From contig CAJXRP010000003.1 in assembly GCA_913060495.1 (NCBI GenBank), positions 124,001-188,000 of the forward strand: a stretch of 64,000 nt of DNA. The letters are read 5' to 3'. Shown here piece after piece: positions 1-64,000 of this stretch. The position numbers were made by a program, and so were the translations under genes. How positions within the stretch are numbered: the stretch's first letter is position 1; the number at the start of each line of letters is the position of its first letter. Source of the DNA: an uncultured Gammaproteobacteria bacterium. Lineage in GTDB: Bacteria > Pseudomonadota > Gammaproteobacteria > Pseudomonadales > Pseudohongiellaceae. The notes below the pieces were generated by a model that ran no database searches, was not told the DNA's origin, and saw nothing but the letters and a program-made list of their open reading frames with translations.

Positions 1-56
1 GAAGGATAAAAATCCTTCCGCCTCCTAATTTCTATCTTACTAGTCCGAATTACAGA

Positions 57-2111
57 CTAGTGTGCAGCACCACCGGTAGGTTGTGCGCCGGGTAATGCCA
101 TCGCGGTAAGCTTTGAGCCGGTCTGCAGGATGATGTACTGATGTCCATCGTGCATCCAAGAGCTCATGCCATAACGGCTTCCTGCTGGCACTTCGATACG
201 ACCAATTTCTGCGCCGGTCTGCTTATCGATGCCGAACAGCAGTGGTGTACCGTCGTGGGCCAGGTCTGAGTAGATCAGCATGTTCTTCGTGGTCACCATT
301 GAAACCGGATTTCCAGTTCCCGTATTGCCAACGTCAATCCCATCCAAAGCAGGATTGTTACGGATGCGGTCAGGCGTCTCACCTGTAGGAATCTGGAAAG
401 CAATCTCACCTGTGTTCATGTCGTAGGCAGTGATATTGCTATACGGTGGTTTCCAATAAGGTAGGCCGGAAGAAAGACGTGGAGGTCTGCCGCCGGGACC
501 ATTTGCATACATCGCAAAAGTTGTTCCTGTTGGGTTAGGAATGCGAGCATCTGCTTCTTCACCAGGAATAACACGCTGCCAGCTACACTGTCTCATTGAA
601 GGCACGTATAGGAAGCCTGTAGTTGGATCGGCGACCGGTGGTGCGTAGATATTTGCGCCGCCGCCATCACCCGGACACATTGCCGAGCTGATCTTGCCTG
701 CTTCATTCGCGGCATGGATTGGCGGATTAAACAGAGGACCCATTTGGTAATTTGCCATCACTTCAAGCGCTTCTCTGCGCAGTTCTGGAGTGAAGTCGAT
801 TAGGTCGTCTTCGCTTATACCCTGCATTTCGAATGGAGGTGGCTTCGTTGGGATAGGCTGTGTAGTCGACAACTTCTCACCAGGCACTTTAGACGCTGGA
901 ACAGCACGATCTTCCATGGGCCAGATTGGCTCGCCGGTCATTCTATCGAATGTGTAGACATAGCCTTGCTTAGTTACCTGAGCAACTGCAGGTACAACGC
1001 CTCTACCAGGGATATTCAAGTCTAGTTGAATCGGCGCGGCAGGGTTGTCGTAATTCCACACATCGTGTTTTACGGTCTGGAAATGCCAGCGTCGCTCACC
1101 AGTTTCGGTATCCAGTGCGATTACACTGGTGCCGAATAGATTGTCACCAGGGCGGAAGCCGCCGTAGTAGTCGATCGTCGGCGGGTTAGTTGGAATGTAG
1201 ACGATATTGTTCTCAGGATCGGCTGTTAGTGGTGCCCAAGACGATACGTCTCCAGTCCACTGCCATGCATCGTTTTCCCAAGTCTCGTGACCGTACTCGC
1301 CCGGCTTTGGAATTACGTTGAACTTCCATTTCAGTGCACCGGTAGTCTTATCGTAAGCGAGGATATCGCCAGGGACGTTCTCTATTCTCGCCTGCAGATA
1401 ACCTTGCTCGGCAGAGTTACCAACGATGATAGTGTCATTCACTACTATTGGTGGTGATGAAGTCGTGATGTAACCAGTCTCTAGTGGAATGCCTTCGTAC
1501 GGATCGTAGGGATGTCCTAGATCAGCAAGCATGTCTACGACACCAGTCTCAGGAAAGCCATCTACAGGCACTTGTCCGCCGAAGCCTTCAAGTGGAGCGC
1601 CGGTTTCGGCATCAAGGGCTACTAGGAAGAAGCCAGGTGTGGAAATATAAACTACGCCCTTGCCGTCTATTCTGGAGTAGCCAATACCTTTGCCGTAGGA
1701 GGCGCGCATGGAGTATTCCCAGCGACCTGTGTTTGGCAAACGATAGGCCCAAAGTGTTTCGCCTGTCTTAGGGTCGATCGCAACGACGTTACGACGGGGA
1801 CCAGAAACGGTGAATAACTTACCGTCTACATAAGTAGGTGTGGAGCGGCCAGCACGGCCATTAAAACTGCTGCCATCCCATTCCCAGGCAACTTCGAGTT
1901 CGTCGAAGTTCTCGGCGGTAATCTCATCGGCTGGGGTGTAACGGGTGTGGGCGTAGTCGCCACCGAGGGTAAACCACTCGGCAGTGTCATCGTTGACTAG
2001 ATTCTGACTCATGCCAATCTGCGGCAAAATGCACAGAACGGCTGCCAAAATGCTTAAACGTGCAAGCATCGATGGCTTTGAGCCTGAATTTATTGAAGAA
2101 GGTGATTCCAT
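57..2111 (-). CDS. PQQ-dependent dehydrogenase (quinoprotein alcohol/glucose dehydrogenase-like beta-propeller), secreted
   Basis: 684 aa ORF with N-terminal signal peptide; repeated propeller motifs (VVAIDPKTGETLW, ALDTETGERRWHFQTVKHDVWNYDNPA, ITAYDMNTGEIAFQIPTGETPDRIRNNP). Confidence 0.92.
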   Translation of the reverse strand: MESPSSINSGSKPSMLARLSILAAVLCILPQIGMSQNLVNDDTAEWFTLGGDYAHTRYTPADEITAENFDELEVAWEWDGSSFNGRAGRSTPTYVDGKLFTVSGPRRNVVAIDPKTGETLWAYRLPNTGRWEYSMRASYGKGIGYSRIDGKGVVYISTPGFFLVALDAETGAPLEGFGGQVPVDGFPETGVVDMLADLGHPYDPYEGIPLETGYITTSSPPIVVNDTIIVGNSAEQGYLQARIENVPGDILAYDKTTGALKWKFNVIPKPGEYGHETWENDAWQWTGDVSSWAPLTADPENNIVYIPTNPPTIDYYGGFRPGDNLFGTSVIALDTETGERRWHFQTVKHDVWNYDNPAAPIQLDLNIPGRGVVPAVAQVTKQGYVYTFDRMTGEPIWPMEDRAVPASKVPGEKLSTTQPIPTKPPPFEMQGISEDDLIDFTPELRREALEVMANYQMGPLFNPPIHAANEAGKISSAMCPGDGGGANIYAPPVADPTTGFLYVPSMRQCSWQRVIPGEEADARIPNPTGTTFAMYANGPGGRPPRLSSGLPYWKPPYSNITAYDMNTGEIAFQIPTGETPDRIRNNPALDGIDVGNTGTGNPVSMVTTKNMLIYSDLAHDGTPLLFGIDKQTGAEIGRIEVPAGSRYGMSSWMHDGHQYIILQTGSKLTAMALPGAQPTGGAAH

Positions 2112-2200
2112 TGTTATAGCCTCATTAGATACAAAATCCAGTGGAGGATAGCATAGGCTATATAGCTAGTGATAAGAGGGATGGTAAGAAATTGCTCAAT

Positions 2201-2246
2201 AAAAAAGGCCGAAAGAATTTAGCATTCTTTCGGCCTTTGTTTTTTC
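2201..2246. terminator. Bidirectional Rho-independent terminator
   Basis: AAAGGCCGAAAGAAT-TTAGC-ATTCTTTCGGCCTTT hairpin flanked by A-tract (left) and T-tract (right); directly downstream of the 2286..4343 minus-strand CDS. Confidence 0.85.
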
Positions 2247-2285
2247 GAGCTTGCTGTCTTTAGAGCAGCTAGATCGAGTTACTCT

Positions 2286-4343
2286 CTAGTGCGCAGCGCC
2301 ACCGGAAGGTTGTGCGCCAGGCATTGCCATTGCAGTAAGCTTTGAGCCTGTCTGTAGGATGATGTACTGATGTCCATCATGCATCCAAGAGCTCATGCCA
2401 TAACGGCTCTGTGCTGGTACTTCGATCTTACCAACTTCTTCGCCGGTCTGCTTATCGATACCGTAGAGCAAGGCAGTAGTGCCATCGGCGGCCATGTCTG
2501 AGTAGATCAGCATGTTCGCTGTAGTCACCATAGTGATTGCATTACCAGTTCCTGTTTCTCCGATATCAATTCCCTCTAGAGCAGGGTTATTGCGGATACG
2601 GTCAGGTGTCTCACCTGTAGGAATCTGGAAAGCAATCTCGCCTGTGTTCATATCGTAAGCAGTGATATTGCTGTACGGCGGCTTCCAGTAAGGAAGGCCT
2701 GAAGAAAGACGCGGTGGTCTTGGGCGAGCGCCATTAGCGTAGGCTGCGAAAGTAGAACCTGTTGGTTGGTCGATGCGAGCATCGGCTTCTTCGCCAGGGA
2801 TAATTCGCTGCCAGCTACAAGCTCTTCTTGATGTTACATAGAGGAAGCCCGTAGTTGGGTCAGCTACTGGTGGGTTATTGATGTTTGCACCACCACCGTC
2901 ACCTGGGCACATAGCAGAGGCTATCTTGCCGGCAGGATCCGAGTCGTGAATGGGTGGATTAAACAAAGGGCCCATGTCGTAGTTAGCCAGCACTTCAAGT
3001 GCTTCGCGACGCAGCTGAGGAGTGAAGTCGATTAGATCTTCTTCGCTCAAACCCTGCATTTCGAAAGCGGGTGGCTTAGTTGGGAAAGGCTGTGTAGCTG
3101 AAAGCTTCTCGCCGGGAACATTAGACGCTGGAACAGCGCGCTCTTCCATTGGCCAGATTGGCTCGCCAGTCATACGATCGAAAGAGTAAACAAAGCCCTG
3201 CTTTGTAACCTGATGTACAGAAGGCACTACACCTCTGCCCGCAATATTCAGGTCTAGCTGAATAGGCGCGGCCGGGTTGTCGTAGTTCCAAACATCATGA
3301 TGCACTGTCTGGAAGTGCCAGCGGCGTTCGCCAGTTTCTGTATCCAGTGCTATCAGGCTAGTACCAAACAGACCATCACCAGGGCGGAAGCCGCCGTAGT
3401 AATCGATCGTTGGTGGGTTAGTTGGAACGTAAACGATGTTGTTCTCAGGGTCAGCTGTTAGCGGTGCCCAAGACGATACGTCGCCAGTCCACTGCCAAGC
3501 ATCGTTTTCCCAAGTCTCATGGCCGTACTCGCCCGGACGTGGAATCACGTTGAATTTCCATTTGAACTCACCAGTAGTCTTGTCGTAGGCCAAGATATCG
3601 CCAGGGATATTCTCGACTCTCGCCTGCAGATAACCTTGCTCGGCAGAGTTACCAACGACGATAGTGTCATTGACCACAATCGGTGGTGATGAAGTAGTAA
3701 TGTAACCAACCTCTAGTGGAATACCTTCGTACGGATCGTAGGGATGTCCCAGATCAGCAAGCATGTCCACGACGCCAGTCTCAGGGAAGCCCTCTACTGG
3801 AACCTGTCCACCGAAGCCCTCGAGAGGTGCGCCAGTTTCGGCATCAAGTGCTACAAGGAAGAAACCAGGTGTAGAGATGTAAACCACCCCTTTACCGTCG
3901 ATACGTGAGTAAGTGATGCCTTTGCCGTAGGAGGCGCGCATGGAGTATTCCCAGCGACCGGTATTCGGCAGGCGGTAGGACCACAAAGTTTCGCCAGTCT
4001 TAGGGTCGATCGCAACTACGTTGCGGCGAGCTCCAGAAACGGTGAATAACTTGCCATCTACATAAGTGGGAGTTGAACGACCTGATTGGCCGCCGAAGCT
4101 GGCGCCATCCCATTCCCAAGCGACTTCGAGTTCGTCGAAGTTCTCAGCCGTAATTTCATCGGCAGGAGTGTAGCGGGTGTGGGCGTAGTCGCCGCCAAGA
4201 GTAAACCACTCGGCAGTGTCGTCTGTGACCAGATTCTGGCTCATGCCAATCTGCGGCAAGATGCCCAGAACGGCGGCCAGACAGCTCATTGTTGCAAGCT
4301 TTCTAGGCTGCGAGCCGAATAGTGTTGAAGGACTTAGTTTCAT
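2286..4343 (-). CDS. PQQ-dependent dehydrogenase, tandem paralogue of 57..2111
   Basis: 685 aa; near-collinear and highly similar to the 57..2111 product over the mature region. Confidence 0.92.
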   Translation of the reverse strand: MKLSPSTLFGSQPRKLATMSCLAAVLGILPQIGMSQNLVTDDTAEWFTLGGDYAHTRYTPADEITAENFDELEVAWEWDGASFGGQSGRSTPTYVDGKLFTVSGARRNVVAIDPKTGETLWSYRLPNTGRWEYSMRASYGKGITYSRIDGKGVVYISTPGFFLVALDAETGAPLEGFGGQVPVEGFPETGVVDMLADLGHPYDPYEGIPLEVGYITTSSPPIVVNDTIVVGNSAEQGYLQARVENIPGDILAYDKTTGEFKWKFNVIPRPGEYGHETWENDAWQWTGDVSSWAPLTADPENNIVYVPTNPPTIDYYGGFRPGDGLFGTSLIALDTETGERRWHFQTVHHDVWNYDNPAAPIQLDLNIAGRGVVPSVHQVTKQGFVYSFDRMTGEPIWPMEERAVPASNVPGEKLSATQPFPTKPPAFEMQGLSEEDLIDFTPQLRREALEVLANYDMGPLFNPPIHDSDPAGKIASAMCPGDGGGANINNPPVADPTTGFLYVTSRRACSWQRIIPGEEADARIDQPTGSTFAAYANGARPRPPRLSSGLPYWKPPYSNITAYDMNTGEIAFQIPTGETPDRIRNNPALEGIDIGETGTGNAITMVTTANMLIYSDMAADGTTALLYGIDKQTGEEVGKIEVPAQSRYGMSSWMHDGHQYIILQTGSKLTAMAMPGAQPSGGAAH

Positions 4344-4573
4344 TTTTATAGCCTCATTTTAGATGCAAAACCAAGTGGAGGATACCATAGCCAATATAAG
4401 GAGTGATCAGCAGGACTGTAATAAAGTGTGATAAAAAACGAGATAATAGGGCTAGCCAATTTCCCTAGGTTGAGGGGGTTCTATGCCGCCTATATTTTCG
4501 GAGATCAGCGTAATACGTGGGATCTAGCTTATTCCTTCCACTTGCCTGTCGCCCCTGCTAGTCTCTGGCCTCT

Positions 4574-5803
4574 ATGCTGAAAATTCCAAGGAGAATTAGC
4601 GTGCCGTCGAAGTACCCGAAATCACTACCTTTGCGTGGAACTACCTCTTTTAAACTGCCTTCTCTACTGGCTTCTCTAGTTGTTTCAGTGTCACTGACAA
4701 ATACGGTCTCAGCCCAACCCAGTCAGCCTGAATTACCCCGTCAGATGGCTTGGACGGCTTATAATCTAGGATCCACCGGCTATAATCAGGCAGTGGCCAT
4801 CGGTGCCATGCTGCGGGATAAATACAATGTCACTTTGCGCGTTATTCCGGGGCAGAACGATGTCTCTCGATTGTTACCGCTGAAGACTGGCCGGGTTGAT
4901 TTCACCGCCAATGGCGTGGCTACCTATTTCGCACAGGAAGGCATGTTTCAGTTCGCTAATCCGGAGTGGGGGCCGCAGCCTTTGCGTCTATTGATGACCT
5001 CTAATGGCTTGAGCAATCAGGCAGTAGCTGTAGCTGCTGATACGGGCATTACCAGCTTCGCCGAACTGCGTGGGCGTCGAGTGCCATTCGTGCGAGCGGC
5101 TCCGGCATTGAATGTGTCCATGGAGGCCTATTTGGCCTGCGGAGGGCTGACTTGGGATGACGTTGTTCGCGTCGACTTCCCTGGCTACGATGCGAAGTGG
5201 AATGGCGTGATCAATGGCGATGTGGATGTCGCCTTCGGTACCACCGTATCGGGCCCACCGTTCAGACTCGAAGCTTCTCCGCGTGGCATACATTGGTTGC
5301 CGGCGCCCCATGATGACGAGGGCTGCTGGGAGCGGATGCAGGCTGTAGGTCCGTATTTCACAAAACACACCGCGACTCGCGGTGCCTCTATTGATGATGA
5401 GAATACCCACGAAGCAGGGACTTACCCTTATCCGTTACTGACTACACTTGCTACTCAAGATAGCGACTTTGTGTATTCGCTCACTCGCGTAATCAATGAA
5501 AACTATGACGAGTTCAAAGACTCCGATCCTGGCGCTATCGGCTGGGCAGTAGAGTCGCAGGTTTTCGATTGGGTCGTGCCCTATCATGAGGGTGCCGTAA
5601 GTTATTGGCGTGAAGTTGGAGTGTGGACTGACGAATTTGAGGCGCACAATCAAGCGCTTATTCAGAGGCAGGAAGTGTTGATTGCGGCGTGGGCAGAAAT
5701 GGAAGCTCGAGGTGTGCGTGATAAAGATGCCTTCGTTGAATCCTGGCAACAACTGCGCGCGGAGCGTCTGGACGAAGCTGGCTTCGATCCGGTCTGGCGT
5801 TAG
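4574..5803 (+). CDS. TAXI family TRAP transporter solute-binding subunit
   Basis: Signal peptide; MAWTAYNLGSTGYNQAVAIGAMLRDKYNVTLRVIPGQNDVSRLLPLKTGRVDF is typical of TAXI proteins; adjacent to fused TRAP permease. Confidence 0.88.
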   Translation: MLKIPRRISVPSKYPKSLPLRGTTSFKLPSLLASLVVSVSLTNTVSAQPSQPELPRQMAWTAYNLGSTGYNQAVAIGAMLRDKYNVTLRVIPGQNDVSRLLPLKTGRVDFTANGVATYFAQEGMFQFANPEWGPQPLRLLMTSNGLSNQAVAVAADTGITSFAELRGRRVPFVRAAPALNVSMEAYLACGGLTWDDVVRVDFPGYDAKWNGVINGDVDVAFGTTVSGPPFRLEASPRGIHWLPAPHDDEGCWERMQAVGPYFTKHTATRGASIDDENTHEAGTYPYPLLTTLATQDSDFVYSLTRVINENYDEFKDSDPGAIGWAVESQVFDWVVPYHEGAVSYWREVGVWTDEFEAHNQALIQRQEVLIAAWAEMEARGVRDKDAFVESWQQLRAERLDEAGFDPVWR

Positions 5804-7773
5804 TGGCTACAACACCTAGAGAGCTACCAAAGGTACTGCGCTGGCTAACAGGCGCGGTCGCCGTCGCCAGTGCTTTTCTTGCAATGGACTCGCTGCGTCT
5901 GTTTTCCGAGAGTCCGCTCTTGGATTTTGTGATCACTGTTCAAAATCATTACTACTATGCCCTGATGGGCTTGTTGTTGCCGCTTTGCTTTCTAATCTAT
6001 CCGTCATTTCGTAGTCCCAAGAGTTACTGGCTCGATGGCTTTCTTGCTCTTGCAACATTCGGAGCCTGCGGATTCTTCTTCATTAACGCGGAAACTATGC
6101 TCGACTACGGCTGGGAGTTTTTAGCGCCGGCCTACGCGGTATGGGTGAGCTATTTGCTTTGGGCGTTGATCATGGAGGGGGTGCGCCGTGCCGGTGGCTG
6201 GGTATTGTTCTTTCTTGTTCTAATATTTTCCCTCTATCCTGTAGTTGCAGATAGATTGCCCGGGCCTATTTCAGGCATGTCATCTTCAATATCTGAAACC
6301 GCCTCCTATCACGTCATGAGTATAGAGAGCATTCTCGGTTTGCCGTTTCGCGCCTATGCACAACTCGTCATTGGCTTTTTAATATTTGGTATCGCACTAC
6401 AGCATACCGGTGGCGGTCGTTTCTTTATTAATCTCGCGTTTGCCTTGTTCGGTCACGTTCGTGGAGGCTCTGCCAAGGTGGCAATTGTATCCAGCGGATT
6501 GATGGGCTCCATGAGTGGTAGCGTAATTACTAATGTGCTGACCACGGGGCAGATGACAATCCCTGCCATGAAGAAGAACGGCATGGAGAAGGAGTATGCC
6601 GCCGGTGTAGAAGCCTGTGCTTCTACCGGAGGAGTGTTGTTGCCACCTATTATGGGCTCAACTGCATTTGTTATGGCGACTTTTCTCAATGTCGCCTACA
6701 CCACCGTTGCGCTAGCCGCCGCTATTCCTGCCTTCTTGTACTTTTTTGGATTGTTCATTCAGGTTGATGCCTATGCCGCACGAAAGGGGCTTGTCGGCAC
6801 GCCGCGGGAAGAGTTGCCTAGTGTGGGTGAGACGATGAAGCAGGGTTGGTTTTATCTGGCTGCATTCGCCGTACTAATTTTTCTTCTCGTCTATTTGCAG
6901 CGCGAAGCGGTAGCTCCGTTTTATGCCACGGGAATGCTGCTGGTGTTAAATCAGTTATTTCCGAGTCACCGCTGGAATATGAATGAGGCAGGTGCGTTTC
7001 TTTTTGCAACAGGCAAATTGTTAATGGAGCTGTTAACCATCATGGCCGGCGTCGGATTGATAGTTGGCGCTTTGTCTGTGTCTGGCTTGTCGGGAACTTT
7101 GGTGAACGACTTGCTGTATATCGCCGGCGATTCCACACTATTGCTTCTGCTAATGGGTGCCTTTACTAGCTTCTTTTTAGGCATAGGCATGACGGTGACA
7201 GCAGCCTATGTTTTTCTAGCCATCGTATTGGCGCCTGCTCTGATTCAAGGCGGATTGGATCCGATGAGTGTGCATTTGTTTATTCTCTATTGGGGGATGC
7301 TCTCATTCATTACGCCGCCTGTAGCTCTGGGTGCATTCGCCGCGGCGAGCATAGCGGGAGCATCGGCTCTTTCTACTGGGTTCAAGGCGATGCGGCTCGG
7401 TAGCGTTATTTATTTTATCCCGTTTTTCTTTGTGCTGGAGCCTGCGTTAATATTGTCCGGCAGTTTATGGGATACGGTCTTCGCTACCATCAAGGTAATC
7501 GTGGGAATAATTCTGATTGCCGGCACTTTGCAGCGCTATTTGCTTGGAGTGGGTTTTCTAGATCGTAATGGGCCCTTGGGTATAGTCGGCCGTACATTAT
7601 TAATAGTTGGTGGCGGTCTGATTGCGTTGCCAACTACGGAGGTCATTGGCATCAATGTGAGTGACATGACGCTTATCATTAGCGGAGGTGCTATGGCGAT
7701 CTCGGGAGTGCTGTTGAGTAGAGGTGGGAGTTCTGATTTAGACAAAGAGGCAGGAGTAGCTTCTTCGGCTTAG
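5803..7773 (+). CDS. TRAP transporter fused permease (DctQM-type)
   Basis: 656 aa polytopic protein; motifs GSMSGSVITNVLTTGQMTIPAMKKNG and EACASTGGVLLPPIMGSTAFVMA; GTG start overlaps upstream TAG stop by 1 nt (TAGTG). Confidence 0.92.
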   Translation: MATTPRELPKVLRWLTGAVAVASAFLAMDSLRLFSESPLLDFVITVQNHYYYALMGLLLPLCFLIYPSFRSPKSYWLDGFLALATFGACGFFFINAETMLDYGWEFLAPAYAVWVSYLLWALIMEGVRRAGGWVLFFLVLIFSLYPVVADRLPGPISGMSSSISETASYHVMSIESILGLPFRAYAQLVIGFLIFGIALQHTGGGRFFINLAFALFGHVRGGSAKVAIVSSGLMGSMSGSVITNVLTTGQMTIPAMKKNGMEKEYAAGVEACASTGGVLLPPIMGSTAFVMATFLNVAYTTVALAAAIPAFLYFFGLFIQVDAYAARKGLVGTPREELPSVGETMKQGWFYLAAFAVLIFLLVYLQREAVAPFYATGMLLVLNQLFPSHRWNMNEAGAFLFATGKLLMELLTIMAGVGLIVGALSVSGLSGTLVNDLLYIAGDSTLLLLLMGAFTSFFLGIGMTVTAAYVFLAIVLAPALIQGGLDPMSVHLFILYWGMLSFITPPVALGAFAAASIAGASALSTGFKAMRLGSVIYFIPFFFVLEPALILSGSLWDTVFATIKVIVGIILIAGTLQRYLLGVGFLDRNGPLGIVGRTLLIVGGGLIALPTTEVIGINVSDMTLIISGGAMAISGVLLSRGGSSDLDKEAGVASSA

Positions 7774-7856
7774 GCCTAAACAAAGATTCGGCAATAGAAA
7801 TTTTTAGTGCCAAGTAAATGCATCGCTTGGCAAGATAGTCGTAACGAGGAAAAATA

Positions 7857-8180
7857 ATGAAAACTACTGGGTTACAGTTTTTGTATGGCGTGTTGGCGAT
7901 TGTTGGTGTGTTTGTTACTTGGTATTTTAATCTTCAGCCGATGGAGATGAGTTACATAGAGGGCCTGTATGCGAACCCTGCTGCATCTTCCTTTACGAAT
8001 GATTTGATCGTCGTGGTTACTGCGTTTCTTGTTTGGTCATTTGTGGAGACGGGGCGACTCAAGATGTCTTACGGTTTGTGGGCAGCGATCTTCGTTTTTA
8101 CTTTCGTTATAGCTGCCGCGATGACTGTTCCTTTGTTCATGTTGTTACGAGAGCGTCGCCTGCTTGCAATGGCTGATTAG
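7857..8180 (+). CDS. DUF2834-like small membrane protein
   Basis: 107 aa, about 3 TM; GLYANPAASSFTNDLIVVVTAFLVWSFVETGRLKMSYG...VPLFMLLRERRL resembles DUF2834; good SD (GAGGAAA). Confidence 0.65.
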   Translation: MKTTGLQFLYGVLAIVGVFVTWYFNLQPMEMSYIEGLYANPAASSFTNDLIVVVTAFLVWSFVETGRLKMSYGLWAAIFVFTFVIAAAMTVPLFMLLRERRLLAMAD

Positions 8181-8184
8181 AACT

Positions 8185-8230
8185 ACTGGTACCTGGATGG
8201 GGAACATGTTCACTCCATCCAGGTACCAGT
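8185..8230. terminator. Probable bidirectional hairpin between converging coding sequences
   Basis: Perfect 16-bp inverted repeat ACTGGTACCTGGATGG / CCATCCAGGTACCAGT with 14-nt loop; no clear T-tract. Confidence 0.6.
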
Positions 8231-8233
8231 CAG

Positions 8234-8430
8234 TTAGTTGATTTTCACCAGACCAATCTTGTTGGAGCTGCTCTGATGAATCAATAGGTTTCCTTCTTCA
8301 GTCTTCCAGACGTTTCGCACAATGCCTACACCCGATGGAATTGCCCAACTCTGAAACGATTCGCTCTTAGGATTGAAAAGCACTAAGGCATCGGCGCGCG
8401 ATATAGCTGCGGCTAATACCTGATTGTATA
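8234..8430 (-). pseudogene. C-terminal remnant of a Vgb/SMP-30-like beta-propeller protein
   Basis: Minus-strand open frame without start: ISRADALVLFNPKSESFQSWAIPSGVGIVRNVWKTEEGNLLIHQSSSNKIGLVKIN*, resembling the last propeller blade of virginiamycin B lyase-like proteins; closed upstream by a stop and overlaps the end of the 8413 CDS. Confidence 0.55.
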
Positions 8431-10674
8431 GCGTAACTTAACGCTTAGATCTGAAAACGCAGTATTAAAGGTATTGTCCTGATCCCAGTCCTGAAGATTG
8501 TAATTCAGGACGATGAAAGCTTCCTGTCCTGCTTTGGGAACCCACTGTAGGCGAGTGTTAATTCCTATCTCTTCGGAGATGTTGTCGTATTGCAGCAGGC
8601 TGATCCAATAAAGGTTGGGTGAAAATGCCACTTGAGTATTCACGCTGCTGAGGCGTGTTGTGAAATCTCCCTGCGGAAGCTCGATGTCGTTCCAATCGTA
8701 GCGCATAGTCATTGAGAAGTAGCGCGACTGATTCCAGGTAAAGCTGCTGTTGATGTTGACGCGCTCGCCATTAAAGAAGTCACCTGTTCGATAGTTCACG
8801 CTACCGGAAAATTCTCGCTGCCCTGCTGTGCTAAAGCCAACTTGGGTCTCGCCGAAGTTGTAGTTTCCTGGCTGGATATAAACTTCGTTACCAGTCTGAC
8901 GAAATATCGCGAAAGCATTGCGTACCACTTCTTTGCTTTCGAAATGGTTCAGCGTCAGAGCATCTCGCGATGTGGTTTCTAGCTCAAGCAGTCGATAGTT
9001 AATTACTTCGGTTTGTAGGCCGCCGTCGATTACATCAATGCGTTGCATGTCGATGCCGCCGAATGCTGTCTGAAAGATGCCGCTCTCGAAGAAGTGTGTG
9101 TAGCCAATATCGGCGGTGTAATCTTCGATGTTGGATCGATTCACAAAGCCCATTGCAGGATTGAAGTTATCTTCTACAACCTTATAGCCAATGCGTGTGC
9201 GGAATCCATCGCTGGACGGGTAAGCGAGGCCGAAACCATAAGAGGCATCGTCACCGTTTAGTCCCGGTGTGTCGGACTGTTGAAAAAACACGTTGCCCTG
9301 TAAGCGACGACCATTGCTAAGTTGGTTGTTAATGTATTGAAAGTCAGCGCCGGCAACGCTGTTGCCTAGATCGGAGGTTGGATCACCATCGGTATAGATG
9401 AAACCAATGCGCGAATCATCCAGAACATTGGCTGAGATACGCGTAATTAATAGTTCCGATGCATCAACTCCGGCATTCTCGTCCTGCTTGATGGCGAGTG
9501 CGCCGATGTTGAATCTGCCAACGCGGCCACTTATGCGACCACCATAGTTGATGTCGACTGGACTGCCATCGGCTGCAAGGCCTAGCTTGCGTGAGAAATA
9601 GGGCCGCGCGTTCTCGCGGCTTCCGCCGGTGGATGCACTGTTGCCGCCGGCCATGTTGCTAATGCCGCCGAACTGAAATAGGTCGGAATCGTTGTTGAAG
9701 AAATCCCTTCTCTCGGGAAAGAACAGATTAAAACGACCAAGGTTCACCTGTCGGTTATCAACCTCGGCAGCTGAGAAATCTGTATTGATGGTAAGCGCTG
9801 CATTCAGAGAAGGCGTAAGTCGGTAGAAAGCATCCAGCGATGGTTCATAGTTCTGCTCGCTGCCTGATGGGTTGAATTCTCGCTGACGAATCGCCGCGAA
9901 GCTCGGCACGATGTCGAGGCCAACGCCCTGATCCATACCTTCCATGCCGCTCATCTCTCCCATGATGGTGGGGTTAAACGTACGGTCTAGCGATACCCAA
10001 GTTATCTCTTCGTTGCGGCGACGAATGCCGCGACCAAAATTAAAGCCCCAGGTATCCAAGTTTGGATCGAAGGGCAATGACTTGAAAGGGATTTCGACTT
10101 CTGCGATCCAGCTATTGCCATCGACGCTGGTGGCGGCTTCCCAGATCGTATTCCAGTCGAGGGTAAATCGAAACGGCGTAGTATAAAGAGAGTCGTGACG
10201 TGCGGCATTCAGATTGGTTTCGAAGCGATAGCCAGCTCTGCCCTGATTAAACGGATCGAGAATAATGACCAAGCGATCGTCGAATGGCATGCCCTGTCCA
10301 TGGCGTAGTGTAGGTGCCGCTATCTGCTCGGGTTCGCTATCGAACATGCGCGCACCAACATACAGCGCATCGGTTGTATAGATTACGTAAAGTTCAGTTT
10401 TCTCCGATGGCTCGGCATGATCGCCAGGGCGGCTTTGATGGAAGTCAGTAATGAGCTCTGCTTCTTCCCATACGGCATCGTCTAGTTTCCCATCCATTAG
10501 CGGCGCCGAATCTACTCGAGTGGCTCGAAGGCTCTTCGCTTCGACCTGTTGTTCTTCCACGGCGTTCTGCGCCCAAACGGTGTTTGCGCTCAAGCTAAGA
10601 GCGACGATTGCGGGGACAAAAAAGACAGTTTTCTGGGACGGAGATAAGAAACGTAGCAAAACAAGTAACCTCAT
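8413..10674 (-). CDS. DUF5916 domain-containing protein with N-terminal CBM9-like domain (outer-membrane beta-barrel-like)
   Basis: LRATRVDSAPLMDGKLDDAVWEEAELITDFHQSRPGDHAEPSEKTELYVIYTTDALYVGARMFD; start moved to MRLLVLLRF... to give a signal peptide (ORF track runs to 10746). Confidence 0.85.
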   Translation of the reverse strand: MRLLVLLRFLSPSQKTVFFVPAIVALSLSANTVWAQNAVEEQQVEAKSLRATRVDSAPLMDGKLDDAVWEEAELITDFHQSRPGDHAEPSEKTELYVIYTTDALYVGARMFDSEPEQIAAPTLRHGQGMPFDDRLVIILDPFNQGRAGYRFETNLNAARHDSLYTTPFRFTLDWNTIWEAATSVDGNSWIAEVEIPFKSLPFDPNLDTWGFNFGRGIRRRNEEITWVSLDRTFNPTIMGEMSGMEGMDQGVGLDIVPSFAAIRQREFNPSGSEQNYEPSLDAFYRLTPSLNAALTINTDFSAAEVDNRQVNLGRFNLFFPERRDFFNNDSDLFQFGGISNMAGGNSASTGGSRENARPYFSRKLGLAADGSPVDINYGGRISGRVGRFNIGALAIKQDENAGVDASELLITRISANVLDDSRIGFIYTDGDPTSDLGNSVAGADFQYINNQLSNGRRLQGNVFFQQSDTPGLNGDDASYGFGLAYPSSDGFRTRIGYKVVEDNFNPAMGFVNRSNIEDYTADIGYTHFFESGIFQTAFGGIDMQRIDVIDGGLQTEVINYRLLELETTSRDALTLNHFESKEVVRNAFAIFRQTGNEVYIQPGNYNFGETQVGFSTAGQREFSGSVNYRTGDFFNGERVNINSSFTWNQSRYFSMTMRYDWNDIELPQGDFTTRLSSVNTQVAFSPNLYWISLLQYDNISEEIGINTRLQWVPKAGQEAFIVLNYNLQDWDQDNTFNTAFSDLSVKLRYTIRY

Positions 10675-10927
10675 ACGGCTGGGGAACCAAAATAAGCGGC
10701 GGATTCTAGCAATCACGGGGCCTGTAGATAAGAAGCTGACACACAAAGTTTCAAATCTCTGCGCTGTAGGCGTAGCAATGCCGTGCGCAGCACGGCCGCT
10801 GGTAGCTGTTTTTCTGTGCAGCGTTTACCCTTTCAAATCACTGGACAATAGCCCGCAGGGGAGATACCTTCTGTGGGTTCTACAAGTTCTATCTACAATA
10901 ATTCAGTGCCCCGCACGGGAGAGAAAA

Positions 10928-12088
10928 ATGATAAGAAAGTCCCTTTTTAATTTAACGCTCGCAGCAGCGCTCGCATTTCTTGCCAGCTCAGCTAGCGTAT
11001 TTGCCCAAGACTTTGAGTCGGTAATGCCGTTCAAGGTTGGAACATTTGCCATCGATGGTATTCCGACGGTCGGCCTAGTCGTACAGAACGACGAACTGAT
11101 CGTCGATCTTGCGGCAGCGAACCGGGCTCTAGAGCTAATACCTCGCTATGCCACGGTAGCCATACCCGCAGATATGATTGGCCTAATCTCAGCCTATGAG
11201 TACGGTCTTAAGTACAGAGTCTACGAGATTGTGAACCATCTCGTAGACGAGGATATGCTAAATGGCAATCTGCCAAACTACGTGCATCCGGTAGGCGACG
11301 TAGACATCATGGCGCCGATTCAGTACCCAAGTAAACTCATGAACGCGGCTGTAAATTTTTACACTCACGCTTGTGAAGGCTGTAATGATGATGAGCAAGC
11401 CGCTCAGACTCGCGAGCGTCAAGTAAATCGTGGCGTTCCTTATCTTTTCCTGAAGCCTACGCGCGGTGCAATCATCGGTGACGGTGATGACATCCTCATG
11501 CCTTACGGCCGTGACCGCATTGAGTGGGAAGTCGAGATGGCTATCGTATTCGGCCGCTCCGGCAAATACGTTTCCGCTGACCGCGCCTATGATCATGTGT
11601 TTGGTTACATGGTAGCGATGGATATCTCTGACCGCGGCGGTCGTCCACCTGGTGGCTACGGCTCCGGTTCAGACTGGTTCGTTGGCAAAGGTCACGACAC
11701 GTTTGCGCCACACGGTCCTTGGATCGTGCCGAAGGAATTCTACGGCGATCCTATGGAGCGCTTGCATCAGACTCTAGTTATTGACGGTGTGACCGTTCAA
11801 GAAGCTCGAGCTGGCGACATGATTCATAATATCCCTGAGCTAATCGAGTATGCCTCCTCGCTGATCACTATCTTCCCAGGTGATGTTCTGCAAAGCGGAA
11901 CGTCTGGTGGAACGGGCGCGGGCCGGGTTGAGCGCGCGACTGGTTCCGGCTATCTTGTCGATGGCGAGCAAATTCAGGCTAGCATCGAGGGAATCGGTAC
12001 GCTGCATCACACGGTTAGACTTGAGACTAGTGTTCCGGATGATTTGTCTGGTTCGCAGTTGCCGCCAGTAAGGTCGTATAGAAACTAA
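10928..12088 (+). CDS. Fumarylacetoacetate hydrolase family protein with signal peptide
   Basis: ATG at 10928 preceded by GGGAGAG SD; signal peptide MIRKSLFNLTLAAALAFLASSASVFAQ; FAH motifs (FLKPTRGAI, EWEVEMAIVFGR, VFGYMVAMDISDRG, GDVLQSGTSGGTGAG). Confidence 0.85.
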   Translation: MIRKSLFNLTLAAALAFLASSASVFAQDFESVMPFKVGTFAIDGIPTVGLVVQNDELIVDLAAANRALELIPRYATVAIPADMIGLISAYEYGLKYRVYEIVNHLVDEDMLNGNLPNYVHPVGDVDIMAPIQYPSKLMNAAVNFYTHACEGCNDDEQAAQTRERQVNRGVPYLFLKPTRGAIIGDGDDILMPYGRDRIEWEVEMAIVFGRSGKYVSADRAYDHVFGYMVAMDISDRGGRPPGGYGSGSDWFVGKGHDTFAPHGPWIVPKEFYGDPMERLHQTLVIDGVTVQEARAGDMIHNIPELIEYASSLITIFPGDVLQSGTSGGTGAGRVERATGSGYLVDGEQIQASIEGIGTLHHTVRLETSVPDDLSGSQLPPVRSYRN

Positions 12089-12131
12089 TCAGTAGCACAA
12101 TCCAAGTACTCTTGAGTGCTTGAGAGGTGGA

Positions 12132-12175
12132 GAAGAGCGGATTTCATTTGTGAAAATGAAACCGCTCTTTTTTTT
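12132..12175 (+). terminator. Rho-independent terminator of the FAH-family gene
   Basis: AAGAGCGGATTTCATTT...AAATGAAACCGCTCTT followed by a T-tract. Confidence 0.85.
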
Positions 12176-12210
12176 GCTTCGAGGTACTGCCGACTAGTGA
12201 ATGGCTGGCG

Positions 12211-12957
12211 CTAACTTTGTTTTCGAGACTCTACTCCCAAGTTTGATTCAATCCAGCATTTTGCGAATGACAGGAAATTCTTTGCGGGAAATAATTCAGC
12301 TTCAGCGCTGCCGATTCTACCGATGTTGGCGTCACCGCTTTTCAGGTAGTCGAGCAGAATCCTAGGGAAATAATCGCCTTCTTTCCATTCTGCGATGCCG
12401 TCACTATCGTCGAGGCTCTCTATCCACTGCTCCCCGCTATCTGCTCTTTCGTAGCGTAGAGATACTCGACGCTTATTCGGTACGTCTGCAAGATATTCAG
12501 CTAGGTGCGTCAGTGTGACAGTATCAACATCCGCTCCCAGCCGAAGTACAGCTCCGTTCATTTCGACTAAGCGCTCTAAAACCGATCCAGGTCCGTGGTA
12601 GTCATGTAGTGGAATTGGATTCAGTAAGAACTCGGCTTGCGGGCCGTGTGCCGCATAGCGCGCTGCGGCGTGATCGTTCACGTGCACGTCTTCACGTTCG
12701 CGGAAGAGCTCAGGCACAACTCCCATGTCTTCTTCAGCTTCGCTGGTAAGTGCGTCGAAAGGTTCGTCATCATCGGCACCAAGCACCATCACCAGATTTC
12801 CTTGCGCTCCAAGAGTTTGAAGAAGGGCATCGATCAAAGCATCTGCACCCCCTTCGATCTTTCCTACTTTGCGCATGCTGGTGTGAACCATCACTGCAGA
12901 GTATTTCTGCAATCCTAGGTTCTTGAGCTGTTCGATGATGTTTTCTTTCTTATTCAT
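12211..12957 (-). CDS. AAC(3) family N-acetyltransferase (Antibiotic_NAT-like)
   Basis: VMVHTSMRKVGKIEGGADALIDALLQTLGAQGNLVM and LLNPIPLHDYHGPGSVLERLVEMNGAVLRLGADVDTVTLTHLAEYLA. Confidence 0.8.
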   Translation of the reverse strand: MNKKENIIEQLKNLGLQKYSAVMVHTSMRKVGKIEGGADALIDALLQTLGAQGNLVMVLGADDDEPFDALTSEAEEDMGVVPELFREREDVHVNDHAAARYAAHGPQAEFLLNPIPLHDYHGPGSVLERLVEMNGAVLRLGADVDTVTLTHLAEYLADVPNKRRVSLRYERADSGEQWIESLDDSDGIAEWKEGDYFPRILLDYLKSGDANIGRIGSAEAELFPAKNFLSFAKCWIESNLGVESRKQS

Positions 12958-13178
12958 ATTGAAATCGCCAGTAGAGAGTTGTTAGCGAGCCATTCAGTTT
13001 GCCGAACCGAGTAGGAAGAATAGTTAGGATTAGCGTGAAAATATAGCGTTGCAAGACCGCAACCGCTAGCTCTATGCAAAATTAGAGGCACAGTGATAGT
13101 CTTAATCAAATTGTGCGCAAGCTACTACAAGGTGTTTTCTCCAGAAGAATAGCCTGAATCAAGGCTGAGGTAATTGAA

Positions 13179-15632
13179 ATGGTATCGTTAAATTATTCAC
13201 TAGAACCCCTAAGCTTCATTCATAGAATATATAGCAGGGCAGCATTTGTTCTTGTGCTCTTTATACCTTCCGTCATCGTAATTGCACAGGATTTGCCTTC
13301 AATAGAAGATGCCGTTGCCAACACCACTCAAATGGAAGGATATTTCAATCTCTACTGGGAAGAGTCCAGCGGGAAAATGTTCTGGGAGATCGACAAGCTA
13401 GATACAGAGTTCCTCTATCAGATATCGATGGGCTCTGGTTTGGGTTCTAATCCGGTGGGTATCGACCGTGGCCAGCTGCGCGGAACCTATGTATTAGCCG
13501 CGAAGCGCGTTGGGCCGAAAGTTCTATTGGTGCAACCCAACTACCGATACCGAGCTTCGAGTGACAATGTCTTGGAGAGGCAGTCAGTAGAGGATGCGTT
13601 TGCACCCTCGGTGCATTGGGGCTTCGATGTCGTAGCACAGAGCGGCGATAGCGTCTTGGTCGATGCGTCAGAATTTTTTCTGCGTGATGCTCGTAATGTC
13701 ACAGGAGCCATAGCAAATCGAGATCAAGGCAACTACACCTTAGATAAGAGCCGTAGTGCATTCTATTTGGAGAATACTAAGACTTTTCCAGAGAATATTG
13801 AAATTGAGTCGATGCTCACTTTTACTAGTAATAATCCTGGACGCTTAGTCAATGGAGTTGCAGCTACTGGCAGTGCGATTACTCTGCGTCAGCATCACTC
13901 CCTGGTTAAGTTGCCAGATGATAACTTCAAAGTCAGGATTGCAGACCCAAGAATTGGGACTAATGGACCTACTATTCAAGATTACAGCACGGCGATAGGC
14001 GAAGACCTACAGGTGCGCCTTGTAGCGAAGCATAGATTGGAGAAAAAGGATCCGAATGCTGCGCGCTCGGAAGCGATTAAACCGATTGTCTACTATGTCG
14101 ACTCAGGCACTCCAGAACCAATCAAGAGCGCGCTGATAGAAGGAACCAGTTGGTGGAATCAGGCCTATGAGGCGGCGGGTTTCATCGATGCCTTTCAGGT
14201 AAGGGAATTGCCAGCAGGTGTCGACGGACAGGATGTTCGTTACAACATGATTCACTGGACTCATAGGCGAACCCGAGGCTACTCCTATGGTGGTTCAGTT
14301 ATGGATCCGCGTACCGGCGAAATCATCAAGGGCAATGTAAACCTAGGCAGCTTGCGTCTTAGGCAAGATTATCTTCACGGTCAGGGGCTCATCCCCGGCT
14401 TTGACTATTTGGAGGCCGTAGCAGATAACAACTCGGTTTCGGTAGACATGGCGCTAGACAGAGTGCGCCAACTCGCCGCCCATGAGGTGGGTCACACGCT
14501 GGGCTACCCACACAACTACCTCAGCAGTTCCTATGATAGAGAGAGTGTTATGGACTATCCGGCACCTCTGGTTGAAATCACAGAGGACGGGCAGATAGAC
14601 CTTTCGAATGCATACGTCCAAAGAATCGGCGAGTATGACAAGTTGGCAATTCGTTATTCCTATGAGCAGTTTCCTGCTGGCGCAGATGAGGCGGAAGAGT
14701 TAGCGAAGATAGTTCAGGAGAGTTTAGATCGTGGATTGTTGTTCATGGCGCATAACAATAATAATTTTATAGGGGCCGGCCACCAATTTGCGGGAGTTTG
14801 GGATAACGGGTCGAATCTAGTTGACCATTTGAAACATGAGATAGAAGTGCGCCGTATAGGATTAGAGAATTTTGGACCTGCCTTGATTCGCAATGGCGAA
14901 CCACTCTCCACACTTGAATACGTGCTTCTACCTCTCTATATGCATCATCGCTTCCAGCTAAATTCGGCGGCGCAAAGTATAGGTGGTGCTGACTATAAGA
15001 ATACAGTCAGAGGCGATGGACAAATTCCATTCGCCATTATTGATGCTGAAGAACAAAGAGATGCATTGGAAACGGTGCTCTCGACTTTGTCCGTAGACTT
15101 TCTGGCATTGCCGCAAGATATTCTCGAGATGATCCCGCCTTCTGCGTATCGCTACACGCAAGGTGAGCCGTTTCCAGGCCGTACAGGATTGCTGTTTGAT
15201 GCGCTTGGCGCGGCGGAAGGTTCGGCCAGCTTGTCGGTTAAGCAAATCTTACATCCCGCACGCATGGCAAGGCTGGTTGCTTATGGCAGCATGGGTGACT
15301 ACCCGGACCTAGAAGAAGTGATAGACCGTTTGTTGGATGTCACATGGAGTGCGGGATCGCCTGACACGGATTACCAGAGGCAGCTTCTACACGTGGTGCA
15401 GCGCGTTACAGTGGATGAGATGATGGTCCAAGCAGCTAGTGTCGACAGCTCTGGAGAAGTGAAGGCGGTACTCACTGACCGTTTGAGTAAGTTGGCGAAC
15501 CAAATGGAAAGACGGAGAAATGCTAGCGCACATCAGAGTACTGTTGCGGCAGATATTCGTCGCTGGCAGCAACGGCCAGAGAATTCTATGCCAGCGCCTG
15601 CTTTACGATTGCCTCCAGGCGATCCGATCTAG
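13179..15632 (+). CDS. Secreted zinc-dependent metalloprotease (DUF5117/DUF4953-type)
   Basis: Signal peptide; zincin motif HEVGHTLGYPHN; DYHG/MDYPAP region typical of this family. Confidence 0.87.
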   Translation: MVSLNYSLEPLSFIHRIYSRAAFVLVLFIPSVIVIAQDLPSIEDAVANTTQMEGYFNLYWEESSGKMFWEIDKLDTEFLYQISMGSGLGSNPVGIDRGQLRGTYVLAAKRVGPKVLLVQPNYRYRASSDNVLERQSVEDAFAPSVHWGFDVVAQSGDSVLVDASEFFLRDARNVTGAIANRDQGNYTLDKSRSAFYLENTKTFPENIEIESMLTFTSNNPGRLVNGVAATGSAITLRQHHSLVKLPDDNFKVRIADPRIGTNGPTIQDYSTAIGEDLQVRLVAKHRLEKKDPNAARSEAIKPIVYYVDSGTPEPIKSALIEGTSWWNQAYEAAGFIDAFQVRELPAGVDGQDVRYNMIHWTHRRTRGYSYGGSVMDPRTGEIIKGNVNLGSLRLRQDYLHGQGLIPGFDYLEAVADNNSVSVDMALDRVRQLAAHEVGHTLGYPHNYLSSSYDRESVMDYPAPLVEITEDGQIDLSNAYVQRIGEYDKLAIRYSYEQFPAGADEAEELAKIVQESLDRGLLFMAHNNNNFIGAGHQFAGVWDNGSNLVDHLKHEIEVRRIGLENFGPALIRNGEPLSTLEYVLLPLYMHHRFQLNSAAQSIGGADYKNTVRGDGQIPFAIIDAEEQRDALETVLSTLSVDFLALPQDILEMIPPSAYRYTQGEPFPGRTGLLFDALGAAEGSASLSVKQILHPARMARLVAYGSMGDYPDLEEVIDRLLDVTWSAGSPDTDYQRQLLHVVQRVTVDEMMVQAASVDSSGEVKAVLTDRLSKLANQMERRRNASAHQSTVAADIRRWQQRPENSMPAPALRLPPGDPI

Positions 15633-15665
15633 ATATGACAATAGCTACATACAAATTTATAGGGG

Positions 15666-17204
15666 TTGCCCATGCTTAGAAAATTGAATTTGAGCGTGCT
15701 GCAAAGTAGGAAGATGTTCGCAGTGTGTTTCGCTACTCTAATTTTGACCGGCGTTGCTGGGAATAGCTGCGCGGCGGATATTGAATTCACTCCTGTGCAA
15801 ACCGATATGTTCTCGGATCCCCTGGGCCAATCCAATGCCTGGGGTGACTATGACAACGATGGCGATTTGGATCTTGCAGTTGTCTTTCTGAACGGTCCGC
15901 TGCGGCTCTACGAAAATCGAGGGCGCGATGGCTTTGTGGATGTTGGTGCTTCAGTAAACCTAATAACTAATCCGGGAAACGCCCGCGCAGTAGCCTGGGG
16001 CGACTACGACAACGATGGTGATCTTGATATGTATATCGCCTATGCCGATGGAGTAAATCCCAATGTGCTAATGGAGAATCAAATCAGCAATCACTCCAAG
16101 CCTAGCCAGAAATTATTTGTTGATGTTGGTGAGGAGAAGGGCGTGAGCTTCATAGGAGCAACACGGCAGCTTAACTTCGTAGACTATGACGCCGATGGTG
16201 ATTTGGATTTGCATGTGGCATTGCGTACATCCACGAATCGTCTGTTTCAGAATAATGAGGGAAATTTTACCAATGTGGCACGTGAGATAGGATTCTATGA
16301 GCCACGGAGAACGGTTGGTGCCTGTTGGTTCGATATGGATAGAGATGGTGACTTAGATGCCTTCACGACCAATCAAAGCGGAGATCGTGATGGGATGTAC
16401 AAGTATGAGGATGGGCGCTTTAGCGACGTGGCCATGGAGTTAAACATCGATCAGGCGCGTAGGCCACTTATCGACGGTGGAGTAGGCTGCGCTATTACCG
16501 ATTTTGATGCCGACGGAGATTTGGATTTGTATGTGGCGGAATACGGCGATGATTCGCTGTATCAAAATAATGGAGATGGAACGTTCACTGATGTTGCCCC
16601 GCAGATGGGCGTAGCGACACACGATCATATCGTCACCGGCGTGTGGGGCGATGTGAATAACGACGGTCTTCCAGACCTCTACATAGTGGGTTATGTAAAT
16701 GGTAAGCCTGGAACGGCAGACTATCTTTACATTAACAAGGGCGATCATTTCGAGAATCAGATTCCCGATAACGTAATGGCGAATGATACCGACCATGGTG
16801 TTCAGTTCGCGGACTATGATCAAGATGGTGATCTGGATCTCTCTCTCGCTGCCAACGACCCAAGTGGTTCTCACTATTTGTTTCGTAATGATCTAATGGG
16901 CAACAGCAATCAGTCTATTCAAGTGTTGGTTCTGAACGAAGAGGGACATCAGGTGATGGCAGGCTCTGAAGTGCGTATATTTAGTGCGGGTAGCGACGAT
17001 CTATTGGGTACGCGATTAGTGGATACGGGTAGTGGTTATAATTCCCAGAATTCGAAGCCAGTGCACATTGCGACTCTTGACTCTGAAGTAGTAGACATTG
17101 AAGTGACAACGATGTCTTCAAGCGGGCGCAGACTAACTTACTTTCGCGGTGTTGAGCTTAGTACTCTTGCGAACAAACCATTTCAGGCGCGAATCCCACG
17201 TTAA
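15666..17204 (+). CDS. Secreted FG-GAP/VCBS repeat (integrin-alpha-like) protein
   Basis: Signal peptide; repeated DYDNDGDLDL-type Ca-binding motifs. Confidence 0.88.
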   Translation: MPMLRKLNLSVLQSRKMFAVCFATLILTGVAGNSCAADIEFTPVQTDMFSDPLGQSNAWGDYDNDGDLDLAVVFLNGPLRLYENRGRDGFVDVGASVNLITNPGNARAVAWGDYDNDGDLDMYIAYADGVNPNVLMENQISNHSKPSQKLFVDVGEEKGVSFIGATRQLNFVDYDADGDLDLHVALRTSTNRLFQNNEGNFTNVAREIGFYEPRRTVGACWFDMDRDGDLDAFTTNQSGDRDGMYKYEDGRFSDVAMELNIDQARRPLIDGGVGCAITDFDADGDLDLYVAEYGDDSLYQNNGDGTFTDVAPQMGVATHDHIVTGVWGDVNNDGLPDLYIVGYVNGKPGTADYLYINKGDHFENQIPDNVMANDTDHGVQFADYDQDGDLDLSLAANDPSGSHYLFRNDLMGNSNQSIQVLVLNEEGHQVMAGSEVRIFSAGSDDLLGTRLVDTGSGYNSQNSKPVHIATLDSEVVDIEVTTMSSSGRRLTYFRGVELSTLANKPFQARIPR

Positions 17205-17236
17205 TTGATCTGTAGAGTTGCTAACGCTGCAAAGAA

Positions 17237-17273
17237 AACGACGGCTACGCAGGGCTGCGCGTAAGCCGTCGTT
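17237..17273 (-). terminator. Hairpin terminator, likely for the peroxiredoxin gene
   Basis: AACGACGGC(T)TACGC stem; on the minus strand followed by TTTTCTTT. Confidence 0.65.
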
Positions 17274-17308
17274 CAGCTAGCAGAGGCCGAAAACCCCACT
17301 TCAGGACA

Positions 17309-17857
17309 TTAGATTGACTTCAAATGTTGCAACATAGTGTCGGCACCGCTACAAACAAACGGGTCTTCTGGACAGTTGTCCATCTTGCCGTCTTCTTCGA
17401 ATAGAGCGCTAACTTCGCCATTCTCGACCAGCATTGAGTAGCGCCACGAGCGAGCTCCAAAGCCCAAGTTTTCTTTCTTCACCAGCATTCCCATCTCGCG
17501 GGTAAAGTCAGCATTGCCGTCAGGCAGCATCTTGACGTTCTTGACGTCTAGTTGCTTCGCCCATTGAAACATTGAGAAGGCATCGTTAACGCTAACACAG
17601 TAAACCTCATCTATACCCAATTCTTTCAATTCGTCGTAGTGCTTCTCGTAGCCAGGTAGGTGAGTGCTGCTGCAGGTGGGCGTGAATGCGCCGGGCAGGG
17701 CAACGATGATTACACGCTTGTCCTTGAAAATATCGGAGCTGGTAACGTCCTTCCAGACGAATGGGTTCTCGCCTTCCACGGATTCATCTCGTACGCGGGT
17801 CTTAAAAGTCACGTCTGGGATATGTGTTACTTGATTGTTGCTTGACTGATTTTCCAT
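17309..17857 (-). CDS. Peroxiredoxin (Prx5/AhpE-like)
   Basis: KRVIIVALPGAFTPTCSSTHLPGYEKHYDELKELGIDEVYCVSVNDAFSMFQWAK. Confidence 0.9.
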   Translation of the reverse strand: MENQSSNNQVTHIPDVTFKTRVRDESVEGENPFVWKDVTSSDIFKDKRVIIVALPGAFTPTCSSTHLPGYEKHYDELKELGIDEVYCVSVNDAFSMFQWAKQLDVKNVKMLPDGNADFTREMGMLVKKENLGFGARSWRYSMLVENGEVSALFEEDGKMDNCPEDPFVCSGADTMLQHLKSI

Positions 17858-18016
17858 GTTGTCCTCTTCGTGGAAATGGGTAGTTATGATTGAGTAAAGA
17901 TACGCCGGATATAGCTATAGGTAAAACAACTTGTTTCGATCACTATTATTGGAAAAAGCGATCATATAAATACGCGGAGCTTGGGCAGGGGGCATACCGG
18001 GGCGTGCTTTAGGTGC

Positions 18017-18373
18017 TCAGAGTCTTTCGAGAATTGAGACCAATTCCTCTATGGTAGCGGGCAGTCGTGGCTCGAGTAGTTCTGCCTTGGCTAGCGTGTA
18101 GCGATTCTGAATATTCTCTAGAGTGTTTGCATTACGCGTTCCGCGGTAAGTCTCAATATACATACCTATTTCAACTCTAAATGTACTGCGGCGTACAACG
18201 ACAGTCTGCTGCCTTGCGCCCAGCGCGCTGCGCAAAGCGATTATCGCCGCATCCTGAAGTGCGCCATCTTGTTCTAAGCTTTCAGCCAGGCCGGCTTGCG
18301 CATAGAGAGGGTGTGGTGCCCATAGAAGCAGTAACAATAGGAATAGAAGGTTTTTTCTAGATGTGTTGAACAT
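18017..18373 (-). CDS. Small secreted hypothetical protein
   Basis: 118 aa with clear signal peptide (LLFLLLLLLWAPHPLYAQA). Confidence 0.55.
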   Translation of the reverse strand: MFNTSRKNLLFLLLLLLWAPHPLYAQAGLAESLEQDGALQDAAIIALRSALGARQQTVVVRRSTFRVEIGMYIETYRGTRNANTLENIQNRYTLAKAELLEPRLPATIEELVSILERL

Positions 18374-18555
18374 GCATAAAGGTTACTCCGAAGCTTGCTC
18401 AGACTCTATAGATAAAATGGGAGGCAGTTGAGAGGGCATCCACTGCTCCAAAGGATGCTCAGCTGCCTAGTGCCAGCGGCTTTCGTTCATCCCTAATCGA
18501 TGTTGCATAGTCGCGCAGAGAGTGACTATGATGCTTTGAATTCCACGATCGTAGG

Positions 18556-19152
18556 ATGAAAAGCATCATGTCGAATAGAATCAGCGAATTGGTTGATAAA
18601 ATTGCTAAGCTTGAATACCAGTTACTATCCGAGCTTGAGAAGCAACAAGAAGAGTTTAAATATAAACTCGAAGGCACCAAAGTAAAATTCGACGAGGCTT
18701 CTCTCGAGGCCCATCGTATGCTGCGGGTATCGATACTGCCTTGGCTGCTGTCTTCTAAGTTACGTCATATCCTGTCCATCCCTTTTATTTATGGAATGGT
18801 AATTCCTATTTTATTCATGGATATAACAATTACCTGTTATCAACATATCTGTTTTAGATTATTCAACATAGCTAGGGTAAAAAGATCGAAGTATATTGTC
18901 ATGGATAGACATCAGCTCTCGTATCTCAATGCAATAGAGAAATTTAACTGTCTGTATTGTGGCTATGGCAACGGAGTCATGAGTTATTCTCGCGAGGTCA
19001 TTGCTCGCACGGAGCAGTATTGGTGTCCTATCAAACATGCGCGAAAGGTGGTGGGTACACACAGGAGATATCGAAACTTCATCCCCTATGGCGATGGTGA
19101 TAACTACAGATCTCAACTGATTGAGTTGAGAGACGAGTTGAGAGAGGATTGA
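18556..19152 (+). CDS. Hypothetical protein: N-terminal coiled coil, TM segment, Cys-containing C-terminal motif
   Basis: KLEYQLLSELEKQQEEFKYKLE coiled coil; FNCLYCGYGNGVMSYSREVIARTEQYWCPIKHARK motif; likely starts at internal ATG MSNRISELV. Confidence 0.75.
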   Translation: MKSIMSNRISELVDKIAKLEYQLLSELEKQQEEFKYKLEGTKVKFDEASLEAHRMLRVSILPWLLSSKLRHILSIPFIYGMVIPILFMDITITCYQHICFRLFNIARVKRSKYIVMDRHQLSYLNAIEKFNCLYCGYGNGVMSYSREVIARTEQYWCPIKHARKVVGTHRRYRNFIPYGDGDNYRSQLIELRDELRED

Positions 19153-19209
19153 AGAAAAGAATGGCTAGAAGCAATTAAATTCTCTCCGCACACCGAGCGA
19201 AAATTCTCT

Positions 19210-20253
19210 TTAGGGAAAGCTATTTCGTGTTCGATTGGCGAAGGCGACTAAGGACAGCATTACGGGAACTTCCACCAAGACGCCAACGACAGTGGCCAAT
19301 GCCGCTCCTGAATTGAGGCCGAATAGGCTTATCGCTACTGCTACTGCCAGTTCGAAGAAATTTGATGTCCCAATCAATGCCGCTGGAGCGGCTGTGCTGT
19401 GAGGGACGCGCCAAAAATATCCCCAACCATAGGCGATAGCGAATATCCCGTAACTCTGAATCAGAAGAGGGATTGCTATGAGCGCAATTACCAAGGGTTT
19501 GTCGAGAATGGTTTGTGCTTGAAAACCAAAAAGAAGAACTACTGTCGCGAGCAGTCCCATGACGGAGAAAGGTTTTATTCTTCCTGTGAAGCGAGTAATA
19601 CGCTCATGACTCCCCGAATCATCTAGAATTTTTCGGGTTAGATAGCCTGCGCCTAAGGGAATGACTACGTAGAGAGCTACAGAGAGAATCAGCGTCTCCC
19701 AGGGTACGATTATATCGGTCACCCCAAGTAACAATGCGGTGATTGGTGCGAAGGCAAACACCATGATGATGTCATTAATTGAGACTTGAACCAGAGTGTA
19801 GTTAGCATCGCCACGTACGAGCTGGCTCCAGACAAACACCATCGCAGTGCAGGGAGCAACGCCCAAAAGAATCATGCCGGCTATATATTCTTTTGCCGTT
19901 TGTGGATCGACCAAACCTGCAAATAGGTATTCGAAGAACAGAATGGCTAGTGCTGCCATCGTAAATGGTTTGATTAGCCAGTTTACGATGAGCGTAATAC
20001 ATAGGCCTTTCGGTTTCTTGCCAACATCTTTTAGGGAAGCGAAATCTACGTTCACCATCATCGGGTAGATCATCACCCAAATGAGAATGGCAACTACCAA
20101 GTTAACACTGGCATATTCGACAGATGCAATGGTTTGAAAGACGCCAGGGAATAGTGCCCCCATGCCTACGCCCGCGCCGATACACAGAGCCACCCAGAGC
20201 GATAAGAATCTCTCGAAGAGGCCCATGATAGAGGAGTTGGTATCGGTACTCAT
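19210..20253 (-). CDS. arsB: Arsenite efflux transporter, ACR3 family
   Basis: 10-TM protein; [18 protein letters not shown]-type segment, [34 protein letters not shown]. Confidence 0.85.
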
Positions 20254-20537
20254 GCTAGCTTTTTCTCCACTGGACTACTAAATCTGTCACATGTATCTTC
20301 AAAGGTAGAGTCTGTTTGTCTCTCATCACCATTTGTCCTAGCTGCAGCTGTCTGGGGAATTCTGGTCACTGTATGTTCTCTGAGCTTATGACTCTATATA
20401 TAATTATAAAGGAAAATGGTTAATGTTGGGTGTTCCATACAGCGTCATTAGCCGATTGGCCGAGATCAAGGAGTGCTTGCGTAGTTACGCGGCTAAGTCT
20501 GTGAATATAAATTCGTCTAACTGCCAGTTACTGCCTT

Positions 20538-21773
20538 ATGACTAATTCTCCAACCCTGCGCAGAAGTTTAAACCTTCCTCTGGTTATCTTGTATGGCCTA
20601 GGTAATATCCTAGGCGCCGGAATTTATGTGCTTATTGGGAAGGTAGCTGGTGCGGCTGGCTACTTGGCCCCGTTTTCGTTTTTGGTGGCGTCTTTGATTG
20701 CAGGTATTACCGCTTTTTCGTTTTGTGAATTATCTTCGCGTTTTCCAGTAAGCGCTGGTGAGGCTGTCTATATAAGAGAAGGCTTTAAGATACCTCAGTT
20801 GTCTCTAGTCGTTGGCCTTCTGATAATTCTTACTGGGGTAGTCTCTGCCGCGACTATGACGAAGGGGTTTGTTGGTTATCTAAATGTGTTTGTGGAATTG
20901 CCTCCAGAGCTGGTCATCATTGGCTTGCTTGTGCTGCTCGGAACGATCGCTGTTTGGGGAATAGCTGAATCCGTTACTATCGCAGCCGCCTTCACTGTTC
21001 TTGAGATTTTTGGACTGCTGTTGGTTCTGTTCGTAACATTGCCAGCACTTGAGCAACTGCCTGCAAGGAGTAGTGAGTTTGTACCAACGATGGATCTTAC
21101 TGTGTGGGCGGGTGTGTTTGGCGGGGCATTTCTCGCCTTTTATGCCTACGTAGGGTTTGAAGACATGGTCAACCTTGCAGAGGAAGTAAAGAATTCAAGA
21201 AGGAACCTACCTATTGCAATACTGCTGGCTTTGGCAATTGCCACAACTATCTATGTCTTGGTCGCTCTATGTTCGGTGTTGGTTCTAACGCCTGAGCAGC
21301 TGCAGCTATCTGATTCACCCTTATCGGATATCTATCGAGCCGCTACCAATCAGAACCCTTGGTTTATCTCGATAGTTAGCTTGTTTGCAGTAATCAATGG
21401 CGCCCTGATTCAGATAATCATGGGTTCTAGAGTTGCTTACGGTTTGGCGAAACAGGGCCTGATTTCTGAGGCGCTAGCGAAAGTTAATCCGCGTACACAA
21501 ACGCCTATTTTCGCTACTGGAGTGATAACAGGGCTGATTATTATTGCGGCTATGTGGCTGCCAATAGAGACGCTGGCACGAACCACATCCTATTTATTGT
21601 TGGTTCTGTTTTGTATGGTGAATTTTGCACTCGTAAGAATAAAGCAGCGAGATACTGAAAAGCTAACAACCTTTACTGTGCCAGTGTACGTTCCTTATGC
21701 TGGCTTCATCAGCTGCGCCCTTTTTCTGGCCATACAAACGTGGTCCGTAGTATCGAAAATGATTGGAGTCTAG
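20538..21773 (+). CDS. APC family amino acid permease
   Basis: LVILYGLGNILGAGIYVLIGKVAGAAG and AFYAYVGFEDMVNLAEEVKNSRRNLPIAI. Confidence 0.9.
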   Translation: MTNSPTLRRSLNLPLVILYGLGNILGAGIYVLIGKVAGAAGYLAPFSFLVASLIAGITAFSFCELSSRFPVSAGEAVYIREGFKIPQLSLVVGLLIILTGVVSAATMTKGFVGYLNVFVELPPELVIIGLLVLLGTIAVWGIAESVTIAAAFTVLEIFGLLLVLFVTLPALEQLPARSSEFVPTMDLTVWAGVFGGAFLAFYAYVGFEDMVNLAEEVKNSRRNLPIAILLALAIATTIYVLVALCSVLVLTPEQLQLSDSPLSDIYRAATNQNPWFISIVSLFAVINGALIQIIMGSRVAYGLAKQGLISEALAKVNPRTQTPIFATGVITGLIIIAAMWLPIETLARTTSYLLLVLFCMVNFALVRIKQRDTEKLTTFTVPVYVPYAGFISCALFLAIQTWSVVSKMIGV

Positions 21774-21774
21774 C

Positions 21775-21788
21775 TTGATGTAGATCAC
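21775..21788. promoter_or_regulatory. FNR/ANR-like box upstream of universal stress protein gene
   Basis: TTGATgtagATCAC, 9 of 10 half-site matches to TTGAT-N4-ATCAA, about 100 bp upstream of the ATG at 21887. Confidence 0.6.
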
Positions 21789-21886
21789 CATCGATCTAGC
21801 TAAATGATCACAACATGAGGTATAAGATGCGTCTTTGAATAAGGCGCGAACTGTTCTATTAAGCAACCGTTATATGGAGGTAGGCT

Positions 21887-22792
21887 ATGAATAACATTCA
21901 GCGAATACTAGTAGTAATAGATAGTGAAAATGATAATGAGCGCGCGGGGGGCGAGTTGCCGATCGAGCTGCAGAAAGCGATGCGATTAATCAGCGATAAA
22001 TCCTCCACCGAGCTTCATCTGTTCAGCGTTGCCTATCAGAAGCATCTTCATCATGACTCCCTCAGCTGGGACTTTGATCAGGGAGAGAAGCGCCAGGAAT
22101 ATTGTGATCTATTGGCAAAGAATCTGCAGAGCCTCGCGACGAAGTTAAAGTCCGAAGGTTATCAGGTATCAAGTGATTCGGTTTGGGCTTATCCACGTTA
22201 CGAGGCAATTATCGCTAAGGCGGAAGAGATCGCGGCAGACTTGATAGTTCAACACACTCGTAGCTATGGCAAACTGGAATTTCATCACCTGACTAACGAT
22301 AGCTGGCAGATGGTTCGTCATTGCCCGCTACCCTTGTTACTTGTTAAGAATGATCCTTGGAATGATAAGCCCGCCTTACTGGCTGCGGTAGATCCCATGC
22401 ATAGCCATCACAAGCCTTTGGCTTTGGACAATCGTATTCTAGACGCGGCAGTGACGCTTCAGGCAAGACTCTCGGGCAAGCTGCATGTGGTTCACGGCTA
22501 TGCCGAGGCGGCTAGGCCGTTTGCTCCGGCTGGAGTCATAGAGGCTGAGCACCGCAAGGTGTTGGATGAACTGCTCTCAGCGTATGCTATCGAGCCCGAA
22601 CAGCTTCTTTTTCTAGACGAAACTCCGGTCTCGGCCCTGCAGCAGGAAACCTACAAGCTGAAGACAGACATACTAATAATGGGCGCTATCTCTCGCTCAC
22701 GCTTGTCCGAGATGTTGGTCGGCAGTACGGCTGAGAAGGTTCTAGACTTCTTAGGGACAGACGTCTTGATAATCAAGCCGCGCCAGCCTTAA
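21887..22792 (+). CDS. Universal stress protein, tandem Usp domains (UspE-like)
   Basis: 301 aa; ILVVIDSENDNERAGGE..., second domain ending LIMGAISRSRLSEMLVGSTAEKVLDFLGTDVLIIKP. Confidence 0.88.
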   Translation: MNNIQRILVVIDSENDNERAGGELPIELQKAMRLISDKSSTELHLFSVAYQKHLHHDSLSWDFDQGEKRQEYCDLLAKNLQSLATKLKSEGYQVSSDSVWAYPRYEAIIAKAEEIAADLIVQHTRSYGKLEFHHLTNDSWQMVRHCPLPLLLVKNDPWNDKPALLAAVDPMHSHHKPLALDNRILDAAVTLQARLSGKLHVVHGYAEAARPFAPAGVIEAEHRKVLDELLSAYAIEPEQLLFLDETPVSALQQETYKLKTDILIMGAISRSRLSEMLVGSTAEKVLDFLGTDVLIIKPRQP

Positions 22793-22991
22793 GGCGGCAT
22801 TCTCGATATTGATTGGCGAATGGAAGATGTTGCAGCACGGTGGTATGAATATTGAAGCTGTATTCACTGCCGTATCTAAATTGGCGCAACATTTTTTTAG
22901 CAGAAAAAATTCTTAAGTGAGCTTCTGATAAAAAAAGTGCTCAGAGCAAAATTACAATTGTGTGATTTCGCTCTGGCTCTATTGCTGCTAC

Positions 22992-23132
22992 TCACTCTTT
23001 GACAGGGGTTGGTTTTTTAGTTTGAGAAGGCTCTTTACTAACGACAAGAAATTCACGAACCGATTGATATAAGCCTACAATCATTAGACTAAAAACTAGC
23101 ATGGCGATATAGAACAGCGTCATAGGACTCAT
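22992..23132 (-). CDS. 46-aa single-TM hypothetical protein
   Basis: MSPMTLFYIAMLVFSLMIVGLYQSVREFLVVSKEPSQTKKPTPVKE; GGGAGG SD; ATG overlaps upstream stop (TAATG). Confidence 0.6.
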   Translation of the reverse strand: MSPMTLFYIAMLVFSLMIVGLYQSVREFLVVSKEPSQTKKPTPVKE

Positions 23133-23308
23133 TATTTCGATCCTCCCATAGCCATAAGTTTGAAATAAATACCGAAACATAGTATCGAAGGTACCCATAC
23201 CGCGGTGAAGAGTCCTTCTTCATGCTGCCCTGAGAACCAAAGAAAGCCAGAAGTGGCAAACGATATTGCCACGGCCATTAGTATAAAAAAGTCCGATTGT
23301 TTGAACAT
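23132..23308 (-). CDS. 58-aa small membrane protein
   Basis: MFKQSDFFILMAVAISFATSGFLWFSGQHEEGLFTAVWVPSILCFGIYFKLMAMGGSK; GGAAGGA SD. Confidence 0.65.
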   Translation of the reverse strand: MFKQSDFFILMAVAISFATSGFLWFSGQHEEGLFTAVWVPSILCFGIYFKLMAMGGSK

Positions 23309-23321
23309 GTTCCTTCCTCGA

Positions 23322-23546
23322 TTATTCTTCAAAATATCCAATAGCGGCAAGCAAACAGCCCACAACAGCAATGCCAGCGAGAGTTCTCACTCCGCTATGA
23401 CCTAAAATTGCGAATGATTCCAGTTCAAAAATACTGAGAAATACACTGGCCACAAAAAAGATAGAGAGAATTAATAATCCAATGCCAGAAGATACACAGA
23501 CCTTCTTTGCTGGACTTAGATTCTCAGTGTGAAAAAATTTAATCAT
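23322..23546 (-). CDS. 74-aa two-TM hypothetical protein
   Basis: MIKFFHTENLSPAKKVCVSSGIGLLILSIFFVASVFLSIFELESFAILGHSGVRTLAGIAVVGCLLAAIGYFEE; first of three same-strand tiny genes. Confidence 0.65.
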   Translation of the reverse strand: MIKFFHTENLSPAKKVCVSSGIGLLILSIFFVASVFLSIFELESFAILGHSGVRTLAGIAVVGCLLAAIGYFEE

Positions 23547-23744
23547 TTTTTGTTTTCTCGCATAACATAAACTATAACGACCGTTTTGATGTTCTGGATC
23601 TATCCCGTGGGAAATAGGAGATGGCTAAGATGGAATGAAATCTCAATAGGCTGGAATGGTGCAGCCGATCAAATTCCTAAGGATGAGGAAAGCCCTAGGG
23701 CGGTGTTGTACGTATTGCGAACCAACAAAGCATTAGTAAATGTC

Positions 23745-24836
23745 TCAATTTAGCAGCTTGGCTATTTCTTCTTCGATAGAGCCCTTATCCAACAACTCCT
23801 CATAGAGTTCATGTGGGATGTTGTTGCACGCGAGACCCAAAGTGGCCCCCAGCACAATTCCACGGTGTACATTGTCACCACCGAGGTTGGCATTCGCGAA
23901 CAGACCGGCTTCTGGTCTCTCGGCATATTTGTAAGCCAGATATAGCACGCTGGGCCAAGAATCACTTATATAGCATGCCGAAGAGAATAGTCTGCCTACA
24001 ACGTCATTGTCCGAATATACCTTGTTGAGTAATTCGGGCATCGCCATTCCGATGCTACGCTTAGCCCAGGCGCCTATAATTTCTTGAGCAGAGTTTTCCT
24101 CGGTTCTAAATAGCAGTGCATCTAATAGCCCGACATAATCGCCGCAGACTTTTGCCAAGTAATCGTCGGGGTGAGTTAGTTGCAGATGTTTTCGACAGAT
24201 AGTTTGAACGGCTTCAAGCGGGGTTCCCCGCAGACGTTCAGAAATTGCTATTGGAGCGATTGTTACTAAGCCACCGATGGATGCCGTATCGTGTGTTACC
24301 GCGCCACATTTATTGCGCGGCTTGCCAGCAGATAGATTCGCGAAAAATCCTCGATGGTAAGACTCTGCGTATGTGTCTGGGTGCAGCGCAGGGTCGGCAG
24401 TCATCAATTCTATGTAGGCATCGAGGAATAAGTCTTCATCATAGTGCCCGCCATTGACGGCGAGTGTTCGCATAGTGGCTCTGGCGCAATGTGCATTAAG
24501 CGTGTTCTGGCCAGCAGCCATTCCCTGATGATAGTGTTGATTTGGCTGATTCCAATACTGTCGCTTACCCTTGAGAATCACATCGCCCACAATTTCGGCC
24601 TGAGGTTTCTTTGTGTTACGTCTGTTGCGCCCGCCTTGTTTGGTGGAATGAAGCGACATAATCGAAGAAGGGTGATGCGCAGGGGCTGCCTCCAGTTTTG
24701 TTATGCCGCCGCGGAACTGCTTAAGTATATCCATCGGGTTGTAATACCAATGAACAGGCATGGCTAAAGAATCTCCTACAAACATGGATTGCAGTGAAGC
24801 AGTTGCGCGCTGCTGAGACGTGGACAGCTTATTCAT
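23745..24836 (-). CDS. ADP-ribosylglycohydrolase family protein
   Basis: SMFVGDSLAMPVHWYYN..., DTASIGGLVTIAPIA, ANLGGDNVHRGIVLGATLGLACNNIP. Confidence 0.82.
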   Translation of the reverse strand: MNKLSTSQQRATASLQSMFVGDSLAMPVHWYYNPMDILKQFRGGITKLEAAPAHHPSSIMSLHSTKQGGRNRRNTKKPQAEIVGDVILKGKRQYWNQPNQHYHQGMAAGQNTLNAHCARATMRTLAVNGGHYDEDLFLDAYIELMTADPALHPDTYAESYHRGFFANLSAGKPRNKCGAVTHDTASIGGLVTIAPIAISERLRGTPLEAVQTICRKHLQLTHPDDYLAKVCGDYVGLLDALLFRTEENSAQEIIGAWAKRSIGMAMPELLNKVYSDNDVVGRLFSSACYISDSWPSVLYLAYKYAERPEAGLFANANLGGDNVHRGIVLGATLGLACNNIPHELYEELLDKGSIEEEIAKLLN

Positions 24837-24981
24837 ACTCTTCCCTAAATCATTCGTGCCGATTGTTTAGCTAATTGAGTGACAATACTTATACGCCCCA
24901 CAAACAATTCTGGATTGCCATAGCTGAATCTTTGGCATGCTGTTAGGGTTGAACTCTTTATATTGGTAGAGCAGTCGAATC

Positions 24982-26355
24982 ATGACGGTATCGAAACTCA
25001 ACACGGCACAGTTGCAGGGGAATCTGCGTCGCTTCATTATTTTCCGGCTGTTCTACTCAGCTCGTTTTTACTACCCAGTGTTTACCGTATTGTTCTTGGA
25101 TTATGGGCTGACACTAGAACAGTTCGCTATCCTCAACATGGTATGGGCTCTGACTATTGTGTTAGCGGAGGTGCCTTCCGGTGCTCTGGCGGATATTGTC
25201 GGGCGCAAACGTTTGGTGGTTTTTGCGGCGATCATGATGGTGGTCGAGATGGCGCTGATAGTATTTGCGCCGATTGGTGCTTCCCCTTTCCTTTTCATGC
25301 TGTTTCTCGTGAATAGAATTTGTTCTGGATTGTCCGAAGCGGCGGCTAGTGGGGCAGATGAGGCGTTGGCCTATGACTCGCTGAAGGCTCTGGGGCGCGA
25401 AGACGATTGGTCGCGAATTCTGCAGCGCACAACACAAGTTGTTTCCATCGGTTTTTTCATGACAATGATTCTGGGTGCGTTTGCCTATGATCCAAACATG
25501 GTGAATGGCTTGCTTGCAGCGATAAATCCACAGTGGCAGTTATCCAATAATCTAGTCATTCGTTTGCCGGTAATTTTGACGCTGATCACCTCGTTCATCG
25601 TGCTAGGCACGGCGCTAGGGTTTCATGATATTGATCTAGAGGAGGATGAATCCCCGGATGCGCATCGGCTCACCGGCAAGTCTTTACTAGATCCTTTTCG
25701 AAAAATTGTAGTAGCCGGAAAATGGACAATCAATCATCGATTTGTGTTGTTCGTCATCTTGGCGGCACTCGCCCTGGATAGTGTTGGAAGGCAATTTGCT
25801 GTGTTGGCCAGTGAATACTATCGAGTAATTGATATACCCGTGAGTTGGTTCGGATTCATAGGTGCAGGCATGTCTCTAGTGGGAATGGTGAATGCCATCC
25901 TCTCTCGCTATCTAGTGACAAATCACTCGCCACTATTCAATTTTTTGACACTTGCCTTCCTGTTAATGACAGGCCTGATCGGCCTGGGTTTCGCTATTCC
26001 CTATTACGGTGTGATTTTCGCCGTGGGTGCGTTCGCGATGATGGGGATGGTGCAATTTCAGTCTAGTTACTACATCAATAAGGAAGTTGATTCTGTGCAT
26101 AGAGCAACGGTGCTCAGCTTTAAGGGTCTTGCCCTTAATCTAGGGCTGGGATTCGCAAGCCTGTTATATACGGCTTACGTGGCGCTGCTGCGAACGCAGC
26201 AGGAAGGACTCTTACCCGAGGAGGCGCTGCGTGATGCCATATTCTTGGATGCGCTCAGGGGTTTTCCTATCTACTTTTGCGTACTCTTCGTAACAGTTTT
26301 GTTGCTGGGTAGGGCATTAATAAGACCCCTAAGTGCAGTTCTCTCCAAGCGATAG
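24982..26355 (+). CDS. MFS transporter
   Basis: 457 aa, about 12 TM; ADIVGRKRLVVFAAI MFS motif A-like; immediately upstream of ovoA. Confidence 0.85.
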   Translation: MTVSKLNTAQLQGNLRRFIIFRLFYSARFYYPVFTVLFLDYGLTLEQFAILNMVWALTIVLAEVPSGALADIVGRKRLVVFAAIMMVVEMALIVFAPIGASPFLFMLFLVNRICSGLSEAAASGADEALAYDSLKALGREDDWSRILQRTTQVVSIGFFMTMILGAFAYDPNMVNGLLAAINPQWQLSNNLVIRLPVILTLITSFIVLGTALGFHDIDLEEDESPDAHRLTGKSLLDPFRKIVVAGKWTINHRFVLFVILAALALDSVGRQFAVLASEYYRVIDIPVSWFGFIGAGMSLVGMVNAILSRYLVTNHSPLFNFLTLAFLLMTGLIGLGFAIPYYGVIFAVGAFAMMGMVQFQSSYYINKEVDSVHRATVLSFKGLALNLGLGFASLLYTAYVALLRTQQEGLLPEEALRDAIFLDALRGFPIYFCVLFVTVLLLGRALIRPLSAVLSKR

Positions 26356-26446
26356 AAGCCTAGAAGGAAATAAAAAACAGCTTGGTTGGTCTGAGCTGCA
26401 AGATGTGTCGTAATACAGGGAATATTTTTAATAATAGGTGGAATAA

Positions 26447-28588
26447 TTGCAGTCCCTATCGAGTAAACAAGCAACAATCAATGATAACGAACCAGCACCC
26501 CGGTTCATTTCCCTCGAAGGCACCGATACTGAGGCCAAGCGGCAACAGCTGTTGGACTATTTTGTCGCTACCTGGGAGCAATATGAGGCGCTTTTCGCCC
26601 CGCTTAAGGATGAAGCCTTGTACGCGAGAGCCGAATCGTTGCGTCACCCATTGATCTTCTATTTCGGGCATACGGCCACTTTCTATGTAAATAAGATGAT
26701 TCTCGCGCAGTTTACTGATGCTCGCGTAGATCCTGAGCTGGAGTCCATGTTCGCCATAGGGGTCGATGAGATGTCTTGGGATGATTTAGATTCCTCTCAT
26801 TATGATTGGCCTACAAGAGAGGTTACTAAGGCATACCGTGACAAGGTTAAGGCGCGAATCTGCGCCTTCATCAAGTCTATGCGGATAACCCTGCCTATAA
26901 CCCAGCAGTGTCCAGCATGGTTGGTCTTGATGGGTATTGAGCACGAACGTATTCATCTGGAAACATCGTCTGTGATCATGCGGATGTTGCCGCTCGATCT
27001 TATCGACAGAGCACGAGCGGAATCTTGGCCGGTTTGCGATGAAGTGGGGCTTGCTTCAGCGGTTGAGTGGTTGCCGATCTCTGCGGCTACGGTAAAGCTG
27101 GGCAAAGTTGACAGTGATCGCAGCTATGGTTGGGATAACGAGTACGGCCACGATGAGCAGAACGTAGAGAAATTCAAAGTCGCGACGACATTGGTCTGCA
27201 ATCAGGAATACCTAGAATTTGTTCAAGCAGGGGGCTACAAAGAGCCTCGCTACTGGACGGCAGAAGGGAAGCAGTGGTTAAGCTACACCCAAGCACGGCA
27301 TCCAAGATTCTGGCGACCCTCACTGAACGGTAAATATGTTCAGCGAAATTTATTTTCAGAGATGTCCCTGCCGATGGATTGGCCCGCCGAGGTAAATTAT
27401 CTAGAGGCGAAGGCCTACTGCAATTGGATGCGGGAGCGCACTGGCGAGCCGGTAAGACTCCCCCTAGAGGCCGAATGGTCTTTGCTGCGCAGTTCAGAAC
27501 TGGGAGCGACTCCTGGTGAGGGGAATATTAATCTGGAACAATATGCCTCGTCTTGTCCGGTGACGGAAAACCGGCAAGGAAGGCTGTATGATGTCACTGG
27601 TAATGTTTGGCAGTGGACAGAATCACCCATCGATGGCTATCCAGGTTTTGCTGTTCATACTTGGTATGACGATTTTTCGACGCCTACTTTCGATGGTAAA
27701 CACAACTTGATCAAGGGAGGCTCCTGGATATCTACGGGAAACGAAACACTTGCTTCATCACGTTACGCATTTCGCCGACACTTTTATCAACACGCAGGAT
27801 TTAGAATGGTTATATCTGAGCAAGAGCCAGAAGAACAGCTACAAGATAACGTATACGAAACAGATGAATTGATCGCGCAGTATTGTGAGTTCCACTACGG
27901 CAGTGACTATTTTTCTGTTAAAAATTTCCCGGTCGCGTGCATACAGACACTTATGGCCCAGGTGCAAGCTAACAGCATTGCTACAGACAGGGCGCTAGAT
28001 CTAGGTTGTGCAGTAGGTCGATCCTCGTTCGAACTGGCGAAGAGTTTTCAGCATGTTGATGCTTTAGATTTCTCTGCGCGCTTCGTACAGCAGGGTGCAA
28101 AACTGCAGGCACATAATCGACTTCGCTATACGGTTCCAGTAGAGGGCGAAATAGTAGAGTATCGCGAAGTTCTGTTGGATAAGTTAGGCTATGCCGATGT
28201 GAAAGATCGAATCAATTTTTTGCAGGGCGATGCTTGTAATTTGAAGCCACAATTCACTAACTACAATGTAGTTTTTGCCGGCAATCTTATTGATCGGCTC
28301 TACGATCCAGCGATGTTTCTAAAAGACATACAGCAACGGATACTTTCGGGTGGATTGCTGGTGTTGACCTCGCCTTACACTTGGCTCGAAGAATATACCG
28401 ACAAAAATAATTGGTTAGGGGGCGTAAAAGTGAATGGTGAGAACTTCAGTACTTTGGACGCACTTAAACAAGAGCTCGCGGACAGCTTTGATTTCGAAGA
28501 AGCTGTAGATGTGCCATTTGTGATACGCGAGACAGCTCGCAAGTATCAGCACACCGTAGCTCAGATGACAATCTGGCGTAAGCACTAG
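26447..28588 (+). CDS. ovoA: 5-histidylcysteine sulfoxide synthase / 4-mercaptohistidine N1-methyltransferase (ovothiol biosynthesis)
   Basis: 713 aa; DinB-like + FGE-sulfatase-like + SAM methyltransferase layout; GIEHERIHLETSSVIMRMLP, DVTGNVWQWTESP, DLGCAVGRSSFELAKSF; TTG start with GGTGG upstream. Confidence 0.92.
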   Translation: MQSLSSKQATINDNEPAPRFISLEGTDTEAKRQQLLDYFVATWEQYEALFAPLKDEALYARAESLRHPLIFYFGHTATFYVNKMILAQFTDARVDPELESMFAIGVDEMSWDDLDSSHYDWPTREVTKAYRDKVKARICAFIKSMRITLPITQQCPAWLVLMGIEHERIHLETSSVIMRMLPLDLIDRARAESWPVCDEVGLASAVEWLPISAATVKLGKVDSDRSYGWDNEYGHDEQNVEKFKVATTLVCNQEYLEFVQAGGYKEPRYWTAEGKQWLSYTQARHPRFWRPSLNGKYVQRNLFSEMSLPMDWPAEVNYLEAKAYCNWMRERTGEPVRLPLEAEWSLLRSSELGATPGEGNINLEQYASSCPVTENRQGRLYDVTGNVWQWTESPIDGYPGFAVHTWYDDFSTPTFDGKHNLIKGGSWISTGNETLASSRYAFRRHFYQHAGFRMVISEQEPEEQLQDNVYETDELIAQYCEFHYGSDYFSVKNFPVACIQTLMAQVQANSIATDRALDLGCAVGRSSFELAKSFQHVDALDFSARFVQQGAKLQAHNRLRYTVPVEGEIVEYREVLLDKLGYADVKDRINFLQGDACNLKPQFTNYNVVFAGNLIDRLYDPAMFLKDIQQRILSGGLLVLTSPYTWLEEYTDKNNWLGGVKVNGENFSTLDALKQELADSFDFEEAVDVPFVIRETARKYQHTVAQMTIWRKH

Positions 28589-28600
28589 ACGGATTCAGCA

Positions 28601-29689
28601 ATGAAAATTCGCGCAATGAAGCATCATGATTTTTATGAAAGCCTACCGAGGCGTGCTCGCTATAATCTAAGTGATGCCTGCGGTGCCACAGCTACGTTGC
28701 AAGATATTTTGAGCACCGATGAAATTGCGGCGGTAGCATCAGTGCCGTTGATCTACGGCAGTGTAGAGGGTAGAGACGATCTACGGGCTGGCATCTATAG
28801 TTTGTATCAGAAACTTTACCCAGAACTAAGCAGCGATAACATAACCGTCTTGAGTGGCACAGAGGAGGGCCTGTTCTCTATCATGGCCTGCATTCTAGAG
28901 CCGGAGGACGAGGTGATCGGAATGCTTCCCTGCTATCCTTCGCTTTCTGATCTTCCTGCGTGTTTTGGTGCTGTATTCAAGCCGGTAGAACTAAAATTCG
29001 AAAACCGCTGGCAGCCATCCATAGAAGATTTCTCTGCGCAAATCAACGAGCGTACAAAAGCGATAGTCATAAATTCCCCCCACAATCCGACTGGCATGTT
29101 GTTGGATCAGAGCTTCATTGATAGCTTAATTGCTCTCTGCCAGCGGCATGATCTGTATCTGATTTCCGATGACGTATTTGCGTTTTCGGATTTTGCTAAT
29201 ATTGGCAGTCAACTCAATGTGCTGAAATATGAAAAGGCGATATTAGCAAATGTACTCTCGAAGACTTTCGGTCTGCCTGGAGTGCGTATCGGTTGGGTTA
29301 TGACTAGAGATGAAGAGTTAAGTAAATCGATCCGCGACTTGAAGACCTACAACAGTATTTGTCAGTCGCAGCTCGATGAGCAGGTCGCTTGTTTTGTGAT
29401 GCAAAAAGCGGATGCTCTTATCAAGCGTAATAATAAAATTGTGCGCGAGAATATTGAATTGTTTGATGATTTCATTGCTAACAACGACTTCTTGAGTTGG
29501 CATAAGCCTGAAGCGGGAATGTTAGGTCTGGTTCATTCAACAAAACCTCTTAAGCCTTTACTCGAGTCTTGGTTTGAAAAGGAAGTGTTAGTTCTTCCTG
29601 GTGAGTTATTCGGTATAGAAGGAGATTACTTTCGCGTGGGCTTTGGTAAAAGAGAATTTTCAGAAGCACTAGCCTGTATTACTGGCTAG
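28601..29689 (+). CDS. ovoB: PLP-dependent aminotransferase-fold enzyme, probable ovothiol sulfoxide lyase
   Basis: Fold type I: NSPHNPTGMLLD, SDDVFAFSDF, SKTFGLPGVRIGWV; starts 13 nt after ovoA. Confidence 0.82.
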   Translation: MKIRAMKHHDFYESLPRRARYNLSDACGATATLQDILSTDEIAAVASVPLIYGSVEGRDDLRAGIYSLYQKLYPELSSDNITVLSGTEEGLFSIMACILEPEDEVIGMLPCYPSLSDLPACFGAVFKPVELKFENRWQPSIEDFSAQINERTKAIVINSPHNPTGMLLDQSFIDSLIALCQRHDLYLISDDVFAFSDFANIGSQLNVLKYEKAILANVLSKTFGLPGVRIGWVMTRDEELSKSIRDLKTYNSICQSQLDEQVACFVMQKADALIKRNNKIVRENIELFDDFIANNDFLSWHKPEAGMLGLVHSTKPLKPLLESWFEKEVLVLPGELFGIEGDYFRVGFGKREFSEALACITG

Positions 29690-29779
29690 TAGAAAGTATG
29701 ACTAACTTAGAATAGCTATTTTCCCGATTGAGTATTCATATCACGCGTATTGCGTCGACCTCCTAGAGCGGAACCACTA

Positions 29780-32700
29780 CTAGCTGAGTTCGGCGCTTCC
29801 CGTTGCATCTTCATCTTTCTGTAACTTCTCTAATACACGGGCTACTGCCTCTGGCGAGCCAGTATTTCTAGCAATGAGGTTGTAGACGACAGGCACTACA
29901 AACAATGTCGTTATGGTTGTCATCAATACACCAGAGAAAATAACCGTACCTAGCAATATCCGGCTTTCAGAACCTGCCCCCGTCGCTAGGATTAAGGGTA
30001 TTGCGCCTACTAAGGTAGACAAGGCTGTCATCAATACTGGGCGCAGTCTCAGGTCACAGGCTTCGATTAATGCCTCGCGAAATTCTTTGCCCTGATCCCG
30101 CAATTGGTTCGCAAATTCGACGATCAGAATTCCATTCTTGCTAGCTATGCCAACTAGAATTACCAAACCGATGTTTGAATAGATGTTCAGTGAATTGTCG
30201 GTGAGTAGTAAGCCTATCAGTGCGCCTAATACAGCAAGAGGCACCGTGGTCATGATTATTATGGGGTGTATGAAACTCTCAAATTGAGCTGCCAACACGA
30301 GAAACACAACCAACAATGCCAATAGGAAGATTGTGGTCAAGCCGCCTGCGGAACTCTTGAGATCCAAAGACTCTCCCTTGTAATCAATCTGTGCATATTC
30401 AGGCAGCTCTTCAGCGACTACTGTTTCTAGAAACGTTAAAGCTGTGTCCAGATCAACGCCTGGTGCCAGCCCGCCGGAGATTGTAATCGAGCGAATTCGA
30501 TTGTAGCGATTTAACGAAGTCGGCCCCGAAGAGTTCTCTATCTGAATCACATTAGCCAGTGGAATCAATGCTCCAGTGGTGTCTGAGCGCACATAGATGT
30601 TTCTAAGATCATCCGGCGATGCGCGTTGTGAATCTTCGGCCTGCAAGATCACATCATATTCTTCACCTTGATCGGCGAAGGTGGTGACTCTGCTTTCGCT
30701 CATCATCGCCTGCAATGTGCTGCCTATGCCTTGAATGCTAATTCCGAGGTCCGCCGCGCGCACCTTATCGACCGTAACCGAGAGGCTAGGCTTTGTTTCG
30801 TTGTAGTCAGAATCTAGCCGTCCGAAAAGTTCGCTCTGTTGTGCCCGAGCGAGCACTGTGTCGCGCCAGCCAACTAGTTCTTCATAGCTTCTGCCGCCGA
30901 TCACGAATTGTACTGGTTGTCCTCCACCACCACGGGAGAGGCCGGAACGCATAAACATAAATGCCCTAATACCCGGTATTTCATTCCATTTTCCAGTAAG
31001 TTCGCGCATCACCGTAGCGGTATCTTTCTCTCGTTCGTCCCATGAAGGCAGAGAAATAATCGTCATGCCGCTATTTACTCCACCGCCGCCGCCCCAGCCT
31101 GGCGTCATGGTTACAATATTTTGTACCTCGCCCTCGTCTATATAGGGGAGGACTTGATCCTGAATAGAGTTCACCTGCTGTTCCATATAATTCAAGTTAG
31201 CACCTTCGGGACCCTGAATTCTGGCAAAGATTACGCCCTGGTCTTCACTAGGGGCGAACGCCGTAGGCAGTTGTTGAAACAGCAGATAGATTGCGCCAAA
31301 AACAAGAATAAGGGAGGCAACTATTAGCCAGCTGAAACGTAAGCAGACCTCTAGCGCGTTGTGGTAGCCACGTTGCAGCCATCTAAAGAATACATCCACG
31401 TGATGAGTTAGCCAGCTTTCATGGGCATGGGAAGTTAATAATTTTGAACTCATCATTGGCGTTAACGATAATGCAAGAACACTCGAGATTACGACCGCGC
31501 CACAAATTGTGATGGCGAGTTCATAGAACAGGATTCCGAGGTTTCCCTCGAGGAACAATACTGGAACGAATACAGCGATAAGCACTGCTGTCGTCGAAAT
31601 CACTGCGAAGGCAACCTGTCGCGTGCCATTGTAAGCAGCCAGTAGTGGGGGTTCGCCACCTTCCACGCGGCGCTGAATATTCTCCAGCACAACGATGGAG
31701 TCGTCGACTATCAGGCCAACGCATAACACTAGAGCTAGAAGGGTAATTAAGTTTATAGAGAGATCAAAAGCTGAGATCACGATAAAGGAAGAGAGTAGGC
31801 AAACGGGAATAGTAATAACGGGTATTAACATCACTCGAAATGAACCGAGGAACATGTAGATAACGAGACTAACCAAGCCCATCGTCATGAAAATTGTTGA
31901 GTATACCGATGAGATAGCGTTTTCTATGAACTCAGCATCGCTGGAAGAAACGACCAGATCCATATGCTCGGGTAGGGTTAGTCGGACTTGCTCTGCTAGA
32001 GCTTCAGTACCGCGCAACACCGAGAGGCTATTCGCCGTTGACTGCTTGATGATTCCTATACCAACAGCTTCAACTCCATTGCCTTTGTAAATAGAGCGTT
32101 CGTTTGCTGAACCTAGCTCTACGCGTGCAACCTCTCCAAGGGTGACAAGAAAATTGTCATTGCCGCGGGCAATAACAAGTCGGGAGAAGTCTTCGGCGCT
32201 CTGAAATATTCTTTCAACTCTAACCGAAAATTCCATATTTGCCGATTCGATGCGTCCTGCCGGAAGTTCTATGTTCTCGCGGCGCAGAGCGTTGGCAACG
32301 TCGATAACTGTTAGTCCACGAGCGGCGAGGGCGACACGGTCGAGCCAGACCCGCATAGCAAAACCACCGTTGCCGCTTACGCTTACATTAGATACGCCGT
32401 CGAGGACTGCAAATTGATCGACTATGTAGCGGTTTGCATAGTCGTTTAGTTCCAAATAGGACATCTGGCTACTTACCAGATTGAAATACTGAATAGGGCG
32501 CGCATCACTATCTGCTTTAGCAATCTGAGGAGGATCTACTTCTTCGGGTAGGCTTCGCACCACGCGGGAGATTTTGTCGCGGATATCATTGGCTGCCACT
32601 TCGATGTCGGTACCAACTCTGAACTCAACAGAGATTCTTGAGCTGCCATCTACACTGGATGAGTTAATCGCTTCGACGCCATCGATGCCATTGATCTGGT

Positions 32701-32905
32701 CCTCTATCAGCTCGGTTACTTGGGTTTCAATAATGTCAGCCGAAGCTCCAGGGTAGCTGGTGCTTATGGAAACAACGGGAGGGCTAGTATCAGGATATTC
32801 GCGCAGTGGTAGCTGATTAAAAGCCATGATTCCAAAGGCGATAAGCATAAGGCTAAGAACTGTGGCAAAGACTGGTCGCTTGACCGAGACATCGGAAAGA
32901 ATCAT
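29780..32905 (-). CDS. RND efflux transporter permease (AcrB/HAE1 family)
   Basis: 1041 aa; VKRPVFATVLSLMLIAFG, YPGASADIIETQVTELIEDQINGIDGV, LVLCVGLIVDDSIVVLENI. Confidence 0.95.
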   Translation of the reverse strand: MILSDVSVKRPVFATVLSLMLIAFGIMAFNQLPLREYPDTSPPVVSISTSYPGASADIIETQVTELIEDQINGIDGVEAINSSSVDGSSRISVEFRVGTDIEVAANDIRDKISRVVRSLPEEVDPPQIAKADSDARPIQYFNLVSSQMSYLELNDYANRYIVDQFAVLDGVSNVSVSGNGGFAMRVWLDRVALAARGLTVIDVANALRRENIELPAGRIESANMEFSVRVERIFQSAEDFSRLVIARGNDNFLVTLGEVARVELGSANERSIYKGNGVEAVGIGIIKQSTANSLSVLRGTEALAEQVRLTLPEHMDLVVSSSDAEFIENAISSVYSTIFMTMGLVSLVIYMFLGSFRVMLIPVITIPVCLLSSFIVISAFDLSINLITLLALVLCVGLIVDDSIVVLENIQRRVEGGEPPLLAAYNGTRQVAFAVISTTAVLIAVFVPVLFLEGNLGILFYELAITICGAVVISSVLALSLTPMMSSKLLTSHAHESWLTHHVDVFFRWLQRGYHNALEVCLRFSWLIVASLILVFGAIYLLFQQLPTAFAPSEDQGVIFARIQGPEGANLNYMEQQVNSIQDQVLPYIDEGEVQNIVTMTPGWGGGGGVNSGMTIISLPSWDEREKDTATVMRELTGKWNEIPGIRAFMFMRSGLSRGGGGQPVQFVIGGRSYEELVGWRDTVLARAQQSELFGRLDSDYNETKPSLSVTVDKVRAADLGISIQGIGSTLQAMMSESRVTTFADQGEEYDVILQAEDSQRASPDDLRNIYVRSDTTGALIPLANVIQIENSSGPTSLNRYNRIRSITISGGLAPGVDLDTALTFLETVVAEELPEYAQIDYKGESLDLKSSAGGLTTIFLLALLVVFLVLAAQFESFIHPIIIMTTVPLAVLGALIGLLLTDNSLNIYSNIGLVILVGIASKNGILIVEFANQLRDQGKEFREALIEACDLRLRPVLMTALSTLVGAIPLILATGAGSESRILLGTVIFSGVLMTTITTLFVVPVVYNLIARNTGSPEAVARVLEKLQKDEDATGSAELS

Positions 32906-32921
32906 TTTCTATCTCCTCGGC

Positions 32922-34055
32922 TTAAGTATTGTCGCCAGCAATGATGGGCTTGCCGGGATAGGCGGTTCTGCCTTGAGTTGGCGCAGTGGAATCTGTAGTG
33001 CGCACTGTCAGCCCTGGGCGCATTCGAATAACACCTTCGCTAACTATCTGTTCGCCGATTTCTAAGCCGGAAGTAATTTCAACTAGTCCATCACGGCGAC
33101 GCCCTAGCGCGACAGCTTTCCGCATAACCTTGTTTTCCGCATCAACGGCATAAACATACTGCTGTCCCTGACTTGCAATAACTGATCGTTCTGGTGCGAC
33201 CATCACAGATTGTTCATTCAATGCTAGTGAGACGGTCATTAGCATGCCGGGGCGAAGCAGGGAATCTGGGTTTGCGATCAGCGCTCTTACGGAAACACCT
33301 CGTGTTACTGGATCGATTCGGGAGCCAACCACTCGAATTTCGCCTTCAAAAATTTGCTCGTCATAGACGATGCTCTTGGCTTGAATTATTTGTCCGACGC
33401 CTACATCGGCGAGATAAATTTCAGGAATGGTGAAATCCAGCTTGATGATCGACACATCATCGAGGGTAGTTATGACGGTGCCAGGGGTCAGCAAACTGCC
33501 TTCGCTGACATTTCTAAATCCGAGGAAGCCACTGAAAGGTGCTCTGACAAGACGATCATCCATGTCCACTAGCACTCCTTCTAATCGGGCGCGCGCAGTT
33601 TCAAGTGCGGTGCGAGCCTGGTCGAACTCGTTGTCTGCAACGAGATTATTGTTGGAGAGGTTTTCCAATCGATTGAGCTGCCGCTGTGCTTCGTCTACAT
33701 TTGCCTGTGCTTCAGCAAGTCGACTTGCTTCCGCTGCATTGGTCAATTCAACGAGGATGTCACCTCGTTCTACAAACTCACCATCTTGAAAACCAATCTT
33801 GCTGACAGTTTCCGAAACAGCCGTCGTGAGATTCACTGATTCATTTGCCACCGTGGTGCCTACCGATTCGACTTCGTCGGCAATCACTTGCAAGACTACA
33901 GGTGTAAGGGTGACTAACGGCGAGCTGCCACCAAACCTGCTGAAGCCGCTAGCCCCAGAAGGTTCTTCAGTAACTTTGGCGAAAACCATATAGGACAGCA
34001 GAGAAGCGCCCATAACTATTATTATCATTACAGGGTGTCGCGTTAGAAATTTCAC
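32922..34055 (-). CDS. RND efflux periplasmic adaptor (membrane fusion protein)
   Basis: 377 aa; alpha-hairpin region EAQANVDEAQRQLNRLENL, APFSGFLGFRNVSEGSLLTPGTVITTLDD. Confidence 0.92.
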   Translation of the reverse strand: MKFLTRHPVMIIIVMGASLLSYMVFAKVTEEPSGASGFSRFGGSSPLVTLTPVVLQVIADEVESVGTTVANESVNLTTAVSETVSKIGFQDGEFVERGDILVELTNAAEASRLAEAQANVDEAQRQLNRLENLSNNNLVADNEFDQARTALETARARLEGVLVDMDDRLVRAPFSGFLGFRNVSEGSLLTPGTVITTLDDVSIIKLDFTIPEIYLADVGVGQIIQAKSIVYDEQIFEGEIRVVGSRIDPVTRGVSVRALIANPDSLLRPGMLMTVSLALNEQSVMVAPERSVIASQGQQYVYAVDAENKVMRKAVALGRRRDGLVEITSGLEIGEQIVSEGVIRMRPGLTVRTTDSTAPTQGRTAYPGKPIIAGDNT

Positions 34056-34392
34056 TAGTTTCCCCGAGGCTTTAGGCCTTAGTTTGTAGATCAGAACAAA
34101 TGGCGGTTGAATATGACCCCCAAGTTCGATCTGTTCACTCTTAGAATTCTGTTGTATTTGGGTGGGTATTTAGGCGTGTATTTCTATCGAAAATGCCTTG
34201 ACCCGCATACTATTGGCGTTCAGAGGTACTACGGTGGTAGGGGAGGTTTAGATCACTGATTTTACTGAAAGTTTTTCTAGGAGAGCGTCTCTACTGCCTA
34301 GCTTAGCTTTGGGGGGAGTATGCAGTAAAAAGAGCAGAGTATTGCGCAGTCGCATAGGTCGGTGAATTGAATTTTGCGATCTGCAAATAAAA

Positions 34393-34426
34393 ACGCCCCA
34401 GACCAAATGTTCCTGGCCTAGGGCGT
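34393..34426 (-). terminator. Rho-independent terminator
   Basis: Minus strand ACGCCC-TA-GGCCAGGAACATTTGGTCTGGGGCGTTTTTATTTG. Confidence 0.7.
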
Positions 34427-34443
34427 GAGGAGGCGTTTAACCT

Positions 34444-35358
34444 TTAAGGTGTAACTGTTACCGGTACGTAGGCGTTAGACCAGCAGCATTGATTGTCGAA
34501 CTTGCTGTCTGGTGCTTCGAAGTTATCGACACGTAGTCGAATAACGTACTCGCCAGGTTCCCAGAAAGTAGCTTCGGTTTGTACCGTGGTCCACTCGCTC
34601 ATGCCTTCGCTAGATTTTGCTCGCTCACGGCCGGTTATTTTCTCAACCGAGAAGTCAGGTCTAGCGGGGCCTTGATGCATGACCCACTCTGTACCGAGAG
34701 GAAAGATCGTTTGCTCGAGCTCAGGATATTGATCCCGATCACCGCGATCTTGTGCGTAAGCAGTCAAGGTCACAGGCTTTCCAACCGATGCTGTCATTTT
34801 CTCAGCGTAGATGCCTTCACGATCCGTGGACACATCGCCATTCATGTCGAATCGAATGCTTGGATTTAGTGAGCCAAGTGCTTGTGCGCCGGCACTCATC
34901 TCGTATGCCGTCGATGTGGTTCGCCCAGGCACTGAATAGTTAAAGCCCTCGTGCTTTATAGTCCACACCACTTCGGTGTCAGCCATCTCTGCTGGCACCG
35001 TTACCGCGAACACTCCGCGCTCTTGGATTCCAACAAAGCCAGGTCGGCGATATACGGGAAAGTGCGTAGGCTGTCCTCCATCGAACATGGGTGGTTCGAT
35101 GAAGTTGTTAGGGCCGAGTGGAATGTCGACGATCTCTTCGCGGTTTCGATTTACGAAGCCGAAGATCATTGTCACAGAGTTGTCTGCATTCTTTATCCAG
35201 CCGTTGAACATGGGGCCTATTAAGTCGCCGCTGGCTTTGCGTGACGCTAAAGGGTAGTCGCGCAAATGAGTCGGCAGCTGAGCATAGAGTGGTGCTGCTA
35301 TTAATCCCATGAGGGCAACAGCAAGGACTCGGGTAGCTATTTGTCTAGTCTTTTTCAT
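34444..35358 (-). CDS. Secreted hypothetical protein, partner of the haem/copper protein
   Basis: 304 aa with signal peptide; ATGA overlap with the stop of the upstream CDS. Confidence 0.7.
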   Translation of the reverse strand: MKKTRQIATRVLAVALMGLIAAPLYAQLPTHLRDYPLASRKASGDLIGPMFNGWIKNADNSVTMIFGFVNRNREEIVDIPLGPNNFIEPPMFDGGQPTHFPVYRRPGFVGIQERGVFAVTVPAEMADTEVVWTIKHEGFNYSVPGRTTSTAYEMSAGAQALGSLNPSIRFDMNGDVSTDREGIYAEKMTASVGKPVTLTAYAQDRGDRDQYPELEQTIFPLGTEWVMHQGPARPDFSVEKITGRERAKSSEGMSEWTTVQTEATFWEPGEYVIRLRVDNFEAPDSKFDNQCCWSNAYVPVTVTP

Positions 35359-36701
35359 TGGCCTCCTCCTGATCCAGCTACAGTTCTTTGCTCGCGTTCT
35401 TCTTGTTCAGCAAGCATCTTCTCGTAGCCATCGTCGTCTAGGTGAGTGACAGCAATCCAGGCGTGTGACATCTCATCTGTAGTTCTTTGGCCTGCACCAA
35501 CCCATTGATCTGGATCTGGGTTGCGTGGGTTAGCCGCAGTGTTGTCGAACCATGAAGTGAGGATGATCGTTGCGCCGGCTGGAATAAGCGGCTGAAAACC
35601 ATCTTCATAGGTATGGCTGTGGTTCCAACCAGCGTTCCAGTTGGAAGCTTGGCTAAGCACTTCGCGTCGACCAGATTCAGGATCGAATACTTCCATGGAC
35701 ATCGCTACGCCACGTAGGTGCAGATGCGGCTGCCAGCTGTCGATACGAACCGGGTGGTCGAAAGAGTGAAAACCCTGAGTCATTAGCTTGCCGTGAGGAG
35801 GTATCAGGTAGTCGCCGCCACCATCTAGCATGTAAAGGCGTAGGTCCTGAGGAAAAGTCTCCGCTACATCAAACTCATCTTCTTCATCGTAATACCAGAT
35901 ACCGACCGTTACTTGGTCATCAGGCACTGCATTTCCATCTGGGTAGTAGTGAATGCTCCAGCTTACCTTGGAGTTTTCAGGTACGGTTCTGCAGGCACCA
36001 TCAGGAACCTTCTCGCCGAGTTTGCCATAGGCGTACTCGGATAGGCGGCCATAGGTTTGCCATTCACCGTTCTCATCTTGCGTTAGGAAGTGAGAGTTTG
36101 CGTGGTGAGTAGAGCCATGCGCTGCTGCCGAAGGCAGAGTCTCAACCGCCTTGATGCAGCGGGCCTCAGTGATTCCGGATGGAACCTCGGGCTCCCACCA
36201 CAGATCTTGACCTGCCGCGGGAACATCCCATGGCGTTGACTGGATGATATGGTCTGGTTGACCTAGCTCGTCGGCTAAGCGCCATTCGCCGACAACTGGA
36301 TATTCCTTAGCGGCCGGTAGATCTTCGAGGTTACCCATTGGGGAGCCTGCGTCTACCCATGCCACTAGCGTGTTGATGTCTTCATCAGACATGCGCCAGT
36401 CATCTTTAAGTTCTTGAACGCCGATATCATGATCGTACTGGTAAGGAGGCATCTCACGCTCTAATACCTTCAAGCGAATCAGAGGTGCCCAAGGACGAAT
36501 CTCTTCATAGCTAGTGAAAGACATAGGGCCAATCTGGCCTGGTTGGTGACAGATTTGGCAGTTGTCTTGGATGATTCTTGATACTTCTTTAGCGTAGGTT
36601 GGGTGTTCACCCGCAGCTTCTTGGGCACTTGAAAGTGCCGGCACCATTGCTAAGGCTGAAAATAGCCCGAGTAAGTTAGTTTTTTTCATGCTCCTCTCCA
36701 A
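35355..36701 (-). CDS. Secreted protein with c-type haem motif and PHM-like copper type II monooxygenase-like C-terminus
   Basis: SRIIQDNCQICHQPGQIGPMSFTSYEEIRPWAPLI (CxxCH); STHHANSHF, SFDHPVRIDSWQPHLHLRGVAMSMEVF, ILTSWFDNTAANPRNPDP. Confidence 0.82.
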   Translation of the reverse strand: MERSMKKTNLLGLFSALAMVPALSSAQEAAGEHPTYAKEVSRIIQDNCQICHQPGQIGPMSFTSYEEIRPWAPLIRLKVLEREMPPYQYDHDIGVQELKDDWRMSDEDINTLVAWVDAGSPMGNLEDLPAAKEYPVVGEWRLADELGQPDHIIQSTPWDVPAAGQDLWWEPEVPSGITEARCIKAVETLPSAAAHGSTHHANSHFLTQDENGEWQTYGRLSEYAYGKLGEKVPDGACRTVPENSKVSWSIHYYPDGNAVPDDQVTVGIWYYDEEDEFDVAETFPQDLRLYMLDGGGDYLIPPHGKLMTQGFHSFDHPVRIDSWQPHLHLRGVAMSMEVFDPESGRREVLSQASNWNAGWNHSHTYEDGFQPLIPAGATIILTSWFDNTAANPRNPDPDQWVGAGQRTTDEMSHAWIAVTHLDDDGYEKMLAEQEEREQRTVAGSGGGQ

Positions 36702-36803
36702 TTAAAAACAAATGTTATTTCTGCTGTGCCACTGCTACGTGGCTTCTTTAGGTTTCTTTACGTATTTTCTGCAAGTAGTGTATTTCGCTGGGCAGTGCTT
36801 TTA

Positions 36804-36817
36804 TTGATCTAAATCAG
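36804..36817. promoter_or_regulatory. FNR/ANR-like box upstream of the haem/copper gene
   Basis: TTGATctaaATCAG (minus strand CTGATttagATCAA), about 103 bp upstream of the start at 36701. Confidence 0.55.
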
Positions 36818-37377
36818 GGTAATCCGCGGCGAGGCCTTCTGAGTTGTAACAATGTTTTACAGTGAGGCGCAGGAGTGAGGATTGTTCTTCTAAGACGTTG
36901 ATTTTGGGGGTTAGCGCGGCAGAGAGAAGTGTTTCTGCTGCGCAAATTGCGGCTTCCAGTAAAGCGCTATCTCGAAAAGTGGCGATTGAAATTGAGCGAG
37001 GGCGCGCAGTGGGTAAGAGAGGTAAGTCAGGGCCAGTTTTTCGAGTAGTTCTATGAATTCTGTGAGTCAATTTCTTCGGTTTACAGGCTGATCATGCGCA
37101 CGCGGATTCCTGCTTAAATTCTTAGACTTCAATCGTGAGCTACGCTCTGAGCAGAATATTTTTGTTCCACATCAACATACATCTATCTATGTAGGTAGTT
37201 GCACCAGCTTCAATTGACTTCCAATTGATAGAGCGTAGCTTGAATTTTAGGAGTGAGCAGCTGGTGGTAATGATTCCTCGCAATATCTGTATGGATCATT
37301 TTTTTTGAGTATCTGCAGCATGATCATTTCAAGTTGTTACTTCTATGATGCAATTTGAAAAAACTAACTAGAAGGGG

Positions 37378-37881
37378 ATGAGAATAATGAAGATCAACCT
37401 TAGGGAATTGTTTGTGGCGGCGTGTTTATGCCTGCTTTCATTCGCTGCCTCTGCGCAGTCAGAGAATCCATTTATCGGAACCTGGGATCTCGATGCGGCT
37501 AATTCCGATTTCGGTGATGCACCGGTTCCAAACGACATGATTCGAACCTATATAGAGACAGGTGGCGGCGGCTACATGTATCTGCTGGTAACTATAAATC
37601 AAGACGGTTCCATCGGTGGTAGCTCAGCTAGCTATCGATACGATGGCGCAAGCAATTCAATTGCTACAGTCGGCGGAGCTGGCGCTCAAACTACTATTTC
37701 CTACTTTCAGGTAAATGGCAGGACAGTGGAATACACCATCAGAAACGCTGGCAGAACCTCACAGATTGGCGCGAAAACACTCTCGCCGGACAGTAGGGTG
37801 CTGACTATAGTCATCCAGAACATTAACGCAGAAGGTGGTAATAGCAGCAGTCAAATCCTGCGCTTCATCCGACGTACATAA
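37378..37881 (+). CDS. Secreted hypothetical protein, lipocalin-like
   Basis: Signal peptide then NPFIGTWDLDAANSDFGDAPVPNDMIRTYIETGGG. Confidence 0.6.
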   Translation: MRIMKINLRELFVAACLCLLSFAASAQSENPFIGTWDLDAANSDFGDAPVPNDMIRTYIETGGGGYMYLLVTINQDGSIGGSSASYRYDGASNSIATVGGAGAQTTISYFQVNGRTVEYTIRNAGRTSQIGAKTLSPDSRVLTIVIQNINAEGGNSSSQILRFIRRT

Positions 37882-38121
37882 ATGAAGACGGTTACTGGGC
37901 TCCAGAGGCCTAAATATAGAGGCTAGAGTGAAAATACAGTAAAGAGTTTTTGCTCTGGCCTTTTCCTAGAATATCTCCCTACAGCCACCAAATTTCCTCG
38001 GATTGACGCTTGCAATCTGTCGATTAACTCTCCGCTATCCGGCTAGAATAGCAGGCATTGGACAATGCTCTGATTTGGATATACTGTGCATGCTTTCTGC
38101 ACATAATAAGGAGAATTTTCA

Positions 38122-38628
38122 ATGAGCAAGCCTAAAATCGCCGGGATCGCAGTCGGCCTATTATTACTGGTCGTGGTGGTAGGTTGGGCGTCCACTGCTC
38201 CCTATCTCAGCAATTCAGGACTCGGCCGCACGCCGGGCATCTTCATAGGTGGAACGATCACTCCAGCTCCGGCGGACTTCTCGCCTCTTAATGAGAGTGT
38301 TCGCGGTCCTATGATGTTCAAGCTCAGCGGTTTTCCGCCATTCGTTAATTACCTCTCTTGGGTAGGTATGCCAGACGGCGTCATCTCGGCGACCCGTCCG
38401 GACAATGGCTATTGGGAGCGACGCGTCAACGCAAATGGCGGTGATGGCTTGTTACGCATAGGCGAGGCGACCTATGAGATGACGGCTAACGAGGTTTTTG
38501 GTGAGGAACGCCTTGAGATGATGAGACTGTGGGCAGCCAAATCGGGCGGAAGATCGCTTGATGACCCAGCTTACCCAGGCTCTGAGCCGCTTCGCGAATG
38601 GAAGGTATTCTTCTGGACTCCTCGCTAG
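38122..38628 (+). CDS. Hypothetical protein with N-terminal TM anchor
   Basis: 168 aa; AGIAVGLLLLVVVVGWAS; SD AAGGAG upstream. Confidence 0.6.
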   Translation: MSKPKIAGIAVGLLLLVVVVGWASTAPYLSNSGLGRTPGIFIGGTITPAPADFSPLNESVRGPMMFKLSGFPPFVNYLSWVGMPDGVISATRPDNGYWERRVNANGGDGLLRIGEATYEMTANEVFGEERLEMMRLWAAKSGGRSLDDPAYPGSEPLREWKVFFWTPR

Positions 38629-38738
38629 GGATAATTGAACTATCGGCAGTAGAATCCGCACTCTGTAGATTCTAGAAATTTATGCTGGGGGTGAGATTGA
38701 GAACATCTCATATCTTGCCTGCAGCATGAATTTGCAAT

Positions 38739-39104
38739 TTAAGCACCCAGCCACTCTACCGCTTTGTCTTCATCTTCCAAATCGAATGCTTTCATCTGGA
38801 CGCCGGGAATGAGCTTCCCTTCGATCTCAGACCACGTTTGTATCCAGTCTTGATCACAAACTACGGCTATTCGATCTATATTTCGAATCATCCGAAATAT
38901 TTTTGGCAGGTTCGCTAGTTCTACACCTATAGCCCCCATCGTGGGCATTTCTAATTTGCCTACTCGGTATAATAGGAGTCCGTGCTCCATGTTTTCAATC
39001 GCTGAAAACATTTCATCCAGCACTGTCGTCATCTGAGCGCTATCGATTTTTCCGCTAAATTCCACATCTATTCGATTGTCGCTCATCTTAGTGATGTTCA
39101 TCAT
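38739..39104 (-). CDS. STAS/SEC14 (SpoIIAA-like) domain protein
   Basis: NRIDVEFSGKIDSAQMTTVLDEMFSAIENMEHGLLLYRVGKLEMPTMGAIGVELANL. Confidence 0.75.
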   Translation of the reverse strand: MMNITKMSDNRIDVEFSGKIDSAQMTTVLDEMFSAIENMEHGLLLYRVGKLEMPTMGAIGVELANLPKIFRMIRNIDRIAVVCDQDWIQTWSEIEGKLIPGVQMKAFDLEDEDKAVEWLGA

Positions 39105-39211
39105 AGCTGCTCTCCTTAACTAATCACTTGATACAGTGTAAGCAGGGGATACTAGCTGCTAATTGAGGTGTATCAATTGCGACCAAATGGACTAAGTCCG
39201 AAATGTCGTAT

Positions 39212-39646
39212 TTATTTAGCAAATAACCCGGCTTCGATATCTCTAAATGCTTTGAATTCGAGAGCATTCCCTGAGGGGTCTGTAAAAAACATAGTGCCCT
39301 GTTCCCCCGGTTCACCTTTGAAGCGGACATAGGGTTCGATGATAAAACCGTCGATAAATTCTGTCACTGAGTTTGCCAAGGCTTCCCAGTCTCCGAAATT
39401 AAGTATCACGCCAAAATGTGGCACGGGTACGCCGTGGCCGTCTACGCCATTGGCAATGCTAGGCACCTTGCCAGATTTTCCGATAGCCGGATTGAGATGA
39501 GTGACCAACTGGTGTCCAAATAAATTGAAATCGATCCATTCCTGCGCGCTTCGACCTTCTGGCAGGCCCATTTTTACACCATAAAAATCCCTAGCCTCAT
39601 CGATATCGCGCACTTGAATAGCTAGGTGAAAAGGGGTGAGTGTCAT
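39212..39646 (-). CDS. VOC family (glyoxalase/dioxygenase-like) protein
   Basis: FHLAIQVRDIDEARDFYGVKMGLPEGRSAQEWIDFNLFGHQLVTH ... GTMFFTDPSGNALEFKAF. Confidence 0.88.
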   Translation of the reverse strand: MTLTPFHLAIQVRDIDEARDFYGVKMGLPEGRSAQEWIDFNLFGHQLVTHLNPAIGKSGKVPSIANGVDGHGVPVPHFGVILNFGDWEALANSVTEFIDGFIIEPYVRFKGEPGEQGTMFFTDPSGNALEFKAFRDIEAGLFAK

Positions 39647-39902
39647 AGTGTCTCCGGAAATTAACTGGATTGTCTCAATAGGATTACAGTCAAAATACAG
39701 CAGTTTCAGGGCCGGGAGAAGTGCTCTTTCCTGCCCAAGGATTATTGTTAGAAGCAGGGCCGTAGTAGCACTATCTCGGTGATTTCGAGGTGTGTGGTCA
39801 ACGATGTTTGATATTTATCGAGCTGTCCGTTGAAACTGCTGTATTTTTGCTCTGACCCCGTTTATTTTACGTAGGATACATACAGTATCCGGAGAGTCAT
39901 AA

Positions 39903-41846
39903 ATGATAATAATAAAACGACTAGTTTCACCAATCCTTCTAAGCATCGCTGCGCTTGTCTGTGTTCCTTTGGCTCTGGGCCAAACTGGCACTAGCGTAGA
40001 GCAGGGGGACTGGCCCTACTATCACGGCAGCGAGACTTCCCTGCGCTATTCACCGCTGGATCAAATAAACGCAGATAATGTTGCTGATCTGGAGATAGCA
40101 TGGCGATTCTCCACGGAAAATTTTGGCCCCTCGGCGGATTTCGTCAATCCATCCACACCACTAGAAGTTGATGGTGTTTTGTACGCGAATATCGCCAGCA
40201 CCCGAAACGTGGTGGCCCTAGATGCGAAGAATGGCCAGGTACTGTGGCTGTGGAGATCTCAAGAAGGCGATCGATTCGATCATGCGCCTCGCAAGGGCGC
40301 AGGCCGAGGTGTAGCGTTCTGGCGCGATGGTGACGAGGCGCGGGTAATAGATGTCACGCCTGGATATCAGTTGGTGTCACTGGATGCAGAGACCGGTATT
40401 CCCGATCCCGCTTTTGGCGACAATGGCATCGTGGATCTGTATCTGGGCTTACGTAATGCCGATGATCCACGCTATCCCTATCCGGATATTGGTCTTTCCG
40501 CACCACCCTTAGTGATGAATGATGTCATCGTGGTAGGGGCGGCGCACAGAACCGGCGGTCGACCTCGATCGAAGTTCAACACCAAAGGCGATATACGCGG
40601 TTTTGATGTGCACACCGGTGAGCTACTTTGGACTTTTCATACTATTCCAGAACGCGGTGAGGTTGGCTTTGAAACCTGGCTAGACGAGGGTGTGGAATTC
40701 ACCGGCAATTCGGGTGTTTGGGCTCCCATATCCGGTGATTCAGAATTGGGTATTGTTTATCTACCCGTAGAAGATCCCACGGGTGACTATTATGGAGGCG
40801 ACCGACCGGGAGCCAATCTGTTTTCCAGTGGCCTAGTGGCGCTTGATGTTAGAACTGGTGAGCGCAAATGGCACTATCAGTTTATCCATCACGATATCTG
40901 GGATTGGGATGTTCCCTCTGCGCCTTTAATCACCGATCTACCTAACGGGCGTAAAGTGGTTATGTCGGTCACTAAGCAATCTTGGGTGTACGCCTTCGAC
41001 AGAGTAACCGGCGAGCCTATATGGCCGATTGTCGAGCGAGAAGTTCCTGCGGGAGACGTGCCGGGTGAATGGTATTCTCCGACTCAGCCTTTCCCGACTC
41101 ATCCGGCTCCATTCGAGAGGCAGGGGTTCACCGAAGATGATCTGATAGATTTTACGCCGGAGCTTCGTGCCCTGGCGCTGGAGGCAGTCAAAGATTTTCG
41201 TCTCAGCCCCACCATGTATACGCCACCATCGCTAGCTAATGCGCCGGACGGTACACGTGGTCTGCTTAGCCTGCCTTCCTCCACGGGTGGTTCCAACTGG
41301 GAGGGCTCAGCTCTCGATCCAGAGACTGGAATTCTGTACGTGCCATCGAGGACTCAGCTACAGGTACTAGCGCTGGCAAAGAATGAGGAGTCCGACATCG
41401 ACCTAAGTCAGGGCTTCGGTGTTCGCGTACCTCGTATACAAGGGCTAGAAGTTGTTAAGCCACCCTACGGTCGTATCACTGCGATCGATATGAACTCGGG
41501 GGATCATCTCTGGATGATTGCTAATGCCGACACGCCGGATCGTATAAAGAATCACGCGCTGCTGGAAGGTGTTGATTTGCCGCGCACAGGTGTGCCGACA
41601 CGATCAGGCATCTTTGTGACGAAGAGCCTGCTGTTCCAAGCTGAAGGCACTGGCGCGGCTGGCGCTAGTCCGATCTTCCGAGCTATCAATAAAGATACCG
41701 GTGAGATTGTTGCCGAAATTGACTTGCCGTTTAATCAAACAGGCTTGCCGTTTACTTACGAGCACGAAGGCAAGCAATACGTGGCGATGTTCATGGGTGG
41801 TGCAGGAAATCCTGCGGAGCTAGTAGCGTTCGCTTTGCCTGATTAA
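39903..41846 (+). CDS. PQQ-dependent dehydrogenase, secreted
   Basis: 647 aa; signal peptide; WPYYHGSETSLRYSPLDQINADNVADLEIAWRF, HYQFIHHDIWDWDVPSAPLI. Confidence 0.92.
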   Translation: MIIIKRLVSPILLSIAALVCVPLALGQTGTSVEQGDWPYYHGSETSLRYSPLDQINADNVADLEIAWRFSTENFGPSADFVNPSTPLEVDGVLYANIASTRNVVALDAKNGQVLWLWRSQEGDRFDHAPRKGAGRGVAFWRDGDEARVIDVTPGYQLVSLDAETGIPDPAFGDNGIVDLYLGLRNADDPRYPYPDIGLSAPPLVMNDVIVVGAAHRTGGRPRSKFNTKGDIRGFDVHTGELLWTFHTIPERGEVGFETWLDEGVEFTGNSGVWAPISGDSELGIVYLPVEDPTGDYYGGDRPGANLFSSGLVALDVRTGERKWHYQFIHHDIWDWDVPSAPLITDLPNGRKVVMSVTKQSWVYAFDRVTGEPIWPIVEREVPAGDVPGEWYSPTQPFPTHPAPFERQGFTEDDLIDFTPELRALALEAVKDFRLSPTMYTPPSLANAPDGTRGLLSLPSSTGGSNWEGSALDPETGILYVPSRTQLQVLALAKNEESDIDLSQGFGVRVPRIQGLEVVKPPYGRITAIDMNSGDHLWMIANADTPDRIKNHALLEGVDLPRTGVPTRSGIFVTKSLLFQAEGTGAAGASPIFRAINKDTGEIVAEIDLPFNQTGLPFTYEHEGKQYVAMFMGGAGNPAELVAFALPD

Positions 41847-42065
41847 TTCAGAAAGTTAATGGCGGTGCTCGTAGCCTGAGCTGCGTTTAGGAAAGGAAGT
41901 ATTGGGAGGCCTTAGTAGGTTTTACAATGCTTCCTTTTTCAATTATGACATTCTGAAATACGCCGTATTTTTACTCTATCTCCGAGGGCTGATCCCAATT
42001 ACTAATATCTGTCTGTTAGACTTCGTGGTAATGCCGTTATTTAAACTCTCTGCAAGGTCAGACCA

Positions 42066-43202
42066 ATGATGCAGGCAATTCTCTCCTGCGCTGTCATTGC
42101 AGTGCTGATCGTCTCCTTAGCATTGGTATGGCGCTGGGGAAACTTAATCCTAACAGGGCAAATGCCTACGCGTTTTTTCGCATTCTTTGCAATACTGTTC
42201 ACGTCCGGTCTGGATGTCGGCTTGATTATGTTTCCGCTGACTGAGTTTCCAATCTATGAGACTGAGGCGGTCTATGGTTTTACCAATCCCCTTGCAATCG
42301 AATTCGGATTTTGGGGATTTCTGATCTGGGTTTTCTATTTCCTAACCACATGCTATTTCTGCATCATCGAGCCGCGGTTGAAAATATTCCAGATACCTTG
42401 GGTGAAGCTAGTGAATAATATAATCATTATTGCCACCTGTGCTTTTACCGGCTTTCTATTTCTACAATACCTGCCCAGTTATGTAGAGGGCATAACGCCT
42501 TTCGTTCGGTTTTCGTTGGTTGCGCTAGTTGTGTTGGCAGCCGTGTTCTCCAGTACCGATATTCGCTATGTGAAAATTCTAAGCCTGTCTTCAGCCTGGT
42601 TGTTCTTTGCGCTAATTGCGGTTATGTGGGCGTTTGGGGGGTTGGGATTAAGCGGTCTAGCTACAAACCTTTTTCAGATCGGCGACTATTTTGTGAATAT
42701 TCATCGCTTTGTGCTGCCATTTTCTGATTACCATGCGTTCTATCTGTTCTGGTGGTTTGCATGGAGTATCATGATTGGGCAATTCGTTTCGCGCTTCGTG
42801 GATGGGTTGCGAACTTGGCAGCTTCTTCTCGCGCTCTTGCTTATACCATCCATACCAATTTCTCTGTGGTTCTCAGTTCTGTTTGGGGTCTACGAGCAGG
42901 GGCTTGATGTTTCTGGTCTCATGAATGGCTTCATGGTGGTGGTGGGAATAATTTTCGTGGTGAATTCTCTAGATTCATTAACGAGGCTGTATACCGACAA
43001 TCTTCAACTAACGGTAGATCGTCTCGGCAAGTTGAAATACATCGCGACGCATTGGCTATTGTTATACAGCCTGATTCTTTTCTATCAGTTCACACCGCTG
43101 CAGATTGAGTGGATCGGTTTGGTAGTGATAGGCCTGTATTTGGCCATCACGGTGTTGGTAATTCTTCGTAGGAAAATGTTGGTTGAGCCAGCAAATGGAT
43201 AA
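42066..43202 (+). CDS. Divergent, shortened BCCT-like membrane transporter
   Basis: 378 aa, about 10 [24 protein letters not shown] aligns with BCCT GMGIGLMFWGVAEP region; [50 protein letters not shown] aligns with BCCT WAWWISWAPFVGxFIARISRGRT segment. Confidence 0.6.
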
Positions 43203-43213
43203 AGCAAAATAGT

Positions 43214-44902
43214 ATGGATGAATTTGATTTCGTAATAGTGGGCGCGGGTTCGGCAGGCTGTGTACTGGCGAACAGACTTTCTGCCGATCCAGAAAACCGA
43301 GTGTTGTTGGTAGAAGCGGGCGGGAGTGATCGTAATATTTTTGTGCAGATGCCCACAGCCTTGTCTTATCCCATGGCGATGGATAGATTCAATTGGGGCT
43401 ATCACTCTGAGCCAGAGCCGGGGCTCGATGGTAGAAAGATAACTTGTCCGCGGGGCAAAGGTCTCGGTGGCACCTCAACAATCAATGGCATGGTATACGT
43501 GCGCGGCAATGCCCACGACTTCGAAGAATGGGAAAGTTTAGGGGCTAAAGGCTGGGGCTATCGAGACTGTCTACCTTACTTCAAGCGTGCCGAATCTTGG
43601 ATTGGAGGCGGCGACGACTACCGTGGTGCAGATGGACCTCTAGGCGTGTGCGGCGGCAACGATATGCGCCTTAACCCTTTGTATCGTTCTTTTGTCGATG
43701 CAGGAGTAGAGGCCGGCTATCCTGAAACGAAAGATTACAACGGTGAGTATCAAGAAGGTTTTGGTCCGATGCATATGACGGTGCGAGGTGGAGTGCGCGA
43801 ATCTACAGCGCGGGCTTATTTGAAGCCCGTTATGCATCGATCGAACCTCACAGTCATCACTAATGCATTGGTGCAGCGTGTCGAGTTTGATGAAAAACGT
43901 GCTACAGGCATAACTCTTAAAACGAAGGGCAGCATAAAATCTATCTGTGCAACGCGAGAGGTAATTCTAACCGCAGGCGCTATCGCTTCACCCATGCTGT
44001 TACAACTTTCTGGAATTGGTGGCGAAAAGAACTTGAAAGAAGCTGGTGTAGAGACAATTCACCCGCTATCCGGTGTCGGTGAAAATTTGCAAGATCACCT
44101 CGAAGTGTATTTTCAGTTTCATTGTAAGCAGCCTGTAAGTCTAAACAATAAGTTGGGTTTGTTCAGCAAGGCGCTGATAGGCGCCAGGTGGTTGCTGTTT
44201 AAGGATGGCCTAGGGGCAAGCAATCATTTCGAGTCTTGTGCATTTATTCGTTCGAAGAGAGGATTGAAATCACCGGATATTCAGTACCACTTTTTACCTG
44301 CTGCGATGCGTTATGACGGCACGCCTTCTATTGCTGGGCATGGTTTTCAGGTTCACGTAGGGCCGAATAAGCCTAAGAGTCGAGGGCGCGTGAGGATAAC
44401 GTCAGCGGATGCGGCAGTCGCTCCAAGTATTCTCTTCAATTACTATCAGGCTGATGAAGACATCGAAGCCTGGCGGCAATGTATTCGTCTAACTCGGGAA
44501 ATTATGCAGCAACCAGCCATGGATGAATATCGCGGCGAAGAGATTCAGCCGGGGGTCGACGTCAGTAGCAATGCTGAGATAGATGCCTGGGTTAAACAGA
44601 ATATTGAAAGTGCCTATCATCCTGCTGGCACTTGCAAGATGGGAAAGGCTAGCGATCCGAGCGCGGTTGTCGACAAGGATTGTCGCGTGCATGGACTGAA
44701 GAATTTAAGAGTAGTAGATGCCTCGGTTTTTCCAACTTTACCGAATGGCAACATCAATGCGCCGGTAATCATGGTGGCAGAGAAAATTGCTGATGTGATT
44801 TTGAAGGTTGATCCACTCCCTGCTGCCACAGTTGCTGTCCATTTGCCTAAGGATTGGCAAAATCAGCAGAGAGAAGGACGCCCCGTAAGAGATATCGAGT
44901 AA
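43214..44902 (+). CDS. GMC oxidoreductase (choline dehydrogenase-like)
   Basis: [94 protein letters not shown]. Confidence 0.93.
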
Positions 44903-45077
44903 TCTTCACCAGAAGCAAAGATTGCCGAGTTGGCTTGCCGTTCTGCTAATTGAATCGAGCAGCTAATTAGGTAGAATCAATGACCATTGCCTCTTATGCG
45001 GTGGAATTGGGCTGATAGCGAAGCCCAGACCCGTAATTTAGACTTCGTGCTATTTATAGCGCCCTCAGGAGATAACC

Positions 45078-47435
45078 TTGAACAATTCCTCCCAATACCC
45101 CAAGCCTCGTTTTCTTTCTATTGTTATAGGCATCATAGGTGCTCTCTTGCTGTGGATGGGAGTCTTGCTGCTGGGGGCGGGCGGTTCGCTCTATTATGCT
45201 TTCGCTGGGATTGTGCTTTTAGTCAGTGCCGTCTTTCTTTTTCGGGGAGATGTGCGGGGTGCACAGTTGTACGGAGCTTTCCTGCTGTTTACCTATATCT
45301 GGGCTTTGTATGAATCGGGTCTGGATGCCTGGGCGCTGATGCCACGTGTCGCCATGTTCAGCGTGCTAGGTCTCTGGTTCCTCCTGCCTAGAGTTCGGAG
45401 AGGCTTGTTGCAAGCGGAACCAGCGCCCCTGTTTCAGCAACGATCAACGCAGGCAACATTAGGTGGCTTAGCGCTGCTCATCGTCGCCTTGTTTGTCAGT
45501 AGAGGGTATGAAGTTGGTATGCCTAGCGCGGCTGGAACCGGACAGGTAAATAATGCGACGGGAGATTGGGCTAATTATGGCTCCTCCAAAACGGGCACTC
45601 GCTATGCCGCAACCGATCAAATAAACATTGAGAATGTAGGCCAATTAGAAAGGGCGTGGGAAATTCGTACTCGCGTACCCGGGGCATTCAAAGGTACGCC
45701 AATCCAGATAGATGACGGCCTGTATATGTGCACGGGCCAGAATATAATTCTTGCTCTGGATCCGGACACCGGTGAGGAGCGCTGGCGTTTCGACCCTGAT
45801 CTTCAATCGCCGAAGATAGGCTTCTGGGATACCTGTCGCGGTGTGACTTACTACGACAATCCAGAGCCAAATTCGGCGGCCGAGTGTGCAGAACGTATCT
45901 TTACCGCGACGACCGATGCTCGCTTGATAGCGGTAGACAAGAACACTGGCCTGCCCTGCAGTGGTTTCGGCGTCAACGGTGAGATTAGTTTGCTAGATGG
46001 CATGGGCGAAGTTGTTCCGGGTTTCTATTTCGTGACTTCACCACCCACTATAGCCAATGACGTATTGGTTCTAGGTGGCTGGGTGCTGGACAATCAGATG
46101 ACGCAAGAACCATCTGGTGTAGTGCGCGGATTCAATCCTATGACGGGTGAGCTGGTTTGGGCTTGGGATATGGGGCGTGAAGATCGAACTGGTTTGCCGG
46201 AGCCTGGCGAGAACTATACGCGGGGAACGCCGAATGTGTGGAGCCTGACTAGTGCCGATGAAGAGCTTGGTCTTATCTATGTGCCAACAGGCAATGCTAC
46301 TCCAGATTATTTCGGCGGACACCGCAGCGAAGCCATGGAGAAATACGCTAGCTCCATCATTGCACTCGATGCGCGAACCGGTCGAGTTAGATGGAGTTTT
46401 CAAACAACGCATCACGATATCTGGGACTATGATGTGCCCGCGCAGCCGACGTTAGTAGATATTCCTGTTGATGGTGTGATTCGTAAGGCCGTTGTCGTCC
46501 CTACCAAGCGCGCAGAAATTTTTCTTCTCGATAGAGAGACGGGCGAACCACTTGCTGAGGTGGCAGAACTGCCGACACCACAGACAGATATTCCAGAAGA
46601 CTTCACTAACCCGACTCAACCTTTCTCGGTGGGCATGCCTTCCTTTGCACAAGAGCGGCTAACCGAAGCTGACATGTGGGGCATCACGCCATTCGATCAA
46701 GCAGCCTGCAGACTGCAGTTCAAGCGCATGCGCTATGAGGGCCCTTTGACGCCGCCAACTACGGGGTACGGTTCTCTGTACTATCCAGGTGTTGCCGGTG
46801 GAATGAACTGGGGCAGTGTTGCCGTGGATGAGGTTAATCATCTAATGGTGGTTAACACCATGAACAATCCCTCGGTGGTTCGTCTGATACCTAGAGAAGA
46901 TGTTAGGGAAGGTGAAGGATTTGGTATCGGTGGTGCGCAGGCTGGCACTCCCTATGCGGTTTTTTCTTTCTTCTTTCTCTCGCCAATATTCGCACCCTGC
47001 ATTGAACCACCCTATGGCGAGATGGCCGTAGTTGATTTGGCATCTCAGGAATTATTGTGGAGACGGCCACTCGGTACGGCTAAGGAGCAAGGCCCTTTAG
47101 GCATTCCTAGCAGATTGCCTCTGCCTATGGGTATGTTCTACAACGCTGGTTCAATAGTCACTGGCGGTGGTTTAATCTTTAATGCCGGCGTAGTGGATAG
47201 CAAAGCCCGTGCTATAGATGTTCTCACTGGCGAGGAAGTGTGGACCGACGGCCTACCCGGATCATCGACAGCGACTCCGATGACTTACGTAAGCCCGACT
47301 ACGGGTAAGCAGTATGTCATCGTTACTGTAGCCGATGGCGGTGGTGAGCTGCAGCTCGAGGCGGCAGTTGACGACGATGTTGAAACGGGAGATGTGCCAG
47401 GTGGCTATGTGATTGCTTATAGCTTAGCTGACTAA
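45078..47435 (+). CDS. Membrane-bound PQQ-dependent dehydrogenase, glucose/quinate dehydrogenase type
   Basis: 785 aa; N-terminal multi-TM domain plus propeller (NYGSSKTGTRYAATDQINIENVGQLERAWEIRT); TTG start after AGGAGA SD. Confidence 0.88.
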   Translation: MNNSSQYPKPRFLSIVIGIIGALLLWMGVLLLGAGGSLYYAFAGIVLLVSAVFLFRGDVRGAQLYGAFLLFTYIWALYESGLDAWALMPRVAMFSVLGLWFLLPRVRRGLLQAEPAPLFQQRSTQATLGGLALLIVALFVSRGYEVGMPSAAGTGQVNNATGDWANYGSSKTGTRYAATDQINIENVGQLERAWEIRTRVPGAFKGTPIQIDDGLYMCTGQNIILALDPDTGEERWRFDPDLQSPKIGFWDTCRGVTYYDNPEPNSAAECAERIFTATTDARLIAVDKNTGLPCSGFGVNGEISLLDGMGEVVPGFYFVTSPPTIANDVLVLGGWVLDNQMTQEPSGVVRGFNPMTGELVWAWDMGREDRTGLPEPGENYTRGTPNVWSLTSADEELGLIYVPTGNATPDYFGGHRSEAMEKYASSIIALDARTGRVRWSFQTTHHDIWDYDVPAQPTLVDIPVDGVIRKAVVVPTKRAEIFLLDRETGEPLAEVAELPTPQTDIPEDFTNPTQPFSVGMPSFAQERLTEADMWGITPFDQAACRLQFKRMRYEGPLTPPTTGYGSLYYPGVAGGMNWGSVAVDEVNHLMVVNTMNNPSVVRLIPREDVREGEGFGIGGAQAGTPYAVFSFFFLSPIFAPCIEPPYGEMAVVDLASQELLWRRPLGTAKEQGPLGIPSRLPLPMGMFYNAGSIVTGGGLIFNAGVVDSKARAIDVLTGEEVWTDGLPGSSTATPMTYVSPTTGKQYVIVTVADGGGELQLEAAVDDDVETGDVPGGYVIAYSLAD

Positions 47436-47538
47436 CAACTGCTGGCTCTGACTAAGATTTATAACGCGCTGAATAGGTGGTCAAAGATTGATTCCAGCAT
47501 TCAGCTTAGATGATTTTTTATTAGGGGATAAGAACGAC

Positions 47539-48768
47539 ATGCGACATTTTTTGAATAGAGACTTAGCAACACTGCTTAGCGGATTCTTATTTTTGATATC
47601 TGCTTCGCTATCGAATGCTGACATAGATCAGGCGCGCTTGGATGCCATTGCGGCTGACATGCAATCTCGAATTGATGGTGAACGGCTCTCCGGCGCAGTC
47701 ATAATGATTGCCCAAGATGGAGAGCTGCAGATGAGTGAGACTTTCGGTTATCAGAACGTGGAAGATCAGCTCCCTATGAATATGGATACCATCTTTCGAA
47801 TCTTTTCCATGACGAAGCCAGTCACCGGCACTGCGCTGATGATTCTCCATGATGAAGGTAAGTTTCAGTTAAGCGACCCTGTTTCTAAATACATTCCCGA
47901 ACTAGCCAATGTGCAGGTTGCAACGGGCAGCGATGCGGATGGCGGCTTTATCACTGAAGCGGCTAATCATGAGATGACTATTCAGGAATTGATGACTCAT
48001 ACCGGTGGCATTATGTACGTTCCGCCTCTGTCGAGTGGGCCAGTGCCTTTAGCCATGATAGCTGCAGGTATTATGCGGCCCGATATTGTATTGGCAGACC
48101 AGATAGATAGCCTCGGTGAACTACCTCTTGGTTATCAGCCAGGTACGCAGTGGGAATACAGCTATTCCGTCGATGTGCAGGGCTATCTCGTTGAAGTTTT
48201 GTCGGGTCAGACTTTTGATAACTTTCTCGCGCAGCGAATCTTCGAACCACTGGGAATGGTAGACACAGGTTTCTTTGTGCCCGCCGACAAGGCCCATCGT
48301 CTAGCGAGACAGTACAACCAGGCTACAACCGGCGGTCTTACTCGAACAGATACTGGTCAGTTTCTCACTAAGCCGAAATTTTTCTCCGGCGGTGGCGGGC
48401 TAACCTCAACTGCTAGCGACTACATGAAGTTTGCGCAGATGCATCTCAATAAGGGTGAGCTGAATGGTGTGCGAATTTTGTCTGAGGACGCGATTGCGAT
48501 AATGCGCAGTAACCTCCTTCCCGATGGCATCGACAATATTGCCAACATCTATCCGGGCAACGTCTTCGGAGTGGATTTTGCTGTAGTAAGCGATTCGGAT
48601 GCGTTCAACGGCGCCCCTGAGGGCACCCATTGGTGGTGGGGTATTGCCGGTTCATGGTTCTGGATCGATCCTGTGCAGAATATAATATTCGTCGGCATGA
48701 TACAGAACGATAATATTTTCTATTCTATACAGACTCACGGAGCCATGCGCAGCTTGCTGTATCAGTAG
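47539..48768 (+). CDS. Serine hydrolase, class C beta-lactamase-related
   Basis: FRIFSMTKPVTGTALMIL (SxxK), YSYSVDVQGYLVEVLSG (YxN-like), signal peptide from ATG at 47539 with GGGGATAAG upstream. Confidence 0.85.
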   Translation: MRHFLNRDLATLLSGFLFLISASLSNADIDQARLDAIAADMQSRIDGERLSGAVIMIAQDGELQMSETFGYQNVEDQLPMNMDTIFRIFSMTKPVTGTALMILHDEGKFQLSDPVSKYIPELANVQVATGSDADGGFITEAANHEMTIQELMTHTGGIMYVPPLSSGPVPLAMIAAGIMRPDIVLADQIDSLGELPLGYQPGTQWEYSYSVDVQGYLVEVLSGQTFDNFLAQRIFEPLGMVDTGFFVPADKAHRLARQYNQATTGGLTRTDTGQFLTKPKFFSGGGGLTSTASDYMKFAQMHLNKGELNGVRILSEDAIAIMRSNLLPDGIDNIANIYPGNVFGVDFAVVSDSDAFNGAPEGTHWWWGIAGSWFWIDPVQNIIFVGMIQNDNIFYSIQTHGAMRSLLYQ

Positions 48769-49171
48769 AGTCAGCTAAGTATTGACGGACTGCGACGCCA
48801 ATCCACAAGGAAGTGGAACAAGTTCTGTTCGCGCACCACAATAAGGCGTATAGTCTCCACTAGTCCCTTCGTATATCGAGCTTACCGGCCTTCTAGCCTC
48901 TATTCTTGCTAATACGCCCCCTTGTCTACAGGCGAGTGGGGGCCGTTCTCCTGTTCGTGTTTAGTTTTCTATTGCTATCACCGTAGTCGCCGTACCGCTG
49001 TAACTCCTTTTTCTGGTTGATCTGAAACCGTTCGAGGAGTTTTCGTCATCTAAAAATTAGCTACAAATACCTTTATAAGAATCGCGACAACGGTTTGGGA
49101 ATTATTGTCTGCGCTCGCATGTCGATGGCGGACCTAATTGTCCAAGAAATTAATTAATTATCAGGATCACC

Positions 49172-49825
49172 ATGTCATCACAAGAAAACAAGCATGTAGA
49201 GAGTCAGCCCACCATTCTCTCCTATGTAAGGGATCTCCCTAACTTATGTTCTCTGGCAGGGCTGGCCTGTACGGTATCGGCTATTTACTTGAGTATTCTG
49301 GGGATCTATTACGGGGCAATGATTGGGATGATTTGGGCAGTCGCTTTCGACTGGGCCGATGGATTAATCGCTCGAAAAATGACAGGTCGGACTGGCAATG
49401 ACCGAACCTTTGGTGGCCAGCTTGATGTAGTGATCGACATCGTAAGTTATGGAGTGACGCCGGCGATCCTTCTGCTAAGTTATGGAGGGTTTGAGCCAAT
49501 CTATCTTGTGGGGGCATTCATCGTACTTGCAGCAAGTGCGATACGGCTTAGTTACTTTAGTACCTATGGTCTTTCTGCGGATTCGAAGTACACGGGTCTA
49601 GCTCTCGATAACAACAGCATAGTTCTGGTGTTCCTGTTCCTCTTCGATAGCTTTTTTAGTGAAGCGAATTTTTCGCTTGTTCTCTATGGAGTCTGCGTAA
49701 CTCTTGCAGCACTGAACGTGTCACAAATTAAGACCCCGAAATTTTCTGGAAACCCTATCAGTGTTTATGTTCTTTCTGTCTATACCCTTAGCATTACAGG
49801 TATTTATGCATGGCGGCTCTTATAG
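49172..49825 (+). CDS. CDP-alcohol phosphatidyltransferase family protein, PssA-like
   Basis: DGLIARKMTGRTGNDRTFGGQLDVVIDIVSYGVTP (CDP-OH-P signature), multi-TM. Confidence 0.82.
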   Translation: MSSQENKHVESQPTILSYVRDLPNLCSLAGLACTVSAIYLSILGIYYGAMIGMIWAVAFDWADGLIARKMTGRTGNDRTFGGQLDVVIDIVSYGVTPAILLLSYGGFEPIYLVGAFIVLAASAIRLSYFSTYGLSADSKYTGLALDNNSIVLVFLFLFDSFFSEANFSLVLYGVCVTLAALNVSQIKTPKFSGNPISVYVLSVYTLSITGIYAWRLL

Positions 49826-49887
49826 AAACCGATTGGTAAGCTCTACACTTAATGAATAAGCGCACAAAAATAGGAATTGGATAATAG

Positions 49888-50370
49888 ATGATTGTATATA
49901 CCGTAGGTACTTTCGATATGTTGCATGTAGGACATCTTGCATTGCTGGAGCATTGTCAGACACTAGGTAGTGTTGTGGCGGTCGGTGTTGCCTCTGATCA
50001 GGTGGTGAATTCTTATAAGCCGAACAAGCCTGTTATTCCACTAGATCAAAGAATGCAGATGCTAAAAGCTCTTAGCTGCGTGGATATAGTAAGGCCGTAT
50101 TTTGAGCTTGAATATGTCTCTGGTTGCAAAGAGGTTGGTGCAGATATTTTTGTCGTAGGAGAGGACTGGGGACACGAGACGCATAACATCGATGTTGAGG
50201 CATATCTAAATAGTGTAGAGAGCAAGATAGTGAAGGTGCAGTACGATCTACGAACTTCATCTACGCAGATAAAGCAGATGGTTAGGACTCAGCCAGGAAA
50301 GGGCAGGAGTTTGGGTATGCCGCTTACTGGAGCAGTAGCTAACGAGACTCATTCTACAGCAAGATACTAA
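49888..50370 (+). CDS. Cytidylyltransferase-like nucleotidyltransferase (TagD/PCYT-like)
   Basis: TVGTFDMLHVGHLALLEHCQTLG (HxGH) and DLRTSSTQIKQMV. Confidence 0.85.
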   Translation: MIVYTVGTFDMLHVGHLALLEHCQTLGSVVAVGVASDQVVNSYKPNKPVIPLDQRMQMLKALSCVDIVRPYFELEYVSGCKEVGADIFVVGEDWGHETHNIDVEAYLNSVESKIVKVQYDLRTSSTQIKQMVRTQPGKGRSLGMPLTGAVANETHSTARY

Positions 50371-50438
50371 AGCCGGCCGAACGAAGAATAATTTCTTAAT
50401 CAGAATAACCCGCTGCAGTGCGGTCAGGAGAAGCTATC

Positions 50439-50555
50439 ATGAGTAAAGAGAAAAAGAGTCACAAAGAAGCAAAAAAGAAGGCCCTTCTAAACCCGAAAGA
50501 AAAGAAGGCAGCGAAGGCGGCAGCCAAGCAAGGAAAGAATGTTCTTGGTAACTAA
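50439..50555 (+). CDS. Lys/Ala-rich 38-aa microprotein (absent from ORF track)
   Basis: SD AGGAGAAG at 50426-50433; MSKEKKSHKEAKKKALLNPKEKKAAKAAAKQGKNVLGN*. Confidence 0.6.
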   Translation: MSKEKKSHKEAKKKALLNPKEKKAAKAAAKQGKNVLGN

Positions 50556-50598
50556 AGCTGCCTAGGACTATGGTTGAGCGAGTTGCATCTAGTACTGT

Positions 50599-51885
50599 CT
50601 ACAAGGCTTTGGCAAACCTAGCGCGGTGATTCAACTGACCAATAAAGGTGTGGATGTCGGAAATGGTAGAGCGCCAGTGCTCTTCCACTCGGATCTCGTC
50701 TTGAGCTTGCCGACCAAATACGACGACCTCATCTCCGGAGTTAATTCCCTCCCAGCCATCGGTCACATCGACCATAGTGGTATTCATCGACATGTTTCCG
50801 ACCGTGGGATAGCGGTTGCCACCGATTAAGACTTCCACCAGGTCAGCAGGAATTCCGTTAACTTTTCCGATAGGGATATTCGCCAGATAGCTGTCCCGTT
50901 GCAGTATGTAGTTACTGCCATACCCCACGGCGCTACCCTTGGGATAAAAAACAACTTGGCCTATTCTCGAATAGACCGACATCAATTGTTGTAGCGCCTG
51001 CGGCGCCTCCTTCTCCAACTTCTCCCCGAAAACTAACGAGCCAATGCGCACCATATCCAGATGCGCTTCTGGCAGACGTAGAGTCGTGGACGTATTTGCC
51101 ACATGGAGAAGAATATCGCGTCGCTCGAAGTCGCCATTCTCAATAATCCAATCGGCCGCTTCCAGGAAGCGCGTCAGCGCGGTACGTGTATCTGTAATAT
51201 CTTCCGCATCCGCATTAGGGAAATGAGTCATGATTCCTGCTATTTGAATATTCTCCAGCTTCAGTAGTGAAAGCAGTTGCTCTCTTATTGCCGGGACGTT
51301 TAAGTCGAATCCGTTCCTGGACATCCCGCCGGTATTCAAATTCAAGTGGATCTTTATGTTTCGGCCTTGTTGCACGCCCAGCTCTGAAAGAAGCTGCGCC
51401 ATTTGAAGATTGCCAACCATTTCTTCAACGTCGCCGTATACGTCTCGATTCGAATGTGTCTGAAGAAGTTCGTCATTGCTTGCTAGTCTCAAGCGTACGA
51501 TTGGCGTGTTCAGATGCATACTCCGCATGGTTGCTAAGGAGTGATTCTCTGTAACGCCGAAATAATTAGCACCTGCCATCTCAGCAATGTTCGCGAGCAT
51601 TTCCAAGCCATGTCCGTAAGCGTCGGATTTAATGACCACCATCATTTGAGTGTCGTCGCCTAGGAGTTGCGTTCTAAGCAATTGTATATTTTCATAGAAG
51701 GCTAGTTGATCAATTTCAATATAGGTGTGAGGCCGTTGATCTATACCGGCCTGTTCTCTGCCGGAATCTTCAATATGATCGAGTAGGGCCTGTGGACTAG
51801 TCTGGGCACTTAGACTATTAACTGCCAATAGTTGCAGCGCAAGAATGAGAAAGAAACTACGTGGCGTAGTGAAATTAGTTTTCAT
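50599..51885 (-). CDS. Alanine racemase family protein with signal peptide (periplasmic, broad-specificity-like)
   Basis: PLP-Lys motif VVIKSDAYGHGLEMLA; AVGYGSNYILQRDSYLANIPIGKVNGIP; signal peptide ending NSLSAQ. Confidence 0.88.
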   Translation of the reverse strand: MKTNFTTPRSFFLILALQLLAVNSLSAQTSPQALLDHIEDSGREQAGIDQRPHTYIEIDQLAFYENIQLLRTQLLGDDTQMMVVIKSDAYGHGLEMLANIAEMAGANYFGVTENHSLATMRSMHLNTPIVRLRLASNDELLQTHSNRDVYGDVEEMVGNLQMAQLLSELGVQQGRNIKIHLNLNTGGMSRNGFDLNVPAIREQLLSLLKLENIQIAGIMTHFPNADAEDITDTRTALTRFLEAADWIIENGDFERRDILLHVANTSTTLRLPEAHLDMVRIGSLVFGEKLEKEAPQALQQLMSVYSRIGQVVFYPKGSAVGYGSNYILQRDSYLANIPIGKVNGIPADLVEVLIGGNRYPTVGNMSMNTTMVDVTDGWEGINSGDEVVVFGRQAQDEIRVEEHWRSTISDIHTFIGQLNHRARFAKAL

Positions 51886-51914
51886 CTGCTTATGACCTTT
51901 ATGTAGAGAGGCGA

Positions 51915-53504
51915 CTAATCGTTTTTCGCATTCTGTCGGCGAATGATTTTTCCAGGGCGGGCGTCTGTAACTCTGCCCTTATCCCAAACAAGTTCTCCGT
52001 TTACCCATACGGCGTCAACGCCTGTTGAATATTGCAGGGAATCTTCGAAGGTGGCGTGGTCTTGAATTGACTCTGGGTTAAAAAGCACAAGATCGGCTGC
52101 AAAGCCTTGCTTGAGTGTGCCGCGATCGGTGATGCCCAAATTGCGTGCCGGCAGGCTGGTCATTTTTCTAAGGGCTTCGCTAAGTGATACTACATTTTTT
52201 TCTCTGACATAATTTGCCAGAAAGCGCGCAAAGGTTCCCTGACCTCTGGGGTGAGTATCATCGATGCCGCCGTCCGTAGTTATTGCAGTGAAAGGCCATT
52301 GCATGAAAGTCTGAATGTCCTGCTCTCCAATATTGCGTCCGATGACACGCTCATTGAGACCCTCTTGTTCCGCGCGTTGCAAGAGCTGCATCATAAGGTC
52401 TACAGGATCCAGACCCTGCTCAATTGCTAACTCCGCTAGTGTCTTTCCGGCATAAGAAGGTTCGCCCTCGTAATCCGAAATGGTAATGCTTGATGGTGCT
52501 GCAATAGAATTCAGACTATATTCCGCAGCGGCTCTATCTGAGTAGTCACGCTCGGGCATCAGAATTGCCATGGGCGCCTTCCAGCCATCATAGGGATAAA
52601 TGTCAGCAGTAATGTCTAGCCCTTCCTCTCGGGCATTATCTAGCTTCTCCAGAACGCTGCCAGCACCGCCGTGCAATTCATACATAGCGAGTTTGATGTG
52701 ACTAATGTTTGCGGGAATGTTTGCCTCTCTCGCAATAGTGAGCACTTCTTCTATGGCCTCGGTAACCTTGATGTCTTCACTTCTTATATGGCTTGAATAT
52801 TTTCCACCGTATTCAGCTGCTATCTTTGCTAGCTCGATAACCTCATTAGTTTCTGAGTAGAGTGATGGTTCGTATTCCAGTCCAGTAGATAAGCCCAGTG
52901 CGCCCGCCTCGAGATCGCGGCGCAACATAGTCGCCATCTGATTCAGCTCTTCACTGTTTGCTGCACGCCTAAAATCTTCTCCCATGACTATTTCCCGATA
53001 GCTATCATGGGGAGCGAAGTAGGCAAGATTGATTGCAGCGGGATTCTCTTGAAAGACTGAGAAATTGTGAGCGATAGATACGAAGGGGGCGCCAAATGTA
53101 GATGCGCCGCCGTCGAGTCCGCTGACAATCGTAGTTATACCTTGGCCAAGTGCGCTCTTTGGAGCTGGTTGCTGCATCAGCTTCGTATCATGATGGCTGT
53201 GTGGATCAATGAAGCCTGGAGATAGCGCCAGTCCATTCGCCTGCCAAATATTGTCCCCAGGCGACGCTGGATAGCTTCCGATTCCGCTAATGATGCCGTT
53301 CTCTATGCGCACATCTGCGTTCACGGGATCATTGCCTAGTCCATCATAGACAAACGCATTCTGGATTATCCATATTGAGGAAACAGAATCGTCGTCAATA
53401 GGTCCAACTTGTTCTGTACAAGCGGATAGGAATAACAGGAGAAGTCCCAGAATGCTTGTTCTGGTATTGCAGTTGCTAAACATCATGAGTAGATCGCGCC
53501 GCAT
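51915..53504 (-). CDS. N-acyl-D-amino-acid deacylase (D-aminoacylase, amidohydrolase superfamily), lipoprotein
   Basis: SPGFIDPHSHHDTKLM, GLSTGLEYEPSLYSETNEVIELAK, YSSHIRSED; lipobox-like LLLLFLSAC. Confidence 0.87.
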   Translation of the reverse strand: MRRDLLMMFSNCNTRTSILGLLLLFLSACTEQVGPIDDDSVSSIWIIQNAFVYDGLGNDPVNADVRIENGIISGIGSYPASPGDNIWQANGLALSPGFIDPHSHHDTKLMQQPAPKSALGQGITTIVSGLDGGASTFGAPFVSIAHNFSVFQENPAAINLAYFAPHDSYREIVMGEDFRRAANSEELNQMATMLRRDLEAGALGLSTGLEYEPSLYSETNEVIELAKIAAEYGGKYSSHIRSEDIKVTEAIEEVLTIAREANIPANISHIKLAMYELHGGAGSVLEKLDNAREEGLDITADIYPYDGWKAPMAILMPERDYSDRAAAEYSLNSIAAPSSITISDYEGEPSYAGKTLAELAIEQGLDPVDLMMQLLQRAEQEGLNERVIGRNIGEQDIQTFMQWPFTAITTDGGIDDTHPRGQGTFARFLANYVREKNVVSLSEALRKMTSLPARNLGITDRGTLKQGFAADLVLFNPESIQDHATFEDSLQYSTGVDAVWVNGELVWDKGRVTDARPGKIIRRQNAKND

Positions 53505-53629
53505 TGCGTGGATGAGCCCAGTAGAGACTGTTTCGGCGAGGATTCCACCGGCTTGGGGAGCCTGGGATTTCTCCCCAAGCTCAATAGCATGGACTTATCT
53601 GACGTTATAAGCACTCATTGATTTACTAT

Positions 53630-55168
53630 TTAGATCTCGACCGCCACCTTATAGGTGGGATCTTCGATGATATTTACATCGATAATCTTCTCAGCGTTCT
53701 TCAGTAGCTTCAGGCAGTCGGGGCTAAGATGGCGCAAATGTATCTCTTTGCCAGCCTTAAAGTATCTTTCGGTGATTTTGTTGAGGGCCTCGATTCCTGA
53801 CATATCATTCACGCGACTTTCTTTGAAATCGATGATTACGCTGTCGGGATCATTCTTGATGTCAAATTTCTCTGCAAACGCCTGTGCCGAGCCAAAGAAT
53901 AGCGGACCATAAATCTCATAGTGTTTTACGCCATCTTCATCGACATATTTTCTGGCACGAATGCGCTTGGCATTCTCCCAGGCAAATACCAATGCAGAAA
54001 TAATTACGCCAATCAATACAGCCAAGGCTAAGTTGTGTAGGAGTACAGTGATTGCCGCGACGATAAAGCCTACTAGATTGTCACGATTAGGCATCTTGCC
54101 TATGGCTCTTACGCTGGCCCATTCGAAGGTGCCGATGGCAACCATAATCATTAGGCCAGTGAGTGCTGCGATAGGCATCCGCTCAATGTAGTCAGCACCG
54201 AACATAATGAAGACTAATAGCATGACCGAGGCTACGATTCCCGACAGACGAGCTCGAGCACCTGAAGATATGTTAATTAGGCTCTGACCGATCATCGCGC
54301 AACCGCCCATGCCGGAGAAAAATCCCGTGACGAAGTTGGCCATGCCTTGAGCAATTGCTTCTTTATTACTCTTGCCGCGAGTCTCAGTAATTTCATCGAT
54401 CAAGTTCAGTGTAAGCAGGCTCTCGATTAAGCCTACGCCCGCCACAATAAATGCGTAGGGGAAGATGATGGTCAGTGTTTCCAGGCTAAACGGTAGGTCG
54501 GGTATATGAAAAGGTGGGAAGCCACCCTTGATGGAGCTGATGTCGCCAACGTTGCGCGTGTCCACATCGAAGCCAAGTACGATCGCTGTCACCACCAAAA
54601 TGGCAACCAATGAGGCAGGGATCGCCTTGGTGAGTCTGGGGAGTCCCCAAATAATAACCATCGTTAGGAAAACCAAGCCGAGCATCGTGTTTAGTTGCGA
54701 GCCAGTCATCCAATCGAGCTGACCATCGGCGTTCATGACTTTGAAGGAAGCTACCTGCGCAAGGAAGATAACGATTGCGAGTCCGTTTACGAAGCCAAAC
54801 ATAACGGAATGTGGGACCAGACGGATAAATTTACCCAGCTTCAGTAAGCCGGCAGCCATCTGAATAATTCCTGCGAGTATCACGGTGGCGAAAATATATT
54901 CCACACCGTGACTCTGAGCTAGGCTGACAATTACCACAGCAATGGCGCCAGTCGCGCCAGAGATCATACCGGGTCGGCCTCCAAAAATAGAGGTAATCAA
55001 GCCGATGCTAAATGCTGCATAGAGCCCAGTGAGCGGAGAAAGCCCTGCGATTAGTGCAAATGCGATAGCTTCGGGCACTAGTGCAATCGAAACAGTAATA
55101 CCTGATAAGACTTCTATGAGGACGTTTATTTTCTTCGAGCGGTCGTACAGATTAAACAGGTAGTTCAT
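53630..55168 (-). CDS. SulP family anion transporter with C-terminal STAS domain
   Basis: VEVLSGITVSIALVPEAIAFALIAGLSPLTGLYAAF; STAS SVIIDFKESRVNDMSGIEAL. Confidence 0.92.
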   Translation of the reverse strand: MNYLFNLYDRSKKINVLIEVLSGITVSIALVPEAIAFALIAGLSPLTGLYAAFSIGLITSIFGGRPGMISGATGAIAVVIVSLAQSHGVEYIFATVILAGIIQMAAGLLKLGKFIRLVPHSVMFGFVNGLAIVIFLAQVASFKVMNADGQLDWMTGSQLNTMLGLVFLTMVIIWGLPRLTKAIPASLVAILVVTAIVLGFDVDTRNVGDISSIKGGFPPFHIPDLPFSLETLTIIFPYAFIVAGVGLIESLLTLNLIDEITETRGKSNKEAIAQGMANFVTGFFSGMGGCAMIGQSLINISSGARARLSGIVASVMLLVFIMFGADYIERMPIAALTGLMIMVAIGTFEWASVRAIGKMPNRDNLVGFIVAAITVLLHNLALAVLIGVIISALVFAWENAKRIRARKYVDEDGVKHYEIYGPLFFGSAQAFAEKFDIKNDPDSVIIDFKESRVNDMSGIEALNKITERYFKAGKEIHLRHLSPDCLKLLKNAEKIIDVNIIEDPTYKVAVEI

Positions 55169-55687
55169 TTAGGTGTTTCTTAATCCAATAGTGTGTTCCA
55201 CCCCAAGCACAGAGCTTCGAGTGGATGTAGGTGCCTCTGACTAATTACAGAGCGCCCTAGTACTTAAAATCTTTCGGGTAGACTGCAGCCGTTCGGATAG
55301 GGAAGTACAGCAAGGGCGCGCACTTTACTATATTGGGCAGACTAAGAGAACAATAAAAGGGGCTAAATAGAAGGGTTTGGGTAAAAGCTTGGTTTTTGTG
55401 AACTAGTGCTTCGCTATACATCCCTCGGAAATAGGATATAGGCTCGTGTTGTAAAGCGATCGAATATCGACACCACTGGTATACGCAACTAGTGCATCTC
55501 CTTAGCAGCCAGAAGCTAGGTGCATGAGAATTTTTGTGTGATCGGCAGCTTGATAGCTTGAATGCTGCGTTATCAAGGCTAACTTACTAGGAAACTGTCT
55601 CTGCTCGATCTGACGATTTGGGATTCTTGGTAATCTCGACATTGAATATCTGCTATGATGCGCGGCCCAGATCAGCAGGCAACTCCA

Positions 55688-57070
55688 ATGAACGCCGTAC
55701 CATTTGCAGCTCTTCCTCTTAGGCCCGAACTTCTAGCGAGCATCGCGACGCTTGCCTATGATTCAATGACGCCAGTTCAGGCGCAGGCTTTACCGTATCT
55801 GCTCGAGGGCAAAGATCTGATCGCGCAGGCTAAGACTGGCAGTGGTAAAACAGCGGCGTTTGCAATCGGCCTGCTGAATAAGTTGGACGCACAGCTTTAT
55901 AGCAGCCAAGCACTAGTCTTATGTCCCACCCGCGAGTTAGCGGAACAGGTGGCGGCTGAGATTCGCAGGCTCGCGAGTGCGATTCCTAATATTAAGTTGC
56001 TAACTCTCTGCGGTGGCAAACCGATGGGTCCACAATTAGCCTCCTTGCGCCGTGATCCACACATCGTTGTAGGGACACCTGGTCGTATCCTCAAACATCT
56101 CGAAAAGCAGACTCTGCAACTGGGCTCAATAGAGACGCTGGTGCTAGATGAGGCTGATCGCATGTTAGATATGGGGTTTCTCGAAGACATTTCTAAGATC
56201 ATCGATGCGACCCCAGCTTCCAGACAGACGCTGCTGTTCTCTGCAACTTATCCCGAGGGCATCAAGGAAATTAGCGGTAGTGTACAACGCGATCCAATCG
56301 AAATTCGTGTTGAGGACAGTCACCACAGTCCAGATATCGAGCAGGTATTCTTTAAAGTAGAGAAGAGCGAGAGGATACAGACGCTTTTCAATGTACTTGC
56401 GCACTACCAGCCAGAGTCGACTCTTATATTCTGTAACACCAAGCAGCAGTGCCATGAGCTAGGCGGAGAATTACGTCAGCTCGATCTGCACGCGCTGGCT
56501 TTGCATGGTGATCTGGAACAGTTCGAACGTGATCAGGTTCTTGCTCAGTTCGCTGGGAAGAGTTCCTCGATACTTATCGCTACCGATGTAGCAGCGCGCG
56601 GTCTCGATGTTAAGGAGTTAGCTGCTGTCATCAATTTCGAACTTAGTCGCGACCCTGAAGTGCATATTCATCGCATCGGACGCACGGCTCGGGCGGGCAG
56701 TAAGGGGCTAGCAGTGAGTCTGTTCACCTCTTCGGATAAGCGACACTTGCAAGCTATCGAAGAGTACCAAGGTTCGGACGCGAAAATAGTGAGTACGGCG
56801 ACGCTGACCGTACCTGCAAACTTCAAGCTCTACCCGCCTATGGTCACGCTGTTCGTAAACGGTGGGCGCAAGGAAAAGGTCCGAGCAGGGGATTTGCTAG
56901 GCGCACTGACGGCGAGTGGCGAAATATCTGGCGCGCAGATTGGCAAGATCACACTGTTCGATAAGATTGCCTACGTCGCAGTCGAACAGCAGGTGGCAAA
57001 ATTAGCGCTAACGATTCTTGCCGATGGAAAGATCAAAGGCAGAAAATTCAGGGTACGCCGATTACGCTAG
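55688..57070 (+). CDS. dbpA: ATP-dependent RNA helicase DbpA (DEAD box)
   Basis: AQAKTGSGKTAAF, VLDEADRMLDMGF, FSATYP, HRIGRTARAGSKG plus DbpA RNA-binding C-terminus (VRAGDLLGALTASGEISGAQIGKITLFD); start set to MNAVPF. Confidence 0.92.
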   Translation: MNAVPFAALPLRPELLASIATLAYDSMTPVQAQALPYLLEGKDLIAQAKTGSGKTAAFAIGLLNKLDAQLYSSQALVLCPTRELAEQVAAEIRRLASAIPNIKLLTLCGGKPMGPQLASLRRDPHIVVGTPGRILKHLEKQTLQLGSIETLVLDEADRMLDMGFLEDISKIIDATPASRQTLLFSATYPEGIKEISGSVQRDPIEIRVEDSHHSPDIEQVFFKVEKSERIQTLFNVLAHYQPESTLIFCNTKQQCHELGGELRQLDLHALALHGDLEQFERDQVLAQFAGKSSSILIATDVAARGLDVKELAAVINFELSRDPEVHIHRIGRTARAGSKGLAVSLFTSSDKRHLQAIEEYQGSDAKIVSTATLTVPANFKLYPPMVTLFVNGGRKEKVRAGDLLGALTASGEISGAQIGKITLFDKIAYVAVEQQVAKLALTILADGKIKGRKFRVRRLR

Positions 57071-57390
57071 TAGCAATTCTGGCTTAGTAAGCTGACTTAT
57101 CTTTGCATTAGTTTCCTACAGTTATTGCTGGGCTGGGAGCAATGACTATGCGGTGCGCAATTACCAACAGCCTTTGACCTCTTCTCACAGTTCGAGGGTT
57201 CTGATAGATCTGCCACGTCGATCCAAGCCCCTCAATGGTGCTTATTCAAGTCATGTGCTGCGTGTTGAATCCCGATCGTTGCGAGCAGCTAGCGAGTGAC
57301 GCGAAACAGATTGAGCTTATCGCAACATTGTAAATTGATATTTTTCAATGTCACGATAGCTGTTTTAACTAACCCGCAATCCGGCCTCAT

Positions 57391-58698
57391 CTATTTCTTG
57401 TAGAGGCGGTACATCAACAGCGCCGCGCGTTTACTCTGACTTGGAAGGGCGGACATCAATGCGGTTTCGTCCACGGTGTGGCCGCCGGAACCACTTAGGC
57501 CTAATCCATCGATTGCCATTTCAACGAGCCCAGATGTAAAAGATACATCGGCAGCACCTGCAAGGCGCGGATTGACCGGGGCAACGCTGCCAAAGCCAAG
57601 GTCGGCACTGGCCTGACTGTAGACCCGTAACAAGTCAGCATTGCCATCGGTAGGCGCCAAGGGTGGGTAGCCGTCGCTGAATTCGATCTGCGCGCTAGTA
57701 TGTGGGAAATTAGCGGCGACAATTTCACGCATGGTACTGCGTGCTCTCTCTAATTGTTCTAGAGAAACTGCGCGTAGATCGCCAGTCACCAAGGCGCTTT
57801 CTGCCACTACATTGTTCTTGCCGAATGCCGTGCCGCTGCTCGTTTCGGTGTCGTGGGTAATCTCACTGCCACCTAAAATTCGACCTGGGTTGAAGGTAAG
57901 GTTTTCCTCCTGTTGCAGGTTCTCTAGAAACAGCAACAGTATGCGTGCAGTCTCATAGATTGCGCCCGGGCCGATGTCCTCGCGAAACACCTGTGATGAA
58001 TGTGCGGGCGTGCCCTTGACGTTTAACGTCCAACCCGAAGAGCCGCGTCGTGAAATATTAGCAGTTGCTGGATTTCCATCTCCGTCTTCAAAACCTATGG
58101 CAATATCCGCATATTCTGCAGCATCGATGATGGCTTTCTTGCTTAGCGAGAGTGGGTCGCCACTAAGTTCTTCGTCGCCTGTAAGAACTACAGTAATGTC
58201 CATGTCTTGCAGTAGGCCGGCCGCATTGAGCGCGCGCAGTGCTTGCAACATGATGATGTTGCCGCCCTTCATGTCAGTAGTGCCCGGTCCGGTGGCGCGC
58301 TCGGCATCGATTCGCACAAAATTTTGAAAGGGGCTGCTGGGCTCAAACACCGTATCTAGATGGCCAATCAGCAGAAGCTTTGGCCCCTCGCCGTCACCGC
58401 GCATCTCTGCGATCAGATGGCCTGCGCGACCAAACGCCGCGCCATCTTCCCATCGCGTGTCGAATCCTATCGCTTCGAAGTGGGGCATCATGTGATCGGC
58501 CACAGCGCGAACGCCTGCAAAGTTCATGGTGCCGCTGTTGATGTTGACGCTTTCAATGAGCAGTTCTTCGGCAGCACCGTTGCTGCTGTCAATGAAGGCG
58601 ACCATAGCCTGCTCAGGGCTATCGAGTTGCGCGAAAGCCGGCAGTTGGCAGCACATAGACAGAGATAACACGGCAGCATTGAATGTAAATCGTGACAT
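57391..58698 (-). CDS. Secreted M20 family metallopeptidase (carboxypeptidase G2-like)
   Basis: LLLIGHLDTVFEPSSPFQNF, GPGTTDMKGGNIIMLQAL, TGDEELSGDPLS. Confidence 0.9.
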   Translation of the reverse strand: MSRFTFNAAVLSLSMCCQLPAFAQLDSPEQAMVAFIDSSNGAAEELLIESVNINSGTMNFAGVRAVADHMMPHFEAIGFDTRWEDGAAFGRAGHLIAEMRGDGEGPKLLLIGHLDTVFEPSSPFQNFVRIDAERATGPGTTDMKGGNIIMLQALRALNAAGLLQDMDITVVLTGDEELSGDPLSLSKKAIIDAAEYADIAIGFEDGDGNPATANISRRGSSGWTLNVKGTPAHSSQVFREDIGPGAIYETARILLLFLENLQQEENLTFNPGRILGGSEITHDTETSSGTAFGKNNVVAESALVTGDLRAVSLEQLERARSTMREIVAANFPHTSAQIEFSDGYPPLAPTDGNADLLRVYSQASADLGFGSVAPVNPRLAGAADVSFTSGLVEMAIDGLGLSGSGGHTVDETALMSALPSQSKRAALLMYRLYKK

Positions 58699-58863
58699 TA
58701 AGAGTACCTTTGAGAGTGATGGGTTCGAGGACGCTGTTCATGTGTATTACAGCACTTAATGCATAGTCTCTGCCAATCCCATTAACAAAAGCGCATTCGG
58801 TTGATCTGGGGAAGTGGATCGTTACTCTTTGGCGGAGCAGGGTGTATTTGATCTCCTAGATGC

Positions 58864-60042
58864 TTAGTTCGCTGTGGCTCTGCCGGCATAGAAAAATACT
58901 GGAACGAGCAGTAGCAGTAAAGGCAGGGCGAATATCATCACGCCACTCCAGCCTATACTGGCCAATAAAATGCCGGCGCTGAGTGAGCCAAGTGCTTGCA
59001 AGCCAAAGACTAGAAAATCATTAATCGCTTGCACTTTAAATCGCTCTGAAGAGCGATAGCTTTGAGTGAGCAATGTGGTGCCGCCAAGAAAGAGAAAATT
59101 CCAACCTACACCGAGAAATACCAGCGTCCCCCAGTAGTCGATGAACTCGGGCTGGCCCCAGCCAATAAATATACAAATCACCATAAGGGCGAATCCCGCC
59201 TGGATGATTTTCCTAACACCAAACCAGGAGATCAGAAATCCACTGAAGAACGATGGAATATACATGGCAAGGATGTGGCTTTGAATGACTCGGGTTGTGG
59301 CATCTAAGGAATGGTGATCCATTTCGTGCATGCTAAGCGGCGTCGAGGTCATGATCAGGCTCATGATGCTGTATCCGATAGCAGCCGAGGCAATGGCAAG
59401 AATCAGTGTGGGTTGTTTGAAAATCTCTCCCAGAGGTCTACTGGCGGCAATCTGATCTTTTTTCTCGAATGTCGAATTCTGATAAAACACCAGCAAGATC
59501 AGGAAGGATATGCTCAGCATCGCTGCCATGCCTAGAAATGAGCCAACGTAATCGGGGAGCCCTTCGACGACACTGAAACGTCGTCCCACTTCTGGGCCAA
59601 GCAGCGCGGCGATTATGCCAGCTAACATTAGAAACGACAGGCATTTGGGAATTTGTTCACTCGGGACTGAATCGGCAACAGCGAAACGAAACTGCTGTAA
59701 GAAGGCGATGTAGTTACCGATCAGGAAAGCGGCGATACAGAACAACAAAAATGATTGTTGGTAGATGCCCCAAGCAGCAAACAGCGAAGCGAAGATGGCG
59801 AGTGCAGTACCGATAAGAAACCCGGCCTTTCTGCCCACTTTCGACATCAGGTAAGAGGCAGGTATTGTTGCGGAAGCAATGCCGGTTATTTGGATGGCAA
59901 TGGGGAGTGTAGCCCAATCGAGAGAGGGTGCGATCTGTGCCCCGACAATGCCGCCGAGTAGTACAAGAATTGGAGCCGCCGTTTGGCCAAAGCACTGCGC
60001 AAAGGTAAGAACGATCAAGGTTCTATAATTACTAAAATTCAC
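58864..60042 (-). CDS. MFS transporter
   Basis: 392 aa, about 12 TM; SYLMSKVGRKAGFLIGTALAI. Confidence 0.87.
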   Translation of the reverse strand: MNFSNYRTLIVLTFAQCFGQTAAPILVLLGGIVGAQIAPSLDWATLPIAIQITGIASATIPASYLMSKVGRKAGFLIGTALAIFASLFAAWGIYQQSFLLFCIAAFLIGNYIAFLQQFRFAVADSVPSEQIPKCLSFLMLAGIIAALLGPEVGRRFSVVEGLPDYVGSFLGMAAMLSISFLILLVFYQNSTFEKKDQIAASRPLGEIFKQPTLILAIASAAIGYSIMSLIMTSTPLSMHEMDHHSLDATTRVIQSHILAMYIPSFFSGFLISWFGVRKIIQAGFALMVICIFIGWGQPEFIDYWGTLVFLGVGWNFLFLGGTTLLTQSYRSSERFKVQAINDFLVFGLQALGSLSAGILLASIGWSGVMIFALPLLLLLVPVFFYAGRATAN

Positions 60043-60271
60043 TCGGGGGCTCCCGCTACGCTATGGCATTGTGTGAGAGCTGCTGCTCGCTGCGTAAGTC
60101 TAACCTATATAGAGCTCATCTAGTTCTGTGGAGTTGAGAAATTCAGCCGCATCTCTAATGTGTTTGATCTAAGGTCAATTGCTAGCTAGTTTGCGGTGTG
60201 TGGTATTGTTGCTTTCTCGACCCTTTTAGCTCTTTTAACTAGCACATAGATAGATTGAACACGGAGGAATC

Positions 60272-61282
60272 ATGAAAAATTCTCACCGCTTTCCCGGCGT
60301 CCTTGCCTGGGTAACCCTGTTATCTCTTTTTACCCTCTCGTTTGCAGGAATTGTATCAGCCCAGTCTAGCCCTCCTGCTTCGCCCCCTGCCGATTGGGGG
60401 CCTATGTCGATTAGCTTGGAGGATTTTGAATATCCCTATCCAGTCGAGTATATGAACCTAACTGTTTATGGCGAAGACGTGCGTATCGCTTATATGGATG
60501 TTGCGCCCACAGGACCAGCGAATGGACGTTCTGTGATTCTGCACCATGGCGGTCTTTACTACGGTTGGTACTGGAGCGAGCAGGTTAAGGCGCTGGCCCA
60601 AGAAGGATACCGAGTTGTGGTGAAGGATCGTTTGGGATGGGGAAAATCCTCCAAGCCGATAATTCCCTATAGTATTAATTTGTGGGCTTCTAATACCGCA
60701 CGATTGATGGATCATCTGCAGATTGAGGAAGCGGCCATTGTGGGCCACTCTATCGGCGGGCAAATGGTGACGCGCTTTGCTTTCCTTTATCCAGAACGCA
60801 TTACCCATCTTGTCACGGTGAACCAGGTAGGTCTTGCAGACCGTCGCCGGGGAAGAGGGTTTCGGCCGTTGACTGGCGAAGTCGATACGAATCCAAATAT
60901 GGAGGAGGTATATGCGGGCTTATTGCGTTGGGCAGACGATAACTATACGACCTGGCAGCCGAAGTTCTTGGATCATATGCGCATTCGCTATGGGCAACGA
61001 CTCGGTGGAGACTGGGCGCGGCTAGCTTATGTGGGCCAATTGACTAACCATATGCGTGCGATGGATACGGTAGTGAACGATAGGCAACATATCCAGACCA
61101 AGACTTTAGTTCTCGGTGGAGTAGATGATTACCCGACTTTTGCGGAAGAGGCGCGACAGGCTGCGGATGCTTTTCCAAACGGAGAAGTCTTTCTTATTCA
61201 GAACGTAGGGCATAATCCCCACGAGGAAGTGCCGGATGTAGTAAGTGCGGAGTTGATTCGATTTCTTGATTCTGGAAATTAG
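60272..61282 (+). CDS. Secreted alpha/beta hydrolase
   Basis: ILHHGGLYYGWYWSEQVKALAQEGYRVVVKDRLGWGKSSKP, AAIVGHSIGGQMVTRFA (GxSxG). Confidence 0.92.
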   Translation: MKNSHRFPGVLAWVTLLSLFTLSFAGIVSAQSSPPASPPADWGPMSISLEDFEYPYPVEYMNLTVYGEDVRIAYMDVAPTGPANGRSVILHHGGLYYGWYWSEQVKALAQEGYRVVVKDRLGWGKSSKPIIPYSINLWASNTARLMDHLQIEEAAIVGHSIGGQMVTRFAFLYPERITHLVTVNQVGLADRRRGRGFRPLTGEVDTNPNMEEVYAGLLRWADDNYTTWQPKFLDHMRIRYGQRLGGDWARLAYVGQLTNHMRAMDTVVNDRQHIQTKTLVLGGVDDYPTFAEEARQAADAFPNGEVFLIQNVGHNPHEEVPDVVSAELIRFLDSGN

Positions 61283-61298
61283 TTAGACGTGGTGTATC

Positions 61299-61327
61299 GA
61301 GGTGGTTCGAATCTATCGAACCACCTC
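61299..61327. terminator. Hairpin between converging genes (probable bidirectional terminator)
   Basis: Perfect 12-bp stem GAGGTGGTTCGA-ATCTA-TCGAACCACCTC, no T-tract. Confidence 0.6.
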
Positions 61328-61334
61328 AACTGAT

Positions 61335-61907
61335 CTAGTCTTCGTCTTCCAACGAAGGATGTTCATACCCAGTAGGCAATACTTGACCCGGATCTACACG
61401 CACGCTCAGATAGGTAATCTGATCTTGTATGTTTCTGAATCCGTGAGGTACGCCAGCAGGGATGACAACCATATCACCGGTTGAGATTGTCTTGGTCTGG
61501 CCGTTAGTGACAGTGCGACTGCCGCTGGGCCCGATTAATTCAAGAACTGAAACATTGTTGGCTGGAAATTCAATATCGCCACTTATATCGCCACCAGTTA
61601 CTAGGGTGCCTGATCCTGACAGCACGTAGTACACCTCTGTTACTTGATGATGCACAATAGCGTTTACTACTTCGCCTTCAGTGCGATTACCTTTTCTTTG
61701 TAAAATTCCAACGCCGACATTTACCTCGTCGCCGATATCAACCACTTTTATCTGCTGGTCGATTGTCTCTCCCATGTGCTCGAAAACAGTCATGATCTCC
61801 CCGCCGGATATATGAGTAGCCGTTGTAGGTCTCTGCGCAAAAAGGTTGGGGGATAGCGCGCAAAGTAATGTTGCGCTGAGCATAAGCTTGAGTGTCTTGT
61901 TATTCAT
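61335..61907 (-). CDS. Secreted cupin domain protein
   Basis: AIVHHQVTEVYYVLSGSGTLVTGG ... ISTGDMVVIPAGVPHGFRNI. Confidence 0.88.
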   Translation of the reverse strand: MNNKTLKLMLSATLLCALSPNLFAQRPTTATHISGGEIMTVFEHMGETIDQQIKVVDIGDEVNVGVGILQRKGNRTEGEVVNAIVHHQVTEVYYVLSGSGTLVTGGDISGDIEFPANNVSVLELIGPSGSRTVTNGQTKTISTGDMVVIPAGVPHGFRNIQDQITYLSVRVDPGQVLPTGYEHPSLEDED

Positions 61908-62090
61908 GTTTTATCTTCCTCGTGTGCTGTCTTCAATATTACTAACAGAGTGTAAATTGGAATCTGAGGTTAGAGACTATCTTACTCACGATCTTATCGC
62001 CACTCGAGAACCTTTTCCTTTGAAAGGCGATGGTCTAAAGAGTGGTGTGGCAGACGTGATGGTATTTGGCGAAGTATCTGGAGGTGGGTT

Positions 62091-62567
62091 CTAATCAGGG
62101 ATCTGCACATTGAGTGTTTCTTTCACTTCTTCCATCACCACATAGCTCGTGGATTCTTGAACACCAGGTAGGCTCAGTAGAGTGTTGCCTAGGAGTGTTC
62201 TGTAGGCATTCATGTCTGCGACTCTGGCTTTGATTAGGTAATCAAAGTTTCCAGATACCAAATAACATTCCTGTACCGGATCCAAGGCCATTGCGGCCAG
62301 TTTGAACTTGGCAAAAATATCTTGAGAGGTTCGCGATAGCCGGATCTGAACAAACACCACGAGCGCCGCCTGCAGGCTGGCTGGATCTAATAATGTGGTG
62401 TAGCCCTGAATGACCCCGTCTCTTTCCATGCGTTTGACTCTCTCTAGGCAGGGAGTCGTGGTTAGCCCTACTCGGCGGGCTAATTCGGCGAAACTGATAC
62501 GACCGTCTAGCTGAAGTTCTCGGAGGATTTTTTTATCTATTGTAGACAATGGTTTAGCTACGTTCAT
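62091..62567 (-). CDS. Lrp/AsnC family transcriptional regulator
   Basis: LSTIDKKILRELQLDGRISFAELARRVGLTTTPCLERVKRMERDGVIQGY. Confidence 0.94.
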   Translation of the reverse strand: MNVAKPLSTIDKKILRELQLDGRISFAELARRVGLTTTPCLERVKRMERDGVIQGYTTLLDPASLQAALVVFVQIRLSRTSQDIFAKFKLAAMALDPVQECYLVSGNFDYLIKARVADMNAYRTLLGNTLLSLPGVQESTSYVVMEEVKETLNVQIPD

Positions 62568-62588
62568 TCGTCAATTATAGATTAATTA

Positions 62589-62612
62589 ACTATTTTATCT
62601 ATATTAAATAGT
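62589..62612. promoter_or_regulatory. Inverted repeat in the lrp-ald divergent promoter region, candidate operator
   Basis: ACTATTT-N10-AAATAGT in AT-rich DNA. Confidence 0.45.
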
Positions 62613-62716
62613 GGATTGTCTTGAAAAATTCAAATATTAGAGAAAAAATTCTGAGAAGCAATGGATATACTTCTTGCCATCAAGCAACCAACAATCAATT
62701 GTTTCGGAGTATCGCC

Positions 62717-63856
62717 ATGCTAATTGGAGTCCCTAAGGAAATTAAGAATCACGAATACCGCGTTGGACTCACTCCGGCGGTAGTGCGCGAGCTTTGTAAT
62801 AACGGTCACCGTGTGATTGTCGAAAATGACTGTGGCCTAGGAATAGGCATTGAGAATGCTCAGTACGAGGCGGTCGGTGCAAAGGTGATTGCTACGGCGG
62901 CGGAAATATTTGCTCAGGCCGAGATGATCGTTAAGGTAAAGGAGCCGCAGCCTCAGGAATGCAAGATGCTCAGCGAAGGACAGCTGCTGTTCACCTACCT
63001 TCATCTGGCTCCTGATCCCGAGCAAACACGGTTATTAGTTGAGTCCGGCGCTACCTGTATCGCCTATGAGACGGTTACTGATGCCGGCAATGCCTTACCA
63101 CTACTGGCACCAATGAGCGAAGTCGCTGGCAGGATGGCGATTCAAGAAGCCGCTGTGTGTTTAGAAAAATCTAAGCAGGGCAGTGGGGTATTGCTAGGCG
63201 GTGTGCCGGGCGTGGAGCCAGCTAACGTGGTTGTAATTGGCGGGGGAGTAGTTGGGCTCAATGCGGCTCGTATGGCTATTGGTTTGGGCGCTGACGTTAC
63301 TATTCTTGATCGTTCGATCTCTCGCTTAAAGCACATTGATGAAATGTTCGATGGTCGAATCAAGACTCTGTTCTCGACTACGGACACGATTGAGAGTCAG
63401 CTCAAAACAGCTGACGCAGTAATAGGTGCTGTACTGATTCCAGGTGCGGCTGCGCCAAAGCTCGTCACAAGAGACATGTTAGGACTCATGAAGAAGGGTT
63501 CTGTGCTGGTTGATGTTGCGATAGATCAGGGAGGGTGTTTTGAAACCAGCAGGGCTACAACTCACGAAGACCCGACCTATATCGTAGACGATGTCATACA
63601 TTACTGTGTGGCCAATATGCCAGGTGGTGTAGCAAGAACATCTACCTTCGCTCTGAATAATGCAACCATGCCATTTGTGTTGACCCTAGCCAATAAGGGT
63701 TACAAAGCGGCATTAATGGATGATGTGAATTTACGCAATGGCCTAAACGTACATCATGGAATGGTTACGATTGAAGCCGTCGCCGAAGTGTTAGGCTATA
63801 ACTATATTGATGCTGTCACAGCATTGCACCAAGGTGAGCTAAAAGTCTCGGCGTAG
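62717..63856 (+). CDS. ald: Alanine dehydrogenase
   Basis: [66 protein letters not shown]; start set to ATG 62717 with GGAG upstream. Confidence 0.95.
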
Positions 63857-64000
63857 ATTTGCTGCTTTCGGCTCGGGACTGTATTTCCTCGCGGGTAAGT
63901 GACGCCCATGGGACTCGTTTCGCGCTTGTTTTGGAAGGCTGGGTTAGTCAGAAAAGAATGTGCGGCCACATTGCAGATTCGCGGGTAGAGCTATGTCCAT

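Follow-up and report, generated by a model that had tools for sequence, protein, structure and literature searches.

A two-gene locus of the window, by which we mean the whole 64,000-nucleotide stretch of DNA that was analysed, encodes an enzyme of the PHM/dopamine beta-hydroxylase (DBH) type with a cytochrome c built into its N terminus. Sequence comparison and structure modelling confirm that this putatively exported protein has the copper fold of that class, which includes the hormone-modifying copper hydroxylases of animals, and six predicted copper ligands. The gene overlaps that of a secreted partner and lies downstream of a conserved FNR box. Our favoured reading, which we consider probable, is that of a periplasmic copper monooxygenase that uses its own cytochrome c as reductant instead of ascorbate and that is used at low oxygen. 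The enzyme extends a known class by a novel form and does not found a class of its own.

The gene pair

The locus consists of two minus-strand open reading frames of 444 and 304 amino acids, called the enzyme and the partner below (Table 1). The first-pass annotation had given the enzyme 448 residues. Both reading frames are correctly placed, but this length results from a TTG start at 36701, whereas an ATG at 36689 (MKKTNLL...) gives 444 residues. The ATG, which is preceded by a good ribosome site, GGAGAGGAGC, is the better start. The ATGA overlap between the two genes is as previously described, with the partner ATG at 35358 overlapping the enzyme stop. Like the enzyme, the partner begins with what was judged by eye to be a Sec-type signal peptide.

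Table 1. Features of the enzyme-partner locus and a neighbouring gene, in positions of the window
Feature	Position	Strand	Basis or conservation
Cytochrome c / PHM-DBH-like copper monooxygenase gene (predicted)	35355..36689	-	444 aa from ATG; ORF, profile, AF2, Foldseek
Sec signal peptide of enzyme, ~residues 1-22, ...ALSSAQEA (putative)	36624..36689	-	read from sequence by eye
Haem c motif C44-Q-I-C47-H48 (CQICH)	36546..36560	-	invariant in 43/43 aligned members
M80 (REMPP), proposed distal haem ligand	36450..36452	-	invariant in 43/43; ligand role inferred
H195-H196, predicted CuH ligands	36102..36107	-	align with DBH HH pair; H195 43/43, H196 41/43
H247, predicted CuH ligand (IHYYP)	35949..35951	-	aligns with DBH VHYH; 43/43
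H322-x-H324, predicted CuM ligands	35718..35726	-	align with DBH HTH; each 39/43
M407, predicted CuM ligand (DEM)	35469..35471	-	42/43
ATGA stop/start overlap, enzyme/partner (translational coupling)	35355-35358	-	sequence
Secreted partner gene, 304 aa, two Ig/PKD-like beta-sandwich domains	34444..35358	-	ORF, AF2, conserved neighbour
-10 element TACACT, 21 nt after FNR box	36777..36782	-	spacing kept in most box-bearing orthologues
FNR/ANR box CTGATTTAGATCAA	36804..36817	-	kept, with one mismatch or fewer, in 24 of 60 orthologous upstream regions
PQQ-dependent dehydrogenase	39903..41846	+	Pfam PQQ E 1.3e-170; recurrent neighbour family

A PHM/DBH-type copper fold fused to cytochrome c

Searches with the single enzyme sequence gave no Pfam match above the cut-off (only sub-cut-off cytochrome c matches), nothing decisive in NCBIfam, and no match in the PDB. 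Since such searches are nearly blind here, an alignment profile was needed to reveal the fold. We aligned 43 relatives (A1), which are the basis of all enzyme column counts, and the resulting profile matches human DBH (4zel) with an E value of 6.5e-5. Five ligands are in register in this alignment, three of them for CuH (the HH pair and H247) and two for CuM (the HxH). The sixth, M407, lies outside the DBH-aligned stretch and was recognised from its DEM motif together with the order of the ligands.

An AlphaFold (AF2) model of the enzyme (mean pLDDT 87.1, pTM 0.83) was then compared with PDB entries by using Foldseek. DBH was the top match (E 9.9e-14) and PHM was next (~1e-11), with a probability of 1.00, on structural alignments with 11-14% identity and a modest TM-score of ~0.45 on the query. 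Furthermore, a paralogue in the same genome (L124:14143-15843) passes the Pfam model Cu2_monoox_C (PF03712), scoring 26.0 against a cut-off of 23. All six ligands are kept in the 36 closest homologues and in 20 of the 22 family genes of the host genome. The predicted protein thus shows two features of the copper type II monooxygenases (PHM/DBH), the two-domain fold and the six-ligand set. These results bear out the His-rich PHM-like domain of the first-pass annotation.

The CxxCH cytochrome-like N terminus proposed earlier is likewise recovered, as CQICH with M80 downstream. This is the pattern of a class I-like monohaem cytochrome c, and it is invariant among the aligned relatives. We regard the domain as real; its Pfam Cytochrome_CBB3 score of 20.8 lies below the cut-off of 27.

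A predicted class II FNR promoter

The box in the window, TTGATctaaATCAG at 36804-36817, is centred 121 nt upstream of the enzyme ATG, and the closest orthologues carry CTGATTTAGATCAA at 121-126 nt from the enzyme start. As a single site counted in the window alone it is unconvincing, given that the window holds 8 sites with one mismatch or fewer versus 3.2 expected. Among 60 distinct orthologous upstream regions, such a box occurs in 24 and is absent from the other ~60%, compared to its presence in 2.8% of random 300-nt windows (binomial P ~1e-21, with relatedness ignored). In most of the 24 box-bearing orthologues, the box is also followed after exactly 21 nt by TACACT or by a hexamer resembling it, whereas of the 22 boxes that precede other genes only one has a -10 element at this spacing. 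The host genome encodes one Fnr (NCBIfam PRK11161, 262 versus a cut-off of 228) whose N-terminal cysteine cluster is CSSCRLNELC.

From this footprint we conclude that the FNR box is real and has a class II layout, with a box and -10 spacing that recur far beyond chance. As in class II FNR-activated promoters, a TTGAT-N4-ATCAA box near -41 is combined with a -10 element at the matching fixed spacing and with an Fnr that has an N-terminal cysteine cluster. Unlike the usual promoters of this class, which serve anaerobic respiration, it would govern an enzyme that presumably consumes O2. No class II box/-10 layout was found at the other family genes of the host genome, and the window copy therefore appears to be the family member kept for low oxygen. 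An FNR/ANR-like box and an oxygen-regulated periplasmic oxidoreductase had both been suggested from the sequence alone; the geometry in orthologues and the fnr gene uphold the first, and these together with the ligands, the haem motif, and the gene pairing argue for the second.

Expansion of the family and diverged paralogues

The host, which is described as a marine-type bacterium, has 22 to 23 family matches. Within its taxonomic family, matches are present in 80 of 99 genomes, usually with 10 to 20 scored copies and with up to 40 first-look candidates per genome, part of which were scored. An even sample of Gammaproteobacteria outside this family yielded a match in only 1 of 113. The enzyme family is therefore hugely expanded in the host's bacterial family and nearly absent from other Gammaproteobacteria. 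Relatives are also present in Gemmatimonadota and Acidobacteriota genomes, again in many copies. Because the Gemmatimonadota sequences nest among gammaproteobacterial ones in our tree, transfer between these lineages is suggested.

Some paralogues depart from the architecture of the window enzyme. In a "half-site" clade (support 100/99), RxN replaces the CuM HxH, while the haem c motif and most CuH ligands are kept. Members include L119:10778-12517 and L126:6229-7941 (host genome C23 and C2) and sequences from L044, L079, L086, and L110. The exceptions to ligand conservation among the 43 aligned relatives, including the four without HxH, fall in this clade, which has probably changed function. 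Another gene (L121:15471-17426, G000:C6) fuses a PHM-like copper domain to TPR repeats without a haem motif, and it shares its contig with another family gene. A further group (G000:C32, C2, C3:102184, C10, and C17) shares the cytochrome c and PHM core with the window enzyme, but has an extra N-terminal AhpC/Redoxin-like domain and lacks a partner gene of its own.

Proposed mechanism

If the enzyme is a haem-fed monooxygenase, it would be exported by Sec and would acquire its haem at C44/C47/H48, while M80 would provide the second axial ligand. Electrons may reach the haem from the periplasmic cytochrome pool or from a PQQ dehydrogenase, and would then move on to CuH (H195, H196, H247). With copper presumed to occupy both sites, CuM (H322, H324, M407) would bind O2 and hydroxylate a small organic substrate at one of its C-H bonds. 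By feeding the copper sites, the fused haem would therefore fill the role that ascorbate has in animals. The co-translated secreted partner may assist the enzyme, and its likeliest tasks are to present the substrate or to load copper. Fnr would activate the pair at low oxygen, which would therefore make this copy the low-oxygen member of ~22.

A different electron route would make the protein a periplasmic dehydrogenase or electron-transfer protein rather than an oxygenase, with the copper sites passing substrate electrons to the haem. The haem domain could accept electrons as well as donate them, and activation by Fnr would suit an O2-free function. Moreover, the half-site clade keeps the haem and most CuH ligands after loss of CuM, and electron transfer without O2 chemistry may therefore be possible in the family. 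However, the CuM ligands are intact in the window copy and in all its close relatives, and the fold family of PHM, DBH, and tyramine beta-hydroxylase is known for O2-dependent hydroxylases. We therefore regard this reading as unlikely.

The monooxygenase that we favour has the two-domain fold of DBH and PHM (copper type II, ascorbate-dependent; Pfam Cu2_monooxygen / Cu2_monoox_C), the same ligand sets (HH + H, then HxH + M, arranged along the chain as in those enzymes), and likewise a secreted or lumenal location. It differs in that a fused N-terminal monohaem cytochrome c would replace the ascorbate supply, in its low (11-14%) identity, in the replacement of PHM residues R240, N316, and Y318, and in its co-translated separate partner, FNR control, and bacterial expansion. 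A c-type haem also feeds a copper site in cytochrome c-linked copper nitrite reductases and in LPMO systems with cytochrome domains, but these have the cupredoxin or LPMO copper fold, which is unrelated to the PHM fold seen here. A literature search, mostly outside the subscription journals, turned up no account of a cytochrome c-PHM family in bacteria, which is weak evidence of absence.

Gene neighbourhoods and a PAM-like alternative

Among 96 neighbourhoods of enzyme genes, recurrent families include PQQ dehydrogenases (21) and NHL propellers (14). Both are present in a sister operon of the host (G000:C34), whose order is enzyme, partner, secreted 358-aa protein, NHL propeller, and PQQ dehydrogenase. 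The PQQ dehydrogenase gene listed in Table 1 is the nearest homologue of the one in this operon (77% identity) and is located 3.2 kb from the window enzyme locus on the opposite strand; we tentatively view its product as a possible pathway partner. Five or six of the 15 NHL genes are within ~6 kb of a family gene, versus ~1 expected. PQQ dehydrogenases near family genes number 5 of ~30 versus ~2 expected, which is a weak excess. Both expectations come from simple arithmetic with a near-family-gene zone of roughly 6.7% of the genome.

The excess of NHL genes near family genes fits a PAM-like scheme, in which the family would hydroxylate N-acylglycine/peptidylglycine-type substrates and a PAL-type NHL lyase would split the product (amidation or N-dealkylation). 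PAL-related NHL propellers (3fvz E 2e-26) follow enzyme and partner in G000:C34, L084, L088, L089, L091, and L092. In addition, two redoxin-cytochrome c-PHM genes (L124:9036-15846, G000:C32) have R and Y at the places of PHM R240 and Y318 and adjoin a PAL-like NHL propeller with DGY and a conserved His, which makes this locus the best candidate in the host genome for a bacterial amidation-like pair. The window copy, however, has Q320, H409, and W411 where PHM has its peptide-carboxylate-binding residues R240, N316, and Y318, and 36 of the 43 homologues agree with it at each of these places. Peptidylglycine is therefore an unlikely substrate of this copy. PAL-like genes were found only beside paralogues, and the DNA surrounding the window enzyme showed no NHL gene. 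Even in the sister-operon propellers, the third zinc His of PAL is missing and a His stands in place of its catalytic Tyr. On account of these replaced residues and the missing zinc His, we set amidation aside for the window copy, a reading that we consider quite improbable. The lyase of methylguanidine demethylation is reported to share no sequence homology with PAL (PMC12508155).

Several other genes recur near family members or within the window. An unnamed secreted protein of ~380 aa is encoded directly 3' of enzyme and partner in eight relatives (for example, L043:2304-3518, L044:8392-9564, and L050:8362-9483). A secreted "GQPDLQGVW" family (L118:8395-9471 and homologues), which has no Pfam or NCBIfam name, is also recurrent beside the enzyme. 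The 3.6-Mb host genome has approximately 30 PQQ-dehydrogenase-like genes. The window contains four of these, at 57-4343, 39903-41846, and 45078-47435, beside other oxidoreductases (GMC at 43214).

The secreted partner

An AF2 model based on an alignment of partner homologues (A2; pLDDT 87.0) is all-beta with two sandwich domains, and 17 of 35 homologues have a weak PKD match. A fold search returned generic Ig/beta-sandwich matches only (TM ~0.25), and thus no function can be read from the partner fold. Among 60 relatives with at least 65% identity to the enzyme and room for a partner, the partner gene is within 1.5 kb in 48. The other 12 are without one, and the partner is therefore not obligatory. 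It also sits beside the enzyme in 16 of 19 and 12 of 13 members of more distant groups, where three loci counted as lacking a partner do have one, at a greater distance upstream and ahead of two enzyme genes in tandem. An ATGA, GTGA, or TTGA start/stop overlap is present in 32 of 50 close pairs. In the host genome, every one of the 11 partner-family genes is next to an enzyme gene. Pairing, which the first-pass annotation had named as a check, is thus conserved across three phyla; its authoring model would have abandoned the proposal if copper ligands were absent and the partner was not conserved, and the data contradict both.

It is very doubtful that enzyme and partner instead bind or oxidise copper at low oxygen (as a chaperone or cuprous oxidase): a vicinal cysteine pair of the partner, C291-C292, is nearly invariant, and an RND efflux pair is encoded directly 3' of the partner gene (29780-34055), but RND genes do not recur as neighbours of the enzyme, its ligands match those of the hydroxylases, and the presence of ~20 diverged paralogues in each genome speaks for diversification of substrates.

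Wider significance

The copper monooxygenase could be one part of a lineage-specific periplasmic oxidation toolkit, a proposal that we offer only tentatively. Each genome of the bacterial family would encode some 10 to 40 diverged PHM-type hydroxylases fed by haem c. Many of these would have a secreted partner of their own, and several would share operons with PAL-like propellers and PQQ dehydrogenases. Jointly, these proteins might act outside the cytoplasm on a variety of dissolved organic molecules, which they would hydroxylate, split, and oxidise, and Fnr would reserve one copy for low oxygen. If so, a PHM-class system would run on respiratory electrons rather than on ascorbate.

PHM/DBH-type enzymes have been studied almost only in animals, with ascorbate as the electron source, and bacterial relatives that have cytochrome c built in would reveal how this chemistry proceeds without it. 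The fused enzyme would also be a single-chain system in which to watch electron transfer among haem, CuH, and CuM. That the family has expanded in one lineage suggests that many periplasmic oxidations are still unexplored, and control of an O2-using enzyme by Fnr would yield a clear, testable prediction on low-oxygen conditions.

Two further observations concern the window itself. Two small secreted or membrane proteins with no family name (37378-38628) are conserved beside close orthologues of the enzyme. Finally, a gene at 26447-28588 encodes a DinB, FGE-sulfatase, and methyltransferase protein, which is the architecture of the ovothiol synthase OvoA, and is followed by a class I/II aminotransferase gene.
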